Positions 1-63,245 of a stretch of DNA of 63,245 nucleotides are shown in pieces. A program made the translations under genes and the position numbers. The notes beneath the pieces were generated by a model that saw only the letters and a list, made by a program, of their open reading frames with translations, was not told the DNA's origin and searched no databases. The stretch's first letter is position 1. Each line of letters begins with the position of its first letter. Location: the NCBI GenBank assembly GCA_016929695.1, contig JAFGII010000076.1, forward strand, positions 1 through 63,245, read 5' to 3'. This DNA is from Ignavibacteria bacterium. GTDB lineage: Bacteria > Bacteroidota > Ignavibacteria > Tepidaquicellales > Tepidaquicellaceae.

Positions 1-253
1 CATAATATAAAAACTAATGGAATAATTGTTTAGTGTCCTTAGTTTTTTTTTCGTGTCTTTAGTGGTAAAACTGCGCTCCGGTGTTTTTCTTCTATGACTG
101 CCTTCCTTTTTTCTTGGTTATCCCGATTTTCTTGATGGTAATGTAACTGTTTTATTTCTATGTGTTTTTTAAGTTTTTTTACGCCCCATTTGCGGTAAAA
201 ACTCCGTTATGAAGTTTTTCCTTTATGACTACTTTCTATGACTGATTTCTTTT
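1..253. other. Intergenic edge region with an internal degenerate duplication
   Basis: No gene is visible here. The stretch is T-rich and contains two diverged copies of one motif. One copy lies at about 65-105 (GTGGTAAAACTGC then TTCTATGACTGCC) and the other at about 190-235 (GCGGTAAAAACTCC then TTTATGACTACT), followed by a further TATGACT. It resembles decayed intergenic repeat sequence rather than a regulatory site. It lies downstream of the minus-strand gene ending at 254. Confidence 0.5.
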
Positions 254-1210
254 TTATTGCTTATTCCTGATTCGGTACTCATACCACTTCCTGTATTCCT
301 TTCCCCCTGTCTTCATCACATAATCTACCGTGTACCCCCAATCAAAATATTCATAAACTTCCGAAGTCGATGCCCCGCTTTGAGTTTCCAGTGTGGTTTT
401 TTCCTTTATGTCGAAATTATCATTGTATTTGTAAATTTCTTTCTGGGATAGTTCATAATTCTTGTATGTGCGTTTTCCTTTGATTTTTTGGTTCGGATAA
501 TATTCATACTCTGTAACTAATATTACTCCGTTCGTGTTCTTGGTCATTTCTTTAATCAGCATTTTGTCTTCGTTGAAATCCTTTTGACCTGTAAGTTCGT
601 TCTTTACATATACCTTCTCTGATTTCATATTTCCGTTTTCATAGTCATAGATGTATTTTTGCAGTACGTTTCCGGACGGCTGAATGTACGCTTTGCTGAT
701 TAACAGTCCGTTGCTGTCGTAATTATATTTGAAAATGTTGGAAACTGCCCCGTTCGGCTTGAAACTTCTTTTATAGGATATATCTCCTGATTCGTTGAAT
801 TCGATGAAATTGATATTTAAAACTTTTCCGGATATGTTGTACCTCGTCCTTCGGCTCAGTTTCATATTGCCGTTGCTGCGATATTCGTTTAATGAACGGC
901 TCAGCATTATTCCGTCTCTGTTCCTCTCGATTGCATCAATTAAATTTCCGTCGTTGTCGTATTTGTATTCGAATTTGCTGTATATAGATTTTGTCTCATC
1001 TCCCGGATATTCGTTTCGGTAATGCTCTTCAAATATTAATTTGCCTTCATCATCGTATTCATAATTTTTACTGAACCATACTTCCCCGCTTTCATAACGG
1101 CTGGTCTTATTTTTTAACTTCCCGCTTTCCGTGTAAGTGAAATCCGTTACTAACATTTTTCCCCGTGTTATGTCTTTTTCTGTAATTCTCGAATATTTCT
1201 GTTCAACCAT
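254..1210 (-). CDS. YD-like tandem-repeat protein, cytoplasmic or non-classically exported
   Basis: This 318-residue protein is built almost entirely of short tandem repeats of about 20-24 residues. Each has an aromatic-rich strand followed by a turn of the type N/D-x-x-G-x-L/M (for example YDNDGNLI, YDSNGLLI, YEYYPNQKIKG). The pattern resembles the YD/RHS or MORN-like repeats that fold as stacked beta-hairpins. There is no signal peptide, lipobox or membrane segment, so the protein is either cytoplasmic or exported by an unknown route. The gene stands alone and diverges from the lipoprotein gene at 1597. It could be a fragment of an RHS-type system, but neither the RHS core nor a toxin domain is present. 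The function is unknown. Confidence 0.7.
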   Translation of the reverse strand: MVEQKYSRITEKDITRGKMLVTDFTYTESGKLKNKTSRYESGEVWFSKNYEYDDEGKLIFEEHYRNEYPGDETKSIYSKFEYKYDNDGNLIDAIERNRDGIMLSRSLNEYRSNGNMKLSRRTRYNISGKVLNINFIEFNESGDISYKRSFKPNGAVSNIFKYNYDSNGLLISKAYIQPSGNVLQKYIYDYENGNMKSEKVYVKNELTGQKDFNEDKMLIKEMTKNTNGVILVTEYEYYPNQKIKGKRTYKNYELSQKEIYKYNDNFDIKEKTTLETQSGASTSEVYEYFDWGYTVDYVMKTGGKEYRKWYEYRIRNKQ

Positions 1211-1596
1211 TTCTGATATTTGTTTTAATTAAAACTATGAAAAATTTTTGTGTAAATTAATATATATCCTTTTAATAAATTACTATCTTTATAAAAAAAA
1301 TGAAACATTATTCAGTAAAAAGTCTTTTGACATGATATTTCTGATCTGTTAATTTACCTGTGGGGATTAAAATGAATTTGTAAAGATTAGTACTGTTTCA
1401 ACGGTTTTTATAAATACTATGACTAAATTTAAGTTCCTGTTCTTTTTACATAAGAATATTAAACCTTTAAACCGCTTTTTATGTCAAATAAGGGAACAAA
1501 GTTCTTTAATAAATGTTTAAAATTTAACAGAGGTGGCTTTGGGAAATCCGGAAAATCCGGGTACCTTTTGGCTTCTCAATAAAAAAAGAGAACTGT
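1211..1596. other. Divergent intergenic region, probable promoters
   Basis: This 386-base AT-rich gap separates two divergently transcribed genes and must hold both of their promoters. I cannot place confident promoter boxes. A short direct repeat (GGAAATCCGGAAAATCCGG) lies at about 1541-1559, some 40 bases before the start of the lipoprotein gene. No open reading frame or RNA gene is apparent. Confidence 0.4.
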
Positions 1597-2214
1597 ATGA
1601 TTAGAAGATTAAATATTAAAGTTAAAATCAAGCTGATTACCCTCGCCGTGGTCTTGACAGCAGTATTGATAAGTTCCTGTTCCGCACCGACTTATTTATC
1701 AAGCTGGAAAGATCCGAAGTTCAGTGGTAAAATTAATAAAGTAATGGTGGTAGCCTTGGTTAAAGATTTTAATTACAGAAAATCCTATGAATATCGTATT
1801 GCAGCAATGTTTGAAAGAGAAGGAAAAGGAGTTGAGGCATCAATTGATATTTTTGGAGTCGAAGAGATACCTACAGCGGAAAAATTAATTGCGGAACTCG
1901 AAAAAAGTAAGTTTGATGCTCTTCTTGTAGTAAAATATGCAGGTTCAAAATCATATACGAGCATATATCCATACTACGGTTCATTTTCAAACTGGTATTA
2001 TGGAGGTTATAATTATATGTACAGTCCGGGATATATAGAAACGCACAGGTCAGTTAAAACTGAAGCAATGCTTTATACGGAATATTCTGAAAAAGCAGTG
2101 TGGTATGGAAGTATGCAGACAATTAATGCATATAGTATGTATGACTTGACTAATTCACTTGCGGAACGGATTATTGAAGATTTAAAAAATAATGGATTGA
2201 TTAGTGGAAAATAA
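1597..2214 (+). CDS. DUF4136-like outer-envelope lipoprotein
   Basis: The 205-residue product has an N-terminal hydrophobic segment (residues about 10-27) ending in a lipobox, LISSC, with Cys at about residue 28, so it should be lipidated. The mature part opens with SAPTYLSSWKDP and contains a KVMVVALVKDFNYR strand, a layout seen in DUF4136-type periplasmic lipoproteins. A glycine/tyrosine-rich stretch follows (SIYPYYGSFSNWYYGGYNY). The DUF4136 assignment is from pattern only. The next gene starts 40 bases downstream and probably shares the transcript, since both encode small Y/W-rich envelope proteins. No reaction can be assigned. Confidence 0.75.
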   Translation: MIRRLNIKVKIKLITLAVVLTAVLISSCSAPTYLSSWKDPKFSGKINKVMVVALVKDFNYRKSYEYRIAAMFEREGKGVEASIDIFGVEEIPTAEKLIAELEKSKFDALLVVKYAGSKSYTSIYPYYGSFSNWYYGGYNYMYSPGYIETHRSVKTEAMLYTEYSEKAVWYGSMQTINAYSMYDLTNSLAERIIEDLKNNGLISGK

Positions 2215-2254
2215 ATTTAAAATAACTTATATTAATAATATAAAGCTACTAAAA

Positions 2255-3523
2255 ATGAAAACACATATATTCATACTCGTAATTCTGCCTCTGCTCCTTT
2301 TTATTCTGCCGCAGAACTCATTCTCGCAGGAAAATGAAGAATTTCTGATTGATAGTCTTGATTATAAAGAAGACTTGCTTGATTCAAACGAGGTGTACAA
2401 AGCAATGTATGACAGTCTGGAAAACGACGGGAAATGGGTATCTGTAAAAAAATCTGAATTTATAAAATCAGTAGGCGGTGAAGAAGCAGATGATATTGAC
2501 GAAAATTATTATAATGAAAATGAAATATTATATCTATGGCAGCCAAATATTACGCTGGTTCAGGTTAATTGGTCTCCTTATACAAACGGATACTGGTTGT
2601 ACACTACAGCAGGTTGGATATGGATATCTTATTACAATTGGGGATGGGCACCCTATAATTATGGCAGATGGTGGTGGTCAAGTTATTACGGCTGGGTATG
2701 GATGCCCGGACGTATTTGGGCACCGAACTGGTGCATCTGGCGTCATCATCATCACTATATCGGATGGTATCCTATTCACCCGAGAATTAGATGGCGAGGA
2801 CGTTATCATAAATGGCATAGGAATCGTGTCGTAATTTCCAGACCTAAACACTGGACATTTGTCGAAAAAGAAAAATTTACGGAACCGATATATGAAGATT
2901 CAAGAGTGAGAGACCTTGAAATCGCAAAAAAATCAACTAGACTGGCAGATAATTATTCAAAAGAACTGGGTGTGAGATATAGCGGACCGAATATTAAGTC
3001 AATTTCTGAGGAGAAAGGTGTTTTTATTGAACCGGTAACGGTTGACCCTAAAACAAGAACAATTAAAGAAGATGTTAAATATAGGAATACTGAAACAACT
3101 CCTCAAATCGATGACAGATACAAAGATACTAAAACCAATTCGGAAACTCCTAATAAAGAATTACCAAAGAAAGAAACTCCAAAGGTAGAAACACCTAAGA
3201 CTGAAACACCTAAATATGAGACACCAAAACAGGAGCAGCCTAAGTATGACCCCCCGAAGAAAGAGACACCAAAACAGGAGCAGCCGAAGTATGACCCTCC
3301 GAAGAAGGAAACACCAAAGCAGCAGCCGAAGTATGACCCTCCAAAAAAGGAAACGCCAAAACAGTCTCCGAAATATGAGACACCGAAACAAAGTACTAAA
3401 TCAGGTTCTTATGGTAATTCAGGCAGGTCAGGTAATACAGGTAAATCTGGAAATACAAGCAAATCCGGTAATTCAGGAAGGTCAGGTAATACAAGTAAAT
3501 CAGGAAAAACAGGACGAAGATAA
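2255..3523 (+). CDS. DUF6600-like secreted W/Y-rich protein with Pro-rich and Ser/Gly repeat tail
   Basis: I chose the ATG at 2255 because it gives a clean signal peptide (MKTHIFILVILPLLLFILP, cleavage near NSFSQ). An upstream in-frame start at 2204 would overlap the previous gene and bury the signal. The 422-residue preprotein has a central region of repeated W/Y-G-x-W motifs (WSPYTNGYWLYTTAGWIWI, WGWAPYNYGRWWW), the hallmark of DUF6600-type proteins. It is followed by a basic His/Trp/Arg-rich patch. The C-terminal half is low complexity: repeats of the type PKYDPPKKETPKQ, then Ser-Gly-Asn/Thr-Lys repeats to the end. This suggests an extended cell-wall or surface spacer. Function is unknown. 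A strong terminator follows. Confidence 0.8.
   Translation: MKTHIFILVILPLLLFILPQNSFSQENEEFLIDSLDYKEDLLDSNEVYKAMYDSLENDGKWVSVKKSEFIKSVGGEEADDIDENYYNENEILYLWQPNITLVQVNWSPYTNGYWLYTTAGWIWISYYNWGWAPYNYGRWWWSSYYGWVWMPGRIWAPNWCIWRHHHHYIGWYPIHPRIRWRGRYHKWHRNRVVISRPKHWTFVEKEKFTEPIYEDSRVRDLEIAKKSTRLADNYSKELGVRYSGPNIKSISEEKGVFIEPVTVDPKTRTIKEDVKYRNTETTPQIDDRYKDTKTNSETPNKELPKKETPKVETPKTETPKYETPKQEQPKYDPPKKETPKQEQPKYDPPKKETPKQQPKYDPPKKETPKQSPKYETPKQSTKSGSYGNSGRSGNTGKSGNTSKSGNSGRSGNTSKSGKTGRR
3221..3379 (+). repeat. In-frame tandem 45-bp repeats coding for a Pro/Lys/Glu-rich linker
   Basis: Three consecutive units start at 3221, 3266 and 3311 (45, 45 and 42 bases), with a partial fourth from 3353. Each encodes a variant of TPKQEQPKYDPPKKE. 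They keep the reading frame of the surrounding gene, so unit number can vary without frameshift. Similar looser units precede them from about 3170. Confidence 0.85.
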
Positions 3524-3550
3524 CCAATTAATAATAAAATAAATTAAAAA

Positions 3551-3584
3551 GGAGAATATCAAAAACCGATATTCTCCTTTTTTT
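3551..3584 (+). terminator. Bidirectional Rho-independent terminator
   Basis: A perfect 10-bp stem, GGAGAATATC (3551-3560) with GATATTCTCC (3568-3577), encloses a 7-base loop and is followed by seven T residues on the plus strand. An A-rich run before the stem (3546-3550) supplies a U-tract for the opposite strand. It can therefore end both the secreted-protein gene and the converging tRNA-Pro transcript, which finishes 2 bases away. Confidence 0.9.
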
Positions 3585-3585
3585 G

Positions 3586-3660
3586 TCGGAACGGCTGGAT
3601 TCGAACCAGCGACCTCCAGTTCCCAAAACTGGCGCGATAACCGGACTACGCTACGCTCCG
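3586..3660 (-). tRNA. tRNA-Pro (anticodon UGG)
   Basis: Read on the minus strand, the acceptor arm CGGAGCG pairs with CGTTCCG and is followed by discriminator A. The T arm contains GGTTCGAATCC. The anticodon stem CCAGT/ACTGG holds the loop TTTGGGA, giving anticodon TGG and so proline. The gene is 75 bases without an encoded CCA (TCGGAACG at 3586-3593 is the 3' end in complement). It stands alone and converges on the gene ending at 3523. Confidence 0.95.
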
Positions 3661-3986
3661 CTTTGTACAATCTTAAATATAGCCATTTTTAATTTTTTAA
3701 GAAATGCTACAATTATTCTGAAATTATAATTCGGTATTTCAAAATGTTCATAGAATCTTTGCGGTTAATTTTTCATTGAACATTGAAAATTGAAGATTAA
3801 ATATAGTCCGTGTTAATCGGTTTAATCAATGTAGTCAGTGTTCCGAATACGTAATGTCTGTTTATTATTTTTAACTATTTTATGCTTTTTTTGGGACTAA
3901 AGAACTAAATAACCTAAATGATTTCATTACTTTAATATATTGAATATTTTGTTAAATGGAATTAGTTTATTTTAAAATAATTTAAT
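3661..3986. other. AT-rich intergenic region containing a degenerate dispersed repeat
   Basis: No gene is visible. The region should contain the promoters of tRNA-Pro (minus) and the phosphatase gene (plus). Bases about 3808-3910 resemble 7665-7770: both contain a GTGTTAATC-GT-TAATCA stretch, GTGTTCCGAATACGT-ATG, CTGTTTATTATT and AACTAAAGAA in the same order. This marks a dispersed, decayed repeat. Confidence 0.55.
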
Positions 3987-4916
3987 ATGCCGGAGAAAAT
4001 AATACAAACAGGAAAAAGATATGCAACTGTTGATGTCGGGTCAAACTCGATTTTGCTGTATATTGCAAAAAAAAATGTAAGCGGGCATTTTACCGGCATT
4101 CTTGATAAATCTGAAATCACCCGGCTTGGTAAAGGTCTGTATCGTACGGCAATATTAAGTAATGATTCAATTCAAAAATCAATTTCTGTTCTGAAAAACT
4201 ATAAAAAAATATGTGATGCATATAACGTAATTGAAATTAATGCTGTGGGTACAATGGCTTTGAGAATGGCAAAAAACTCCGATGAATTTATTGAACAGGT
4301 AAAAAAAGAAACCGGAATAAAAATTGAAATTATTTCCGGAGAAGAAGAAGCAAGATTATCATATATTGCTGTAAAAACGGGTTTCGGAATAAAAGAAAAA
4401 ACACTCATATTCGACACGGGAGGAGGCTCGATTGAGTTTATCTATTGTAATGACGCTGGAGTAACTAAAAAATTCAGTGTAAATATCGGTGCTGTCAGGC
4501 TAACGGAACAATTTCTGAAATCAGACCCGGTAAAACCGGAGGAAATTGTAAATGCGGAAAATGTAATAAACGAAGAAATTTCAGCATCGAATCCGGATGC
4601 AGAAATTAAATCCTTAATAGGTACCGGTGGGACTGTTACTAACCTTACTGCAATTAAACAAAAAATGGCAGAATATAATCCCGCTTTAATTCAGGGAAGT
4701 ATTATTTCTGTTAATGAACTTACTAATCTGATCGCTCAATTCTCATCAAAAACAATTGAAGAGCGGAAAAAAATAGCCGGACTCGAACCAAAACGCGCGG
4801 ACGTAATTCTCGCAGGTGCACTGATTATTAAATGTATTATGAAAAACACGGGACAGAAATATTTTATTGTCAGTGATTACGGAATAAGGCACGGCTTAAT
4901 GTTCGATAGATTCTGA
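3987..4916 (+). CDS. Ppx/GppA family exopolyphosphatase / guanosine pentaphosphate phosphohydrolase
   Basis: This 309-residue protein has the ASKHA-fold phosphatase signatures of the Ppx/GppA family. These are the first phosphate-binding loop TVDVGSNSILL (residues about 14-24), the catalytic-region motif SGEEEARLSY (about residue 120), the second glycine-rich loop LIFDTGGGSIEFI and the third loop SLIGTGGTVTNLTA. The length matches the short form, which has only the two N-terminal ASKHA domains and lacks the C-terminal HD-like domain of E. coli Ppx. It would hydrolyse polyphosphate or pppGpp in the cytoplasm, and the sequence cannot separate the two substrates. No Shine-Dalgarno is visible. 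The gene is monocistronic, with a shared terminator downstream. Confidence 0.9.
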   Translation: MPEKIIQTGKRYATVDVGSNSILLYIAKKNVSGHFTGILDKSEITRLGKGLYRTAILSNDSIQKSISVLKNYKKICDAYNVIEINAVGTMALRMAKNSDEFIEQVKKETGIKIEIISGEEEARLSYIAVKTGFGIKEKTLIFDTGGGSIEFIYCNDAGVTKKFSVNIGAVRLTEQFLKSDPVKPEEIVNAENVINEEISASNPDAEIKSLIGTGGTVTNLTAIKQKMAEYNPALIQGSIISVNELTNLIAQFSSKTIEERKKIAGLEPKRADVILAGALIIKCIMKNTGQKYFIVSDYGIRHGLMFDRF

Positions 4917-4974
4917 TACTTCTCCCTCATACACCTCTAAAGCAAGAAATGTGAATCAAACATTTATTATTAAA

Positions 4975-5001
4975 AAAGCAGGAATAAATTATTCCTGCTT
5001 T
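4975..5001. terminator. Bidirectional terminator between convergent genes
   Basis: AAAGCAGGAAT (4975-4985) pairs with ATTCCTGCTTT (4991-5001) around the loop AAATT. It has A-rich sequence before and T-rich sequence after. It lies 58 bases past the phosphatase stop and 23 bases from the stop of the minus-strand T9SS gene, so it can serve both. Confidence 0.88.
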
Positions 5002-5024
5002 CTTATTTTAAGGTAAAATCGGCT

Positions 5025-6071
5025 TTATTTTATCAGCATTAGTTTTTTCACATCGCTGAATTGCTTTCCGTTGTTATCGGTATAATTTAGTCTGTAAAAA
5101 TATACTCCTGAAGTTAAATTGCTTCCGTTAAAATCTGCATTGTAAGTTCCTGCAGGCAATTGACCTGAAACAAGTGTCTTGACTTCCTGTCCGAGTGTAT
5201 TAAATACATTCAGATTTACATATCCGTTTGAAGGAATCGAGAATTTAATTGTTGTTGACGGATTGAATGGATTCGGATAGTTCTGTGATAAAGAAAAATC
5301 ATTCGCAATCTCATTGATAAACTTAATATTCGAAACTACGCTTTGCCACGTCTTGGTTACTTTAATCCCGTCTAATACAAGAGTCGGTGAACTTGAAGAT
5401 GAACCCTGTCTTAAGGCAACTCTTCCGATGTTTGAAGCATCGGATTGTGTCCCTGTAACTGGACCTATAGCAGGAGTAGGCTCGGTAGCAGGCAGATTCG
5501 GAGAAGTTAATACGTGAAGATACATTTCATCATCTGTAGTTGAACCTGTGTTAAATACATATTTTAGAATTATTAAATATGTTACTCCGTATTGATATGT
5601 CCCTGTTGTGTAGTAAAGTGAACCGCCGGTAGTTGTTGATTTAATTAAGCCGAATTTTACAACTCCATTAGTGTCTTTTGTGAAAATTCTTGCAATATAT
5701 AAAGTTGTGGAAGTGGAGGGTAATAAAGCAAAGAAATAATCACCGGATGTTTTTGCCGAGTCAATTTTAACCATGAAAGATACATAAACATTTCCTGCTG
5801 TATCAGGAGTAGTAAGGGGTTTATATGCGTCCTGACCGTAATTTAATATTGTTACGGCGTTTCCGATTCCCGAACCTGAATAACCGGTGTAACTTAATCC
5901 TGGTGATGTTACTGTAAGAACATTGTTAAAATTACTGAATCCTGTCCATCCATGCGCTCCTAAAGAGTCACCCGCAGGATAATCAAAATTCTCGGTTAAA
6001 TTTACCTGTGCACCGGCATATAATGAAAAAACCAGCACAATAAATAATGAAAGTAATAGTTTAATTTTCAT
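5025..6071 (-). CDS. Secreted protein with type IX secretion C-terminal sorting domain
   Basis: The 348-residue preprotein starts with a signal peptide (MKIKLLLSLFIVLVFSLYAGAQ). The body (about residues 25-240) is rich in Ser, Thr, Gly and Tyr and has a beta-sandwich, concanavalin-like look, but I cannot name the family. The last 80 residues form a type A sorting domain: SLSQNYPNPFNPSTTIKF, then NVFNTLGQEVKTLV, LPAGTYNADFNG and SGVYFYRL, ending in KKLMLIK. This is the tail recognised by the Por (T9SS) machinery and cut off after export, so the protein should reach the cell surface or medium. It is a single gene. The role of the body is unknown. Confidence 0.85.
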   Translation of the reverse strand: MKIKLLLSLFIVLVFSLYAGAQVNLTENFDYPAGDSLGAHGWTGFSNFNNVLTVTSPGLSYTGYSGSGIGNAVTILNYGQDAYKPLTTPDTAGNVYVSFMVKIDSAKTSGDYFFALLPSTSTTLYIARIFTKDTNGVVKFGLIKSTTTGGSLYYTTGTYQYGVTYLIILKYVFNTGSTTDDEMYLHVLTSPNLPATEPTPAIGPVTGTQSDASNIGRVALRQGSSSSSPTLVLDGIKVTKTWQSVVSNIKFINEIANDFSLSQNYPNPFNPSTTIKFSIPSNGYVNLNVFNTLGQEVKTLVSGQLPAGTYNADFNGSNLTSGVYFYRLNYTDNNGKQFSDVKKLMLIK

Positions 6072-6397
6072 AATACTTTTGTTTTTTATTTGTTGTAAAA
6101 TAGTGAATTATTGTTATTAATTTATGAAAATTAACATTAAAATTAAATAATAAAAACAAATATTTTATACATTAAAAGAAATAATTCAAATATCATTTAA
6201 TAAAATACTGTGTTATACTGTTAAAAAAAATCGTTTCGTTTTTACTTTGCGTTCGTGGCGTCGTTGCGGTTATTTTAATTTTTTTTATTTAGTTCATAAT
6301 TCCGGAACTCGGGAACAAAAATTTAATCCCACCGCATTCAGAAAAAGTATTTAATAAAAAATCAAAATTAACTATTTTAATTAATTAAAAACAATTT
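6072..6397. other. Divergent AT-rich intergenic region with repeat remnant
   Basis: The gap separates the minus-strand T9SS gene from the plus-strand membrane protein gene and must carry both promoters. Bases about 6228-6290 (TTTTACTTTGCGTTCGTGG and following) resemble the repeat remnants seen at the left edge of the window. No open frame or RNA structure is evident. Confidence 0.4.
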
Positions 6398-7483
6398 ATG
6401 AAAATCGTTTTTGCGGTTATTGTATCTTTTCACGGAATTATACATTTATTGGGTTTTATTAAAGGTTTTAAACTTGCCGAAGTTGACCGTATGACCGGTA
6501 AAATATCAAAATTAGCAGGAATGTTCTGGCTTTTTGCTTTATTATTATTCCTGTTCTCAATAATCGCTTTTTTATTTAATAAAGATTGGTGGTGGATGAC
6601 GGGAATAATTGCCGTTATTATATCACAAATTTTGATGTTCACACAATGGCAGGACGCAAAATTCGGTTCTGTCGCCAATATTCTTATATTTATCGTTCTG
6701 ATTTTTGGATTTGCCGAATGGAATTTCAATTGTATGGTCAAAAAAGAATTAAAAGAATTTCTTCCGGTTACAGTTTCAGAAGAAAAGATACTAACTGAAG
6801 ATGATGTATCAAAATTACCATCTGCTATCCGAAAATGGATGTACCGTTCTAATGTGCTTGGTAAACCTGTATATCAAGTTGTAAATGTAAAACAGATCGG
6901 GGAAATGCGAACAACCCCTGATAGCAAATGGTTGGATTTTGAGGCGGAACAATGGTTTACAACTTCTAAACCGGGCTTCCTATGGAAAGCAAATGTTAGT
7001 TTGTTTCCGGGAATATTTATGACCGGAAGAGATAAATTAATAAATTATGAGGGAAGTATGCTTATCAAAATTTTATCAGTATTTACTGTCGTTGATTCGA
7101 AAGGTAATAAAATAAATCAGGGTACTTTTATTAGATATATCGGTGAAAATGTATGGTTTCCCTATGCAGTGTCGAATGAAATTTATTCGTGGGAGGAAAT
7201 TGACCCCGTTACTGCAAGAATTACTTTGATGAGGGGCAATATTAATGTTTCGGGTGTTTTTAAATTCACGGAAGAAGGAGATTTTTTGAGCTTTGAAGCA
7301 CTCCGTTATTACGAAAGAGAAGAAGGAGGTTCTCTTGAAAATTGGCTTGTAACGGCAGATGAAAATAGTTACAGGGAATTTCAAGGCATCAGAGTCCCCG
7401 CTAAATTATCAGTTATCTGGAAACTTAAAGATGGAGATTTTAACTGGCTGAATCTTGAAATAACCGATATCAGTTTTAAATAA
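6398..7483 (+). CDS. Membrane protein with N-terminal four-helix part and DUF6544/DUF6920-like domain
   Basis: This 361-residue protein has hydrophobic helices at about residues 1-22, 42-60, 64-83 and 90-108. A soluble domain runs from about residue 125 to the end. The soluble part contains LPSAIRKWMYRSNVLGKP, a tryptophan-rich strand region (WLDFEAEQWFTTSKPGFLW) and ENVWFPYAV. These match my recollection of the DUF6544 (formerly DUF6920) family, which is widespread and uncharacterised. The gene is monocistronic, flanked by long AT-rich gaps, and no Shine-Dalgarno is seen. A lipid- or quinone-related envelope role would be a guess, so I give none. Confidence 0.75.
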   Translation: MKIVFAVIVSFHGIIHLLGFIKGFKLAEVDRMTGKISKLAGMFWLFALLLFLFSIIAFLFNKDWWWMTGIIAVIISQILMFTQWQDAKFGSVANILIFIVLIFGFAEWNFNCMVKKELKEFLPVTVSEEKILTEDDVSKLPSAIRKWMYRSNVLGKPVYQVVNVKQIGEMRTTPDSKWLDFEAEQWFTTSKPGFLWKANVSLFPGIFMTGRDKLINYEGSMLIKILSVFTVVDSKGNKINQGTFIRYIGENVWFPYAVSNEIYSWEEIDPVTARITLMRGNINVSGVFKFTEEGDFLSFEALRYYEREEGGSLENWLVTADENSYREFQGIRVPAKLSVIWKLKDGDFNWLNLEITDISFK

Positions 7484-7883
7484 TTTTCATTACCACTCTG
7501 ATATTTTTCCACTTGCTCTGAATTCCTGACCTGTTCAGTCCAATTTCATAGTGCTTTATTTTTTGAAAAAATCCGTATTAATCCGTGTTTTCGCTCACCG
7601 CTGCGAGTCGGCATTTCGGTTGTGTATGCTTGCCTTGTCACTTTAAACTTATCTCTATAAATTTGTGTTAATCCGTCTAATCAGTATAATCGTGTTCCGA
7701 ATACGTTATGACTGTTTATTATTCTTTGCCGTTTTACGCAGAATTTCAGAACTAAAGAATTAATTGAGTCAAAGGCTTTATGTGAAATCATTTCGGTTGT
7801 AATTTTTAAATTTTTTCTGAAATTGATTTTATGTAATTTATGTAAATTCAAAAATTTATAAATAATTAAAAGGAGAAACTATT
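7484..7883. other. 400-base intergenic region with second copy of the dispersed repeat
   Basis: No gene is seen. The segment about 7665-7770 repeats, with changes, the order of short blocks found at 3808-3910. Just upstream, 7570-7600 contains the related phrase ATCCGTATTAATCCGTG. The last 80 bases should include the promoter of the acyl carrier protein gene, which has a clear ribosome binding site, AAAGGAG, at 7868-7874. Confidence 0.5.
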
Positions 7884-8138
7884 ATGGCATTACTTAAAGA
7901 TGAAATCCTTGACTATGTAAAAAACGAGTATCTTGAGGAAGGAGACGACAGGGAAGTTACTTATGATACACCTCTTATTTCAGGAGGAATCGTTGATTCA
8001 TTTTCGATGGTCTCACTGAAAGTATTTCTTGAAAACAAATTCAATATCCAGATTCCCGATGCAAAAGCCTCACCTGAAGCTTTTGACAGTGTAGATAATA
8101 TATTAAATCTGCTTAAGGAATTCGGAATTAACGAATAA
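7884..8138 (+). CDS. Acyl carrier protein dedicated to the adjacent alpha-oxoamine synthase
   Basis: This 84-residue acidic protein has the four-helix ACP layout, with the phosphopantetheine attachment Ser39 in the motif SGGIVDSFSMVSL. The usual DSL is DSF here, as in specialised ACPs. It should carry an acyl chain as a thioester. It is preceded by an unusually good ribosome binding site. The KBL-like enzyme gene follows after 85 bases and has its own AAGGAG, so the pair is almost certainly co-transcribed. The pairing suggests the ACP delivers acyl chains to that enzyme rather than serving general fatty acid synthesis, for which a DSLD-type AcpP would be expected. This is inference from context. 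Confidence 0.88.
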   Translation: MALLKDEILDYVKNEYLEEGDDREVTYDTPLISGGIVDSFSMVSLKVFLENKFNIQIPDAKASPEAFDSVDNILNLLKEFGINE

Positions 8139-8166
8139 ATAATTTTTTCAAACCAAATTTCAGTGG

Positions 8167-8192
8167 TGCGGAATTGAATGTTTAATTCTGCA
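8167..8192 (+). promoter_or_regulatory. Intercistronic hairpin between ACP and synthase genes
   Basis: TGCGGAATT (8167-8175) pairs with AATTCTGCA (8184-8192) through nine positions, including one G-T wobble, around an 8-base loop. No T-tract follows, so it is not a standard terminator. It could adjust the ratio of ACP to enzyme by partial termination or by protecting the ACP message. The function is inferred from position only. Confidence 0.45.
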
Positions 8193-8223
8193 TCATTACA
8201 TAAAAATATGAAGGAGAAAAACG

Positions 8224-9471
8224 ATGGCATTCTCAGATGAAATTAGAACAATGTACGTTAATCAACTCGAAGATTTAAAGAATCAGGGGATTTTTAAGGA
8301 AGAACGTGCAATTTGCGCCCCGCAAGATTCCGATATAGAAGTGGAATTCCCCATTGGCTCGGAGAAAAAGAAAGTAATTAATATGTGTGCAAATAACTAT
8401 CTCGGCTTATCTTCACACCCCGATGTTGTTGAGGCTGCGCATGAAGGACTCGACCATCGAGGCTACGGAATGTCTTCCGTCAGGTTCATCTGTGGCACTC
8501 AGGATATCCATAAGGAACTTGAAAAGAAATTAACCGAATTTCTCGGAACGGAAGATACGATTCTTTTCCCGTCCTGTATGGATGCAAACGCAGGAGTATT
8601 TGAAGCCGTATTATCCGAAAAGGATGTAATGATTGCCGACAGGTTAGTACATGCATCTATTATAGACGGAATGAGACTCTGCAAAGCACAAAACGATTCA
8701 TATAAACATTCGGATATGAATCATCTCGAGCAGAAATTACAGTTACATCAGGATAAAAGAATCCGTTTAATTATCACCGATGGTGCATTTTCGATGGATG
8801 GCGACCTTGCAAAAATGGATAAAATTGTTGAACTTGCAGAAAAATATAATGCTATGGTTTTTGTTGACGATTCGCATGCTTCGGGTTATATCGGAAAAAC
8901 CGGTAGAGGAGTTCACGAGCACTTCGGAGTTGTCGGAAAAATCGATATTATTACAACTACACTGGGTAAGGCGCTCGGAGGAGCATCAGGAGGCTGTGTA
9001 TCGGGCAGAAGGGAAATAGTTGAAATGTGCCGCCAAAAAGCCAGACCTTATTTATTCTCAAATACGGTAGCACCTGTAATTGTTGAAGGTGCGTTGAAAG
9101 TACTTGATATTATTTCAAAATCAACCGAAAGACGGGATAAACTTGAAAAAAATACTGAATTCTGGCGGAAAGGTCTGACTGAAGGCGGATTGATAATTAA
9201 AGAAGGCGAAACTGCTATTGTGCCTGTTATGCTGTTTAATGCTAAATTATCACAGGATTTTGCAAAAGATTTGTATGACGAAGGTATTTATGCTGTAGGA
9301 TTTTTCTTCCCTGTCGTTCCGAAAGGACAGGCAAGAATCAGAACTCAGTTATCAGCAGCACACGAAATGCATCATCTTGAAAAGGCACTCGATGCTTTCC
9401 TGAAAGTCGGGAAAAAATACAATATACTTCACAAAACGAAAAATGAAGTTATTGAAATGTACGGCTCGTAA
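8224..9471 (+). CDS. KBL-like PLP-dependent alpha-oxoamine synthase paired with an ACP
   Basis: The 415-residue fold-type I PLP enzyme belongs to the alpha-oxoamine synthase family (2-amino-3-oxobutyrate CoA ligase, AONS, serine palmitoyltransferase). Visible marks are NNYLGL, SSVRFICGTQDIHKELE, the PLP Asp/His region FVDDSHASGYIGKTGRG and the Schiff-base Lys249 in TTTLGKALGGASGG. These family enzymes condense an amino acid with an acyl thioester and release CO2. RFICGTQD is typical of KBL, but the ACP gene just upstream suggests an acyl-ACP rather than acetyl-CoA donor, as proposed for ACP-linked serine palmitoyltransferases. A second KBL lies 545 bases downstream. AAGGAG at 8211-8216 fixes the start. 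Substrate is unknown. Confidence 0.85.
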   Translation: MAFSDEIRTMYVNQLEDLKNQGIFKEERAICAPQDSDIEVEFPIGSEKKKVINMCANNYLGLSSHPDVVEAAHEGLDHRGYGMSSVRFICGTQDIHKELEKKLTEFLGTEDTILFPSCMDANAGVFEAVLSEKDVMIADRLVHASIIDGMRLCKAQNDSYKHSDMNHLEQKLQLHQDKRIRLIITDGAFSMDGDLAKMDKIVELAEKYNAMVFVDDSHASGYIGKTGRGVHEHFGVVGKIDIITTTLGKALGGASGGCVSGRREIVEMCRQKARPYLFSNTVAPVIVEGALKVLDIISKSTERRDKLEKNTEFWRKGLTEGGLIIKEGETAIVPVMLFNAKLSQDFAKDLYDEGIYAVGFFFPVVPKGQARIRTQLSAAHEMHHLEKALDAFLKVGKKYNILHKTKNEVIEMYGS

Positions 9472-9502
9472 TCAAATGTAATAGAGTAAATTACGTTAAT
9501 AT

Positions 9503-9535
9503 AAAAGGTCGTCTTTTGAAAAGACGACCTTTTTT
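9503..9535. terminator. Strong bidirectional terminator
   Basis: AAAAGGTCGTCTT (9503-9515) pairs with AAGACGACCTTTT (9521-9533) around a five-base loop, and T residues continue to 9535. The A-run on the left gives a U-tract on the other strand. It ends the ACP/synthase transcript and the converging small secreted-peptide gene. Confidence 0.92.
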
Positions 9536-9552
9536 AATGCTTACCTTGAAGG

Positions 9553-9765
9553 TTAATAATGAACAACCCATCCTGCCATTAATTGCCAGATATTTACTAT
9601 ATAATCATGTACTACCCATCCCGGTATAGGGTCCCAGATTCCTCTGGTTGTAACACTGCATTTGTCTGCATCAATTATGGGTTCGCCTCTGACCGAAGGC
9701 ATATCCTGTGCGAATAATCCTACTGTCATCGTAAGCATAATCAGAATAAATATTACTTTTTTCAT
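9553..9765 (-). CDS. Small secreted peptide, function unknown
   Basis: The 70-residue product has a clear signal peptide (MKKVIFILIMLTMTVGLFAQ) and a strong ribosome binding site, AAGGAG, 8 bases before the ATG. That supports expression of this short gene. The mature 50 residues include IDADKC with a single Cys, and two similar Trp-rich segments near the end (IPGWVVHDYIVNIW and LMAGWVVHY). I do not recognise the family. It faces away from the kbl gene at 10016 and ends against a strong terminator. It could be a small surface peptide or a signalling peptide; there is no evidence to choose. Confidence 0.7.
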   Translation of the reverse strand: MKKVIFILIMLTMTVGLFAQDMPSVRGEPIIDADKCSVTTRGIWDPIPGWVVHDYIVNIWQLMAGWVVHY

Positions 9766-10015
9766 TTTTTTGTCTCCTTATGTTTGTTGATTATTTTACG
9801 AATCGGAAAATTATATGTTGCTTGATTTTTGTGTTGAATACACAAAAAGGATAATTATGTATTTGAAATGCGTTATTTAATCTGTATATCCTTATCCGTA
9901 GAATAAATAATTCTTATGAGATTCTTCTCTCTTTTTCCGATGGGCTTTTTGTATGAAAATTTAAACGAATATTAGTTATTTTGAAAGAAAATTTGAACAA
10001 ATTAATATCAAAAAT

Positions 10016-11278
10016 ATGTTTTTAAGAACAAAATATGATTTAAAACAGGAACTGAATTTAATAAAGGAATCGGGACTTCATAAAGATGAAAGGATTATAT
10101 TATCAAATCAAAAGGCAAATATTGACGTTAGTTATCCTGCAGGGTCGCAACCGAAGGAAGTTTTAAACTTTTGCTCAAATAATTATCTCGGACTTGCCAA
10201 TCACCCTGAAATTTTAAAAGCGGCACATAATTCACTGGATTCACACGGATTTGGACTCGCATCGGTCAGGTTTATATGCGGTACACAGGATATTCATAAA
10301 AAACTCGAGGAGACTATTTCAAAATTTTATCAGACGGATGATACTATCTTGTATTCGTCCTGTTATGACGCAAACGGTGGATTATTTGAAAGTATTATGG
10401 GTAAAGATGATGTGATTATTACTGATGCTCTGAATCACGCAAGCATTATTGACGGTATTAGATTATGCAAAGCGAGAAGACTTATATATGAACACTCGGA
10501 TATGAGGTCACTGGAACAGAAATTGCAACTCGCAAGAGAAGGTTCCGATATATGGGAACATACAGGTCTTGCTCACGAACCTGTTCCAGCAAAGAATATT
10601 ATCGTCACTACAGACGGTGTGTTCTCAATGGACGGTGATATTGCCAAAATTAAGGATATTCTGAAATTGACTAATAAATATGATGCAATATTAATGGTGG
10701 ATGATTCTCACGCAACGGGATTCCTTGGTAAAACTGGTAGAGGTTCTGTCGAATATTGTAATGCTCTCGGCGAAGTTGACGTTATTACTTCCACACTCGG
10801 TAAGGCGATGGGCGGTGCGTCGGGGGGATTTACTACAGGCAGAAGAGAAGTAATTGAACTCCTGAGGCAGAGGTCAAGACCGTATCTGTTCTCGAATACT
10901 CTCGCTCCCGTAATTACCGCTGCCGCTATCGCAGCCTTCGATTTGCTCGATAAAAACAGCGATTTGAGAGAAAAACTGATGGATAATACCCTCTATTTTA
11001 GAAAACATATGAAAGAACTCGGCTTCGATATTATAGAAAGTGTCCATCCGATTGTACCCGTTTTGTTCAGAAAATTTGAAAATGACGCACAACTTGCCCA
11101 GATTATTTCAAAGGAACTTTACGAAGAAGGCATTTATGTTGTTGGTTTTTCATATCCCGTCGTACCCAGAGGACAGGCAAGAATCCGTATTCAGATTTCC
11201 GCGGCACACGAAAAGGAACATCTCGATAAATGCATACAAGCATTTGAAAAAACAGGAAGTAAGTTAAATATTATATAA
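10016..11278 (+). CDS. kbl: 2-amino-3-ketobutyrate CoA ligase (glycine C-acetyltransferase)
   Basis: The 420-residue PLP enzyme resembles E. coli Kbl closely along its length. It carries NNYLGLANHPE, SVRFICGTQDIHKKLE, TDGVFSMDGDIAK, VDDSHATGFLGKTGRGSVEY, Schiff-base Lys263 in TSTLGKAMGGASGG, and RQRSRPYLFSNTLAPVI. It would cleave 2-amino-3-ketobutyrate with CoA to glycine and acetyl-CoA, or run in reverse, in threonine breakdown. Compared with the paralogue at 8224 it has about 15 extra residues after LQLAREG (GSDIWEHTGLAHEPVPAKN). No threonine dehydrogenase gene is in the window. An LptF/LptG-type permease gene follows 5 bases downstream, so they probably share a transcript. No Shine-Dalgarno is visible. 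Confidence 0.87.
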   Translation: MFLRTKYDLKQELNLIKESGLHKDERIILSNQKANIDVSYPAGSQPKEVLNFCSNNYLGLANHPEILKAAHNSLDSHGFGLASVRFICGTQDIHKKLEETISKFYQTDDTILYSSCYDANGGLFESIMGKDDVIITDALNHASIIDGIRLCKARRLIYEHSDMRSLEQKLQLAREGSDIWEHTGLAHEPVPAKNIIVTTDGVFSMDGDIAKIKDILKLTNKYDAILMVDDSHATGFLGKTGRGSVEYCNALGEVDVITSTLGKAMGGASGGFTTGRREVIELLRQRSRPYLFSNTLAPVITAAAIAAFDLLDKNSDLREKLMDNTLYFRKHMKELGFDIIESVHPIVPVLFRKFENDAQLAQIISKELYEEGIYVVGFSYPVVPRGQARIRIQISAAHEKEHLDKCIQAFEKTGSKLNII

Positions 11279-11283
11279 TTTAA

Positions 11284-12582
11284 GTGCTGATTTACCGTTA
11301 CATATTAAGGTGTCATTTAGGCCCATTTCTGTTCGCATTGTTTACTCTGATTTTCCTCTTCCTCTTCCAGTTTATTATGCGCACAATCGAACAACTCGTC
11401 GGTAAAGGTCTCAGCCTCTGGGTAATTACGCAGTTGATTGCTTTAAATCTTGCCTGGATGCTAACGCTCGCAGTTCCAATGGCAGTGCTCGTTTCAACCC
11501 TTATGGCATTCGGCTCACTCGCCGCAAATAATGAAATTACCGTAATGAAAGCAAGCGGAATCGGACTGTATAAACTGATAATGCCGGTTCTGATTGTTTC
11601 AACAATCCTGACTTATTTGCTGATTGTTTTTAATAATGATGTTCTTCCTGAAGCAAATCATCAGGCACGCCTTCTGCTCGGCGATATATCAAGAACAAAA
11701 CCGACGTTCATTCTTGAATCAGGTAAATTTTCCGAAGATATTAGCGGTGTAAAAATACTTGTGAAAAAAACTTATGAAAACAGCAATAATCTTGACGGAA
11801 TTTATATCTATGATTATTCAAATCCGAATACGAGAAATATAGTAACTGCAGAAAGAGGTGATATCGGATTTACTTCCGATTTCAAAAACATTGTTATGAA
11901 TCTTGAGAACGGAGAAATTCATCAGTTGAACAATCTGAATCCCGCAGATAAATACAGGCGAATTGAATTCACAAAGCACAGACTTCTATTCGATGCTGAG
12001 GGATTTGGCTTTCAGAGAACAGGTGATCATGCTTTAATCCGCGGGGACAGGGAATTATCATCAAAAGAAATGCGGAATCTTGTTGACAGTATGACAATCC
12101 AAATAAAAACAAACTATGAAAATTTAATAACTGAACAACAAAGAAATGTCCTGACACTAAAATCACTTCATTATCGTGACACGACAGTTTCGATGAAAGA
12201 AAAAAGCAGCAGTGATTCTGTTGTGACAATATACAAAAAACTAATAAACTCAGGAAATAATATATCAGGGACTTTAAGATTTAATGAGCAGTTAAACGAC
12301 CAGATTGATGTTTATCTTGTGGAAATTTATAAAAAATATTCGATACCTTTTGCGTGCCTTATATTTGCGTTAATAGGAGCACCGCTCGGATACAGAGTAA
12401 AAAAGGGAGGATTCGGGATAGCTGCCGGATTATCACTGTCATTCTTTCTGGTTTATTGGGCGGCACTTATCGGAGGTGAGAAGTTAGCAGACCGGGGTAT
12501 GATAACTCCGTTTCTCGGTATGTGGCTCGTTAATATTATTTTAGGAATTGTCGGATTGTATTTATTGTTTAAATCCTCTTAA
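11284..12582 (+). CDS. LptF/LptG family lipopolysaccharide export permease
   Basis: The 432-residue inner-membrane protein has three N-terminal helices (about residues 12-35, 50-80, 98-118) and a large periplasmic beta-jellyroll region (about 125-330). Three C-terminal helices contain the family signature FALIGAPLGYRVKKGGFG. This is the YjgP/YjgQ architecture of the LptB2FG transporter, which drives LPS toward the outer membrane. Only one family member is in the window, so LptF and LptG cannot be told apart. The start is a GTG five bases after the kbl stop, indicating translational coupling. A segment of extra polar sequence (about 255-320) is rich in Thr, Ser and Lys. Confidence 0.88.
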   Translation: MLIYRYILRCHLGPFLFALFTLIFLFLFQFIMRTIEQLVGKGLSLWVITQLIALNLAWMLTLAVPMAVLVSTLMAFGSLAANNEITVMKASGIGLYKLIMPVLIVSTILTYLLIVFNNDVLPEANHQARLLLGDISRTKPTFILESGKFSEDISGVKILVKKTYENSNNLDGIYIYDYSNPNTRNIVTAERGDIGFTSDFKNIVMNLENGEIHQLNNLNPADKYRRIEFTKHRLLFDAEGFGFQRTGDHALIRGDRELSSKEMRNLVDSMTIQIKTNYENLITEQQRNVLTLKSLHYRDTTVSMKEKSSSDSVVTIYKKLINSGNNISGTLRFNEQLNDQIDVYLVEIYKKYSIPFACLIFALIGAPLGYRVKKGGFGIAAGLSLSFFLVYWAALIGGEKLADRGMITPFLGMWLVNIILGIVGLYLLFKSS

Positions 12583-12637
12583 GTATATTTATATGAATAA
12601 AAGTTTTATAAGTTACATTTATTTTGAAAAAAAGTTT

Positions 12638-12733
12638 TGTCAAGCCCCGAACAATATAAGGTTGCCCAACCCCGCCAGGTTCGGAAGAAAGCAACGGTAA
12701 GTAATTCTTGTATGTGATTCGGGTGTCTTGACA
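12638..12733 (+). ncRNA. ffs: Signal recognition particle RNA, small bacterial (4.5S) type
   Basis: About 96 bases form a long hairpin. The ends TGTCAAG (12638-12644) and CTTGACA (12727-12733) pair, followed by CCCGAA with TTCGGG. The tip carries the conserved Ffh-binding segment CAGGTTCGGAAGAAAGCAAC, equivalent to E. coli CAGGTCCGGAAGGAAGCAGC. It lacks an Alu domain. T residues follow directly and may terminate it. The RNA pairs with Ffh to target membrane proteins. It lies between the permease gene and the oxidoreductase gene, with the same orientation. Confidence 0.93.
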
Positions 12734-12758
12734 TTTTTATTTGAATAAATTTATTTTT

Positions 12759-13766
12759 ATGGAGAAACTGAAAACGGCGGTAATAGGTCTGGGAGGAGTG
12801 GCACAGATAATGCATTTACCTCATCTGATTAAAATGAAAGATGTGGAGATTTCTGCAATCTGTGATATTGATTTTAGTAAAGCAAAATTTATCGGAAGAA
12901 AATATAATATTAAAAAAGTATATAAAGATATTGAGTTATTACTTAAGGAAAATGATGACTTGAAAACAGCTGTCATTTCCGTTCCGACCGATATGCATTC
13001 AAGTATTGCATTAAAATGTTTTGACGCGGGTCTAAACGTTTTTGTTGAAAAACCGGTTGCCCGAAATTACGAAGAAACATTAAAAATGGTGAAAACTGCT
13101 GTTGATAATGACTGTTTATTTATGGTCGGTATGAATAACAGATTCAGAGCTGATACCATGCTGCAGAGGAGTTTTATCAAAGCAAGTGAAATCGGTGAAT
13201 TGTTCTATATTAAAACAGGCTGGCTGAAAACTCAAAGTTCAAATACTAGATGGTTTCTTGAAAGAGAAAAAGCAGGCGGAGGTGTATTTCTGGATAACGG
13301 GATCGTTATGCTTGACCTCGGTTTGTGGATGTTTGATTTTCCTGAAATAGCGAGCGTTTCGGCTTTAAATTATTATCACAAATCAAAATCTGTTGAAGAT
13401 TCAAATTTTACTTTTGTTAGGTTTAGAAATGGTTCAGCCCTTACAATTGAAGTAAGCTGGAGCTTTCTAAGAAAAAAAGAATTTTATTACTGTGACGTAT
13501 ATGGTAAACTGGGCAGTTCATCAATTAATCCTTTGAAAATTTTCAAGAAAATTAGCAATGATATACTTGAAGTTACACCTAAAACCTCGAAGATTCAGAA
13601 AAATATGAATAAAGACAGTTTTGAATTTCAGATGAAACATTTTATAGGGGCTGTGAAGGGAATGCATAAACTTGTTTCTTCGGGAAAAGACGCACTGAAA
13701 GTAATGCAAATTGCTGACGCTGTATATAAATCGGATATATCGGGAAAAGAAGTTTTATTCAGTTAA
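12759..13766 (+). CDS. Gfo/Idh/MocA family NAD(P)-dependent oxidoreductase
   Basis: The 335-residue protein begins with a Rossmann fold (KTAVIGLGGVAQIMHL, then ISAICDIDF with the acidic residue that binds the adenosine ribose). It continues with the family motif VFVEKPVA, whose Lys contacts substrate and nicotinamide, and a C-terminal alpha/beta domain with GGGVFLDNGIVMLDLGLW. Members oxidise or reduce sugars, inositols or biliverdin-like compounds, and the substrate cannot be read here. I use the ATG at 12759. An upstream TTG at 12741 would add six unconserved residues and crowd the SRP RNA. The gene is 26 bases downstream of that RNA. Confidence 0.85.
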   Translation: MEKLKTAVIGLGGVAQIMHLPHLIKMKDVEISAICDIDFSKAKFIGRKYNIKKVYKDIELLLKENDDLKTAVISVPTDMHSSIALKCFDAGLNVFVEKPVARNYEETLKMVKTAVDNDCLFMVGMNNRFRADTMLQRSFIKASEIGELFYIKTGWLKTQSSNTRWFLEREKAGGGVFLDNGIVMLDLGLWMFDFPEIASVSALNYYHKSKSVEDSNFTFVRFRNGSALTIEVSWSFLRKKEFYYCDVYGKLGSSSINPLKIFKKISNDILEVTPKTSKIQKNMNKDSFEFQMKHFIGAVKGMHKLVSSGKDALKVMQIADAVYKSDISGKEVLFS

Positions 13767-13911
13767 GAGTTTTTTTACTCAAAAATTAAGAATAGAATCT
13801 TAATACTATTTATAAATTTAAAACATTCTGTTTATTGTCCTGAACTTATTAAGTATACAAAAAATAATGTCTAATGATAAGAAATACTGAAAAAAATCAG
13901 ATTGACAAATT

Positions 13912-13942
13912 TCTGCAGAGTAAGTTTAAGATTTGTTAACAT
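13912..13942 (+). promoter_or_regulatory. Candidate promoter for the two-component operon
   Basis: A perfect TTGACA (13912-13917) lies 19 bases before a weak TAACAT (13937-13942), about 38 bases before the response-regulator start. The nearby TAAATTTG (13942-13949) also fits the TAnnTTTG box used in Bacteroidota. The spacing is long, so the call is tentative. Confidence 0.3.
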
Positions 13943-13979
13943 AAATTTGTAAATTTATTAATTTAGCGCGAATATATTT

Positions 13980-14693
13980 ATGAAAAAAAAGAAAATGACA
14001 AATAAAATACTTGTAGTAGATGACGAAAAGGATATAGTTGACATAATCAAATATAATCTTGAACAGGAAGGTGAATTCGAGGTTCTTACAGCATTGGACG
14101 GGAAAGAAGCATTAAACATTGCTGAAGAAGAAAAACCGGATTTAATATTGCTTGACATTATGATGCCCGGGATGAACGGATTTGATGTATGTAAACAACT
14201 AAAAACCTATGCACCTACATCGAGAATACCGGTAATTTTCCTTACAGCGAAAGAAAACGAAATTGATGAAATAATAGGGCTTGAAATAGGAGCAGATGAT
14301 TATATCCAGAAACCGATATCGCCAAGAAAAATAATTGCCAGAATAAAATCTGTAATCAGAAGAATAAATGCCGAGACGGAAAAATTTATTGCGACAAATG
14401 ACTATATCAAGTTTAAAAATCTTGAAATTGATACTGTATCTCATACCGTAAAAATTAATGACGAAGAAATATTTTTCCCGAAAAAGGAATTTAAACTGCT
14501 TCATTTCCTGCTTTCAAACAGGGGCAGGCTTCTTTCCAGGGATGTACTCTTGAATGAAATATGGGGGGAGAATGTTTATGTCGTTGATAGGACGATAGAT
14601 GTTCATATTGCAAAGTTAAGAGAAAAACTTGGTGATTATGCTTCATACATTGATACAATTAAAGGGGTGGGATACAGGTTTAATAATGATTGA
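13980..14693 (+). CDS. PhoB/OmpR-type response regulator
   Basis: The 237-residue protein has a receiver domain with the acidic pair VVDDE (residues 12-16), phosphoacceptor Asp59 in LILLDIMMPG, Thr in IFLTAKE and Lys in DYIQKPISP. A C-terminal winged-helix DNA-binding domain (about 145-235) contains FKLLHFLLSNRGRLLSRD, VVDRTIDVHIAKLR and GVGYRF. It would bind DNA when phosphorylated by the kinase encoded 13 bases downstream. An alternative ATG at 13995 (MTNKILVVDD) is equally plausible and changes only five residues. The pair resembles PhoB/PhoR, but no phosphate-transport genes are nearby, so the stimulus is unknown. Confidence 0.93.
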   Translation: MKKKKMTNKILVVDDEKDIVDIIKYNLEQEGEFEVLTALDGKEALNIAEEEKPDLILLDIMMPGMNGFDVCKQLKTYAPTSRIPVIFLTAKENEIDEIIGLEIGADDYIQKPISPRKIIARIKSVIRRINAETEKFIATNDYIKFKNLEIDTVSHTVKINDEEIFFPKKEFKLLHFLLSNRGRLLSRDVLLNEIWGENVYVVDRTIDVHIAKLREKLGDYASYIDTIKGVGYRFNND

Positions 14694-14706
14694 ATAAAAA
14701 AAAGTT

Positions 14707-15777
14707 TTGACGACCTATAAAACATTTGATTACATATTAGTAATATTATTTGTAACTACAACGATAATTTTACTTTTGGCTAATACACCTCACGAAACAA
14801 TAATAATATTTTGTCTGTTTTATGCTTTAGCTTTCTCTGTAATATCCCTGATTCTAAAAAAAAATTATATTAAATCAACAAATAAAATAAATGAAATTCT
14901 AAAAAAAATTTCTGAGAAATATGATATTGAAAAACATAATAATTTTGAAAATAAAATAACAGAACTAAATAAACTGCAGAAAGAAATAGAAAATCTAAAA
15001 ACCAATCAGCGGGATAAAACCTTAAAGATGATATACGAAAATCTTGAAAAAACAACTGTAAGACTGACGGAAGAACTAACAAACACTAAAATATTTAAAA
15101 TAAACAGGAATGAATTTTTAGGAAATGTGGCTCATGAGCTTAGAACTCCGATTTGTGCAATACAATTATCTCTCGAGACTCTTATTAACGGGGCAGTTAA
15201 AGATGATAACGTAAATACAGATTTTCTGAAACGGGCATTAAGCCATACGAACCGCTTAAGTGAGTTATCAAATGATTTGATTAATATTTCAGAACTTGAA
15301 GCCGGAATGAAACTCAGTAAAAGATATTTAAGAATTAATTATTTAATTAATGAAGTTGTTAATTCGCTGCATTTTATTTCATCAAGCAGGAAAGTTGAGA
15401 TTGAAACTAACTTTCAAATAAAAGATTCAACTCAGGTGTTTTGTGATTCCGATGCTATAAAACAAGTTATGATGAATTTAATTGATAATGCCATAAAATA
15501 TACTCCTGAAGGAGGAAAAATATTGATAACGACAACTTCCGTAGATGGTGAAATTTTTATTTCAGTAAGAGATTCGGGGATGGGAATTCCGCAGGAAGAC
15601 ATACCAAGGATATTCGAAAGATTTTACAGAGTGGACAAAACACGGTCAAGAGATATGGGCGGAAGCGGACTGGGTCTTTCAATAGTGAAGCATATCATCG
15701 AATTGCATAACAGCAAGATAACTGTTGAAAGCAAAGTAGGGGAAGGAACAGAATTCAAATTCGGACTGCCGGTGTGA
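14707..15777 (+). CDS. Membrane sensor histidine kinase, partner of the adjacent response regulator
   Basis: The 356-residue protein starts at a TTG. It has two transmembrane helices (about residues 7-25 and 31-51) with only a few residues between them, so almost no periplasmic sensor. A coiled-coil linker (about 60-130) leads to an HisKA domain with phosphorylated His143 in NVAHELRTP. A HATPase domain follows, with N-box MMNLIDNAIKYTPEGG, G1 RDSGMGIPQED, F-box IFERFYR and G2 GGSGLGLSIVKHI. It is the PhoR/KinA class without a PAS domain. It lies 13 bases behind the regulator gene and is surely its partner. The short outside loop suggests it senses the membrane or a partner protein. Confidence 0.9.
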   Translation: MTTYKTFDYILVILFVTTTIILLLANTPHETIIIFCLFYALAFSVISLILKKNYIKSTNKINEILKKISEKYDIEKHNNFENKITELNKLQKEIENLKTNQRDKTLKMIYENLEKTTVRLTEELTNTKIFKINRNEFLGNVAHELRTPICAIQLSLETLINGAVKDDNVNTDFLKRALSHTNRLSELSNDLINISELEAGMKLSKRYLRINYLINEVVNSLHFISSSRKVEIETNFQIKDSTQVFCDSDAIKQVMMNLIDNAIKYTPEGGKILITTTSVDGEIFISVRDSGMGIPQEDIPRIFERFYRVDKTRSRDMGGSGLGLSIVKHIIELHNSKITVESKVGEGTEFKFGLPV

Positions 15778-15824
15778 ATTTCTAAATACAATTTCACAAA
15801 AAATATATCGGGATAATGAGATTT

Positions 15825-15910
15825 AAAAGCTCCGTAGGAGTGATATTTCTAAATACACGCTGGTTACAATGTTAATTAAAAGTTCCGTAGGAGCGAAATC
15901 TTTGTAGAAA
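15825..15910. repeat. Two copies of a CTCCGTAGGAG dispersed element
   Basis: Copy one (15825-15856) reads AAAAGCTCCGTAGGAG then TGATATTTCTAAATAC. Copy two (15878-15910) reads AAAAGTTCCGTAGGAG then CGAAATCTTTGTAGAAA. A more decayed relative follows at about 15920-15950 (AGCAGCGTAGTTGCGAAA). This class of short intergenic element occurs widely in Bacteroidota-like genomes. The 16 bases of copy two at 15878-15893 recur exactly at 60700-60715. The block lies between convergent genes. Confidence 0.75.
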
Positions 15911-16006
15911 TCTTAAATAAATAATGGATAGCAGCGTAGTTGCGAAACCTTGTTTTTTCTTCTCAATATCTATCCCTATTCCTTGGGAGATTTTTGCTAA
16001 AAAATT

Positions 16007-17002
16007 TTAATATGAACTTTTCGCAAATCCTCTTATGTGATAATATTGTGCTTTCGGAGAACTTGCCGCGGCATTTTTTCCTTGAGTGTATATTTCTTCA
16101 AATTTATAATTCACATCCGGAATTTTATCCCTGAAAGGATACAATGATGGGCATATTATATCACCCGTTATAGGTATTATTGTATATCCGTTCAGAAAGT
16201 CAAATATACCGTCCGGCGGGGGAAGTCTTGTATTTCCGACGTATTTGTCAAGTTGAAGCATTTGTAAAAGCGGAATACCGGAGCCGGGATAAGTTCTCAG
16301 ATAATTATCGCTTTCTTTATAATAAATATCGAGAAAAAAAGAATCGTTGATTACTTCAGAAACGGGAAGCCTGTATATATTTTTCATCTTTAATTCCCAG
16401 GCGATAGGTGAAACTTCGGGACTCATATTTCCAACTTTGAACATTTTAAGTAACATTGTATCATTATACATTGGTAAGTCTTGGGAACCGACTCCGTATT
16501 GTTTATTATTTTTTGTTTTATAAACAATACCTGCTGTGAATTTTTCAGGTAGTTCAATTCTTAAAGTTATTAATCCCGCAATACGGTTTAATATATACTC
16601 CCCCGGTTCTAATTTTCTATAAAATCCAAAAAATTGTGTGCCGGAAATAAGCCCGGGTTTGAATAAAGAATCAGGATAACCGTTTGAAGGTTTCTCCGAT
16701 AGCATTAATATTGCAGAAGCCGGTCTTTTACCGTTATGTGTTAATATTGTCTGAACCCAAATTTCAACCAGTGAATCTATGATAGAATTATCCAGTGTTG
16801 AAGGCTGGAATATTCCGGAAGTGTTGTTGTAATAATCAAGAAAACTTGATTTGTACAGTGTATCGGGTATATAATGATGTTCCGAATAATCCCAGGCGAA
16901 AATTGAAAAATTAATTTGTTGGGAGTTGTTTGTTATCGGAGAATCACTGCAGCCGAAGAATAAAACTAAGACAAAGAAAGGGAGAATTTTTATAAATTTC
17001 AT
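16007..17002 (-). CDS. Lipoprotein of unknown function
   Basis: The 331-residue protein has a hydrophobic leader (MKFIKILPFFVLVLFFGC) with lipobox LFFGC and Cys18, so it should be a lipid-anchored envelope protein. The mature part is beta-rich, with aromatic and Pro residues spread evenly, and contains NDTMLLKMFKVGNMSPEV and IYYKESDNYLRTYPGSG. It ends in PKAQYYHIRGFAKSSY. I see no enzyme motif and do not recognise the family. The gene is alone, convergent with the histidine kinase gene and separated from gatA by 182 bases. Confidence 0.7.
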   Translation of the reverse strand: MKFIKILPFFVLVLFFGCSDSPITNNSQQINFSIFAWDYSEHHYIPDTLYKSSFLDYYNNTSGIFQPSTLDNSIIDSLVEIWVQTILTHNGKRPASAILMLSEKPSNGYPDSLFKPGLISGTQFFGFYRKLEPGEYILNRIAGLITLRIELPEKFTAGIVYKTKNNKQYGVGSQDLPMYNDTMLLKMFKVGNMSPEVSPIAWELKMKNIYRLPVSEVINDSFFLDIYYKESDNYLRTYPGSGIPLLQMLQLDKYVGNTRLPPPDGIFDFLNGYTIIPITGDIICPSLYPFRDKIPDVNYKFEEIYTQGKNAAASSPKAQYYHIRGFAKSSY

Positions 17003-17184
17003 AATTCCTGTTTCTTACAATATAATGTTTTTTTAAAATTATTAATATGAAGACTCTGAAGAGAATACAACTACATAATGAATTGAACATTTATTGAAGC
17101 GAAGTTCCGGGAAGATATAAACACAAAGTGACTGTATGGTTTAATTCGTAGTTCTGTAAACATTTGCCCTTTTCAGAATTTTTT

Positions 17185-18594
17185 TTATAAAAAATCACAA
17201 ATTCTCAGCAATCCCGCTTCATTAAATTTTTTACCGATAATCTGAATCCCGAAAGGTAATCCGTTTCTGTCGAAACCGGCGGGTATTGATATCGCGGGAA
17301 CTCCTGCAAGATTTGCAGATGCCGTGAATATATCGTTTAAGTACATAGATAGAGGATTGTCAATTTTTTCCCCGATTTTAAATGCCGTGTTTGGCGTGGT
17401 TGGAGTAATTATGTAATCAACTTCTTTAAATGCATTTTCAAAATCCTTTACGATTAATCTTCTTGCCTTTTGAGCCTTTTTGTAATATTCATCATAGTAA
17501 CCCGCCGATAAAACATATGTCCCCAGCATAATTCTTCTTTTCACTTCATCTCCGAATCCTTCGGAACGTGTATTAATATACATATCATTTAAATTGCTGT
17601 CTTCATTTCCTGCACGATATCCGTATCTTATTCCGTCATATCTCTCAAGATTGCTCGATGCTTCAGCCGATGTTAAAATATAATATGTCTGAATTACATA
17701 TTCACTATGCGGAAGTGAAATTTCTTTTACTTCAAAACCGGCTTTCTTAACCAACTCAATTTTATGCTGAATTCCTTTTAATATGTCTTCATTAATACCT
17801 TCGGTGAAATATTCTTTCGGGTATCCGAATATTATTTCTCCGGATTTGAATTTATTGTTTAATAATTCGGAGTAATTATCAACGGGATTTAATACTGAAG
17901 TCGAATCTTTCTCGTCATAACCTGCAATTACTTCAAGAACTTTTGCTATATCATAATTTGATTTTGCGAATATACCTATGCTGTCAAATGATGAAGCGAA
18001 AGCAACGAGCCCGTATCTTGATATTCTGCCGTAAGTTACTTTCAGCCCTGTAACTCCGCAGAATGATGCAGGCTGTCTCACCGAACCGCCCGTTTCGGAG
18101 CCAAGTGATATGTTGCACATATCCGTTGCAACAGATACGGCGCTTGCACCTGAAGAACCGCCCGGAACTCTTTCTTTATCAACCGGATTTTTTGTTGCTC
18201 CGAAATATGAATGCTCATTTGAAGAACCCATTGCAAATTCATCGCAGTTTACTTTCCCGATAATGATAGCATCTTCTTCTGTCAGCCGCTCAATTGCGGT
18301 TGCATTATATAAGGAAATAAAATTACTTAAAATTTTCGAGCCGCAGGTCAAAGGTTTATCCTTTACCGCTATAACATCTTTAACCGATACAATGCACCCT
18401 GCGAGTTTTCCCGCTTTCCCTGTTTTTGTTTTGGAATCAATTTCTTCTGCCCGGTCAATTGTTCCCTTGTTAAAAAGTGTGATGAAGACGTTCAGATCTT
18501 TGTTTTTTTCAATTGTGTTCAGATAATTTCTGACGATGGTTTTGAGAGTAAATTTTCCTTTGGCTAAACCGGTTTGTATTTCGTGCAGGTTCAA
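17185..18594 (-). CDS. gatA: Aspartyl/glutamyl-tRNA(Asn/Gln) amidotransferase subunit A
   Basis: The 469-residue amidase-signature protein carries the Ser-cis-Ser-Lys triad: Lys72 in VSVKDVI, Ser147 in PGGSSGAS and Ser171 in GSETGGSVRQPAS. The downstream CGVTGLKVTYGRISRYGL motif is typical of GatA rather than generic amidases. With GatB and GatC it hydrolyses glutamine and passes ammonia to mischarged Glu-tRNA(Gln) or Asp-tRNA(Asn). GatB and GatC are not in the window. It ends at ICDFL, roughly 10-15 residues short of many homologues, in an A/T homopolymer region. It follows tatA by 211 bases filled with a repeat array, so it may have its own promoter. Confidence 0.93.
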   Translation of the reverse strand: MNLHEIQTGLAKGKFTLKTIVRNYLNTIEKNKDLNVFITLFNKGTIDRAEEIDSKTKTGKAGKLAGCIVSVKDVIAVKDKPLTCGSKILSNFISLYNATAIERLTEEDAIIIGKVNCDEFAMGSSNEHSYFGATKNPVDKERVPGGSSGASAVSVATDMCNISLGSETGGSVRQPASFCGVTGLKVTYGRISRYGLVAFASSFDSIGIFAKSNYDIAKVLEVIAGYDEKDSTSVLNPVDNYSELLNNKFKSGEIIFGYPKEYFTEGINEDILKGIQHKIELVKKAGFEVKEISLPHSEYVIQTYYILTSAEASSNLERYDGIRYGYRAGNEDSNLNDMYINTRSEGFGDEVKRRIMLGTYVLSAGYYDEYYKKAQKARRLIVKDFENAFKEVDYIITPTTPNTAFKIGEKIDNPLSMYLNDIFTASANLAGVPAISIPAGFDRNGLPFGIQIIGKKFNEAGLLRICDFL

Positions 18595-18738
18595 TGAATT
18601 ATTTGTTTGAGAAATAAATTATAAATTTTGTCGAATAATTATAATGCATTTTCCTCATCCAATGATTAAGTTTATTGGATAAGAATTATAAAAGCAGAGG
18701 AATAAAAAAAATTACGATGCATAATCATCGTAACTATA

Positions 18739-18802
18739 TACTTTATAAACTTTCTACTTTATGAACTTTGTAAACTTTAAAAACTTTATGAACTTTATAA
18801 AA
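18739..18802. repeat. Period-9 array of ACTTTATAA-like units
   Basis: About seven imperfect 8-10 base units of the form ACTTTATAA/ACTTTATGA/ACTTTGTAA lie between gatA and tatA and stop three bases from the tatA stop codon. On the sense (minus) strand they read AAGTTCATA repeated. Related arrays lie after the genes ending at 35212 and 47864. Confidence 0.75.
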
Positions 18803-18805
18803 TTA

Positions 18806-19003
18806 CTACTTCTTTTCGTTATTATCTGTCTGCTTAGTATAATCCTTCACTTCGCTTTTAGGCTCATCGTTTGTAGCGGCTTTTTTAAATTCTTTTATGC
18901 CTTTACCAATTCCCCCCATTAATTCAGGTATTTTCTTTGCACCGAAGAGAATTACTATTATCAGTACAATAATTATGATTTCTGTAGGACCTAATCCAAA
19001 CAT
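18806..19003 (-). CDS. tatA: Twin-arginine translocase subunit TatA/TatE
   Basis: The 65-residue protein has the TatA layout: a short N-terminal membrane helix ([20 protein letters not shown]), hinge FGAKKIPEL, an amphipathic helix ([14 protein letters not shown]) and a charged tail. It forms the pore for folded proteins with twin-arginine signals, such as ActB encoded at 51804. AAAGGAG precedes the ATG. It sits 16 bases behind purQ in a probable operon. TatC is not in the window. Confidence 0.92.
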
Positions 19004-19019
19004 TTTATTCTCCTTTAAT

Positions 19020-19691
19020 TTAAATTACACTTTCGACTATTCCTTGTAATAGTCTTAGGCCGTCATTGTTTCCAAGCCTTATATCCGATGCACGTTCCGG
19101 ATGAGGCATCATTCCGAGTACGTTCCTTTTCTTGTTCTGTATTCCCGCAATGTCTTCAATCGAGCCGTTAGGATTATCGTTATATCTGAAAAGTACCTGA
19201 TTATTTGAAATAAGTTCAGTTAATGTATTTTCATCGCAGTAATAATTTCCTTCACCGTGTGCAATCGGAATGTTTATATTCTCTTTTATATCATATTTAT
19301 ACGTAAATATACTTTTATTGTTTTCCACTTTCAATGAAACATTTTTACAGATAAATTTAAGGTCTCTGTTTCTTGTAAGGGCACCCGGCAGCAGTCCTGT
19401 TTCGCACAGGATTTGAAATCCGTTGCAGATTCCGAGTACAATACCTCCGTTTCCTGCAAATCTGATTACATCCTGCATAATATTGGAAAATCTTGCTATT
19501 GCTCCGCTTCTGAGATAATCTCCGTAAGAAAAACCACCCGGTAAAATAACAATATTCCTGTCACCCACATCCCCTTCTTTATGCCAAAGAAATTTGGTGT
19601 CAACCCCGATAATATCCTTAAATGCAAAGTATGCATCATGGTCGCAGTTTGAACCGGGAAAAACTATTATTCCGACTTTGGGAACTGACAT
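19020..19691 (-). CDS. purQ: Phosphoribosylformylglycinamidine synthase, glutaminase subunit
   Basis: The 223-residue class I glutamine amidotransferase shows [15 protein letters not shown] at the N-terminus, nucleophile Cys89 in [11 protein letters not shown], and the His/Glu of the triad in MMPHPERAS. It releases ammonia from glutamine for PurL in the fourth step of purine synthesis. The start codon abuts the purS stop with no gap, so the two are translationally coupled. This is the small PurQ/PurS/PurL-type arrangement, with PurL elsewhere. tatA follows 16 bases downstream. Confidence 0.95.
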
Positions 19692-19949
19692 TTAGTTTTC
19701 CCCTGTTTTTTCAAGTGTAAATGTAAAATCTTCCATAACCGGATTTGACAGGAGTTTTTGCCCTGCTTCCTCTATAATGCCAGCTGCCTTTTTTTCGTCA
19801 TCTGTGTCAATATCAAGTTCAATATATTTTCCTATTCGTGTATTCGAACATTGTGTATATCCAAGTGAATGCAATGAATGTTCAACAGCTTTTCCCTGTG
19901 GGTCCAGAATTGTTTTACGGAGTGTTACGATAATTTTTGCTTTGTACAA
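19692..19949 (-). CDS. purS: Phosphoribosylformylglycinamidine synthase subunit PurS
   Basis: The 85-residue protein has the PurS signature KAKIIVTLRKTILDPQGKAV, HSLGYTQCSNTRIGKYIELDID and a C-terminal NPVMEDFTFTLE. It bridges PurQ and small PurL in the FGAM synthase complex. It lies directly before purQ and 21 bases after the anti-sigma-like gene, in the same orientation. Confidence 0.93.
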   Translation of the reverse strand: MYKAKIIVTLRKTILDPQGKAVEHSLHSLGYTQCSNTRIGKYIELDIDTDDEKKAAGIIEEAGQKLLSNPVMEDFTFTLEKTGEN

Positions 19950-19970
19950 ATTTTCTTATGATTTTTATAT

Positions 19971-20813
19971 TTATTTGTTAAAACTTTTTTTTACTGAATC
20001 AATCTTGCTTCTGATTCCGTCTTTTTTCTGCTTTTTATCTTCCATAACTCCGGTCTTTTCTTTTAGAATATCGGGTTTTTCTTTTAAAATATCAGACTTT
20101 CCGTCTTCAAAGTCAATTCCTTTCTCTGTTTTTATTGCATTAACACTCTTTTTCACATCTGCTCCTTTAACTTCTTTTTCTTCTTCTTTTTTTACTTCCG
20201 GTTCTTTTGCTTCAACTTTCTTTTCCCTTATCATTGATTCGGGCAATTTTTGTCCTTCATTTGTCGAAGGTGCAGGTGGTAATGCTTTCGTATCTTCTTT
20301 GTCTATTGTAATTTTATCCTCCGGTTCTTTCATCTTTGGTGATAAGTCGGGTCTGGGTTCAGAGGTTAAAATTGTTTCTACTTTCCTGTTCTGTTCAGTG
20401 CTTATATCGAGTGCTAAATCCTTTTTACTTATATCTTCAGTTTTATTTGTTTCAGGAGTACTCTGTTCAGGAGGAGTAGTAACGATCTTATCTCCGCTTG
20501 TTTGTTCTGTTACAGGTTGCTGTGGTAAATCAGGTGAGTCCTTATATATCATCCAAATTGAAAATATAATTATTAAAACGACTCCTATACTTGCAGCGGG
20601 AATCAGCCAAGCGGGTAAAGGTTTTTTAAATAACCAAAAACCTTTACCTTCTGCTGCTGCTTTTAGCTCTTTTTTTGTTACAATAGGTTGTTCACCTGAA
20701 TCGAGCAGGTTAATTTTATGCTGCAGTTTGTTAATAAAGTCATCGCTTGCATTTATCTTTGGCAAAGCTTTTAACTTTTTCCTGATTTCCGTATATTTTT
20801 CTTCTACATCCAA
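19971..20813 (-). CDS. Probable membrane anti-sigma factor for the upstream ECF sigma factor
   Basis: The 280-residue protein has a short N-terminal cytoplasmic region (about residues 1-60, with DVEEKYTEIRKKLKALP and DDFINKLQHKI helices). One transmembrane helix follows (about 69-90, AWLIPAASIGVVLIIIFSIW), then a long Lys/Glu/Pro-rich periplasmic tail without predicted fold (KEPEVKKEEEKEVKGADV). No zinc-binding HxxxCxxC motif is present. The position 8 bases after an ECF sigma gene and the one-helix topology indicate an anti-sigma factor, but this is inferred from context. The tail is unusual and might span the periplasm. The purS gene follows. Confidence 0.65.
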   Translation of the reverse strand: MDVEEKYTEIRKKLKALPKINASDDFINKLQHKINLLDSGEQPIVTKKELKAAAEGKGFWLFKKPLPAWLIPAASIGVVLIIIFSIWMIYKDSPDLPQQPVTEQTSGDKIVTTPPEQSTPETNKTEDISKKDLALDISTEQNRKVETILTSEPRPDLSPKMKEPEDKITIDKEDTKALPPAPSTNEGQKLPESMIREKKVEAKEPEVKKEEEKEVKGADVKKSVNAIKTEKGIDFEDGKSDILKEKPDILKEKTGVMEDKKQKKDGIRSKIDSVKKSFNK

Positions 20814-20821
20814 TTTAAATT

Positions 20822-21412
20822 TTATATTTTAATTTTCTTGATTAAAATAATTTTTAATTTTTCCCTGCCTCTGTTTATTCTCGATTTAACGGTTCCAAGA
20901 GGCAATCCGGTTATCTTTGCTATCTCGTCATATTCAAGGTCCTCTATATCTCTTAACACTATTACTTCTCTGAAGGCATCGTCAAGTGAATTTATTGCAT
21001 TCTGTATAAGTTCCATTTCCAGATTCGAGTTAACGATTTCTTCAGGACCGATATCATCACTTTTTAAATCGTAGTCTTTGTCATTCTCAGGGTCAAAATC
21101 ACTTATTGATATAGTGCTGTGTTTGCTTTTCTTTTTAATATTTGTTTTTACGGTATTTAAAGCTATGGTATAAAACCATGTCGAAAATTTTGCTATTTCC
21201 CTGTATAAATGCTTGGATTTATATAGTTTTAAAAATGTATCCTGTGCGTAATCTTCTGCGTCATCTCTGTTTCCTGTATATCTGAATATGAAGTTCACTA
21301 ATTTATTTTTATATCTTAAAACAATTTCATTAAAAGCCTGATAATCATCCCTCTGAAACCTGTAAATCAGTTCCTCATCTGTTAATTTTTTATACTCTAT
21401 GGTTTCTGACAC
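20822..21412 (-). CDS. ECF-type RNA polymerase sigma factor
   Basis: The 196-residue protein has region 2 (YQAFNEIVLRYKNKLVNFIF, DDAEDYAQDTFLKLY, FSTWFYTIALNTVKTNIK) and region 4 (INSLDDAFREVIVLRDIEDL, YDEIAKITGLPLGTVKSRINRGREKL) joined by a short acidic linker, so it is group 4. It directs polymerase to a small regulon, probably under control of the adjacent membrane protein. A GGAAC box lies 38 bases upstream. The gene is embedded between holA and purS, an odd place for a stress regulator. Confidence 0.92.
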   Translation of the reverse strand: MSETIEYKKLTDEELIYRFQRDDYQAFNEIVLRYKNKLVNFIFRYTGNRDDAEDYAQDTFLKLYKSKHLYREIAKFSTWFYTIALNTVKTNIKKKSKHSTISISDFDPENDKDYDLKSDDIGPEEIVNSNLEMELIQNAINSLDDAFREVIVLRDIEDLEYDEIAKITGLPLGTVKSRINRGREKLKIILIKKIKI

Positions 21413-21427
21413 TTTCTCTGCTTGTTT

Positions 21428-21455
21428 TTTAACTTAAATTAAATAAAATTGTTCC
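21428..21455 (-). promoter_or_regulatory. Candidate ECF-type promoter upstream of the sigma gene
   Basis: On the minus strand GGAAC (21455-21451) is followed after 17 bases by GTTAAA (21433-21428), in the 51-base gap between holA and the sigma gene. GGAAC is the usual -35 core of ECF promoters. The -10 part is weak, so autoregulation is only suggested. Confidence 0.3.
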
Positions 21456-21463
21456 TTTAAAAA

Positions 21464-22507
21464 CTAAAGATTTATTAAATTATGTATAAGGGTTGTAAAT
21501 ACTGTGTATCTGTCGTATTTTGAAAACTTTACCATAAGGTCTGTTCTGCAAATATAATCAAATCCTTTTTTAATTTTAAGTTCATTTATATTTCTGACAT
21601 AGTTAAAATATAAATGTTTTTGCTCATCGAAATCAGTATATAATCTCAGCTCATTAATCAGATTTTTATTCCTATCGAATGAGGGGTCAATTAATTTGCT
21701 GAGATTAGAGAACATATTATTAAGATATCCGAGTAAACGCAGCTCAATGTCGGATTTGAGATATAGATTCTTATATATCTGAATAGCTTTTTCCATATTT
21801 CGTGAAAGTATTGCTTTTAAAAAATCCATTTCCGAATAATCTTTCGTAAAACCTATACATTTATTGACTGAATCTATTGTAATAACTTTTGAATCTGCAT
21901 TATAACTAATTAATTTATTAATTTCTTCATTTGCCGAGTCATAAGACAGTTCTATGTATCCCAGCAGATACTCAAGTGCATTTTGTTCGATTTTATAACC
22001 CGACAGTTTCTCTCTTATCCACTGGAGAAGTTTTTGTTCTGTAGGCTCCTTCAGCATATGAATCCGCATTTCCGGAATATCAAAATCACTAAAAATTGTG
22101 GGATTAACGGAATCATCGGTAACGGCTATTATCATCAGTGTATCGGGATTGGGTGATTTTATGTATTTCAGAATTGATTCTTTATCTTCTTTTTTAATAC
22201 CGCGTGTTCCTGCTTTTTTAAAATATTTAACGAGGTTTATCTTTTTCTCAGAAAAGAATCCGAGGTTATTCGATTCCGATAAAATTTTATTTATATTAAT
22301 TTCGTCTGAATAGAATTTCTTCAGATGCTCTTTCGGATGATAATCTTTTCCTATAAATTTCATTCCTATCAGCTGTATAATCTCTTCCAGAATAACATGA
22401 TTATATATAAAAAAAAGATAATTTCCTGAGATTTTTTCCGATTTGATTTTTTCTGTCAGTGCAGGATAAGAAATTTTATAACTGTATTCTATTTTTTTCT
22501 TTGCCAA
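21464..22507 (-). CDS. holA: DNA polymerase III subunit delta (clamp loader)
   Basis: The 347-residue protein has the HolA order. An N-terminal ATPase-like domain (NYLFFIYNHVILEEIIQLI, LGFFSEKKINLVKYFKK, TLMIIAVTDDSVNPTIF) and a lid (LLQWIREKLSGYKIEQNALEYLL) precede a C-terminal helical collar domain (FLKAILSRNMEKAIQIYKNL, LGYLNNMFSNLSKLI). It loads the sliding clamp. The Walker A region is degenerate, as is normal for delta. It lies 16 bases after the large envelope gene and leads into the sigma gene. Confidence 0.87.
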   Translation of the reverse strand: MAKKKIEYSYKISYPALTEKIKSEKISGNYLFFIYNHVILEEIIQLIGMKFIGKDYHPKEHLKKFYSDEININKILSESNNLGFFSEKKINLVKYFKKAGTRGIKKEDKESILKYIKSPNPDTLMIIAVTDDSVNPTIFSDFDIPEMRIHMLKEPTEQKLLQWIREKLSGYKIEQNALEYLLGYIELSYDSANEEINKLISYNADSKVITIDSVNKCIGFTKDYSEMDFLKAILSRNMEKAIQIYKNLYLKSDIELRLLGYLNNMFSNLSKLIDPSFDRNKNLINELRLYTDFDEQKHLYFNYVRNINELKIKKGFDYICRTDLMVKFSKYDRYTVFTTLIHNLINL

Positions 22508-22523
22508 TTTTATAAATTTAATT

Positions 22524-25337
22524 TTAAAAATCCCATCCGAAAAATACCTGATGAAACAGTCCCGATTGTAATTTTGTAAATCGTTGTTCTATTCTTTTAC
22601 CGAAATCGTACCGAAGAACAACAATACCGAGTATATTAATCCTTATTCCTGCACCTATGCTGCCTTTTACCTCCTTTGATTGTTCGTAAATATCCCAGCA
22701 GTTTCCCGCGTCAAAGAACAGTGCACCGCGGATACCGTAAAAATCAATATTGATATTCTCCGGGAAACCCAGACGCAGTCTGTCAATGAGAGGAAATCTC
22801 AATTCTGCATTTGCCAGTGCAAACTTTGTTCCTCTTATAGAAATAAATGGCCATCCTCTTAATGACCATGAACCTCCTGTATAAAATCTCCTTGCATTTT
22901 TCCCTTCGTTAATCATAAACTGGCCTCTGAAAGCAAGAGACACGGGTCCGGATATACGAAAATAGTTTCTGAAATCCAGCATCAAAGTCACAAAATTTTC
23001 AGTTGAATTGAAAATATCTGTTGTATAACCAAGTGAAACATTATATCTCATTCCGTCAAGAGGTCCTGTATAGTACCATAAAGTGTTGTCATAAACATAA
23101 CTGATTGTATTGCTCAGTAATATGCCACGCCTGATATCGAAGAGGTCTATATCTTTAAAGGATTGGGATATACTTGTAGTTGTTTCAATTCTTCTGAAAA
23201 ATGACAGAGGATAGGAAAATGAAATATAACTTCCATAAAGTCTTTCATAATATACAAAATCCGAACTTGCAAGGTCATACCTTCTTCCATATAAATGATA
23301 AACACCGAATGCATAATTTAGTCTTTGTTCGAGAGAGAGTTTTGAAACTGCAATATTAAAGCTTTTCCAGAAATCGGCATCGGCATTTGAACTGTTAAAA
23401 ATCAGGACATTGTATTTCTCGTCGCCCAGCATATCACTCAGCGACAAAACTCCTCCTGCAGAAGTACCGAAAATCGGGTCTGATGATATTCCCGTTAATG
23501 CAAAATCAAAGGAATATTCTTTCTTGTACTTCAGACTGCCAGCTTGAGATGTCCCGAGTTTGTAATTTTTAAATTCAAAACTTTTACCGGGAATATCTGT
23601 AATGAAGGATTTAATATCTGTATTTTGTTCTGTCTTTTTCTCAATGTTGTCTATTAATCTGATGGTAATCATTGCTTTTTCGTAGCAGGAAAATACAAGA
23701 CTGTCTTCACCGACCCACCTCGGGTCAAATGCAGCAGTTGTAAAATTAGTTATCCTGCTTGACGTTATCGTATCTTTATCGGATATCAATATCCAGATAT
23801 TCTGTCTTCCATCTTTATCTGAAGTATATACAATTTTCTTTCCGTCTTTGGAAAATCGGGGAGAATAATTAGTTTCTTTGCCGCTTGTTATCTGTTTAAT
23901 CTCTTTAGTCTCTATGTTTAATAAATGCAGATTATATGCCCTGCTTAGTTCAGGATTACTTCTGTCAGATGAAAATACAATTGATTTACCGTCGGGTGAA
24001 ATATCCGCATCTCTGTCGTCATAATAATCATTCGTCAGTCTTGTTAAGTTTTCCGTCAGTAAATTAAAAATAAATAAATCACTCTTTCCTGAAAAATCAT
24101 TTGCCGAAAAAACAATAGTTTCTCCGTCTTTACTAAAGGAAGGCGAACCTATATTTACTATATTTTCAAATGCATAATCGGCATTTTTTTTACTTGTTTT
24201 TGTATCAAATATATTTAATACATCCGAACCGCCCTTCTGTGTTATAAATGCAAGTATTCCGTTTTCCGTTATATCAAGTCCGGTTCTGAAAAAATGGAAT
24301 TCTTCATATTCTTCCGAACTTTCACCCTCTATTATTAATTCTTCTTCGTTCTCGTGCGGAGTAAGATTTATTTTATATATACTTGTATATCCCCTCTTAT
24401 TTCCGATGAAGAACACTTCATTATTTCTGCCGTTTTTATAAAATACAGGTTTATGTGCAAAACCCCTGCTGTATAACTGAATTGAAGATTGAGAAGGGTC
24501 ATCCTGTGAACTAATCTGCGGAAAATACTTTTTTTTAAGATAATAAAGAAATTCCTTATCAAACTCGCGGTAATCTTTTCCGATTGTAAATTTCATAACA
24601 TCAGAAAAACTATCCGACATCCAGAAATTATCCATTAGTCTTGTGAGTGCTTCTTCGCCGTAATTCAGTGCTATAAATTCACAAGCTTTTTGTCCGAGTT
24701 TATACATCAGATATGAGCCATATATACTTTCGTAATCATTAATTCCCGGAAGATATGAATTTAAAACAGCATCTTTTAAAACCATTTCAGATTGAGTATC
24801 CCACTCTGTTGACCAGTATTCAGCAATACCTTCAATGAACCAGAGCGGAGGCAGACGTTCCGCAATATAACCGTGGCTTTTCAAAACAGAGACCACTTTA
24901 CTGACAGTGAAAACGTGAACGAGTTCGTGTTTTGAAACATGACGGAATTGAGAAAGTGAACCGTTAAAAGGAAGAACAACTCTGTTTTTAATAAACTCGA
25001 AGAATCCACCTACACCTTCGGGTATCAAATAAGGTGTTGTATTTGTCTGTTTAAAATGCAGTGGTGAGGCATATATTATAATAGGATTCGTATCACCTAT
25101 TGTATGATTGAATTTCCTCTGCAGTTCTTTGTAAGATTCTTCCAGCAGATATGCTCCCTGCTCAGTCAGTTCTTTTGCCTGTTTATAATAGTGAATTTTG
25201 AAATGCGGAGTAGAGAGAACATACCAGTCGAAGTCCTGATACATTACTTTATTTCTACCGAAATCAACAAATTGAGAATTTGCAGTTGAAAGCAGGCATA
25301 AAAGGAATAAATATGTAGTTATAATTCTCATAGTCAC
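22524..25337 (-). CDS. Metallopeptidase-like / TolB-propeller / outer-membrane barrel fusion protein
   Basis: The 937-residue protein has a signal peptide (to about residue 21) and three parts. Residues about 35-270 resemble a peptidase MA (gluzincin) domain with H137-E-L-V-H141 and, downstream, WFIEGIAEYW supplying candidate third ligand Glu169 or Glu173. Residues about 285-600 hold TolB/PD40 propeller repeats such as ISPDGKSIVFSSDRS and FSKDGKKIVYTSDKD. Residues about 640-937 look like an Omp85-type or surface-antigen beta-barrel (LRGWPFISIRG, ANAELRFPLIDRLRLG, terminal FFGWDF). The zinc motif is complete, so activity is possible. It would sit in the outer membrane with a large periplasmic or surface head. 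No substrate is known. Length is normal for this little-studied architecture. Confidence 0.85.
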   Translation of the reverse strand: MTMRIITTYLFLLCLLSTANSQFVDFGRNKVMYQDFDWYVLSTPHFKIHYYKQAKELTEQGAYLLEESYKELQRKFNHTIGDTNPIIIYASPLHFKQTNTTPYLIPEGVGGFFEFIKNRVVLPFNGSLSQFRHVSKHELVHVFTVSKVVSVLKSHGYIAERLPPLWFIEGIAEYWSTEWDTQSEMVLKDAVLNSYLPGINDYESIYGSYLMYKLGQKACEFIALNYGEEALTRLMDNFWMSDSFSDVMKFTIGKDYREFDKEFLYYLKKKYFPQISSQDDPSQSSIQLYSRGFAHKPVFYKNGRNNEVFFIGNKRGYTSIYKINLTPHENEEELIIEGESSEEYEEFHFFRTGLDITENGILAFITQKGGSDVLNIFDTKTSKKNADYAFENIVNIGSPSFSKDGETIVFSANDFSGKSDLFIFNLLTENLTRLTNDYYDDRDADISPDGKSIVFSSDRSNPELSRAYNLHLLNIETKEIKQITSGKETNYSPRFSKDGKKIVYTSDKDGRQNIWILISDKDTITSSRITNFTTAAFDPRWVGEDSLVFSCYEKAMITIRLIDNIEKKTEQNTDIKSFITDIPGKSFEFKNYKLGTSQAGSLKYKKEYSFDFALTGISSDPIFGTSAGGVLSLSDMLGDEKYNVLIFNSSNADADFWKSFNIAVSKLSLEQRLNYAFGVYHLYGRRYDLASSDFVYYERLYGSYISFSYPLSFFRRIETTTSISQSFKDIDLFDIRRGILLSNTISYVYDNTLWYYTGPLDGMRYNVSLGYTTDIFNSTENFVTLMLDFRNYFRISGPVSLAFRGQFMINEGKNARRFYTGGSWSLRGWPFISIRGTKFALANAELRFPLIDRLRLGFPENINIDFYGIRGALFFDAGNCWDIYEQSKEVKGSIGAGIRINILGIVVLRYDFGKRIEQRFTKLQSGLFHQVFFGWDF

Positions 25338-25499
25338 TTTGAAATATTGTAGAGATAAATTATTAATTCAATACAATTGAAAATCCGAAAAATAACCGTT
25401 TAAAATAAAACAAATTCAGCTGATTTTCACATTAGAGTATTATATATGATTACTCAACTTAAATACATAATCCCAATGCCGTTATAAATTTATGTTATC

Positions 25500-26384
25500 T
25501 TATTTGAATATCATTATTACATATTGATACGCAGTCCCGCTTTTATTTCTGTATTCCTTTACCGATGCGTTAAAATTTTTTGAAGTTAATAATTGCTGAA
25601 TATCTGTCCCGAAATTTGTAAAAACCAGGGCTCCTTCTTTTCTTAAAGGGTCGGAATGATATGAAGGCGGTTCGATATGATTTATTTTACCGCCGTTAAT
25701 ATCAGCCAGTTTTTTAGTATATTGATTTCGTCTGTCTATTGGTACGGTAATTATTGCGGCACCTTTCGGTTTTAGCACTCTTTTTATTTCCGAAAATGCA
25801 ATCCACGGGTCAGGTATATGCTCCAACACATCAAGAGATATTATACAATCGAAACTATTATCATCAAATGTAAGATTTTGTAAATCTTCGGATTTAATAT
25901 TTCCCTTAAAATTTCCCCGCGGAACATCATCGTAATATTCGGATTTTATTATTGAAGGAATTTCATAATTTGAAAATATACCGTCTGAAGATGAAGTTTC
26001 AAGAGCACTCCATTTTATCGAATTATTTTTTAATTTTTGTACGAGTTCATTAATGAATTTTATTTTTCCTTGCCAGAAATAATCGAGTAAAGATTGTGCC
26101 GCTGCTCTTACGCGGAATTTTGCCATACAATAACCGCAGTGAAGTGAGTTAATTAAATTTATATTATAAGTGAATTCTTCATCCCATTTACAGGAACAGA
26201 CAACTTTGCTTTCGGCATTAAATAACCCGTTAAACCAGAATTTAGAAAAATTACCGCATATACTGCAGATTCCGAATTCATCATTGGGAAAATAAGATTT
26301 GTTAATTCTGGAATACAAATAAGCCAGTCTGAAAAATGATGATTTTAAAGAAGTCTTAAGATGTACCGGAATTTTAATTTTCAT
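25500..26384 (-). CDS. SAM-dependent methyltransferase with N-terminal Cys-rich region
   Basis: The 294-residue protein has Cys pairs in residues about 37-85 (CSIC, CSC, CGYC), which could bind zinc. A class I methyltransferase core follows, with LDVLEHIPDPWIAFSEIKRV and LKPKGAAIITVPID. The gap between the Cys region and motif IV contains an unusual SAM-site strand (WSALETSSSDGIF) in place of a clear G-x-G. The substrate is unknown; such proteins often act on sugars or lipids in surface polymer synthesis. It lies 162 bases upstream of the envelope fusion gene on the same strand. Confidence 0.8.
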   Translation of the reverse strand: MKIKIPVHLKTSLKSSFFRLAYLYSRINKSYFPNDEFGICSICGNFSKFWFNGLFNAESKVVCSCKWDEEFTYNINLINSLHCGYCMAKFRVRAAAQSLLDYFWQGKIKFINELVQKLKNNSIKWSALETSSSDGIFSNYEIPSIIKSEYYDDVPRGNFKGNIKSEDLQNLTFDDNSFDCIISLDVLEHIPDPWIAFSEIKRVLKPKGAAIITVPIDRRNQYTKKLADINGGKINHIEPPSYHSDPLRKEGALVFTNFGTDIQQLLTSKNFNASVKEYRNKSGTAYQYVIMIFK

Positions 26385-26673
26385 TTTAATTTTTTTAAAA
26401 ACATGTATAATATTTAAAAATATAAATTATCAATACTAATAAAAATGATAAGTAAATGATAATCCGGGAAATACAAGTATACAATTAACACAGATACAAC
26501 TGATTTTCATAAATCGGGTTTTATATATTTTCTTTAACCTTGTAATTGGGATATCACTCCTTAAGAATTTTCCCCGAATGTGCTTATATTATAGATATAA
26601 TGTATATCCGGACTCTTCAGGCTGATTTTTAATTTGATATTTATTTTTTCAAATATTTAGGTTAATTTTAACA

Positions 26674-28968
26674 ATGCTTATAGTAGTGTCCATACTACTT
26701 ATATTATCCATTTTATCTCCGCTTTTATATAAAATATTTAAGGGGATAACTAACTGGATTATCACTTCAGTTATTATTACATCTTTAATTCTGTTTATTA
26801 ATTACGGCAAAACAATATTCTCCGATGATTTTCTTCTTGAAAGCTATGAATGGTTCAGTTCAGCAAACATAAATCTTGAATTTTATGTTGACGGACTTGG
26901 TTTTATGTTCGGTATTATTGTTCTCGGTATAGGGGCTTTAATAGTATTATATTCAGGTTATTATTTGAAAGGCAAAGAATTTACAGGCAGATTTTATCTT
27001 TACATAGTCCTTTTTGCCGCTTCTATGTTCGGTCTTGTGATTTCAGGTAACCTGATTGTAATGTTTGTATTCTGGGAATTAACCGGCATCAGTTCATTTT
27101 TCCTCATAGGTTATTATTTCTACAAGGAAGAATCGAGAATAAACGCGCAACAGGCACTGCTGGTTACGGGTTTCGGAGGGCTGGCTTTGCTTGCAGGGTT
27201 CATTTTAATTTATTTATCCGCAGGAACTTTCAGCATAAAAGAACTTCTCACAAAGCGTGAATTAATAGTTTTTACTGAAATCTATCCGATTATTTTAATT
27301 CTTATACTGACGGGAGTTTTTACTAAATCTGCGCAGGTACCTTTCCACTTCTGGCTTCCTAACGCAATGGTAGCTCCTGCTCCGATCAGTGCTTACCTGC
27401 ATTCGGCTACTATGGTTAAAGCCGGAATATTTTTATTAATGAGATTATATCCTGTAATGGGAGATACTAACGAATGGAAATATATTCTATCGGGATTTGG
27501 AATATTTACAATGCTGATGGGGGGATTTATTTCCGTTAATCAAACCGACCTTAAAAAAATACTTGCCTACTCAACGGTGTCCGCACTCGGCTTAATGGTA
27601 ACGTTAATGGGCATCAGCACACAGGAAGCGATTCAGGCGGCTGTTGTATTTTTAATTGCGCACGCATTGTATAAAGGAAGTTTATTCTTAATTGCAGGGC
27701 TGGTTGAACATTCTGCCGATTCGAGAGATATAAATGTTTTATCAGGATTATATAAAACAATCCCGTTTCTCGGTATAATATCATTTGCCGCTGCTGCTTC
27801 ACAATCAGGAGTTCCTTTATTTTTCGGCTTTCTCGGTAAAGAATTAACTTATACATCAGCTATAGATACGGATTTCCTGAAAATATTTTTACCGTTAATG
27901 TTTCTTATGGCTAATATTTTAATGGTTTGTGCGGCGCTTATGGCGGGTGTAAAACCTTTTATTGGTGAATATGAAAAAGAAAAAGTTAAGATAAGTTCCT
28001 TTAAATATATATCCCCTTTAATTCTATCATTCACGGGTTTTGCGATATTTTTCATTCCAGGCTTGTTGAATAATACAATTATAAATCCTACCGTTAATGC
28101 AATAAGCGGAGTAGAAACACGGATTGAACTTTCATTATGGCATGGCTTTAATATTCCTTTACTGATGAGTATTCTTACACTTGCAGGCGGATATTATATT
28201 TATAAATACAGAAATTATTTCAAACTGCATATTGAAGATTTTTTAATTTTCTTGACACCGTCATCAGTTTATCATTCCATGATATCCGGTCTGAAAAAAA
28301 TCGCTTTTTATCAGACAAGAATTTTGCAGAGCGGATATTTAAGGAATTACTTAATTGTAATTTTCTCATTCACATTGATTTTAATGATTCTCCCGCTTTT
28401 AATCGGAAATAAACTTGCAATTTTCACCGGAGATTTAGAGATTGAACGGTATGAAATTTTCCTTTATTCAGCAATAATAATTTCCGCAATTTTCGTAACG
28501 GTTACGAAATCACGATTATCGGCGATAGCGGCACTCGGTGTCGTTGGCTTTGGGGTTGCTGTGATTTTCATTATGCACGGAGCACCTGATATTGCTATAA
28601 CGCAATTCGCAATTGAAGTCTTGACGGTGATTTTATTTGTCATAGTCCTGTTTAAGCTTCCAAGATTTTCGAATATCTCGAAACGAAAAATTAAAATAAG
28701 GGATACGATATTTTCTGTAACGGCGGGAGTAGCGGTATTTTTTGTTCTGATGCTGATTACAAACGAAAAAATGAGACCTCTTATTTCGGATTTCTATACC
28801 GAAAACAGCTGGACGCTCGCAAACGGCAGGAATATTGTTAATGTTATTCTTGTGGATTTCAGAGCAATAGACACATTCGGAGAAATTACCGTACTTGCTG
28901 TAGCGGCGTTCGGAATATTTGCTTTATTAAAATTAACAGTTATAAATAAAAAGGAAGAACACAAGTGA
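26674..28968 (+). CDS. mrpA: Mrp-type Na+/H+ antiporter subunit A
   Basis: The 764-residue polytopic protein is related to NuoL. The proton-channel core contains [70 protein letters not shown] and [14 protein letters not shown], with the expected membrane Lys and His residues. The C-terminal part (about 620-760) carries the DUF4040/MrpB-like region [20 protein letters not shown] and [16 protein letters not shown]. With MrpB-G it exchanges cytoplasmic Na+ for external H+, supporting sodium and pH balance. It opens a seven-gene operon whose genes overlap or nearly touch. The subunit is slightly short for the family. Confidence 0.95.
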
Positions 28969-29372
28969 AATCATTAATATTATCTACTGCAATTAAATTT
29001 CTTCTGCCTCTGCTGATTCTCTTCTCGTTTTTTCTGTTAATGAGGGGACATAATTATCCCGGAGGAGGATTTGTAGGCGGACTTGTGGCAGCATCGGCAT
29101 TTGCATTATATACTCTTGCGGAGGGTGTCGATAAAGCAGGAAAGATTTTAAAAATATCACCGGAATTTTTAATTCCTGCAGGTCTTCTTACAGCGGTATT
29201 AAGTGGTACAATCTCTTTGTTTTTCGGTGAGCCGGTTTTCAAGGGAATGTGGTTCGATTACGCTTTTCCGTTAGTTGGAAAATTCGGGACTCCATTTTTA
29301 TTCGATATAGGAGTTTATTTCGTTGTAACAGGAATAACTTTAAAAATAATTTTTACGATATTGGATTACTGA
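28965..29372 (+). CDS. mrpB: Mrp Na+/H+ antiporter subunit B
   Basis: The 135-residue membrane protein has the MnhB motif [31 protein letters not shown] and [17 protein letters not shown]. It begins inside the last codons of mrpA (4-base overlap) and ends in TGATG shared with the mrpC start. It is the small partner of MrpA in the antiporter. Confidence 0.94.
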
Positions 29373-29734
29373 TGTATATATTAATTTCTATAGTCACGGG
29401 TGCGTTGTTTGCGGCAGGTATTTTCATGATACTCAGACGGAGCATTGTGAAATTAATTATCGGACTTGTACTGTTATCGCATGCGGCAAACCTTTTAATT
29501 TTCACTGCGGGCAGAATGAGTATGAGTCAGCCCCCGATAATAAAAGAAGGAGCAATATTTCTTAATGAACCGTATGCCGACCCGTTACCACAGGCTTTGA
29601 TACTGACTGCAATTGTGATTAGTTTCGGACTTACGGCGTTTGCAATTATCTTAATAAAGAAAACATATCTTATAAACAAAACCGAAGACCTTGACGAATT
29701 AAATACAACCGATAAAATAGATAAAATTGGATAA
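29372..29734 (+). CDS. mrpC: Mrp Na+/H+ antiporter subunit C (NuoK-like)
   Basis: The start is the ATG at 29372, overlapping the mrpB stop by one base (TGATG). A longer frame back to 29249 is a read-through of mrpB sequence and is rejected. The 120-residue product has three helices with the NuoK-like [19 protein letters not shown] and [12 protein letters not shown], then [17 protein letters not shown]. It supplies part of the ion path in the complex. Confidence 0.93.
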
Positions 29735-31235
29735 ATATTTATTGATATTGCCTGTTATAATTCCGCTGCTATCCGCGGTTGTGCTTATTTTTTTCAGGAA
29801 GTTCAGAATATTTTCGAAGGTATTTAACTTGTTCGGAAGTCTTGCCTTACTAACAGCGGCTGGTTTCATTTTTTTGTTCGTTGATAATGAAGGTATACAA
29901 ACGCTTTCAATCGGAGGCTGGAAAGCACCTTTCGGAATAATATTTGTGGCAGATACATTCAGTGCAATTATGATTATTATTGCCGGCATTATGTCCTCTG
30001 CGGCATCTATATTTTTCTTTGCTATGGTTGATAAAGAAAGGGAAAAATTGGGATTTTACATTTTTTATCAAACAATGATTATGGGTGTGTGCGGTGCGTT
30101 GCTTACAGGTGATATTTTTAATCTTTATGTATGGTTTGAAGTAATACTGATGTCCTCTTTTATATTGCTGGTTCTTGGTTCGGAAAAAAAGCAAATAGAG
30201 GGTGCAGTTAAATATGTAGCGATAAATTTAATTTCGTCGGTAATTTTTCTCTCCGCAATCGGTTTACTTTACGGATTAAATGGAACATTAAATATGGCGG
30301 ATTTATCCGTCAAAATTTCGGCATCAAAAGATACTGCATTAATGAATACAGTATCGATGATGTTTCTCGTGTCATTCGGAATTAAATCAGCAATATTTCC
30401 GCTTTTCTTCTGGCTGCCTGCTTCATACCACACACCGCCTGTTGCAGTAACGGCAATATTTTCAGCTTTGTTAACGAAAACAGGAGTCTATGCTATAATA
30501 AGAGTTTTTACTCTTGTCTTCAGGCAGGATATGACTTTTTCTCTCACTGTAATTCTGATACTCGCGGGATTTACTATGGTTACAGGCGTTCTCGGTGCTG
30601 CAGCTCAGATGGATTTCAGGAGAATTCTTTCGTTTCATATTATAAGTCAGATTGGTTATCTGTTAATGGGACTTGGTATTCTTACGGAATACTCCCTCAC
30701 TGGTTCAGTCTTTTTTATGATTCATATCATAATTACGAAAACGATATTATTCTTTGTCAGCGGTATTGTTTATGTTGCATACGGGACCTATGATTTGACC
30801 AAGGTCGGCAGTATTTATAAATGGTTCCCGTTTATAGGGTTGCTCTTCCTGATATCGGCTGGTTCACTCGCGGGTATTCCGCCGTTTACGGGATTTTGGG
30901 CGAAGTTTTTTTTGATAAAAGCAGGTTTCATGGGTGAATTTTTTGTAATTTCTTCGGTAGGATTATTTGTTAGTATTCTGACACTATATTCTATGCTGAA
31001 AATATGGAATGAGGTTTTCTGGACGGATACAGGCTGTGAGTTTGAAGTTGTAAACAATAACCTGAAATCAAAATCAAAAGGATTTAAATTTTCGATGTAT
31101 TTTCCCGTAATATTTCTATTAATTGTTATGCTGGCAATCAGTTTTTATCCTGAGCCGGTTTATTACTATGCGGAAAAGGCAGGAAAAGAACTTATGAATT
31201 ATACAAATTATATTAATGCTGTATTGCGAAAATGA
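29727..31235 (+). CDS. mrpD: Mrp Na+/H+ antiporter subunit D
   Basis: The 502-residue polytopic protein is related to NuoN/NuoM. Motifs include [81 protein letters not shown] and [16 protein letters not shown]. The conserved channel Lys residues lie in GIKSA and LLTKTG. The start is a TTG at 29727, overlapping mrpC by eight bases. It carries one of the two main proton or sodium channels of the complex. Confidence 0.94.
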
Positions 31236-31711
31236 AACTCAGTAAAATTACATTATCGGTTTTTCTCGGTTTGCTGTGGTTTGTGCTTACGGGCGAACAT
31301 ACTGTTATGAATTTTTTACTGGGTCTGTTATTATCGTTTATGATAATATTATATTTAGGGAGTTTCGTCGGAATCGGAATTAAATTCAGACATATACCTA
31401 AAGTAATATTTCTATTTTTATTTTTCGTAAAAGAACTGATAAAGGCAAATATCCGCGTAACAATTGAGATAGTATCTCCGCCTCTGAAAATGAAGCCGGG
31501 AATAGTTAAAGTGCCACTTAGTCTTGAAAATGATTTACAGATTACACTGCTTGCAAATCTATTGACTCTTACGCCGGGAACTTTAACGCTGGATATCTCC
31601 GAAGATAAAAAATATATTTTTATACACGGGATGTATATTGAAGACAGGGGGAAATTTGTATCTGATATTAAAAACGGTTTTGAAAAAAGAATAAAAGAAA
31701 TATTTTCTTAA
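31232..31711 (+). CDS. mrpE: Mrp Na+/H+ antiporter subunit E
   Basis: The 159-residue protein has two N-terminal helices, then FFVKELIKANIRVTIEIVSP and LLANLLTLTPGTLTLDISED, all MnhE signatures. The ATG overlaps the mrpD stop by four bases. It helps assemble the Mrp complex at the membrane. Confidence 0.93.
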   Translation: MKLSKITLSVFLGLLWFVLTGEHTVMNFLLGLLLSFMIILYLGSFVGIGIKFRHIPKVIFLFLFFVKELIKANIRVTIEIVSPPLKMKPGIVKVPLSLENDLQITLLANLLTLTPGTLTLDISEDKKYIFIHGMYIEDRGKFVSDIKNGFEKRIKEIFS

Positions 31712-31714
31712 AAA

Positions 31715-31984
31715 ATGCTGCTTGATACCATAACATATTTTGCTCTTCCGGTACTGGGATTTTCGTTCCTGCTTGTTTTTATCAGACTGATAATGGGACC
31801 CAGCATCCCTGACAGGGTAGTGGCACTGGATTTAATTGCGCTGATTATAATCGGTTTTATCTGCTGTTATGCTTTGTTCGCGGATAATCTGGTATTCCTC
31901 GACATAGCGACTGTGCTTGCTTTAATAGGTTTTCTGGGAACTGCCGGTTTTTCTTATTTCTTACACAGGAGGGCGGAGAAATAA
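31715..31984 (+). CDS. mrpF: Mrp Na+/H+ antiporter subunit F
   Basis: The 89-residue three-helix protein contains LVFIRLIMGPSIPDRVVALD and ADNLVFLDIATVLALIGFLG, typical MnhF. It starts three bases after mrpE and shares one base with the mrpG start. Confidence 0.93.
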   Translation: MLLDTITYFALPVLGFSFLLVFIRLIMGPSIPDRVVALDLIALIIIGFICCYALFADNLVFLDIATVLALIGFLGTAGFSYFLHRRAEK

Positions 31985-32313
31985 TGGAAATTGTTAGTGT
32001 AATATTATTAGTTACGGGTTGCATCTTTATTTTAATTTCCGCAATCGGGATTCACAGAATGCCTGATGTCTATATGAGATTGTCATCAACTACGAAAGCA
32101 TCTACACTCGGAGTTTCATTGATTGCCCTGTCCTTGATGCTGCATTTTCTCAGTTTAGACCTGGCTTTCAGATTAATCCTGCTTATATTTTTAATATTTC
32201 TCACGGGTCCAATTGCAGCGCATTTAATCGGCAGGGCAGCTTATAAAACTGACGTTAGAATGTGGCATAAGTCCATAATGGACGAAATGAAAGACGATAA
32301 CGGGAGGAATTAA
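31984..32313 (+). CDS. mrpG: Mrp Na+/H+ antiporter subunit G
   Basis: The 109-residue protein has the MnhG motif LISAIGIHRMPDVYMRLSSTTKASTLG, three helices and a polar tail. It closes the operon, so all seven subunits are present and in the usual A-to-G order. The 160 bases after it hold fragments resembling the dispersed elements (about 32350-32405) before the P-type ATPase gene. Confidence 0.93.
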   Translation: MEIVSVILLVTGCIFILISAIGIHRMPDVYMRLSSTTKASTLGVSLIALSLMLHFLSLDLAFRLILLIFLIFLTGPIAAHLIGRAAYKTDVRMWHKSIMDEMKDDNGRN

Positions 32314-32473
32314 AATTATATTCAGGTGTCAATTAAGTTAATCCTTATACAAGATACTAACGCTGTAGCGTTTGTACCGATTTTCATAGAAAAAATTTCT
32401 AAATAGAGTTAACTTATTAAATATTTTCATAAGAAATTATATTCACTGAAAGTATTTAAAGAGAATAATAATT

Positions 32474-35212
32474 ATGAAGCATAAGAAAAAAGGCAACCAG
32501 AATAACGGAAATAAGATTAAATCAGTTACTTTTCATCATCTAACTGAAGAAGAAACTTATAAATTTCTTGATTCCAATATAGATGGATTAAGTACAGATG
32601 AAGTAGAAAAAAGGCTGAAAAAATACGGGAGAAATTTATTACCCAGCAAAGAGCCTCCCATACTGTTTCAGGTTATTTTTCATCAGTTTAAAAGTCCTTT
32701 GATATATATACTGTTGATAGCGGGTTCAGTGGCACTGGCAATGCAGGATTTCAAAGATGCCGCATTTATTTTTGCCGTTGTTTTCCTGAACGCAACAATA
32801 GGGACAATCCAGGAATGGCGTGCTGAGCAGAGTGCCCATTCATTACAACAAATGCTGAAAATTCAAGCAAAAGTAAAACGTTCCGGCAGGCAGCTGACGG
32901 TTTCCGCGGAAGAATTAGTTCCAGGTGATGTTGTACTTCTTGAATCAGGTGATAAAGTACCTGCCGATATAAGGTTACTGCAAACGAACAATCTTGCAAT
33001 TGATGAAGCTTTCCTGACGGGAGAGTCCCTTCCTGTCGAGAAGAAGCCCTCGGTTTTACCAGAAGAAACTCCTGTAAGTGACAGACTTAATATGTCATTT
33101 GCCGGTGCGAAAATAATAACAGGAAGAGGTAAAGGTTTGGTATCAGCAACGGCAACAGCTACGGAAGTCGGGAAAATTGCACGTTCTCTTGTAGAGGAAG
33201 AAGCCGGCAAACCTCCGCTTGTTATCAGAATGGAAAAATTTGCGAAGCAAATCAGTATTATCGTAGTTGGATTTGCTGCCATCCTTGGCTTTATTTCGAT
33301 TATGAGGGGTATGGTTTTCGGTGATGTCTTTTTCCTTATGGTTGCTATGGCGGTATCGGCTATTCCCGAAGGACTGCCTGTTGCTTTGACAGTCGCTCTT
33401 TCTATTGCCACATCACGAATGTCAAAAAGGAAAGTTATTGCACGCAAATTAGTTGCCGTTGAAAGTCTCGGAAGCTGCACAACAATTGCAAGCGATAAGA
33501 CGGGCACATTAACCGTTAACCAGCAGACAGTAAAATTAATTGAACTTCCAGGCGGAATAAGAATAAAAATCAGCGGGCAGGGATACAACGACGAAGGAAA
33601 TGCCACACTTGATAGCGGTGAAATGCTTTCCGAAGAACTGAATACAAGATTAACGAAAATTGCAAAAGTGGGAATTTTATGCAACGAAGCATCACTTACA
33701 AAAGAAAATGATGAATGGCATCATAGTGGTGATTCAATGGACGTTGCACTTCTGTCTCTTGGATATAAACTCGGACTTGAACCGCCGAAAATAAGAAGTA
33801 CTCTTAAACCGTTTGGTGAAATACCATTTGAATCAGAAAACAGATTTGCGGCATCCGCATACAGAACGGAAAAGGGTATATATGTAGTAGTAAAAGGTGC
33901 AGTCGAATCAGTTGTAAACTTCTGTTCCGAAATTGAAACCTTTGAAGGTAATAAACCGCTTAACAAACATTATCTTTTTGAACGAGCGGAATTTTTAGCC
34001 GAGAGCGGCTACAGAGTTCTCACGGTTGCTACGGGTATTATTAATGAAACGGAAATAACAGATGAATTTAAAATAAGCGACCTGAAAAATTTAAAAGTTG
34101 TGGGGCTTATCGGGTTTATTGACCCGCTGCGTCCTGAAGTGAAAGAAGCGGTACAAAAAGCATTTGATGCCGGTGTAAACGTTGTTATGATTACCGGCGA
34201 CCATCCCGCAACCGCACTTGCTATTGCAAAGGAACTTGGTATAACAGAATCTCGCGACAATGTAATCAGCGGAAAAAAACTTGAAGAAATCGGAACTTAT
34301 GAAGGCGATAAATTTCTGAACAGGATTAAAGATGTGCTTGTATTTGCAAGAGTATCACCTCAGCAAAAACTTTGCATAGTCGAAGGATTAATGAAATTAG
34401 GAAATTTTGTTGCCGTAACGGGCGACGGAGTAAATGACGCACCTGCTCTTAATAAAGCAAATATAGGTGTCGCAATGGGTTCGGGTGCGGAAATTGCTAA
34501 AGATGCTGCGCAAATAATAATTAGCGATAATAATTTTGCATCAATTGTAGCGGGTATAGAAGAGGGCAGATTCGCTTATTCAAATGTAAGAAAAGTCACT
34601 TTGCTTTTAATTTCAACAGGTGCAGCCGAACTTATTTTCCTGGGAGCAGCAACAATTCTGGAACTGGGTATTCCGCTGCTTGCAGTTCAGATTCTGTGGC
34701 TTAATCTTGTAACAAACGGTATTCAGGATGTAGCACTGGCTTTTGAAGCGGGAGAAAAACAAGTTATGAAACTTCCGCCGCGAAAACCGAAAGAAGGAAT
34801 TTTTAACAGGAGGATGATTGAACAGGTACTCGTAAGCGGTATTACAATGGGTGTAGTGTGTTTGCTGGCGTGGATTTATTTTCTCAATCAGGGCTTTGAA
34901 GAAACCGATGCAAGGAATTCGACTCTACTCTTGTTGGTTCTTATGCAGTTTTATCACGTAATGAACTGCCGCTCGGAATTCCGCTCGGCATTTAAAGTGC
35001 CGTTAAAAAATAATATTATCTTGATGATTGGAATTGTTGTGGCATTTTCTCTTAATATAGTCGCAACTGAACTTCCGCTTCTTCAGTCTCTGTTAAGAAC
35101 ACAACCGTTGCCGATAGAGAAATGGCTTGTACTTGGAGGAATAGCATCAATAGTTATAATTGTTGTGGAAATATATAAATGGCTGAGACCTTTATACCGT
35201 CAGGGAATTTAG
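32474..35212 (+). CDS. P2-type cation-transporting P-type ATPase with altered ion-site residues
   Basis: The 912-residue pump has an N-terminal cation-ATPase domain (HHLTEEETYKFL), actuator motif TGES, phosphorylated Asp341 in SDKTGTLTVN, nucleotide motif KGAVESV, hinge MITGDHPATA and TGDGVNDAPAL. Helix 4 has AIPEGLP, as in Ca2+ ATPases (SERCA/PacL class, P2A). By alignment with SERCA, helix 5 reads LISTGAAE (Gly where SERCA has Asn768, Glu771 kept) and helix 6 reads NLVTNG (Asn in place of Asp800). The usual two-site calcium chemistry is therefore unlikely to be intact. The transported ion may be Na+, K+, Mn2+ or a single Ca2+. It follows the Mrp operon by 160 bases, suggesting a role in cation balance. 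Confidence 0.9.
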   Translation: MKHKKKGNQNNGNKIKSVTFHHLTEEETYKFLDSNIDGLSTDEVEKRLKKYGRNLLPSKEPPILFQVIFHQFKSPLIYILLIAGSVALAMQDFKDAAFIFAVVFLNATIGTIQEWRAEQSAHSLQQMLKIQAKVKRSGRQLTVSAEELVPGDVVLLESGDKVPADIRLLQTNNLAIDEAFLTGESLPVEKKPSVLPEETPVSDRLNMSFAGAKIITGRGKGLVSATATATEVGKIARSLVEEEAGKPPLVIRMEKFAKQISIIVVGFAAILGFISIMRGMVFGDVFFLMVAMAVSAIPEGLPVALTVALSIATSRMSKRKVIARKLVAVESLGSCTTIASDKTGTLTVNQQTVKLIELPGGIRIKISGQGYNDEGNATLDSGEMLSEELNTRLTKIAKVGILCNEASLTKENDEWHHSGDSMDVALLSLGYKLGLEPPKIRSTLKPFGEIPFESENRFAASAYRTEKGIYVVVKGAVESVVNFCSEIETFEGNKPLNKHYLFERAEFLAESGYRVLTVATGIINETEITDEFKISDLKNLKVVGLIGFIDPLRPEVKEAVQKAFDAGVNVVMITGDHPATALAIAKELGITESRDNVISGKKLEEIGTYEGDKFLNRIKDVLVFARVSPQQKLCIVEGLMKLGNFVAVTGDGVNDAPALNKANIGVAMGSGAEIAKDAAQIIISDNNFASIVAGIEEGRFAYSNVRKVTLLLISTGAAELIFLGAATILELGIPLLAVQILWLNLVTNGIQDVALAFEAGEKQVMKLPPRKPKEGIFNRRMIEQVLVSGITMGVVCLLAWIYFLNQGFEETDARNSTLLLLVLMQFYHVMNCRSEFRSAFKVPLKNNIILMIGIVVAFSLNIVATELPLLQSLLRTQPLPIEKWLVLGGIASIVIIVVEIYKWLRPLYRQGI

Positions 35213-35276
35213 TTATTAAAGTTATAAAGTTTTAGAATTTTAAAAGTTTATTAGTTTCTGAAGTTTATTAAGTTCC
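35213..35276. repeat. Period-8/9 array of AAGTTTATTA-like units after a stop codon
   Basis: Directly after the ATPase stop (TAG ending at 35212) comes an imperfect run of units such as AAAGTTATA, AAAGTTTTAG, AAAAGTTTATTAG and AAGTTTATTAAGTT. It is the same family as the array after tatA, read in sense orientation. Confidence 0.65.
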
Positions 35277-35338
35277 AATAAATATTTAAGAATTACAGAT
35301 TTCTTATTCCCGAGAATTAATTAAAAACTCTAATAATG

Positions 35339-36031
35339 TTATTCGCTTAACAATTTATCAACCAATTTCTCTGTACCTTCAGAGGCTTTTTCCTCTATAA
35401 AAGTCAGATTGGGATAATAACCGGACATAACCGGTTTATTAGGGTCAATAATGTACTTTTCCGCATCATCGGGAACATGTTCAATAAGACCTGCGGCAGG
35501 GTAAACTACCATTGAAGTTCCTATAACAATAAAAATATCAGCAGTAGCACAAATTTCCGCCGCTTCAGAAATAAGGGGAACCGGTTCTCCAAACCATACT
35601 ATATGCGGTCTTAACTGAGAGCCTTTTTCGCACAAATCACCTTTATTAATATCGTTATAACCGATTTCATAAACCACGTTCGGGTCTGCAGTGCTTCTTG
35701 CCTTTGTAAGTTCGCCGTGGAGATGCAATATATCGGTAGAGCCGCCTTTTTCGTGAAGGTTATCTACATTTTGGGTTATGATTTTTACTTCATATTTTTT
35801 CTCCAGTTTAGCAAGAGCAGTGTGTGCGGCATTCGGCTGAATATTCTTTAATTGTCTTCTCCTCTGATTATAAAAATTCAGAACAAGTTCCATATCTTTC
35901 GACCAGCCCATAGGAGAAGCAACTTCGTAAATATCGTGTTCTTCCCACAGTCCGCCTGAATCTCTGAAAGTTTTAATTCCGCTTTCGGCACTGCCACCCG
36001 CACCGGTTAAAACAATTATTCTCTTCTTCAT
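35339..36031 (-). CDS. Sirtuin-type NAD-dependent protein deacylase, zinc-less variant
   Basis: The 230-residue protein has VLTGAGGSAESGIKTFRDSG at the NAD site, TQNVDNLHEKGG, catalytic His in LHLHGEL, LRPHIVWFGEPVP and VIGTSMVVYPAAGL. It would remove acyl groups from lysines using NAD. The four zinc-binding Cys of classical sirtuins are missing: between HGEL and LRPH there is only one Cys (GDLCEKG). This form is known among Bacteroidota-type CobB-like sirtuins. The usual GAGIS/GAGxS loop is GAGGS. It is monocistronic, without a visible Shine-Dalgarno. Confidence 0.9.
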   Translation of the reverse strand: MKKRIIVLTGAGGSAESGIKTFRDSGGLWEEHDIYEVASPMGWSKDMELVLNFYNQRRRQLKNIQPNAAHTALAKLEKKYEVKIITQNVDNLHEKGGSTDILHLHGELTKARSTADPNVVYEIGYNDINKGDLCEKGSQLRPHIVWFGEPVPLISEAAEICATADIFIVIGTSMVVYPAAGLIEHVPDDAEKYIIDPNKPVMSGYYPNLTFIEEKASEGTEKLVDKLLSE

Positions 36032-36157
36032 AAAAATCGTTTAATTATTCACAAAATAAAAATTCCATAAATGAAAAAATATTCTTTTCGGAATTAGTTG
36101 ATTATATTTTAGAACTGATTATAACAACTCATTCAGTAGCTGTATGTTACTATCTCT

Positions 36158-36263
36158 CATTCAATCCTCCAATCACCCAATCACCCAACCACCCAATCAT
36201 CCTATCCTCCAATCCTCCAATTCTCCAATCCCCCAATCATTCACTAACCACCAACCACCAACA
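36158..36263. repeat. CCAATCA-type short-period array abutting the CDF stop codon
   Basis: About twelve imperfect 7-8 base units (CCAATCA, CCAATCC, CCAACCA) run from 36158 to the base before the minus-strand stop codon at 36264. On the sense strand the order is TTGGTGG/TTAG units next to the stop, then GATTGGNN units. The same order is found after the genes ending at 47864 and 50420. Confidence 0.8.
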
Positions 36264-37148
36264 TCAGCAACCCTGTTCGCATTTACTATCATCCAAACCG
36301 GGATGTTCAATCTGAATTGTTGAATGATTTATTCGAAATAAATTATTCAAATCGTTGGAAATATTTTTCAGTAATGTATTATCATCAACTGCTTTATCCG
36401 AAACAATATGCACTGTCAGAGAAGATTCAGTTGTGCTCATTGCCCATATATGCAAATCGTGAAAACTTCTCACACCTTTGACACTCGAAAAATATTCTTT
36501 AACTTTTGCCAAATTAATGTTATGCGGGACGGCATCAATTGCCATCTTGAATGACTTGGAAAACAAATCCCATATTCCGATAAGAATAACTGCGAGAATA
36601 ATAAATGTAACAGCGGGGTCAATGATATACAGACCGGTAAAATAAATAATAACACCCGCTATAACCACACCGAGAGATATCAATGTATCCGAAAGCATAT
36701 GCAGAAAAGCGCCTCTTAAATTTAAATCGGAATCTTTTCCTTTCAGAAACAGCAAAGCAGTTATACCGTTAACGATAATACCTGCTACAGCGACCAGAGC
36801 GACACCCTCACCATTTATTTCGACAGTACTGCTCAATCTCTGAAGGGCTTCAAATCCGATTATGACAATTGCACCAAAAAGGAGGATGGCATTAACAATG
36901 GAAATCAAGACAGTGATTTTTTTTAAACCAAAAGTGAAATTTCCGAAAGGTTTTTTCAAAGAAAGTTTATAGGCGGTAAAAGCGAAAATCAGACTGACGA
37001 CATCTCCGAGATTATGGCTTGCATCTGCAAGCAGGGCAGTAGAATTCAATATAAATCCGAAAATATATTCGATAATGATATAACCCGAATTCAGAAGTAT
37101 ACCCCAGATGAATGCCTTATTATAATATGTATGGTTATGCGTATGCAC
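36264..37148 (-). CDS. Cation diffusion facilitator (zinc/cobalt exporter)
   Basis: The 294-residue protein has a His-rich N-terminus (MHTHNHTYY), six membrane helices and a cytoplasmic domain. Site A residues are in ALLADASHNLGDVVSL (Asp and His/Asp on helix 2) and LHMLSDTLISLG (helix 5, His/Asp), the HD/HD pattern of zinc exporters. The C-terminal domain has SFHDLHIWAMS and TVHIV, and ends in HPGLDDSKCEQGC with two Cys that may bind metal. It exports Zn2+ or a similar ion in exchange for protons, and is single-gene. Its stop codon touches a short-period repeat array. Confidence 0.92.
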   Translation of the reverse strand: MHTHNHTYYNKAFIWGILLNSGYIIIEYIFGFILNSTALLADASHNLGDVVSLIFAFTAYKLSLKKPFGNFTFGLKKITVLISIVNAILLFGAIVIIGFEALQRLSSTVEINGEGVALVAVAGIIVNGITALLFLKGKDSDLNLRGAFLHMLSDTLISLGVVIAGVIIYFTGLYIIDPAVTFIILAVILIGIWDLFSKSFKMAIDAVPHNINLAKVKEYFSSVKGVRSFHDLHIWAMSTTESSLTVHIVSDKAVDDNTLLKNISNDLNNLFRINHSTIQIEHPGLDDSKCEQGC

Positions 37149-37477
37149 AAATAAAAATAACTATTATAACAACAACCATAAATGAAAATAGTTCAGTTTT
37201 TGTTATACATAAAATAAACAAAAACATAAATGCGTTTCATAAAAAAGAAATATAACAATTAACTTTAAAAAAATATTTCGGCTTCAGTTATATTTTAAAA
37301 GTAGAAATTTATACTCATTCCACAAAATAAGTTAATATTTATAATTTTTTGTGGTATATGATTATTAATTTTTTTGTTGCATTTTGAAATTAAATGATTT
37401 AACTTCTAATAAAGCCGGGGTTGGCTAATTTGTTTATTGTATACCCATATTAGTTTTTTAGAAAGTTAATAAATTTT
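37149..37477. other. Divergent AT-rich intergenic region
   Basis: The 329 bases between the divergent CDF gene and the small gene at 37478 have no open frame. They should carry both promoters. I see no metal-regulator operator or riboswitch-like structure, only long A/T runs. Confidence 0.35.
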
Positions 37478-37726
37478 ATGATGAGTAAGTATATTTGTCC
37501 GTATCCGAATATCTGGTTTCAAATTTGGATGAGATTATATCAGGAGGCAAAAAGAAAAAGTGTTGATGTTTCGGAAATTCCAATGCCGCCGGTTGGTACA
37601 GGGTGGGATTTATTAAATGATTTTGAAAAAGAGGAGTTGTGGAACAGGACAATCAACTGGGCAAAGGAACATAATTTGTACGAGATACTTCCTGTAATGA
37701 CTGATGAGGAGTATTACAGGGTGTAA
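37478..37726 (+). CDS. Small conserved-looking protein of unknown function
   Basis: The 82-residue protein has no signal peptide or membrane helix. It is rich in aromatic residues: CPYPNIWFQIWMRLYQEA, then PMPPVGTGWDLLNDFEKEEL and WNRTINWAKEHNLYEIL. The amphipathic helices and ordered composition suggest a real folded protein, and the third-codon AT bias matches neighbours. I do not recognise the family. It converges on cydB, with a palindromic repeat between them. Confidence 0.6.
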   Translation: MMSKYICPYPNIWFQIWMRLYQEAKRKSVDVSEIPMPPVGTGWDLLNDFEKEELWNRTINWAKEHNLYEILPVMTDEEYYRV

Positions 37727-37849
37727 TGCCTTTCTGCTTTTTGATGTAGAAAAACTCGTATGTAAGAGTGTAGTGCCAAATGCAAACAATAATTTTCTAT
37801 AATTCCTCGATGGTTACAAAGATATGGGATTTTATAATCGGAAAAATAT

Positions 37850-37879
37850 TGTAGAGACAGGGCATGCCCTGTCTCTACA
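37850..37879. repeat. 30-nt perfect palindrome, dispersed element
   Basis: TGTAGAGACAGGGCA (37850-37864) is followed immediately by its exact reverse complement (37865-37879). A near copy with one G-T wobble lies at 62781-62808. Both sit in gaps between convergent genes, 22-25 bases past the stop of the minus-strand gene. There is no T-tract. It may act as a bidirectional transcript end or a REP-like mobile unit. Confidence 0.9.
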
Positions 37880-37901
37880 GTAACAATTAATATTTATACT
37901 G

Positions 37902-38927
37902 TTAGTAGCTGTCGTCGTGGAGGATAGTTTTGCCTTTGAAGACTTTGTAGATGTAGATTGTGTATGCAAGTACAAAGGGCATGCCGATTAAGGCAATAAT
38001 CAGCATAGTAGTTAATGTCCTTTCGGTCGAGGAAGCGTTCATTATAGTAAGACTGTTGTTTGTATCTGTAAGCGACGGAATTAATTTCGGGAATAACCCA
38101 ACAGCGGAAAGTCCGATCATAGAAAATATCGAAAGCGATGAAAAAAGAAATGCATTCCTGTTTTTCTTTGCTTTTAAAAATATTGGTATCATTATTATTG
38201 ATATCAAAAACAAAACAAAAAGTATCCAGAAGATTGGACTTTTTGCAATTCCGTCAAACAAAAACTTCGACACAAAAAGTGAAGCAATCGTCACGAAGAA
38301 CCACAAAGCCACAAAAGCAACCCAGAATTTTGTCGCGAGTTTTTCAAATTTTTCCTTTAGTTCTCCGTCAGTTTTGTGAGTCAGATAAATTGTACCCTGC
38401 ATTAAGCACATAACAAGTGCAAGAACGCCAATGAGAATGGCATAAGGGTTAAGCAGTTCAATGAATCCGCCGGTGAATATTTTTTCTTCGTTTAAAGGCA
38501 ATCCTCTCAATATATTCCCGTAAGCAACTCCGAGCAGAACAGCCGGCAATAAACTACCGATTCCGAATGAATAATCCCAGAATTTCCGCCAAGCCGGTGA
38601 TTCAACTTTTCCTCTGAACTCAAATGAAATTGCCCTGAAGAAAAGTGCAAGCAGCAGTAAATACACAGCAAGATAAAATGAACTGAATGCAGTAGCATAT
38701 ACGAGCGGATAAGCTGCAAATATTGCACCGCCGCCCGCAATCAGCCAGACTTCGTTGCCATCCCATACCGGACCGATTGAATTCATAAGAATTCTTTTAT
38801 TCTTTTCACCTTTTACAAAAAGATGCAGAGTACCGACTCCGAGGTCAAAGCCGTCAAGTATTGCATAAACAGCAAAAAGCACGGTAACGAGTATAAACCA
38901 GAGTATGTTTAAGAATTGATATTCCAT
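37902..38927 (-). CDS. cydB: Cytochrome bd ubiquinol/menaquinol oxidase subunit II
   Basis: The 341-residue protein with eight or nine helices has the CydB signatures YAILDGFDLGVGTLHLF, GPVWDGNEVWLIAGGG, FSSFYLAVYLLLLALFFRA and RKFWDYSFGIGSLLPAVLLG. It pairs with CydA in a quinol oxidase that reduces O2 without pumping protons. The start overlaps the cydA stop by one base. It is the last gene of the respiratory supercluster. No CydX-like small frame is seen after it. Confidence 0.94.
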   Translation of the reverse strand: MEYQFLNILWFILVTVLFAVYAILDGFDLGVGTLHLFVKGEKNKRILMNSIGPVWDGNEVWLIAGGGAIFAAYPLVYATAFSSFYLAVYLLLLALFFRAISFEFRGKVESPAWRKFWDYSFGIGSLLPAVLLGVAYGNILRGLPLNEEKIFTGGFIELLNPYAILIGVLALVMCLMQGTIYLTHKTDGELKEKFEKLATKFWVAFVALWFFVTIASLFVSKFLFDGIAKSPIFWILFVLFLISIIMIPIFLKAKKNRNAFLFSSLSIFSMIGLSAVGLFPKLIPSLTDTNNSLTIMNASSTERTLTTMLIIALIGMPFVLAYTIYIYKVFKGKTILHDDSY

Positions 38928-40351
38928 TATGCCGTAACCTCCTTTCCTTTCGAATCCGCAGGTTCAGATTCATTATCGTGCGGTGAGATTCCGTGTTTCA
39001 GTTCTTTCATCATTAAATAGATGTAAATGAAAGTCATAATCAGATAAATAACCGTAAATAGAATAAGCGTAAACCAGACCTGCCCGTTCGGAACTGTTGC
39101 AGAAAATGAATCTGAAGTTCTTAGCAGATTATATACCGTCCAGGGCTGTCTTCCTACTTCAGCAGCGAACCAACCGAACTGACAAGCAAGAACCGGTAAA
39201 GGAATAATCCAGAAGAGCAACCGCAGGAATTTTTTGCTCTTAAGAAGTTTTTTTCTTTTTATCTGAATTACGCCCCAGAACGATACCGCAATAAATATGC
39301 TGCCGAGTGCAACCATATTGTGATAAGAAACAAACGGCATCCACATGGGCGGCCTGTTTTCGGGCGGAATTTCCGACAGACCGGAAATTTTTGCGTTAAC
39401 ATCACCGGTAGCAAGCCAGCTCAAGACACCCGGTATTGAAATTTTTGCTTTCATCTCAGGTGGTATATCACCGGTGAGTACGCCGAACAGAACAAGCGGA
39501 GCTCCTTCCTCACTATCATAAAGACCCTGAATTGCAGCAAATTTCTCAGGTTGATATTTTGCAACATCCTGTGCGTGATGATGACCGAAGGGAAATAACT
39601 GGGAAATAGAAAAAATAAAAGCAACAATCAGAGATACTTTTAATCCTTTAAGTGCGATTTGTGTATCCCTGTTTTTTCTTATCAGATATGCAAGCGAGCC
39701 CGCCATAAGAAACGCTCCTGTCATAAATGCTGCGACCATTGTATGAAAGAACCGCATTAAGGTTGAAGGATTAAATACTGCAGCCCAGAAATCCATTAAT
39801 ATTGCGCGGTGTTCCATAGGACTGTAGCCTACTCCGAATTCCGGGTCAGTAATTATTTCTCCCGACGCAAGATTTTGTATTGCAAATCCTGCGGGTGTCT
39901 GCTGCCAGGAATTTGCTACAAGTATCCAGAATGCGGAAATTGTTGCTCCAATTGTTACCATTAAAATTGAAAACCAATGTACGCCTTTTGATACCTTGTT
40001 CCTTCCAAAAATATATAATCCGAGAAAGGTAGATTCGAGAAAGAAAGCAAAGATTGCCTCCGCGGCAAGCGGCGCACCGAATATATCTCCGACAAATGCA
40101 GAGTATCTAGCCCAGTTGGTTCCGAACTGCAGTACCATAACCAGTCCGGACGCAACTCCTATCGCAAATGTAATTGCAAGTATTTTTGAAAAGAACTTTC
40201 CGAGTTTTACATATTCCTCATCATTTCTTTTCCAGCCGAGCCATTCCACTATTACAAGCATTAAACCCAGCCCGATGGAAATCGGAGGAAAAATAAAATG
40301 GAAAGCAATTGTTACAGCAAACTGTAATCTCGATAAAAGTTCTGCCTCCAT
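38927..40351 (-). CDS. cydA: Cytochrome bd oxidase subunit I
   Basis: The 474-residue protein has LSRLQFAVTIAFHFIFPPIS (axial His of heme b595 in this segment), FGTNWARYS, EAIFAFFLESTFLGLYIFG, FFHTMVAAFMTGAFLMAG (His ligand of b558), and AEVGRQPWTVYNLLRTSDS. At 474 residues, against about 520 in E. coli, it belongs to the short Q-loop class. It oxidises menaquinol or ubiquinol and reduces O2 at the d heme. It lies 25 bases after the polytopic cytochrome c gene and overlaps cydB by one base. Confidence 0.95.
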   Translation of the reverse strand: MEAELLSRLQFAVTIAFHFIFPPISIGLGLMLVIVEWLGWKRNDEEYVKLGKFFSKILAITFAIGVASGLVMVLQFGTNWARYSAFVGDIFGAPLAAEAIFAFFLESTFLGLYIFGRNKVSKGVHWFSILMVTIGATISAFWILVANSWQQTPAGFAIQNLASGEIITDPEFGVGYSPMEHRAILMDFWAAVFNPSTLMRFFHTMVAAFMTGAFLMAGSLAYLIRKNRDTQIALKGLKVSLIVAFIFSISQLFPFGHHHAQDVAKYQPEKFAAIQGLYDSEEGAPLVLFGVLTGDIPPEMKAKISIPGVLSWLATGDVNAKISGLSEIPPENRPPMWMPFVSYHNMVALGSIFIAVSFWGVIQIKRKKLLKSKKFLRLLFWIIPLPVLACQFGWFAAEVGRQPWTVYNLLRTSDSFSATVPNGQVWFTLILFTVIYLIMTFIYIYLMMKELKHGISPHDNESEPADSKGKEVTA

Positions 40352-40376
40352 AAAATTATTTTAAATTTATAAAATA

Positions 40377-41717
40377 TTATTTTTGATATTTCTCAAGTAA
40401 AAATTTTGCGACTGCTTCCGCTTCAGCCATCTTAAGTCCCTGATTGGGCATCGGCGGATATTCGGGGTTTATCTTTGTCGGATTGTAAATATATGCTGCT
40501 AACTTCTTTAAATCGCCGTTGTATTTAGGCAGAGTTTCTTTGTAAGGAGGTCCGACAAGTTTCGCGTCGAATTTATGGCAGGCAGCGCACCTGCCGTTAT
40601 ATATGTCTTCACCGCTGATTTCTGCAATCTTCGTTGTCGTTGGTAAAGTTTTTTTCAGATTTTCCTCCGCTCTCTGATTAACCGCGACTGTATGCACTTT
40701 TACCGAATTGTCAAATGCGAATTGATTCTTGACGACAATAAAAATTACTGCAAGTAATACAGAAAAGAATACACCAGATGAAAATTTAATTTCAGAATTT
40801 TTTAAAACCGCATAAGCAAAATTCCCCGCAACAAGAAGGCAGAAGAATGCGAGTCCGGAAAAAATAAAAACACCCGATGAATATGCCTGCCGTGGGAGTA
40901 GTATAAAACCAATAAATAAAAATACGGGTAATATAAGTACTGAAATTATTGTAAGACTTGCTGAGAATTTGGTTACAAAACCCTTATATTTTTCATCCCC
41001 TGATTTTATTCCTCCCTGCCAAACAAAAAAGAAAAATAATATCGAAGCACCGGTGATAGCAAATGCAAATATCAGTAAGTCCAGAAAATTCAGCCATACT
41101 TTTCCGCTGAATATTACAGAAAGTATTGTCGGAAAATCCTGCCATTCCCGGACATTGCCCGCTATAGTAATGCTGCCAGTGAAAAGAAATGAGGCAACCA
41201 GAGTCAATATTAAACCGAGTTTACCGTATTTCTGTTTTTCGTTTAGTGTTTTACTTTCAAATTCTTTTGCCTCACCGGGAATTTTTTCTTCCGGCAAGAG
41301 AGATTTATAAGACTGTAATACCGAACTTATATGAAAACCTGTCCTGTATTTATAAATATATATCACGGCAATTAAATATATAACTGCAGATACAAAAAAT
41401 AAACTAATTGAAATTACATCAGACGAATACAGAAACCGGGAGAATACAATTGCAATTGAAATAACAGGAAGAATTATCATCACGTAACCGGCATTTTTGC
41501 TCACAGTTAGTTTCATAATCACATCTTTTGCAAACATATTATATATGAGATTATTTCTTTTATTTCCGAGATAATTGAAATACAGGGACAAAAACGACCC
41601 GCCGATTAACATACCAAGAAACGGATAGAAAACTGCAAAAGATACAATCTGAACTATATTCAGAAGCGGCATATTTTCTGCTGTCGGCGGTATTACAAGT
41701 TGTTCAAAAAAGTTCAT
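40377..41717 (-). CDS. Polytopic membrane protein with C-terminal cytochrome c domain in the bd operon
   Basis: The 446-residue protein has about eight transmembrane helices (residues about 22-46, 77-97, 102-122, 168-188, 212-234, 254-276, 283-303, 313-332). A periplasmic monoheme cytochrome c domain follows, with C377-A-A-C-H381, GPPYKETLPKYNGDLKKLAAYI and a Met ligand in PPMPNQGL. The heme motif is preceded by GEDIYNGR, as in class I cytochromes. I do not recognise the membrane part. It lies directly before cydA and after ctaB, so it may pass electrons between quinol, cytochrome c and an oxidase. Cytochrome bd itself needs no cytochrome c, so the role is open. Confidence 0.82.
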   Translation of the reverse strand: MNFFEQLVIPPTAENMPLLNIVQIVSFAVFYPFLGMLIGGSFLSLYFNYLGNKRNNLIYNMFAKDVIMKLTVSKNAGYVMIILPVISIAIVFSRFLYSSDVISISLFFVSAVIYLIAVIYIYKYRTGFHISSVLQSYKSLLPEEKIPGEAKEFESKTLNEKQKYGKLGLILTLVASFLFTGSITIAGNVREWQDFPTILSVIFSGKVWLNFLDLLIFAFAITGASILFFFFVWQGGIKSGDEKYKGFVTKFSASLTIISVLILPVFLFIGFILLPRQAYSSGVFIFSGLAFFCLLVAGNFAYAVLKNSEIKFSSGVFFSVLLAVIFIVVKNQFAFDNSVKVHTVAVNQRAEENLKKTLPTTTKIAEISGEDIYNGRCAACHKFDAKLVGPPYKETLPKYNGDLKKLAAYIYNPTKINPEYPPMPNQGLKMAEAEAVAKFLLEKYQK

Positions 41718-41754
41718 ATTCAGTTAATAATTAATAATATTAGATATCATTTTA

Positions 41755-42699
41755 TCAAAATAAAGAAATTATTTTGTCAATATAAAGCAAAAGTATATAT
41801 AATAATGTGAAAGTGTTTATTGCCATGAATAATCTGAATGTATTTTTTCTTGTAATATCTTTTTTAATATTAAGCATTGTCAGAACAATAACGGTTGCTC
41901 CTGAAAAGACCAGCAAGTAGCGTATAAAATCATTCATGATAAACCCGACAAAGGATGTTCCTGCAGCAAACAGCACTGCAAGTACTATCCAGAAAGAGGT
42001 AATAATTCTTAAAACTCTCAGTCCGAATATATCATTAAGAACAGGGAGTCCCGCCTTTTTATATTCTTTGCCGTATATTATCAGCAACAGCCAGAAGTGC
42101 GGTATCTGCCAGAGAAAAAAATACAAAGCAATATATATTATATGAAAATCAAAAAGATATCCGCCACCGGCAGTCCATCCGGCAACCGGGGGTAATGCAC
42201 CAACAAGTGAGCCCGGAATTACGGCAAGAGCGGTTTTTCTTTTTAATGGTGTGTAAATTGCATTATACCAGATTAAAGTAGTTAGACCAATTAACAAAGT
42301 GTTTAAATTTGTTCCGAAATATAAGACTAATCCTCCGGCAACGAAAAAAATTATGGCAGTTGACCAAACGAAAGAGGGTTTAACAGAACCTGCCGGCAGT
42401 GGTCTTTTACTTGTTCGGCTCATCAGTCCGTCAATGTTCCTCTCCTGAAAATGATTCAGTGCTGCCGAGCCGCAGGCAAGAAGAAATATACCAAGCGGAG
42501 CAAGAATAATTGCTTTATCTAAATTGGTTACAGCAAGAATATAACCGAGAGCAGTCGTAAACGAAACAAGAACCGTTATGCGGAGTTTTATAATTTCGGA
42601 GATTACACGAAGTATACTCATCTGATGAACAAGTTCATTGGATGAGCAGGTTTCCGGTATCTTTGTTTCATTTAATATTTCCGATATAACTGAATGCAA
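41755..42699 (-). CDS. ctaB: Protoheme IX farnesyltransferase (heme O synthase)
   Basis: The 314-residue UbiA-family protein has the prenyl-diphosphate motif NHFQERNIDGLMSRTSKRPLP and the second Asp-rich region (YTPLKRKTALAVIPGSLVGA, then WKKxD-like KEYKKAGLPVL). It converts heme B to heme O, on the way to heme A for the aa3 oxidase encoded upstream. Residues 1-30 (HSVISEILNETKIPETC) are an extra hydrophilic start. A start at Met28 (MSILRVISEIIKLRITV) is a good alternative. Heme A synthase (CtaA) is not in the window. It is 3 bases after coxB. Confidence 0.93.
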   Translation of the reverse strand: MHSVISEILNETKIPETCSSNELVHQMSILRVISEIIKLRITVLVSFTTALGYILAVTNLDKAIILAPLGIFLLACGSAALNHFQERNIDGLMSRTSKRPLPAGSVKPSFVWSTAIIFFVAGGLVLYFGTNLNTLLIGLTTLIWYNAIYTPLKRKTALAVIPGSLVGALPPVAGWTAGGGYLFDFHIIYIALYFFLWQIPHFWLLLIIYGKEYKKAGLPVLNDIFGLRVLRIITSFWIVLAVLFAAGTSFVGFIMNDFIRYLLVFSGATVIVLTMLNIKKDITRKNTFRLFMAINTFTLLYILLLYIDKIISLF

Positions 42700-42702
42700 A
42701 AA

Positions 42703-43362
42703 TTATTTTTTTAATGTGTCGTTCGTATTTTTTAAAGAATCATTTTTAAAAGATATAGTATCTTTTTCTTCTTTTATCGTGTACCATTGGTAAAATTCAT
42801 CCTCCTGCATTACAACAAGTTTTGAATACATATATGCATGCTGAAGACCGCAGTATTCTGCACAGGCGATATCAAAACTTCCGAGTTCAGTCGGCTGGAA
42901 CCACAGATAATTAATACGTCCCGGGATAGCATCTTCTTTAACTCTGAAAGCCGGTAAATAAAAACTATGATTGACATCGAGAGATTTTATTAACATTTTT
43001 ATAGGTTTATTAACAGGTACATAAAGGGTATCGGTTAATTTTCCGTTTTCATACTGAAAATCCCATTTCCACATTTTACCTGTCACTGTTATCGGCATTG
43101 CATCCTCGGGAACGTCACGCATGTATTTGAACCCCGAATAACCCGAGAAAAACATAATAAGTACAAGCACAGTAGGAATAAGTGTCCAGATTATTTCAAG
43201 AGTTGTGTTTCCGTGAATTTCCGTCGGTTTCGGATTACGTTTGCGGTTGTATTTTATTACGAAATAAATCATAGTAACAGTTACAAGCAGCAGCAATAGA
43301 ACCGATATTCCGACTATTAGTAAAAACGTTGAATCAACCTGTTGTGTTATAGTAGGTTTCAT
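42703..43362 (-). CDS. coxB: Cytochrome c oxidase subunit II
   Basis: The 219-residue protein has two N-terminal helices (about 12-36, 56-78) and a periplasmic cupredoxin domain with a complete CuA site: His132 in DVNHSFYLP, then Cys167-AEY-Cys171, His175 and Met178 in CAEYCGLQHAYMY. It receives electrons from a c-type cytochrome. It has no fused cytochrome c domain, unlike Rhodothermus caa3. That fits the separate membrane cytochromes encoded nearby. It overlaps the small Cox4 gene by four bases. Confidence 0.95.
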   Translation of the reverse strand: MKPTITQQVDSTFLLIVGISVLLLLLVTVTMIYFVIKYNRKRNPKPTEIHGNTTLEIIWTLIPTVLVLIMFFSGYSGFKYMRDVPEDAMPITVTGKMWKWDFQYENGKLTDTLYVPVNKPIKMLIKSLDVNHSFYLPAFRVKEDAIPGRINYLWFQPTELGSFDIACAEYCGLQHAYMYSKLVVMQEDEFYQWYTIKEEKDTISFKNDSLKNTNDTLKK

Positions 43363-43673
43363 TGTTGTATTGGTCTATATGTTAAATCAAAAAATGTTAA
43401 AACTATCATTACGATAAAAATGATTATACACACTGCTACGAAAACTTTAAAAATCATCGTTTCATATTTAATATGCATAAAGTAATTCATTACAAGGGCT
43501 GACTTTATAGTTGCAATTGTTAGTGCTGTAATTACTGTTAATCCCGTCAGATTCAGTCCCGCAAGTGAAACGGTTACGACGGTGAGACTTATTAAACCGA
43601 GCCAGATAAAAATATAAATGCCATAACCTGTGCTTTCGTGATTATGCTGATTTTCATTATGATTTTTTTCCAT
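43359..43673 (-). CDS. Cytochrome c oxidase subunit IV-like protein
   Basis: The 104-residue protein has a His-rich cytoplasmic start (HNENQHNHES) and three helices containing YIFIWLGLISLTVVTVSLAG and IKSALVMNYFMHIKYE, the signature of prokaryotic COX4/CtaF. It stabilises the oxidase. It overlaps coxB by four bases and starts 12 bases after coxC, with AAGGAAAAG before the ATG. Confidence 0.9.
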   Translation of the reverse strand: MEKNHNENQHNHESTGYGIYIFIWLGLISLTVVTVSLAGLNLTGLTVITALTIATIKSALVMNYFMHIKYETMIFKVFVAVCIIIFIVMIVLTFFDLTYRPIQQ

Positions 43674-43685
43674 AGTCTTTTCCTT

Positions 43686-44285
43686 TTAATGAATTAAATA
43701 AAATAACGGGAATAAAAATATCCATATAATATCAACGAGGTGCCAGTATAACCCGGCGTTTTCAAACTTCTGGAAATTATCTGCGGTAATTTTTTCTTTT
43801 ACGATAAGAAGCAGTATTATGCCAAGAAACATCATTCCTACAAGAACGTGCAGTCCGTGCAGTCCTGTCATTGCGTAATACAGTCCGAAGTAAAGTACTT
43901 CGCCATCTGAAAAATTTGCCATTTCAGGTCCTTTGGGATAGATTCCCTTGCTTATTTTTGCACCCCACTCGAAATATTTATTAACAAGGAAACCAAACCC
44001 GAGCAGTAAAGTAATTCCAAGATAAAAAATACTTAATTTCTTGCTGTTTCTCTGAAGTGCAACTATTCCAAGCACTACCGTTAAACTGCTTGTCAGGAGT
44101 ATAATCGTATTCACCATTCCAAGAGCAGTATCGAGTTTTAAAGAGGCAACTTTGAATGCGTCCGGATGAGCGAATCTGTATGCGGCATAGAGTAAGAACA
44201 TACCGCCGAACAGCAGCAATTCAGTAAAAAGAAAAAGCCACATTCCCATCTTTGAACCTACATCATCTCTGTGTATTACGCTCAT
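43686..44285 (-). CDS. coxC: Cytochrome c oxidase subunit III
   Basis: The 199-residue protein has five helices, short for subunit III but usual for CtaE-type. Motifs are MGMWLFLFTELLLFGGMFLLY, YYAMTGLHGLHVLVGMMFLG and GLYWHLVDIIWIFLFPLFYL. It supports proton uptake and stability of the oxidase. It is 66 bases after coxA in the same operon. Confidence 0.94.
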   Translation of the reverse strand: MSVIHRDDVGSKMGMWLFLFTELLLFGGMFLLYAAYRFAHPDAFKVASLKLDTALGMVNTIILLTSSLTVVLGIVALQRNSKKLSIFYLGITLLLGFGFLVNKYFEWGAKISKGIYPKGPEMANFSDGEVLYFGLYYAMTGLHGLHVLVGMMFLGIILLLIVKEKITADNFQKFENAGLYWHLVDIIWIFLFPLFYLIH

Positions 44286-44351
44286 TATTTTATTCTGATA
44301 GTTTTTAAATATATTTAAATTTATTTCTTGTCACTTGTCACATAAAACTTT

Positions 44352-45944
44352 TTACTTATCACTGTATTCGTGTTCATAAGGACCTTTAGTAACAGTCGGT
44401 ATTTCATTAAAATTTTCAACCGGAGGAGGAGAGGGGATTGTCCATTCGAGAGTCGTCCCGCCCCAGGGATTCATATCCGCTTTCCTGCCCTTGAGTAAAG
44501 CAATCACTATTGTAGTTATCATTATCAGTATTCCCGTTATCAGTACCCATGAACCGACGGTTGACAGTGTATGATAAATCTGAAATTCAGGCAGTGAATC
44601 ATAATATCTTCTCGGCATTCCAAGATAACCTATAATAAACATCGGAAAGTATAAAAGATTGAATCCAATAAAGAAAATTGTTGCACCTATATTCGCCGCT
44701 TTTTCATTATACATTTTTCCGAACATTTTCGGCAGCCAGTAGAAGAGTGCAGCAAAGAATATTGTACCCATACCGCCGAACATAACATAATGAAAATGAG
44801 CAACAACAAAATATGTATCAGTAACGTGAATATCCGTACTTAAGGAACCCAGAACGAGTCCTGTAAGTCCGCCTATTGAAAAAACAAAAATAAATCCCAA
44901 AACCATATACATCGGTGTCCGCACTTCTATAGAGCCTTTATACATAGTTGCAACCCAGTTAAAAATTTTCACGCCGGAAGGTACCGCAACCAGAAATGTA
45001 AGCAGCGAAAATATTGCTCGCGAAGTATCACTTATTCCGCTTGTAAACATATGATGACCCCAGACAAGATATCCGACGAAAGCAATAGCAAGACTCGACA
45101 TAGCAATTGGTCCGTATCCGAAAATATTTTTTCTCGAGAATGTTGGTATAATTTCCGAAACAATACCCATAGCAGGCAGTATCATAATATAAACTGCAGG
45201 GTGTGAGTATATCCAGAAAAGGTGCTGATAGAGAATCGGGTCACCTCCTAGCGCCGGGTCGAAAATTCCTATACCGAGAGTTCTTTCAAGTATAACGAGT
45301 ATTAAAGTTATTCCTACTACAGGAGTTGCCAGAATCTGAATCCACGCCGTCGAATACAAACCCCAAACAAACAGCGGCATCTTAAACCAGGTCATTCCCG
45401 GTGCACGCATTCTGTGTATAGTTGTAATAAAATTAATTCCGGTTAATATAGAAGAAAAACCTAGTATAAATGCTGCGAACAACGCATAAGTTACGTTGGA
45501 TGTTGACCTGATACTGTAGGGGACATAAAATGTCCAGCCGGTATCCGGTGCACCGCCTCCGATGAACAATGATGCTACAGCAAGAATTGCTCCTATTATA
45601 TATAAATACCACGATAGTAGATTCAATTTCGGAAAAATAACATCTTTTGCTCCCAATTGAATCGGCAGAAAAAAATTTCCGAACACAGCCGGTATTCCCG
45701 GAATGATAAACAAAAATATCATTATAACGCCGTGTAAGGTAAACAAAGCGTTATAAGTCTGCGGTTTCATTAATGTTTCACCCGGGCTTATCAGTTCCAG
45801 TCTCATCAAAAATCCGATGGTCATTGCAACAAGGAAAAAAGTGAGCATTGCCCATAGATACATAAGACCGATTCTTTTATGGTCTGTAGTTAACAACCAA
45901 CCGAGTATTCCCTTGTGTTTTCCTTTATACTCAAGATATGACAC
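44352..45944 (-). CDS. coxA: Cytochrome c oxidase subunit I, A2 (YS) type
   Basis: I take the GTG at 45944, which follows the sco stop by one base (TAATGTG) and gives the normal subunit I start [16 protein letters not shown]. The longer frame from 46055 would overlap sco by 110 bases. The 530-residue, 12-helix protein has heme a ligand His in [12 protein letters not shown], CuB His248 and crosslinked Tyr252 in YSHPAVY, HHMFTSG, and HFHYVMFGG for heme a3 and heme a. Tyr246-Ser247 replaces the D-channel Glu of A1 enzymes, so this is an A2-type proton-pumping oxidase, as in Rhodothermus marinus. It reduces O2 with electrons from CoxB. Confidence 0.95.
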
Positions 45945-45945
45945 A

Positions 45946-46800
45946 TTATTTACTGCTTCCACTTTCTTCTTTTTTTGATTTATTTTTCTTCTTTTTAGTG
46001 ATGAATAATACAATTGCAAAAATCGAAATTGCGAACAATATGCTTGCTCCTGCAATCCTTGTTACGTTCAGTGTATATTTTCTGCCTTCGGGGTCATAAC
46101 TGTAACACATCTTAACAATTTTTGCAATTGTAGTTCCTACTTTTCCCTGCGATGCCTCTATCAAAGCCATTTTAACATCAAACGGAAGAAAATCTATTCC
46201 ATACAAATATCTTGTAATTTTTCCTTCAGGGGATATTACAGTAAGTACTCCCGAATGAACAAAGTCATTATCCTGTTTAATATATTTAAATCCAATGGCT
46301 TCAGTAATTCTTTTAACATTAATACTGTCAGCAGTTAAAAATCTCCAGGCATCTTCCGATATTGCACGTTTTCTGAAAGTCGCAAAATAATTCTTCTTTT
46401 TTTCCGCCGCAAGAATATAATCCTCACTCGGGTCAAAACTGATTGTAAGTGTATTGAAGTCTTTTCCCGTTTCAAGGTCAATTTCATCAAGCACTGCTCC
46501 AAGTCCTGACATCAAAGGACTGCATATACCGGGGCACCTGTAATATACGAGTGATATTATTGTTGGTTTTCCTTTTGTAAGTTCTGCAAGCGTTGCGGTC
46601 TTGCCGTATTCGTCGTAAAACTTTATGTCGAGAGGAACATTTAGTCCTAGTTTTTCATCAACTCCGACATCGGGAGGTTCAGGTGTCTGGGAGAATATTG
46701 GAATCGAAAATATTAACAGAAATAAAACCGGTAATAATATTTTACCTGTATTACTGTTTTTAAGTTCGGCAATTTTCTTTTTTTCTTTAAAAGGATTCAT
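45946..46800 (-). CDS. Sco1/SenC-family copper chaperone for cytochrome oxidase
   Basis: The 284-residue protein has a signal or anchor (about residues 21-37), a thioredoxin-like domain with copper-binding [12 protein letters not shown] and the distal His in [16 protein letters not shown]-terminal transmembrane helix (about 247-267) and a Lys/Ser-rich end follow. It delivers copper to the CuA site of CoxB. It sits between the membrane cytochrome c gene and coxA. The C-terminal anchor is an uncommon addition seen in Bacteroidota-type Sco proteins. Confidence 0.92.
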
Positions 46801-46803
46801 TAT

Positions 46804-47700
46804 TTACAAAGTAATTGAATTTTTTAAATACTGAAATAACACAGTCCATTCGTCTGGGTTTAACTGTGTTACGGTTGATTTAAAACCTTTCTGAACTGTA
46901 TAATTATTTACGAAAGATATGAACTGATTTTCACTTTCATTCCAGTTTTTGTAATTGTAGAGAGATGTCAGTACTTTTTTTAAATCTCCTGAATTTTCTT
47001 TTAATAATATTGCTCCTTTGTCGTTTTTATTTTCATTTATACTTATAAGAGAATTTTTGATTTTATCGCTGATAACTTTATATTTCTCAATCAGTTTATC
47101 TTCCGCGACGGATACGGGTATTTGATTCGGTGTTTTTAACCCTTTGGATAAACTATACGTGGTCTCGAGTTCGGTCAGTTCTTCATCTGTTATCTTTGGA
47201 TATTTATCGGAAAATGTTCTCACGTAATGTATCAATGCGAATCTGTCTTCGGGCGGTAGATTTGAATAACTTGCCATTCCTCTTGAAGTAACACCTTCCT
47301 GTAAGGTTTTATACATTCCTTTAAAATCAGGTGTGTTCGTCCAGCCCTCTAATATTTGAAAATTTCTCGGTTTCGGATTCAATGTAACGCCGGCAATCCC
47401 GTCACCTTTTCCATCCTCGCCGTGACAGCTCAGGCACTGAGTCTTATATATTCCTTTGCCTTTAGCTGTCAGTTCGGGAGTCGATGACGCAAATTTATTT
47501 ATTTCTATCGGCGGTGTCATCGAACCTTTTACGTAAGGAAGGTCGTCATCCTGTTTTACGGTAATGGTATTGAATACCGGAGGAGTAATCTTGTTTATGG
47601 TTATAGTATTAATGTTATTTAGATATAACATTCCAAGTCCTATAATCAGAGCAAGTATCAGTATATAAATTATGCCGTAAAATCTTAAATACTTCTTCAT
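46804..47700 (-). CDS. Membrane-anchored monoheme cytochrome c
   Basis: The 298-residue protein has one N-terminal membrane helix (about 10-28) and a class I cytochrome c domain with C89-L-S-C-H93, GEDGKGDGIAG and GMASYSNLPPEDRFALIHYVR, whose Met serves as likely sixth ligand. A helical tail of about 130 residues follows, with NENKNDKGAILLKENSGDL and WTVLFQYLKNS. It lies between actF and sco and is the likely carrier between alternative complex III and CoxB. The domain resembles ActE, which here is fused to ActD, so this is a second cytochrome. Repeats fill the 163-base gap before it. Confidence 0.88.
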   Translation of the reverse strand: MKKYLRFYGIIYILILALIIGLGMLYLNNINTITINKITPPVFNTITVKQDDDLPYVKGSMTPPIEINKFASSTPELTAKGKGIYKTQCLSCHGEDGKGDGIAGVTLNPKPRNFQILEGWTNTPDFKGMYKTLQEGVTSRGMASYSNLPPEDRFALIHYVRTFSDKYPKITDEELTELETTYSLSKGLKTPNQIPVSVAEDKLIEKYKVISDKIKNSLISINENKNDKGAILLKENSGDLKKVLTSLYNYKNWNESENQFISFVNNYTVQKGFKSTVTQLNPDEWTVLFQYLKNSITL

Positions 47701-47705
47701 ATAAG

Positions 47706-47863
47706 TAAAAAGTTTATTAAGTTCATTAAGTTCATTAAGTTTATAAAGTTCATCAAGTTTATAAAGTTTGAAAAGTACTTAAAGTCATCCAATCAATCAT
47801 TCAATCAATCAATCAATCATTCATTCAATCACCCAATCATCCAGTCATCTAATAAACTAACAA
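47706..47863. repeat. Composite short-period repeat array between actF and the cytochrome c gene
   Basis: On the coding (minus) strand, the actF stop TAG is followed by TTAG-like units, then GATTGG/GATTGA units (about 47786-47850), then ACTTTATAA/ACTTAATGA units (about 47706-47785) that run up to the next start codon. It joins the two repeat families seen separately at 36158 and 18739. No hairpin terminator is visible, so transcription may continue. Confidence 0.8.
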
Positions 47864-49066
47864 CTAATCTATCGACAAGTCAGGATACAACTTCACTTCG
47901 AGTCCTGTTTCGAGTTTCGGGTCACCTACAGGTGTGAAGTTGGTTTTATCCGATTTAATCTTAAACACAAACAACACAAAGCCGACAATGAACAAAATAA
48001 ATCCGATTTCATTCCAGCTAAAGAATGCTGACTCCTTATTGAAATTTGGCATTATCAGCCAGTATAAGTCAAGCATATGTGCAAACAAAAGCCATACTGC
48101 CATTATTTTCAAAGTTCTGAAATTTGTCTTTGCTCTTCCGGGTAATAAAATAATAAAAGGAATAATAAAATGTATAAAAAGCAGTGCCAGAGATACAACT
48201 CCCCAGGAACCGTGCATCCTGTGCATCATCCAGAATGTTTCTTCAGGAATATCCGCATACCAGATTAAAAGAAACTGCGAAAACGCAATATACGCCCAGA
48301 ACACATTCAGTCCGAAAAGCAGAGTTCCCATGCTGTGATACAACCTGTCCTGTAGTTGCGGATGCAGGTATCCTTTCTCTTTCAAAATTACAGCTAACAG
48401 CGTTGTCGCCGCAAGTCCTGCTACAGCCGTTCCGGAGAAGTAATAAACACCAAACATTGTCGAATACCAGTGAGGTTCAAGCGACATAATCAAATCTATT
48501 GCTGTAATGGTCAGAGTTATAATTAAAATAGGTGCAAAACCTATTGACAGTTTTATATTCTTAGTTAAAAGTCCGTATTCTTTTGTAATATCCTGTTTTT
48601 CTGAATTTTTCGTTATTAAAAAATAAAACAACATCCATATCAGTATGCAGGCAAAAACCCTGATTGTAAAAAATGCTGTATTCAGATATGGAGCTTTTCC
48701 CTGCAAAACAGGGTCTGTTTCTACTGCTTCTTTATGAGACCAGTGATATAAATCGTGAATTCCAAAAATAATCGGGATAACCAGTATCAGCAAAAACGGA
48801 ATTAAAAATGCAAGGAATTCGCTGATTCGTCTGAACGGTGTTGACCAGGCGGCATCCACCATATATTCAAGTGCAACAAGCCCGAGCGAACCGACTCCAA
48901 TACTAACAATAAAAGAGTACATCAGTATATAGTTGTAAAATGCCCTGTGCGAATCAACAATAAAAGAAATCATCATCAGAACTATACCTGTACTTATCAG
49001 CAGCAGTGATGCTTTCTTTACTGATTCAGGCAGTTTTTTTTGTTCTTGTAATCCTTGCGTTGTCAT
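47864..49066 (-). CDS. actF: Alternative complex III subunit ActF (NrfD-like quinol-binding membrane protein)
   Basis: The 400-residue protein with about ten helices has SHRAFYNYILMYSFIVSIGVG, VDAAWSTPFRRISEFLAFLIP, IMSLEPHWYSTMFGVYYFSG and ISFSQFLLIWYADIPEETFWM, all typical of ActF. Together with ActC it forms the membrane arm of the quinol:cytochrome c oxidoreductase. It follows the fused actDE gene by 15 bases. Confidence 0.93.
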   Translation of the reverse strand: MTTQGLQEQKKLPESVKKASLLLISTGIVLMMISFIVDSHRAFYNYILMYSFIVSIGVGSLGLVALEYMVDAAWSTPFRRISEFLAFLIPFLLILVIPIIFGIHDLYHWSHKEAVETDPVLQGKAPYLNTAFFTIRVFACILIWMLFYFLITKNSEKQDITKEYGLLTKNIKLSIGFAPILIITLTITAIDLIMSLEPHWYSTMFGVYYFSGTAVAGLAATTLLAVILKEKGYLHPQLQDRLYHSMGTLLFGLNVFWAYIAFSQFLLIWYADIPEETFWMMHRMHGSWGVVSLALLFIHFIIPFIILLPGRAKTNFRTLKIMAVWLLFAHMLDLYWLIMPNFNKESAFFSWNEIGFILFIVGFVLFVFKIKSDKTNFTPVGDPKLETGLEVKLYPDLSID

Positions 49067-49081
49067 ATAATTAATACTTTT

Positions 49082-50320
49082 TTATTTGTTTTTATTTTCT
49101 TCACCGGGTCGTTCATTACCCGGGGGAAAATCGTTATCGAGGGCATTCTGTGACCTCAACAGCGCTCTTATATAATGAACGATTGCCCATCTGTCATCAG
49201 GCGAAATCTGCTTTGAATAAGAAGGCATTACATTCTGTCCGTTAACTATTATGTGATATATATTTCCGTCTTTGAAGTTTTTGATTTTTTCCGAATGAAG
49301 CGTCGGAGGATTGGGATATTGTCCTTTTAATCTGCTGTCGCCTTTGCCGTAATATCCGTGGCAGGAACTGCAAAATGTTTCATATTTTTGTTTTCCTCTT
49401 GCAAATACTTCTTTTGTTACAGGCAGCGGGTTTGATAGGTTTTTTACTAATGAATCGGGCATACCTTTAAATTTATATTGTGAAGAACCTTTTGATACTG
49501 TTCCTTCAACAGGTAGCCTCATTCCGAATCCGTCTTCAAAAAATTTGCTTTGTGTCTGAGCATTTACTCTGAACTGGTCTGTCATCCAATCGAAGGGTGT
49601 CGTATAAATGACTTTATTTAATATTATATATGTGCCGATTGCGGTAATTACGGCTACTCCTGCGAGCAATCCGATAAATTTCAAATCGAAAATCGGTGTT
49701 TTAATTTTATCTTCATCCTTTGTGAATTTATATATTAACGATATTTCACTGCTGCCGAGGCTTTTCAGGAATTCCGTAACTTTGTCCTTGTCAAAATTTT
49801 TATCTTCCGCTTCGATTACAATTCCATACCTGTCTGTTGATACTCGCTTCATATATTCGGTATCCATTAACGGATGAAATATTTTCGGCAGTTTATTAAA
49901 AACAAAGAGCGTAAAAATTATTGTCAGTAAAGCTGCAAACAGTACGGTTAATTCAAAAGCAACCGGCATAGAAGGCGGAAGGGCAAAAAACGGTTTTCCT
50001 CCGATAATGTTCCTGTAGTCAATTCCCGACATATATCCTATCATCAGTAATGCGATTATTACACCAAGTAGTCCGAATATAAATGTAACGAATCCGAGCT
50101 TTGTCGGTTTTAACCTCATAGCATCGTCCATTCCGTGAATAGGGTAGGGTGTATGAATATCGTATTTTGAATATTTCGATTTGCCGACTTTTTCTGCAGC
50201 GTGAAATATACTGTCGGGCGTTTCAAAAAGTGCTGCCACGGCGTATATCTCGCCTGAACGTTCGTCTATTTTAAGGTCTACGTTTACTTCAACAATCTTT
50301 TGCTTTATTTTTTTAAGCAT
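49082..50320 (-). CDS. Fused alternative complex III subunits ActD-ActE (DUF3341 plus cytochrome c)
   Basis: The 412-residue protein joins two subunits that are separate in Rhodothermus marinus. Residues about 20-155 are a DUF3341 (ActD) domain with IYAVAALFETPDSIFHAAEK, YDIHTPYPIHGMD and two helices (76-98, 118-140). Residues 160-200 are a soluble stretch, and 214-236 form a third helix. Residues 300-400 are an ActE-like cytochrome c with C317-S-S-C-H321, GYYGKGDSRLKG and candidate Met ligand in GQNVMPSYSKQI. The third helix anchors the cytochrome. It sits between actC and actF, exactly where actD and actE lie in other clusters. No frameshift or linker stop is seen, so the fusion looks genuine. 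Confidence 0.92.
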   Translation of the reverse strand: MLKKIKQKIVEVNVDLKIDERSGEIYAVAALFETPDSIFHAAEKVGKSKYSKYDIHTPYPIHGMDDAMRLKPTKLGFVTFIFGLLGVIIALLMIGYMSGIDYRNIIGGKPFFALPPSMPVAFELTVLFAALLTIIFTLFVFNKLPKIFHPLMDTEYMKRVSTDRYGIVIEAEDKNFDKDKVTEFLKSLGSSEISLIYKFTKDEDKIKTPIFDLKFIGLLAGVAVITAIGTYIILNKVIYTTPFDWMTDQFRVNAQTQSKFFEDGFGMRLPVEGTVSKGSSQYKFKGMPDSLVKNLSNPLPVTKEVFARGKQKYETFCSSCHGYYGKGDSRLKGQYPNPPTLHSEKIKNFKDGNIYHIIVNGQNVMPSYSKQISPDDRWAIVHYIRALLRSQNALDNDFPPGNERPGEENKNK

Positions 50321-50352
50321 ATAATAAAAATATAATTTATTTCTTTTTTATA

Positions 50353-50424
50353 CCAATCCTCAAATCATTCAATCACTCAATCATCCAATCACTAACCACT
50401 AATGACTAATGACTAATGACTAAT
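50353..50424. repeat. Short-period array overlapping the actC stop codon
   Basis: Four exact 7-base units (CTAATGA on the plus strand) start within the actC stop codon itself. On the sense strand this reads TAG-TCAT-TAG-TCAT. GATTGG-type units follow to about 50353. The stop codon TAG at 50422-50420 is thus the first repeat unit. Confidence 0.85.
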
Positions 50425-51772
50425 GATGCTCCGGTTGTGAGCCTTTCATCACGCCCTTCAGTTCTGTCAGGGAGATTGCGGGCATCACTTTCACAAATAA
50501 TAACATTAATGTAAAGAACAATCCAAAACTTCCTATAAATATACCAATATCATATATTGTTGGTGCATACATTCCCCAGCTTGCGGGGAGGAAATCCCTG
50601 TGCAGCGAAGTTACAATAATTACGAATCTTTCGAACCACATACCGACATTTACAAGGATTACGATTACGAGCATAAGCGGAATATTCTGCCGTACTTTCT
50701 TGAGCCAGAATAACTGCGGAAAGCCTACGTTACAGGCAATCATAACCCAGTAAGACCAGGCATACGGTCCAAACGCCCTGTTAAGAAATACGAACTGTTC
50801 AAAAATATACCCGCTGTACCAAGCCATAAAGAATTCCATCGCATACGCATATCCTACCATCGTTCCCGTCGCAAGCAGAATTTTTGCCATCTTATCGAGG
50901 TGGTTCATAGTAATGATATGTTCCATATCAAAAACTTTTCTCACAACAATCAGAACAGTTGCAACCATTCCAAATCCCGAAAATATAGCACCTGCAACAA
51001 AGTAAGGCGGGAAAATTGTTGTATGCCATCCCGGCAGCACCGACACCGCAAAATCGAAAGATACAATTGTATGAACAGAAAGCACCAGAGGAGTAGAAAG
51101 ACCTGCAAGAAGCAGATACGCTTTTTCATAATGTTGCCAGTGACGGTTTGAATTTCTCCATCCGAAGCTCAGAAGTGAATAGAAAAATTTCTTAATTCCG
51201 CTCTTCGTTCTTGAGCGCATATTAGCAATATCCGGAATAAGTCCGAGACCCCAGAAGAAGAAAGATACCACAAAGTAAGTGGAAACCGCAAACACGTCCC
51301 ATAAAAGCGGTGAGTTGAAATTTACCCATACATTATGCTGATTTGGATAAGGGAAAAGGTATCCTGCGAGCCATGGTCTGCCTACGTGTATTAACGGAAA
51401 AATTCCTGCGGTCATAACTGCAAATATTGTCATTGCCTCGGCGAACCTTGCTATACCTGTTCGCCATTTCTGCCTGAATAGATATAAAATTGCCGATATC
51501 AAAGTACCTGCGTGACCAATTCCAATCCAGAAAACGAAGTTGATAATATCAAATCCCCAGCCGACGGGGTTGTTGTTTCCCCACATACCAATACCATAGT
51601 ATATCGAATACACGAGACAGATGATACCGACCAAAAGAGCGGTACTGCTTAATGTAATTCCTAAAAACCATTTCTTAGTCGGTTTTGTTTCCGTCGGTTT
51701 AAATACTACATCGTCCAGTTCGGGAAATGTTGTCCTTTCGGTTACAAGCGGTATTTCTCTGTAGGTGCTCAA
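50420..51772 (-). CDS. actC: Alternative complex III subunit ActC (NrfD-like)
   Basis: The 450-residue ten-helix protein has [82 protein letters not shown] and [20 protein letters not shown], standard for ActC. It binds quinol and contacts ActB. A soluble start (about 1-35) contains [12 protein letters not shown]. It lies 31 bases after actB, and its stop codon is part of a repeat array. Confidence 0.95.
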
Positions 51773-51803
51773 ATTAAATTTTAATTTATATTATTTAAAA
51801 TTA

Positions 51804-54800
51804 TTAAGTATTCCTGATTTTAACAGTGTATGTGACATTCGGTTTTACTTTGATATCCTCGAGCACAGTGTATGAAAGCTTGTGTTCTCTGTATTTCTGC
51901 ACTACGTCTTCTTTATTGTTCATATCTCCGAAAGTAATTGCATTTGAAGGACAGGCATCCTGACAGGCAGTTGTAACATCCGAACCTTTTAATTCTCTCT
52001 TTTCTTCGGTTGCTTTCTGGCGAGCACTCATAATCCTCTGCAAGCAGAAAGTGCATTTTTCCATCACACCTCTCGAACGGACAGTCACTTCCGGATTGCT
52101 TAACTGATTAACGGGCTCTTCATATAATATACCGTCGGCAAATCTGTCTCGAAAGTCGAAATAATTAAATCTTCTCACTTTATAAGGACAGTTATTTGTA
52201 CAATATCTTGTTCCGACACATCTGTTATATGCCATACCGTTAATTCCGTCTTCACTATGTGTAGTAGCAGCAACAGGGCAAACATTCTCACAGGGTGCAA
52301 GGTCACAGTGCTGGCAAAGCATAGGCATAAAGTTTGCTTTCGGTTCGTCGGGAGTGCCTGAATAATACCTGTCTATTCTTATCCAGTGCATTTCACGGTT
52401 GGCTTTCACTTGGTCTTTGCCGACAACCGGTATATTGTTCTCGACATTGCAGGCAGATATGCAGTCTGCACAACCTATGCATTTATTCAAATCAATTGTC
52501 ATTGCCCATTTAACACCGGTATATTCGTGGTCTTGATTTACACTCGGAAATTCGGTAAGATTAATTCCGTCAATCTTCTTTTCTTTTTTAAGTTCATCCG
52601 GATTATTAAGATATTCATTGAATGTTGCTTCTCTTATAATGCCTCTTTTAAACTGAATGTCTTTATATTTTTCCTGGTCAATAGGGTAGTGTTCTTGAGT
52701 TGAAACTAGTTCGTAAGTATCTCCGGTTTTTGAAATCTTTGCATCTATATAAAGATACTTTGTTAATCCGGTCTTGTTAATAATTGAATTACCATTGAAT
52801 CCTATATTCGTTCCTATTTTTCCCGCATCTTTCCTGCCATAACCGAGTTCTACTGAAATCGTATTATCCGCCGCACCGGGCTGAACGAACGCTGCAATCT
52901 TCATCGTTCTTGTACCTGATTTTATCTCTACTAAATCATTTGATTTAATTCCGAGATTCCTTGCTGTTGCCGGAGATATTGCCGCATAATTATCCCAGAC
53001 AATTTTTGAAACAGGGTGCGGTATTTCCTGCAGCCAGCCGTTGTTGGCATATCTGCCGTTACCAAGGAAATGATTTCTCTTCAGAATAAGTATCAAATCG
53101 TTTGCAACTTTTATTTTGCCTGTTGTTTCACTGAAGGCATTTATTCTGAAAGAAGGTTTAGAATCAGTATTAGTTTTTACTTTAATTATTCCGTCGTGAA
53201 GGGAATTAAACCAGAAATCCCTGAATGAAGATTTAAAACCGGATTCAATATATATATTTTTTTCCCAGTTTTCCTTAAGATATTTCAGATAAAAATCAGC
53301 AGGAATTTGTTCACTCGTATTTTCATTCAGAAATGAAAGCAATATTTCCTCCCGCTGTCTTGTTTTATACAGCGGTGCAATCGCAGGCTGCTGGAGTGAA
53401 TATAAATTCGCCCTCTTTCTGTAATCACCCCAGCTTTCGAGATAATGATTTAAGGGAAGAACATAATTGCTTAATGAAGTTGTCTCATTTAAAAATTCCG
53501 ATAATGTAATTACAGTAGCTACTTTCTTCATTAATTCGGGATATTCCATGTCCCTGTCAAAATCGTAAGCAGGATTAACATCAATATGTAATATTACTTC
53601 TATGTTCCCTGACTGAATGTTCTGTTTAAATATTTCAAATTCTTCCGGAGGTGTAATTTCATTAAAATAATAGTGTGCAGATTCATAATTCAGCAGGGCA
53701 TTGTTGCCGAGTATTTCATTAATTAAATTTACCGCTATGTGAGTTGATTCAGGTAGTATACTACCTGCGAATACATACCCCGCACGCTGATTTGCAATTA
53801 AATCATCTATAAGTTTTGTAACGTTATCTTTCTTTAAGTTATGTTTCGAAGTGAATGTCTCTAATAAATATTGGTCTGTTTTTCTTTTTACATCGGAATT
53901 TGCTGTATAAGAAGATACATTCCTCTTTAATATTTCATTTATCAGACACAAAACAAATTCTTCCAGCAAGTTTGCAGGTATTCTGAATCTTTCATCTGCA
54001 TTCAATCCTGTAATTGATACTGAACTTTCCGCCGCATAGAGTTTATTTACTTTTTTGTCTAATATAACTTCCCTGTTTTCCGAAAACATACGGACGTATT
54101 CGAGTCTGTTTGATTCAGTCCCAAGAATGTCTGCTTCAAGACACAGAATTACTTTTGCATTGTCCAGGTTAACTGAAGGAATAGAAAATTCCTGACCTTC
54201 AGTATTTATTTCAAATGATTTCCTGTATCCGTTAATAAAATTTTCATCACCTGCAGTCTCATAAACATAATGTCTGGATGTAGGATATTTAATTTTAAAA
54301 TCAGAAATTAACTTGTTGAAAGAAGGAGATGTGACGGAATTTGAAATCAATGCAATCCCTTTCTTTTGTGAGACTGCATTTTTAAGTGACGATATAATTT
54401 TTTCGGTTATTGTACTCCATGAAGATACGTTGTAATTTCCATTTTTATCTGAAATTTGAGGTTCTTTTATTCTTTCCGGGCTATAAAGATTGAAAATTCC
54501 TGCCTGACCAATTGAACAGATTTTACCTTTGTTTACGGGATGGTCGGGATTACCGTCTATTTTAACCGGTCTGCCTTCCCTGGTTTTAATCAATATACCG
54601 CAGGATTCGGAACATCCTGAACAGGTTGATGCATAAAAATCGGGATTACCCGCAACTGTGTAATCAGGTTTTTTATTATAAGGGACAACTTCGCCTTTGT
54701 CACGATAATTTGCACAACCTGATATAGCAACTGCGGCTGACGCGGGCAATAAAGCAAGAAATTTTCGTCTTGAAAATCCTTTTTCTTTTTCTTCATATAT

Positions 54801-54896
54801 CTCATCTGTAAATTCGAGATTCTTTGCTTTTTCGAATTCTCCAGTTTTATTTAATTCGTTTAATCCTCTCCAGAAATTATTTTTGTTTTTATTCAA
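51804..54896 (-). CDS. actB: Alternative complex III subunit ActB (Mo-less oxidoreductase plus ferredoxin domain)
   Basis: The 1030-residue protein has a cytoplasmic lead-in, a twin-arginine signal (residues 41-60, SRRKFLALL) and lipobox Cys61, so it is exported folded and lipidated. A molybdopterin-oxidoreductase-like domain (about 85-770) follows, with CSGCSESCGI near its start. The C-terminal ferredoxin domain has CIGCADCISACNVEN, CQHCDLAPCENVCPVAA, RYCTNNCPYKVRRF and CTFCLQRI with CQDACPS, enough for four Fe-S clusters. Family members lack molybdenum cofactor. It moves electrons from ActC/F to the heme subunits. It follows the small protein gene by 19 bases. TatA is encoded in this window at 18806. 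Confidence 0.95.
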   Translation of the reverse strand: MNKNKNNFWRGLNELNKTGEFEKAKNLEFTDEIYEEKEKGFSRRKFLALLPASAAVAISGCANYRDKGEVVPYNKKPDYTVAGNPDFYASTCSGCSESCGILIKTREGRPVKIDGNPDHPVNKGKICSIGQAGIFNLYSPERIKEPQISDKNGNYNVSSWSTITEKIISSLKNAVSQKKGIALISNSVTSPSFNKLISDFKIKYPTSRHYVYETAGDENFINGYRKSFEINTEGQEFSIPSVNLDNAKVILCLEADILGTESNRLEYVRMFSENREVILDKKVNKLYAAESSVSITGLNADERFRIPANLLEEFVLCLINEILKRNVSSYTANSDVKRKTDQYLLETFTSKHNLKKDNVTKLIDDLIANQRAGYVFAGSILPESTHIAVNLINEILGNNALLNYESAHYYFNEITPPEEFEIFKQNIQSGNIEVILHIDVNPAYDFDRDMEYPELMKKVATVITLSEFLNETTSLSNYVLPLNHYLESWGDYRKRANLYSLQQPAIAPLYKTRQREEILLSFLNENTSEQIPADFYLKYLKENWEKNIYIESGFKSSFRDFWFNSLHDGIIKVKTNTDSKPSFRINAFSETTGKIKVANDLILILKRNHFLGNGRYANNGWLQEIPHPVSKIVWDNYAAISPATARNLGIKSNDLVEIKSGTRTMKIAAFVQPGAADNTISVELGYGRKDAGKIGTNIGFNGNSIINKTGLTKYLYIDAKISKTGDTYELVSTQEHYPIDQEKYKDIQFKRGIIREATFNEYLNNPDELKKEKKIDGINLTEFPSVNQDHEYTGVKWAMTIDLNKCIGCADCISACNVENNIPVVGKDQVKANREMHWIRIDRYYSGTPDEPKANFMPMLCQHCDLAPCENVCPVAATTHSEDGINGMAYNRCVGTRYCTNNCPYKVRRFNYFDFRDRFADGILYEEPVNQLSNPEVTVRSRGVMEKCTFCLQRIMSARQKATEEKRELKGSDVTTACQDACPSNAITFGDMNNKEDVVQKYREHKLSYTVLEDIKVKPNVTYTVKIRNT

Positions 54897-54915
54897 TTTT
54901 TGAAAAAATTAAAAT

Positions 54916-55122
54916 TTATACATTGTTTCTTTTAACTGAATACGGGTTTTCTTTAAATTCAACAGAAAAACCTGATGATTTCTCCGTTATCCGCTTTTTG
55001 AAAATCCGGTAGGGATTTTTAAAAACAGCAAATAACGAAACAGAACCAAATCCTAACAGAATCAGAAATTTTTTTCTGTTTAAATTTTTTCGTGAGAGAG
55101 GAAATTTTTTATTATCCGGCAT
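54916..55122 (-). CDS. Small one-helix protein inside the alternative complex III operon
   Basis: The 68-residue protein sits between actA (30 bases upstream) and actB (19 bases downstream), in the same direction. It has a basic start (SRKNLNRKKFL), a hydrophobic segment (about residues 19-35, LILLGFGSVSLFAVF) and a polar end with FSVEFKENPYSVKRN. NRKKFL resembles a Tat-type n-region but lacks the second Arg. The neat spacing supports a real gene. It could be an accessory or assembly subunit of the complex; I know of no characterised counterpart in the R. marinus six-subunit enzyme. Confidence 0.72.
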   Translation of the reverse strand: MPDNKKFPLSRKNLNRKKFLILLGFGSVSLFAVFKNPYRIFKKRITEKSSGFSVEFKENPYSVKRNNV

Positions 55123-55152
55123 TGTAAAAATATATATTAAAAAATTTGATAA

Positions 55153-55740
55153 TTACCTGTGACAGGCAGAGCAATATTCGGGTCCTTTTTTGATATTATG
55201 AGTATTTACCAGAGTATAAAATTCTGCAATTCGCTTTTCCGGATTTCTGTGGCAGTCGAGGCAGGCACCCATCGTAAATGAATTAATCTGCACAACAACT
55301 TTCATTTGTGTGACATCTCCGTGGCAGTTCGCGCAATCAATACCTTTCCCGACATGCGAAGCATGGCTGAAATATGCAAAATCGGGGATTTTATGAATTC
55401 GTTTCCATTTCAAAGGTGAATTACCTTCGAAATAATTTGTGAGTTTTACAATTTCAGCTTTGTCTTTTCTGGCAACATTGTGGCAGTTCATACAAATATC
55501 AACAGAAGGAATATTTGCCGACCTCGAAACCTCAACGCCTGTATGACAATATTTACAGTCAATTTTCATTTCCCCTGCGTGAAGTTTGTGAGAATAAGTA
55601 ACCGGCTGGTCCGGTTCATAACCAATACCGTTCCTTTCAGCATAAGATACAAAATATGTTACGGTGAAAACCAGGATTAAGGTAAATATTATTAACGGAA
55701 GCCGGACTTTTAAAGTATAATCAAGTAAGAATTTACTCAT
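55153..55740 (-). CDS. actA: Alternative complex III subunit ActA (pentaheme cytochrome c)
   Basis: The 195-residue protein has one N-terminal membrane anchor (about 12-31) and five CxxCH heme motifs in order: CKYCH, CMNCH, CANCH, CLDCH and CSACH. The count and order match ActA. It accepts electrons from ActB and passes them to a mobile or bound cytochrome. It is the first gene of the supercluster, and the operon promoter should lie in the 86 bases before it. Confidence 0.95.
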   Translation of the reverse strand: MSKFLLDYTLKVRLPLIIFTLILVFTVTYFVSYAERNGIGYEPDQPVTYSHKLHAGEMKIDCKYCHTGVEVSRSANIPSVDICMNCHNVARKDKAEIVKLTNYFEGNSPLKWKRIHKIPDFAYFSHASHVGKGIDCANCHGDVTQMKVVVQINSFTMGACLDCHRNPEKRIAEFYTLVNTHNIKKGPEYCSACHR

Positions 55741-55826
55741 ACACTATTATTTAACAAATATTAAAAAAAAACTTTTAATTTACTATATATTAATGCAGTT
55801 TTTTTATAATAAAAGAAATTTTTGAA

Positions 55827-56039
55827 TCATCTGATTTTCACTGCGGAATATCCTGCTCTGCTCAAAGCATCTATTATTTTTGAGATAACTAAGTTTTCTC
55901 CGCTCACGGAAAGCACTTTATCTGGGTCTGCAAGATCAACGCTCCAGTCAGATATTTCCTTTATTTCGTTGAGGAAAGGAGTGATTTTTGAAAGACAATG
56001 ATAACAATTTACTGTTGTTTTAAGTTTTATAGTCTCCAT
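55827..56039 (-). CDS. Heavy-metal-associated (HMA) domain protein
   Basis: The 70-residue protein has the ferredoxin-like HMA fold pattern. The metal motif is Cys12-YHC15 (VNCYHC instead of MxCxxC), followed by FLNEIKEISDWSVDLADPD and a final helix SKIIDALSRAGYSA. It probably binds Cu+ in the cytoplasm and may feed copper to the oxidase or export pathway. It lies between the YHS-domain gene and actA, same strand. Confidence 0.85.
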   Translation of the reverse strand: METIKLKTTVNCYHCLSKITPFLNEIKEISDWSVDLADPDKVLSVSGENLVISKIIDALSRAGYSAVKIR

Positions 56040-56115
56040 ATTATTGTGTTATATTTTATAAAGGTGCAGGCATTAATACCTACACCCTTTAAACAAAAAA
56101 TATTTGATTATAGTT

Positions 56116-56700
56116 TTAATCGTCTTTGTAACCCAGTAAGTATTTCTCCGGTTCTTTATTGAACTTTTTTATGCAGGGTTTGCAGCAGAAATAGTATTTT
56201 GTATCATTGTATGTTACATACAAATCTTTTTCCGCAGGTTCACCCATTACAGGGCAAAGTAACTGCGTTTTGATATAATTCATTGGTTCAGCTTTGAATT
56301 TGGAAATGCAGTTTTCGCAGCAGAAAGTGTATTCTTTACCGAGATATGAAAAAGATACTCCGGAACTTTCGATTTTTTCTCCTGATACCGGGCAAACTGC
56401 TGCTGAATCATTTATTCCCTGCGATTTACCTGATTGTACGGCTCCAAGTATCATCGAACCTTTGGTGCAGCATCTTTCTTTTATTTCTCCTGATGAAGAA
56501 CCGTTAATATTACATTTTCCGTTTTGACATTTATTTTCGCATCCCTGACAGGTTTTACAGTCACCTGTGCAGTTATCTCCGCAAATGCAGTTTTCACATA
56601 TGCATTTCGGCTCATCTGTAAAATTACCGTATGATACATTGTTAATAAGTATAAACGAAAATATTGCTACAATTGCTGTTAAAATACTTTTATTTTTCAT
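56116..56700 (-). CDS. Secreted double YHS/TRASH-domain protein with Cys-rich segment
   Basis: The 194-residue protein has a signal peptide (to about residue 25) and a Cys-rich stretch (about 32-82) with CICENCICGDNCTGDCKTC and CCTKG. Two YHS domains follow: CPVSGEKI with GKEYTFCCENCISKFKAEP, and CPVMGEPAE with YYFCCKPCIKKFNKEP. YHS domains bind copper or other soft metals. The protein probably stores or passes copper in the periplasm, in line with the HMA gene and oxidase cluster downstream. I do not know a characterised homologue with this exact layout. Confidence 0.85.
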   Translation of the reverse strand: MKNKSILTAIVAIFSFILINNVSYGNFTDEPKCICENCICGDNCTGDCKTCQGCENKCQNGKCNINGSSSGEIKERCCTKGSMILGAVQSGKSQGINDSAAVCPVSGEKIESSGVSFSYLGKEYTFCCENCISKFKAEPMNYIKTQLLCPVMGEPAEKDLYVTYNDTKYYFCCKPCIKKFNKEPEKYLLGYKDD

Positions 56701-56738
56701 GATTGATTTTTTTAGTTAATTAAAATTTATTCGTAATC

Positions 56739-56790
56739 GATAGTTTGTAAGACTATCTTGAAGTATATATATTAACAGTCTGCGGACTGT
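56739..56790. terminator. Two small hairpins between Cys-rich protein genes
   Basis: GATAGT/ACTATC (56739-56744 and 56752-56757) and ACAGTC/GACTGT (56775-56780 and 56785-56790) are perfect 6-bp inverted repeats. Neither is followed by a strong T-tract in the coding direction. They may slow transcription or act in mRNA stability. The terminator call is weak. Confidence 0.3.
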
Positions 56791-56798
56791 ATTATATT

Positions 56799-57215
56799 TT
56801 AAATCCTAAGGTTGGATATTTCCAGATATATATCGGATTTTTCAGGCGGGTAGTCTTGTTTTACGGAAAAGAAATTTACTTCATTACTGTTTTCAAATAT
56901 TGTTGTATGAATTAATAAATATGATTTATAAAAAGTAATGAGTTTTTGAAAATTTAAATTCAGATTCAAAGGGTCTTTCTGTTCTTCAACCGGTTCTTCT
57001 TCATTAATTTTACAGGGGCAGGAAATTTCATTGTTCTCACTGCAGGAGCATTTCTTATTGTTGTTACAGCAGCAAACTACTGGTTCAGACCAGAATTTTA
57101 AAGTGCAAAGTGATTTCTGTTCAACTGATAGCGGATAAACCGCAAACACTAAAATCAATATTAATGTAAATATTTTTATAATTATCTTGTTGTATTTTCT
57201 TATATTACTAACCAT
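56799..57215 (-). CDS. Small Cys-rich exported protein, possibly metal-related
   Basis: The 138-residue protein has an N-terminal hydrophobic helix (about 9-29) that may be a signal or anchor. Beyond it is a Cys-rich block (about 45-68): CTLKFWSEPVVCCCNNNKKC then CSCSENNEISCPCK. An acidic and amphipathic tail follows. It probably binds a soft metal. It is first in a three-gene set with the YHS and HMA genes. The family is not recognised, and similar short Cys-block proteins accompany metal-resistance genes. Confidence 0.65.
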   Translation of the reverse strand: MVSNIRKYNKIIIKIFTLILILVFAVYPLSVEQKSLCTLKFWSEPVVCCCNNNKKCSCSENNEISCPCKINEEEPVEEQKDPLNLNLNFQKLITFYKSYLLIHTTIFENSNEVNFFSVKQDYPPEKSDIYLEISNLRI

Positions 57216-57364
57216 AATTCCGAACAGTATAGTTCTGTATTGTATATTCCATTACCGAAAAAAAGCTATAAAAGTTCCGCTTAATTCTTATACTTTAAAT
57301 CATTGAGAACCTTTATTAACGTTTATATTTTTATTATTCTTTGTTAATTTTACTATAAAAAACT

Positions 57365-57751
57365 ATGGCATTAAGGATATTTGATGATAAAACTTCTATT
57401 CCCAATAAAACTGTTTTTGCAAATAAATTAGGAAAAAATCCGAAACTATGGGAAGAAATAGTAATGTATGTATTTCAGAAATATCCCGTTAAGAATTATG
57501 ACCGGAGTTTCCGGCTAAAAGAAAAAACGAAATATTATTTATTTAACACCGCAGAAAGAGCGTTTCATAACCGCACTTATTTTTGGAGATAAAGCAGTTA
57601 GTGAAGTTATGAAAAGCAGTGTTTCCGGCGAAATTAAAGAAATGCTAATTAAAGTAAAAAAATATATTGAAGGACGTGGCATACGTATAGAAATAAAAAA
57701 TTCAAAACCTGTTAAGGATATAAAAAACTGATAGAAATTAAATTAAATTTT
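57365..57751 (+). pseudogene. Frameshifted DUF3788 family gene
   Basis: An ATG at 57365 opens a frame reading DDKTSIPNKTVFANKLGKN and LWEEIVMYVFQKY, the start of DUF3788 proteins. The match then moves to the +1 frame, which reads KKRNIIYLTPQKERF, ALIFGDKAV and YIEGRGIRIEIKNS up to a stop at 57729-57731. It returns to the first frame at 57728 with LIEIKLN, the usual end. The shifts lie in or near A-runs at 57517-57527 and 57722-57727. Either the gene is decaying or the assembly has two homopolymer errors. DUF3788 has no known function. Confidence 0.75.
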
Positions 57752-57834
57752 CAACATAAACCGGAAATGGATGAATTTGTAACAAAATTAAAATTTGTAT
57801 GTATAATAAGAAAAATCAAAGAAAACGAAAAATT

Positions 57835-58701
57835 ATGAAAATTAACATCATATTTCTTTTGTTCGCTGCTGTTGTTTTTTCTTATTCAGGGGGATTTGCA
57901 CAGGTCAAAAATGAGAATAATGAGGACAAATGGTTTTTGGACTTCTGGCGTTATAAAAATCCTACTCTGGAAGTATCATACGGAATATCAAATGCAAAAA
58001 TTGACGGTATAGTATCAGAACTACAAAACTCATCTATAGGTGAACTGAAGCTGGGTTATTCATCAATAATCAGATATTACAGAAAAAGCAGCTGGAGTAA
58101 ATATTTTTATAGTTTTGTAAAAATTGGAGCATTTTCTAATCAGATTGATATAAGAGATAAAAAAGTCGGTGCTATGAACTATGAAGCATGGAGATTCGGA
58201 TTTGGTAAAAAAGAAGGGTATCCGCTTGGTACTGAAAAATTTTCCGTGTTACCATACAGTTCAAACTCTTATAACTGGTCGAAACTGGAAATGAAACAAT
58301 TTCCTGATGCAGGATTAATATATGACAATAACAGACTTAATATGTTCAATGGTGGATTCAGTTTTGGTTTAAAATTTGAAGGCGGACTTAGTTTCAGATT
58401 CGGGAAAATGTTTGCAGTAAATATAGAATATGAAAAGGCAAACATATATCAAAGATTTATGGTCTGGAAAAATCTTGGCAGTATAATTATTGAAGAGGCG
58501 GGATACGGCGTAATTGACAAATTTGTAAGGAAGATTTTAAGAGAAAATCCTGCAGCGGGTTCTATTGTATATTTTGTACTGAGAAATGCTTATTCATACG
58601 GAATATATCACTTGAGGTCTCAGCAGATGAACTGGCCTTTCGGAGGTGAATCTTCTTTGAATTTTAATACATTTAAAACAGGCTTGAGTTTTACATTTTA
58701 A
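57835..58701 (+). CDS. Secreted protein, probable outer-membrane beta-barrel
   Basis: I use the ATG at 57835, which gives a signal peptide (MKINIIFLLFAAVVFSYSGG, cut near FAQ). An upstream in-frame ATG would add a basic 12-residue lead. The 288-residue product has alternating aromatic/polar strands (GELKLGYSSIIRYYRKSSW, GGFSFGLKFEGGLSFRFG) and ends in TGLSFTF, a barrel-like C-terminus with terminal Phe. A helical insertion (about 200-250) breaks the pattern. The family is not recognised. A GNAT acetyltransferase gene follows 6 bases downstream. Confidence 0.72.
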   Translation: MKINIIFLLFAAVVFSYSGGFAQVKNENNEDKWFLDFWRYKNPTLEVSYGISNAKIDGIVSELQNSSIGELKLGYSSIIRYYRKSSWSKYFYSFVKIGAFSNQIDIRDKKVGAMNYEAWRFGFGKKEGYPLGTEKFSVLPYSSNSYNWSKLEMKQFPDAGLIYDNNRLNMFNGGFSFGLKFEGGLSFRFGKMFAVNIEYEKANIYQRFMVWKNLGSIIIEEAGYGVIDKFVRKILRENPAAGSIVYFVLRNAYSYGIYHLRSQQMNWPFGGESSLNFNTFKTGLSFTF

Positions 58702-58707
58702 ATTAAT

Positions 58708-59160
58708 ATGAAAGTAAATATAAGAAATATCAGGAAACAAGATTCAGATGAATTAATCAGATTAATTACTGAACTTGCAGAATTTGAGAAATTAAAACCG
58801 CCTTCAAAGCAGGCACAGAAAAGATTACTCGATGCTGTCTTTTCAAGAAAATTCGGGATTAAAGTATTGGTTGCGGAAAATGATAGAAAATTGATAGGAT
58901 ATGCATTTTATTTTTTTACATTTTCAACTTTTCTGGCAAAACCTACATTATATCTTGAAGATATTTATATATCCGAAAAATACAGAAGAAGCGGAACAGG
59001 TAAAAAAATGTTCAGAGAATTAATAAAAATTGCAAACAATAATAAATGCGGGAGACTTGAACTTATGGTTCTGGACTGGAATGTAAATGCTTTGAGATTT
59101 TATGAAAAATTCGGGGCAAAAAACCTTTATAACTGGAAATTTTACCGAATAAGTTTTTAA
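58708..59160 (+). CDS. GNAT family N-acetyltransferase
   Basis: The 150-residue protein has the GNAT order: NIRKQDSDELIRLITELAE, strand 4 with LYLEDIYISEKYRRSGTGKKM (acetyl-CoA loop RRSGTGK), and the C-terminal NVNALRFYEKFGAK. It resembles the diamine/spermidine acetyltransferase branch (YLEDIYI). The substrate is unproven. It starts 6 bases after the barrel-like protein gene, so the two are co-transcribed. Confidence 0.88.
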   Translation: MKVNIRNIRKQDSDELIRLITELAEFEKLKPPSKQAQKRLLDAVFSRKFGIKVLVAENDRKLIGYAFYFFTFSTFLAKPTLYLEDIYISEKYRRSGTGKKMFRELIKIANNNKCGRLELMVLDWNVNALRFYEKFGAKNLYNWKFYRISF

Positions 59161-59322
59161 TATTTGAATTAATATAGTATCATTACTGCAAATATAGTAA
59201 ACAAACTATATTTTCTAAATAATTACTCCCAAAAATATTTAAATTAATAAATGTTTATTTGGCATACTTTTTGCGCCTATCTAAGTGTTTAAGTAAAACA
59301 TAAAATTAAATAAGGTATAAAG

Positions 59323-59934
59323 TTGAAGGAAGAATTAGATAATAACGGAAATTTAATAGAGATTGAAGAAAATTCTTCAAAATTTTATTCAGTAGAAATT
59401 GAATACTTTATTTATTTGATTTTCAATAATAACATCAGATTGAAATGGAAGACTTCGTCTGAAAGGAATAATTATGGATTTGAAATTGAAAAGGATTTAA
59501 GTGGTAAATGGGTTAAAATTGGTTTTATACCTTCTTATACAGGGCAAATATATGAATATACTGATTATAATCTCAAACCAGGAATCTATAAATACAGATT
59601 AAAACAGATAGAACATGATGGAAAGTATAAATATTCCAATTTAGAAAATGAAATATTAATTAATCTGCCAAGGAAATATTCAATGTCTCAGAATTTTCCG
59701 AATCCGTTTAATAAAGTTACTAAGATTACTATAGAATTACCATATGAAGAATATATAACAATGAAAGTATTTGATACTAATGGCAGGGAAGTAGCCGATA
59801 TTTTCAGTGGATTTATGAGTTCAGGAACACATGAGTTACAATTTAATAATAAAAACCTTCAACCGGATATTTATTATTACAAGCTGATAGCAGGGAGTTT
59901 TGCAGATATGAAAATAATGGAAGTTTCACGTTAG
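59323..59934 (+). CDS. Orphan type IX secretion tail: Fn3-like linker plus sorting domain without signal peptide
   Basis: The 203-residue frame opens at a TTG. It has no signal peptide: the start is KEELDNNGNLIEIEENSSKF. Residues about 50-115 carry the common spacer module of T9SS cargo (LKWKTSSERNNYGFEIEK, YKYRLKQIEHDGKYKYS). Residues 125-203 form a type A sorting domain (MSQNFPNPFNKVTKITIEL, MKVFDTNGREVADIF). Such tails normally end proteins of many hundred residues, so this is either a 5'-truncated remnant or an unusual gene with a non-Sec start. A tandem hairpin terminator follows. I favour a remnant. Confidence 0.6.
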   Translation: MKEELDNNGNLIEIEENSSKFYSVEIEYFIYLIFNNNIRLKWKTSSERNNYGFEIEKDLSGKWVKIGFIPSYTGQIYEYTDYNLKPGIYKYRLKQIEHDGKYKYSNLENEILINLPRKYSMSQNFPNPFNKVTKITIELPYEEYITMKVFDTNGREVADIFSGFMSSGTHELQFNNKNLQPDIYYYKLIAGSFADMKIMEVSR

Positions 59935-59939
59935 AAAAT

Positions 59940-60060
59940 CCCTCCCTTTCTTTACTAACGCTGGGCTGCTCAAATTGGGCAGCCCTGTTAAAAGAGGAAA
60001 AGTTTCATAACCCTCCCTTTCTTTACTAACACTAGGCTGTCCAACAGGACAGCCTTTTTT
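59940..60060 (+). repeat. Tandem duplicated terminator-like unit
   Basis: Two copies, 71 bases apart, share CCCTCCCTTTCTTTACTAAC (59940-59959 and 60011-60030). Each is followed by a hairpin: GGGCTGC/GCAGCCC (59963-59985) and GGCTGTCC/GGACAGCC (60035-60054). Only the second has a T-run (60055-60060). Confidence 0.88.
60035..60060 (+). terminator. Rho-independent terminator after the T9SS-tail gene
   Basis: An 8-bp perfect stem (GGCTGTCC with GGACAGCC, loop AACA) is followed by six T residues. It is the second unit of a tandem duplication. It insulates the sigma-factor operon that begins about 100 bases downstream. Confidence 0.9.
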
Positions 60061-60106
60061 ATTTAATTATTTGCTGAAGATTTTCTTTCAAAATAAAGAA
60101 GATTTT

Positions 60107-60133
60107 TGTAACTTTTTATATTGAAAATTCGTC
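60107..60133 (+). promoter_or_regulatory. Candidate ECF-type promoter of the sigma/anti-sigma operon
   Basis: TGTAAC (60107-60112) is followed after 17 bases by CGTC (60130-60133), close to the general ECF pattern of an AAC-containing -35 box and a CGT-type -10 box. The start codon at 60160 would then give a leader of about 20 bases. It suggests that the sigma factor drives its own operon. Confidence 0.5.
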
Positions 60134-60159
60134 TTATCTTATAGAAACTGAATATAAAT

Positions 60160-60777
60160 ATGTCAAGAGATACAACCGAATTTTTAAAATTACTTAAACC
60201 CTATTACAATCCCGCTCTCAAATATTGCAGGGCATTAAGCAAAAGAGGCAGCATAAACAGTGCAGAGGATTTAATCCAGCATTCACTATTAAAGGCTATT
60301 GAAAAATTTGACGATTTAAAAGATGACAGGAAATTTAAATTCTGGTTTTTTACAATTATTACAAATGAATTTTATTCATCTGTTAGGAAAGAGCTTCTAA
60401 ATAAGTTTATTTCAATTAATAATGAGTATGAAATACCATCAATGCCGAGATTGTACGATGTTAACGGAATCGGGGAATTATCTGAAATACTTTTAATTGC
60501 ATTATCGAAATTAAAACGAAAGGAAAAATCTGCAATTTTACTCTATGAACTTGCAGGATTTTCAATAGAGGAAATAATGCACATTCAGGAGGAAAAAAGT
60601 ATATCCTGTATCAAGTTAAGATTATCTAGAGGCAGAGAGAAATTAAGAAAATATATATCAAAGTTAGAAACCGGAAAGCATTTCAAATCAAACACAGAAA
60701 AAAGTTCCGTAGGAGGTATAACAAATGAAACAATCAAAATTATATCGGAGGTCGAATCAGGAAGAAATGAAAGATAA
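60160..60777 (+). CDS. ECF-type RNA polymerase sigma factor
   Basis: The 205-residue protein has region 2 (YNPALKYCRALSKRGSINSA, EDLIQHSLLKAIEKFDDL, FKFWFFTIITNEFYSSVR) and region 4 (LIALSKLKRKEKSAILLYEL, FSIEEIMHIQEEKSISCIK, LRLSRGREKLRKYISKL). A 40-residue tail (KHFKSNTEKSSVGGITNE) extends beyond region 4 and overlaps the next gene by 53 bases. The overlap couples expression to the membrane protein downstream, its likely anti-sigma factor. A candidate self-promoter lies at 60107. The stimulus is unknown. Confidence 0.9.
   Translation: MSRDTTEFLKLLKPYYNPALKYCRALSKRGSINSAEDLIQHSLLKAIEKFDDLKDDRKFKFWFFTIITNEFYSSVRKELLNKFISINNEYEIPSMPRLYDVNGIGELSEILLIALSKLKRKEKSAILLYELAGFSIEEIMHIQEEKSISCIKLRLSRGREKLRKYISKLETGKHFKSNTEKSSVGGITNETIKIISEVESGRNER
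60700..60716 (+). promoter_or_regulatory. Strong ribosome binding site built from a dispersed-repeat sequence
   Basis: AAAAGTTCCGTAGGAG (60700-60715) is identical to the repeat copy at 15878-15893. Extended by G it supplies AGGAGG, 8 bases before the ATG at 60725. It lies inside the sigma gene and codes KSSVGG there. A full AGGAGG is rare in this window and should give high expression of the overlapping gene. Confidence 0.7.
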
Positions 60778-62005
60778 CATTGAAAAATACTGGGAGGAAT
60801 ACAAGAAAAACGGTAAAGAGGATACTTTTGAGCGTATGTCTTCCTGGCTGACATACACACGAATGAAAATCCAGCCGAAACCAAAAAGTACGATTGCAGG
60901 CAAAATTATTCAGACAATCTCTTATAACAAAGTAAAAGTTGCCGCAGTACTCGGACTATTGTTGCTTGTTTCACTCGGTAATTACCCCGTTACAAAGAAT
61001 AAAACCGTCGGATACGTCGTAAAATTTTCGGCACCGGTTGATAAAGTTATAGAAGTTAATGAACGACTTGAAAAACTTAGCTGGGTTGATAAATCATCTA
61101 TTACAGTACAGGAAAAAGATTCAGCGGGCGAAAAATTATACGAATATAAAATTTTATTAAAAGATTCTGTAGAAAAAGACTTAGCAATGAAGAAATCTGA
61201 TATAGAAAATATCAGAGCCTCTAATTACGTTCAGGTTATGCCTATAGCAGCAGCTATGGAAGTACCTATATATACAGTTGCATTTGGAAATATATTTAAT
61301 ATCGATGAAACGGAAAAAATAGTAAACGAAAAGGAATTTGAAGCAGACATACAGAAACAATTCAATAATGCGGGATTAAGTAATTTTGTTTTTACCGTAG
61401 ATAATATTGAAAGGGGGAACAAATTTGATATCAGAATTCCCGAAGATGTTGTAATTTCGAGAGATTCATTGAAAAAACTCAGTCAGATAATAAAGATTAA
61501 GATAGAAAACGCAAATAAAGAAATTCAGAAAAATGATGAAAAACTAAAGATACAGATGCAGAAACTGGAAGAAAGGCATGAAAAGTTAAGATTAGGATTC
61601 GAAAAATTTTATGAATTTGAAAAATTCAACTTTGACAAAAAAAGCAAAACAAAAGCAAAACAGGATTCGAAAGATATTATAATTGATAAAAACGGTAAAA
61701 AGATTATTATAAATCCTGAGGGAGTTAAAATTATCGAGGGCAATGAAGTTATAAACGCTCCGGCAGACATAGACTTTGATTTTGAGGGTATGCTTAATAA
61801 AGAAAAAGAAGAAATGAAGAAAATAATTAAACAAGAAGTTCAGGAGAAATTAGAAAAAGAAATTAAAAGGCACAAACGATACATTGAAAACATTCCTGAT
61901 ATTGAAATTCCTGATATTGAAATTCCTGATATTGAAGAACAGGAGATAGAGATACAGAAGACGGAACCCCTAGAAGTAGAAACAGAAATAGAAATTGAAA
62001 ATTAA
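60725..62005 (+). CDS. Single-pass membrane protein, probable anti-sigma factor with coiled-coil and repeat tail
   Basis: The 426-residue protein has a cytoplasmic part (about 1-70, with MKDNIEKYWEEYKKNGKEDTF) and one helix (about 74-90, VAAVLGLLLLVSLGN). Its periplasmic part has an alpha/beta region (95-250), a coiled-coil (about 255-315, NANKEIQKNDEKLKIQMQKL) and acidic repeats (IPDIEIPDIEIPDIEEQ). It overlaps the sigma gene by 53 bases. No zinc motif is present. The anti-sigma role is inferred from coupling and topology. Three exact 15-base units (61892-61936) code the IPDIE repeats. Confidence 0.72.
   Translation: MKQSKLYRRSNQEEMKDNIEKYWEEYKKNGKEDTFERMSSWLTYTRMKIQPKPKSTIAGKIIQTISYNKVKVAAVLGLLLLVSLGNYPVTKNKTVGYVVKFSAPVDKVIEVNERLEKLSWVDKSSITVQEKDSAGEKLYEYKILLKDSVEKDLAMKKSDIENIRASNYVQVMPIAAAMEVPIYTVAFGNIFNIDETEKIVNEKEFEADIQKQFNNAGLSNFVFTVDNIERGNKFDIRIPEDVVISRDSLKKLSQIIKIKIENANKEIQKNDEKLKIQMQKLEERHEKLRLGFEKFYEFEKFNFDKKSKTKAKQDSKDIIIDKNGKKIIINPEGVKIIEGNEVINAPADIDFDFEGMLNKEKEEMKKIIKQEVQEKLEKEIKRHKRYIENIPDIEIPDIEIPDIEEQEIEIQKTEPLEVETEIEIEN
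61892..61936 (+). repeat. Three exact 15-bp tandem units within the anti-sigma-like gene
   Basis: ATTCCTGATATTGAA occurs three times back to back (61892-61906, 61907-61921, 61922-61936), coding IPDIE each time. Exact identity means recent expansion. Unit loss or gain keeps the frame. Confidence 0.92.
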
Positions 62006-62016
62006 AACATTTTAAT

Positions 62017-62694
62017 ATGAAAAAATTAATATTCATAATTTCGGTTTTATTAATAACAGCTGCGGTAATATTATTTTCTACTTCGATGAACGGAGAGACT
62101 AAAAATATCGCACCTTTGAATTTAAATGATTCGGATGATGTGGAGATCATTATTAATGTTGATTCAATTATTAAAAAAGTGCTTGACAAGGATGTATTTA
62201 TTGCAATCGATACAATGGATTTTGAATTTAGCGAACTTGAAAATATTAATATTCATCTGGATTCTCTTGATTTTGACGGACTAGAAAATCTGGGCGTAAA
62301 TCTTGATTCGATCGATATTAAACTTGATAATCTCGATATAGAAATAGAAAAACTGATGGATAGTCTTGATGTAAAGAAGATAATAATAAGAGTGAAAGGA
62401 GATGAAATGGATTCACTGAAATGCAGAATGAAGAAACTAAAAATTGAGTTGTCCGAAAAATTCAGTACAATGAAAGATTCAATGAAATTCAAGATGCATA
62501 AAATGAAAGAAGAAATAAAGAAAGATATTAAAATTAATCATCTGCAAAAATATAAGGATTACAAAAATATGTCCGACGAGGAAATTATTGAATCGCTGAA
62601 AGAAAACGGTATTATTGAAAACGAGAATGAAATTGACATAAAAAGGGAGGACGGAAAAGTTAAAATAAAAATTACAAAAGAAAAAGTATATTAA
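62017..62694 (+). CDS. Secreted acidic repeat protein of the sigma/anti-sigma operon
   Basis: The 225-residue protein has a signal or anchor (about 4-22, IFIISVLLITAAVILFSTS). A region of alternating hydrophobic and acidic residues follows (about 45-110, IHLDSLDFDGLENLGV, LDSIDIKLDNLDIEIEKL). A Lys/Met-rich helical part (about 125-185) and an acidic end with NENEIDIKREDGKVKI complete it. The alternation recalls the IPDIE/EIEIQ tail of the previous protein, 11 bases upstream. No known family is recognised. It may be the sensing or effector partner in the envelope. Confidence 0.7.
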   Translation: MKKLIFIISVLLITAAVILFSTSMNGETKNIAPLNLNDSDDVEIIINVDSIIKKVLDKDVFIAIDTMDFEFSELENINIHLDSLDFDGLENLGVNLDSIDIKLDNLDIEIEKLMDSLDVKKIIIRVKGDEMDSLKCRMKKLKIELSEKFSTMKDSMKFKMHKMKEEIKKDIKINHLQKYKDYKNMSDEEIIESLKENGIIENENEIDIKREDGKVKIKITKEKVY

Positions 62695-62780
62695 CAAATC
62701 TTTTATATTTTTTGGGGGCGTTCAGAATTTTATCGGAAGTTATCTGCGCTGAAGCTTTTGTAGTCTTATTCAAGGAACAG

Positions 62781-62808
62781 GTAGAGACAAGGTATGCCTT
62801 GTCTCTAC
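62781..62808. repeat. 28-nt near-perfect palindrome, second copy of the dispersed element
   Basis: GTAGAGACAAGGTA (62781-62794) is followed by TGCCTTGTCTCTAC (62795-62808), which pairs throughout with one G-T. It shares GTAGAGACA-GG and its mirror with the palindrome at 37850-37879. It lies 25 bases past the stop of the minus-strand dipeptidase gene, between convergent genes. Confidence 0.88.
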
Positions 62809-62833
62809 TTATTACTTGTTTTATTGTTGCTTT

Positions 62834-63245
62834 TTAATGTCCGGGTTCCTTAATAACTTTATATCTGTCGCCTGTTTCTTTAACGATTAATTTATACCAT
62901 TCGGGACTGTATCCCGGCTGGTTAACTTTCGGGAATTTCATATCGGAGGTAATTGTTTTGATATTTCCGTCCATAAATTTTGTGAACAGATGTGCATATA
63001 ATTTTTTCCATGCTGCAAATGTTTGTGCTCCCTTAGCAACAGAATATTCAGTTAAAAATTTTACTGCAAGTTCGGGATTTTGTTTATACAATTCAGCGGC
63101 TCTTGAATCAATTTCACCGGAATTGTTAATATAGGAAAGTTCAAGTTCTTTTTGCAAATCCCTGATTTCCGGAATCATATCAATCCATCGTGTATAGGCA
63201 AAATTTGAAACCTGATTGAAGATCCAGAAAGCAGCACTGTCGGAA
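62834..63245 (-). CDS. C69-family dipeptidase, C-terminal part (gene runs off the window)
   Basis: The frame is open to the right edge. The visible 137 or so codons begin before an internal Met at 63178 and read AAFWIFNQVSNFAYTRW, MIPEIRDLQKELELSY, then KFMDGNIKTITSDMKFPKVN and a short GDRYKVIKEPGH end. The F-N-x-V-S-N-x-A motif is typical of the C-terminal half of peptidase family C69 (PepD/U34), N-terminal nucleophile dipeptidases. The catalytic Cys would lie outside the window. The Met at 63178 is not the gene start. Confidence 0.8.
   Translation of the reverse strand, partial: SDSAAFWIFNQVSNFAYTRWIDMIPEIRDLQKELELSYINNSGEIDSRAAELYKQNPELAVKFLTEYSVAKGAQTFAAWKKLYAHLFTKFMDGNIKTITSDMKFPKVNQPGYSPEWYKLIVKETGDRYKVIKEPGH

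Follow-up and report, generated by a model that had tools for sequence, protein, structure and literature searches.

The window, a 63,245-nucleotide stretch from an Ignavibacteria bacterium, carries at 40377..41717 (minus strand) an open reading frame of 446 codons with no internal stops, which encodes a polytopic cytochrome c and is the last gene of an ACIII-aa3 oxidase operon. Towards this gene the operon reads ACIII genes, sco, cox1, cox3, coxIV, cox2 and ctaB, all on the minus strand. The ACIII block (46804..55740) encodes ActA, B, C, a DE fusion and F together with a monoheme cytochrome, with names taken from gene order and comparison with Melioribacter roseus. It is followed by the copper chaperone SCO1/SenC (45946..46800), Cox subunit I (44352..46055 as listed, the actual start probably lying downstream), Cox subunit III (43686..44285), Cox subunit IV (43359..43673) and the CuA subunit CoxB/Cox2 (42703..43362; 219 aa, without a fused cytochrome c). 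Directly upstream of the polytopic cytochrome c, in a conserved order, lies CtaB (41755..42699), a heme O synthase-like member of the UbiA family. On the other side, a 25-base gap (40352-40376) separates the stop codon of the polytopic cytochrome c from the ATG of a canonical cydA on the same strand (38927..40351; PF01654, E 1.4e-155), which is followed by a canonical cydB (37902..38927, minus strand). A promoter and terminator scan of 40200-41900 gave signals no higher than in shuffled sequence.

The C-terminal part of the protein (residues 368-446; 40380..40616, minus strand) is a class I cytochrome c domain, with a C377-A-A-C-H381 motif, a distal Met423 ligand and a PF00034 (Cytochrom_C) match at residues 369-441 (E 5.3e-6, above the cut-off). 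Among 71 relatives (of 73 collected, with two spurious L035 open reading frames left out), the CXXCH motif (C377, C380, H381) is intact in 70 and Met423 is kept in 69. The preceding residues 1-346 (40680..41717, minus strand) form a membrane domain of eight hydrophobic helices, predicted from family-averaged hydropathy and present in the AlphaFold model as well; given basic loops on alternating membrane sides, the prediction puts both the N-terminus and the heme domain outside. Full-length relatives at 36-49% identity were found in many further genomes, placing the reading frame far beyond chance. The sequence-only reading had described an eight-helix protein with a c-type heme domain 25 bases before cydA, and translation, PF00034 and hydropathy all agree with that description. 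At residues 15 and 94 the window protein has Asn and Arg, where its relatives have His (63/71) and Gln (68/71). Two family members, L253:1192-2895 (a 568-aa open frame) and L254:2-1594 (531 aa), contain two CXXCH motifs.

Residues 1-360 gave nothing over the cut-off in Pfam or NCBIfam, and the membrane part had no match among the sequences of solved structures. PF01654 (CydA) did not match the protein at E up to 1, and the GW..AEVGRQPW stretch conserved in 32 CydA sequences is absent from its translation. The earlier statement that the membrane part belongs to no known family thus holds for Pfam and NCBIfam, but not for profile and structure comparison, which points to the CydA superfamily. 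The lead was a weak match to a pair of genes that the window's genome carries on a different contig (C34, locus L036); they encode a CydA-like protein with a C-terminal heme c (L036:5241-6665) and a 331-aa partner, CydA' (6678-7670). This uncharacterised bd-superfamily pair is distant from canonical CydAB, and its heme-c CydA-like member has no reported Pfam match; several heme-c CydA-like relatives in the class survey match PF01654 above the cut-off. OR-C and OR-N families of the bd superfamily are named in the available text of PMC10839748, citing Murali et al. 2021, and CydA' with its partner would fall among them.

In hhalign comparisons, residues 4-346 of the membrane part aligned with the CydA' set at 99.5% (E 5.5e-23), CydA' with the heme-c CydA-like set at 97.9%, and the latter with canonical CydA at 96.6%; the membrane part reached 92% against the heme-c CydA-like set, and CydA' 68% against CydA. 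These profiles used 32 of 33 CydA sequences (one 315-aa partial left out) and 24 of 26 CydA-like sequences (two L050 fragments left out). Compared directly with canonical CydA, the membrane part scored only 5.6%, too weak by itself; homology at the superfamily level rests on the chain of intermediates together with structure. Because hhalign values are uncalibrated without a database, the controls carry the weight here: none of six further membrane families drawn from these genomes, nor any of three reversed profiles, reached 1% against the query. The ACIII ActC and ActF (NrfD-like) profiles scored 0.15 and 0.73% against the membrane part.

AlphaFold models built from four sequences were moderate (mean pLDDT 62 and 65, pTM 0.56 and 0.68), with the last two helices poorly modelled. 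Cytochrome bd chains made up all ten of the best Foldseek matches in the PDB (best E 1.6e-3, probability 1.00; none at E 0.001), two of them labelled chain B. VIA-align placed the models at Z 16.8-18.7 and 16.7-18.9 against ten bd-oxidase entries, with ACIII/NrfD-type chains as the next group at Z of about 12-13. On the strength of these profiles and models, we assign the membrane part to the CydA superfamily, where its nearest predicted relative is the CydA'-type partner of the heme-c CydA-like proteins.

This fold appears to have lost its hemes. The axial heme ligands of CydA, His19 and His186 in E. coli, fall in two alignment columns. In the helix-1 column, H18 of our CydA set corresponds to H34 of CydA' (His in 24/25) and to F30 of the window protein; across the 71 family members this position is Phe in 59, Leu in 9, other residues in 3 and His in none. 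In the second column, CydA H203 corresponds to CydA' position 192 (His in 14 and Met in 10 of 25) and to D213 of the window protein, with His in only 2/71 members. Within the membrane helices, no His, Met or Cys position is kept by as many as half of the 71 members. Structure prediction and search of the membrane part, as had been suggested, recovered a CydA fold; in the alignment, the equivalent ligand positions are F30 and D213. As judged from these columns, the membrane part is probably a heme-free scaffold whose bd heme sites are gone.

It is very improbable that the membrane part is still an oxidase, binding hemes at new ligands and reducing oxygen. The related heme-c CydA-like pairs do retain the helix-1 histidine, and a histidine ahead of helix 1 (His15) is kept in 63/71 members; that residue, however, is Asn in the window protein, and the family offers no widely kept transmembrane ligand in its place. 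With the ligand columns empty (His 0/71 and 2/71), we rejected residual oxidase activity.

To place the protein among oxidases, we turned to gene linkage, reading 84 loci, of which 82 come from our G-numbered genomes (the window's included, and G144 contributing both of its copies) and the remaining 2 from named MAGs. Immediately upstream of the polytopic cytochrome c lies ctaB in 74 loci and cox2 or coxIV in 7, so that the gene stands directly behind ctaB or cox2/coxIV of an ACIII-aa3 operon in 81/84; it stands alone in the other 3. By contrast, no cyd gene lies within 1.4 kb downstream in 80 of the loci, while 2 end too early to judge. The two with a downstream cyd gene are the window, with cydA on the same strand, and L033, with cydBA on the opposite strand. 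In the latter (L033:7001-10858), cydBA lies about 20 bases past the polytopic cytochrome c, forming a second, convergent cyd neighbor.

Co-occurrence follows the same division. The gene is present in 66/149 genomes of the class, including all 65 that carry window-type CoxB (at least 45% identity to the window's CoxB); in the one additional genome, G064, the polytopic cytochrome c copy is cut by a contig end. Canonical CydA (E below 1e-40) occurs in 38/66 gene-positive and 28/83 gene-negative genomes, and is missing from 28/66 gene-positive ones, with all of these tables assuming that the class samples compared are the same 149 genomes; the Fisher value computed from them carries no correction for phylogeny. 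Two genomes of the window's genus, G001 and G002, have cydAB 70-73% identical to the window's, and neither CoxB nor the polytopic cytochrome c. Among relatives of the window's genome, 37/40 contain a match, though in G010 and G039 at the least it covers the c domain only, and one scan of genome contigs gave 3 loci. At E<=0.001, profile A1 matches 163/296 genomes of the GTDB phylum; nearly all of the matches listed outside the class are to the c domain only. L005 and L031 are apparently one contig, and profile A1 includes only L031.

These counts bear on the suggestion that the protein forms a link between quinol, cytochrome c and cytochrome bd, its heme c exchanging electrons with CydAB. The proposal drew on the same-strand cydA 25 bases away, an arrangement seen in the window alone (1/84 loci), and we give it hardly any credence. 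The linkage counts, the co-occurrence counts for CydA and for CoxB, and the two congeners with cydAB but without the gene instead identify the adjacency as a local accident, making cydA a neighbor rather than a functional partner. With cyd lacking downstream in 80/84 loci and the G001/G002 pattern, the link fails the survey that was proposed along with it, and a cydAB partnership was rejected. The alternative offered at the same time, a functional place on the side of the aa3 oxidase, is strongly supported by linkage in 81/84 loci and by co-occurrence with CoxB in 65/65 genomes.

Published work on a cultivated relative is in keeping with this placement. The orthologue in M. roseus is MROS_0033, and in G308 the genes running from ActA down to the polytopic cytochrome c are ordered as Mros0045-0033 are in the available text of PMC3534657. 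According to the accessible portion of PMC5492636, MROS_0033 was detected only in aerobically grown cells, together with CoxI, CoxII, ActC and ActDE, fitting both the aa3 side and a membrane protein. The bd oxidase, encoded at MROS_0842-0843, far from MROS_0033, was unresponsive to oxygen in the same aerobic comparison (PMC5492636, available text), a further point against a CydAB link.

A place in the aa3 operon could also reflect a role in assembly or biogenesis of the oxidase, for instance in heme or copper handling alongside CtaB and SCO1, with heme c as a redox switch. The gene adjoins ctaB and shares its operon with sco as well. Class I cytochromes c with a Met ligand, however, are typical electron carriers; in addition, some operons keep the gene with no ctaB just upstream, and the fold is CydA-like. 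We regard an assembly role as quite unlikely.

Which site in the oxidase might receive electrons is suggested by comparison with CoxB. Within the class there are two kinds of ACIII-oxidase operon. All 16 operons of the second kind that were fetched, each linked to ACIII, have a CXXCH fused to CoxB, and the polytopic cytochrome c occurs in none of those genomes. In window-type operons, the fetched CoxB lacks a fused CXXCH, except in G139, G065 and G390, where both are present; for 61 weaker CoxB matches, 34 loci were fetched and read. Since three genomes have both, the polytopic cytochrome c is not a strict replacement of the fused c, and since the pattern follows two old operon lineages, the complementarity reflects few independent events. 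Loci L220, L221 and L222 combine a window-type CoxB carrying fused heme c with the polytopic cytochrome in one operon.

Two genomes, both draft assemblies, show what happens to the gene where the oxidase core is gone. In G330 (L127:6903-7943), all that is left of the protein is its membrane part (347 aa, no heme c), encoded beside Cox3/CoxIV; ACIII is kept, and cbb3-type genes follow the membrane part. Searching G330 for window-type Cox1/Cox2, we found no CoxB, and the Cox1 query weakly matches just a 704-aa cbb3-like frame. In G007 (L028:1501-2742), the c domain is cut short before Met423; no Cox1 or CoxB match was found in this genome, with a query that matches 122/149 genomes of the class. 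In both cases, absence of Cox1/Cox2 goes along with a missing or shortened c domain.

Some copies lie away from cox genes. In G397 (L124:2708-11795), the sole copy found stands at the end of a nosZ-nosD cluster (NosZ TIGR04246, 948.9 bits), and the cox operon of this genome (L264) ends with ctaB and lacks the polytopic cytochrome c. In both G144 and G437, a second copy lies near nrfA, about 23-25 kb from nosZ. NosZ, like CoxB, accepts electrons at a CuA site. The protein might donate electrons from the membrane to CuA enzymes in general and thus serve nitrous oxide reductase as well, as the G397 arrangement and the second copies in G144 and G437 would suggest. Only three genomes are involved, however, and nosZ is non-adjacent in two of them, leaving this broader role somewhat unlikely.

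We favor, with a probability of roughly 0.7, an electron carrier dedicated to the ACIII-aa3 branch that sits on a heme-free anchor of CydA fold and feeds CuA. The observations behind it are gene linkage, homology and fold, the missing ligands and co-loss with Cox1/Cox2, and from them we infer the direction of electron flow, CuA as acceptor, and docking. Electrons would pass from the ACIII hemes to the tethered class I cytochrome c and on to CuA of CoxB, and the polytopic cytochrome c would thereby take over, in trans, the task that elsewhere falls to the cytochrome c fused to caa3-type CoxB. From linkage, co-occurrence and published co-expression, the protein is plausibly associated with an ACIII-aa3 supercomplex. 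That other ACIII monoheme cytochromes could donate to aa3 speaks against a dedicated carrier, as do the copies in G397, G144 and G437 that lie apart from cox genes.

The carrier role is not itself new, as MROS_0033 was already proposed as an ACIII-to-oxidase electron carrier in M. roseus (PMC3534657 / PMC5492636, available text). The new elements are the anchor, which is polytopic and derived from the bd superfamily, and the linkage seen across the class. In the literature searched on these proteins, we found no description of a membrane part with a bd fold; the available text of PMC3534657 calls MROS_0033 a 'class I soluble cytochrome c551/c552', whereas by its sequence it is a polytopic protein whose membrane part resembles CydA. 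Other carriers between ACIII and aa3 are monoheme as well: ActE and the mobile heme domain at the N-terminus of ActA, and the fused heme of the R. marinus caa3 oxidase, according to the available text of PMC8552683. ActE is lipid-anchored rather than polytopic (PMC8552683, available text), and c domains of the ActE type score at most 21 bits to the family of the polytopic cytochrome c. The fused c of caa3-type CoxB has a similar proposed role, a monoheme c feeding CuA, but the polytopic cytochrome c is a separate protein with its own eight-helix anchor, and the fused c domains score no more than 19.8 bits to its family. It would be a further solution to ACIII-aa3 electron transfer.

The layout as a whole may have come from the bd superfamily. 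G211, a genome outside the class, encodes beside its heme-c CydA-like protein the only CydA' that ends in a heme c domain, and this one c domain scores 66 bits against the family c profile; the best c-domain scores in other groups are 25 bits for heme-c CydA-like, 21 for ActE-like, 20 for CoxB-fused and 17 for ActDE-like proteins. By this single sequence, the entire protein, membrane part included, looks derived from a CydA'-c subunit. Compared with CydA'-type partners, the polytopic cytochrome c has Phe for the helix-1 His, sits in an ACIII-aa3 operon and has no CydA-like gene beside it in any of the loci read, unlike a CydAA' oxidase of OR-C/OR-N type; the pair in its own genome lies on C34. 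The ancestor would have been a CydA'-type bd-superfamily subunit that already had a C-terminal heme c and gave rise to the eight-helix domain; loss of the heme-binding histidines would then have turned that domain into a membrane scaffold without heme, which plausibly docks in an ACIII-aa3 supercomplex. A bolder version, which we regard as less likely than not, is that a bd-type subunit that lost its hemes was captured by the rival oxygen-reducing superfamily as a permanent ACIII-aa3 scaffold and obligatory CuA donor, and that further copies were recruited to serve the CuA of nitrous oxide reductase.

Heme-copper oxidases and cytochrome bd are assigned to distinct superfamilies. If our reading is true, a bd-superfamily protein without heme has become a fixed component of heme-copper oxidase operons across the class, which would represent an exchange of parts between the two superfamilies, and the 'soluble cytochrome' label of MROS_0033 would be corrected. 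It would also explain how ACIII feeds aa3 where CoxB has no cytochrome c, and the cultivated M. roseus makes the dedicated-carrier role testable.
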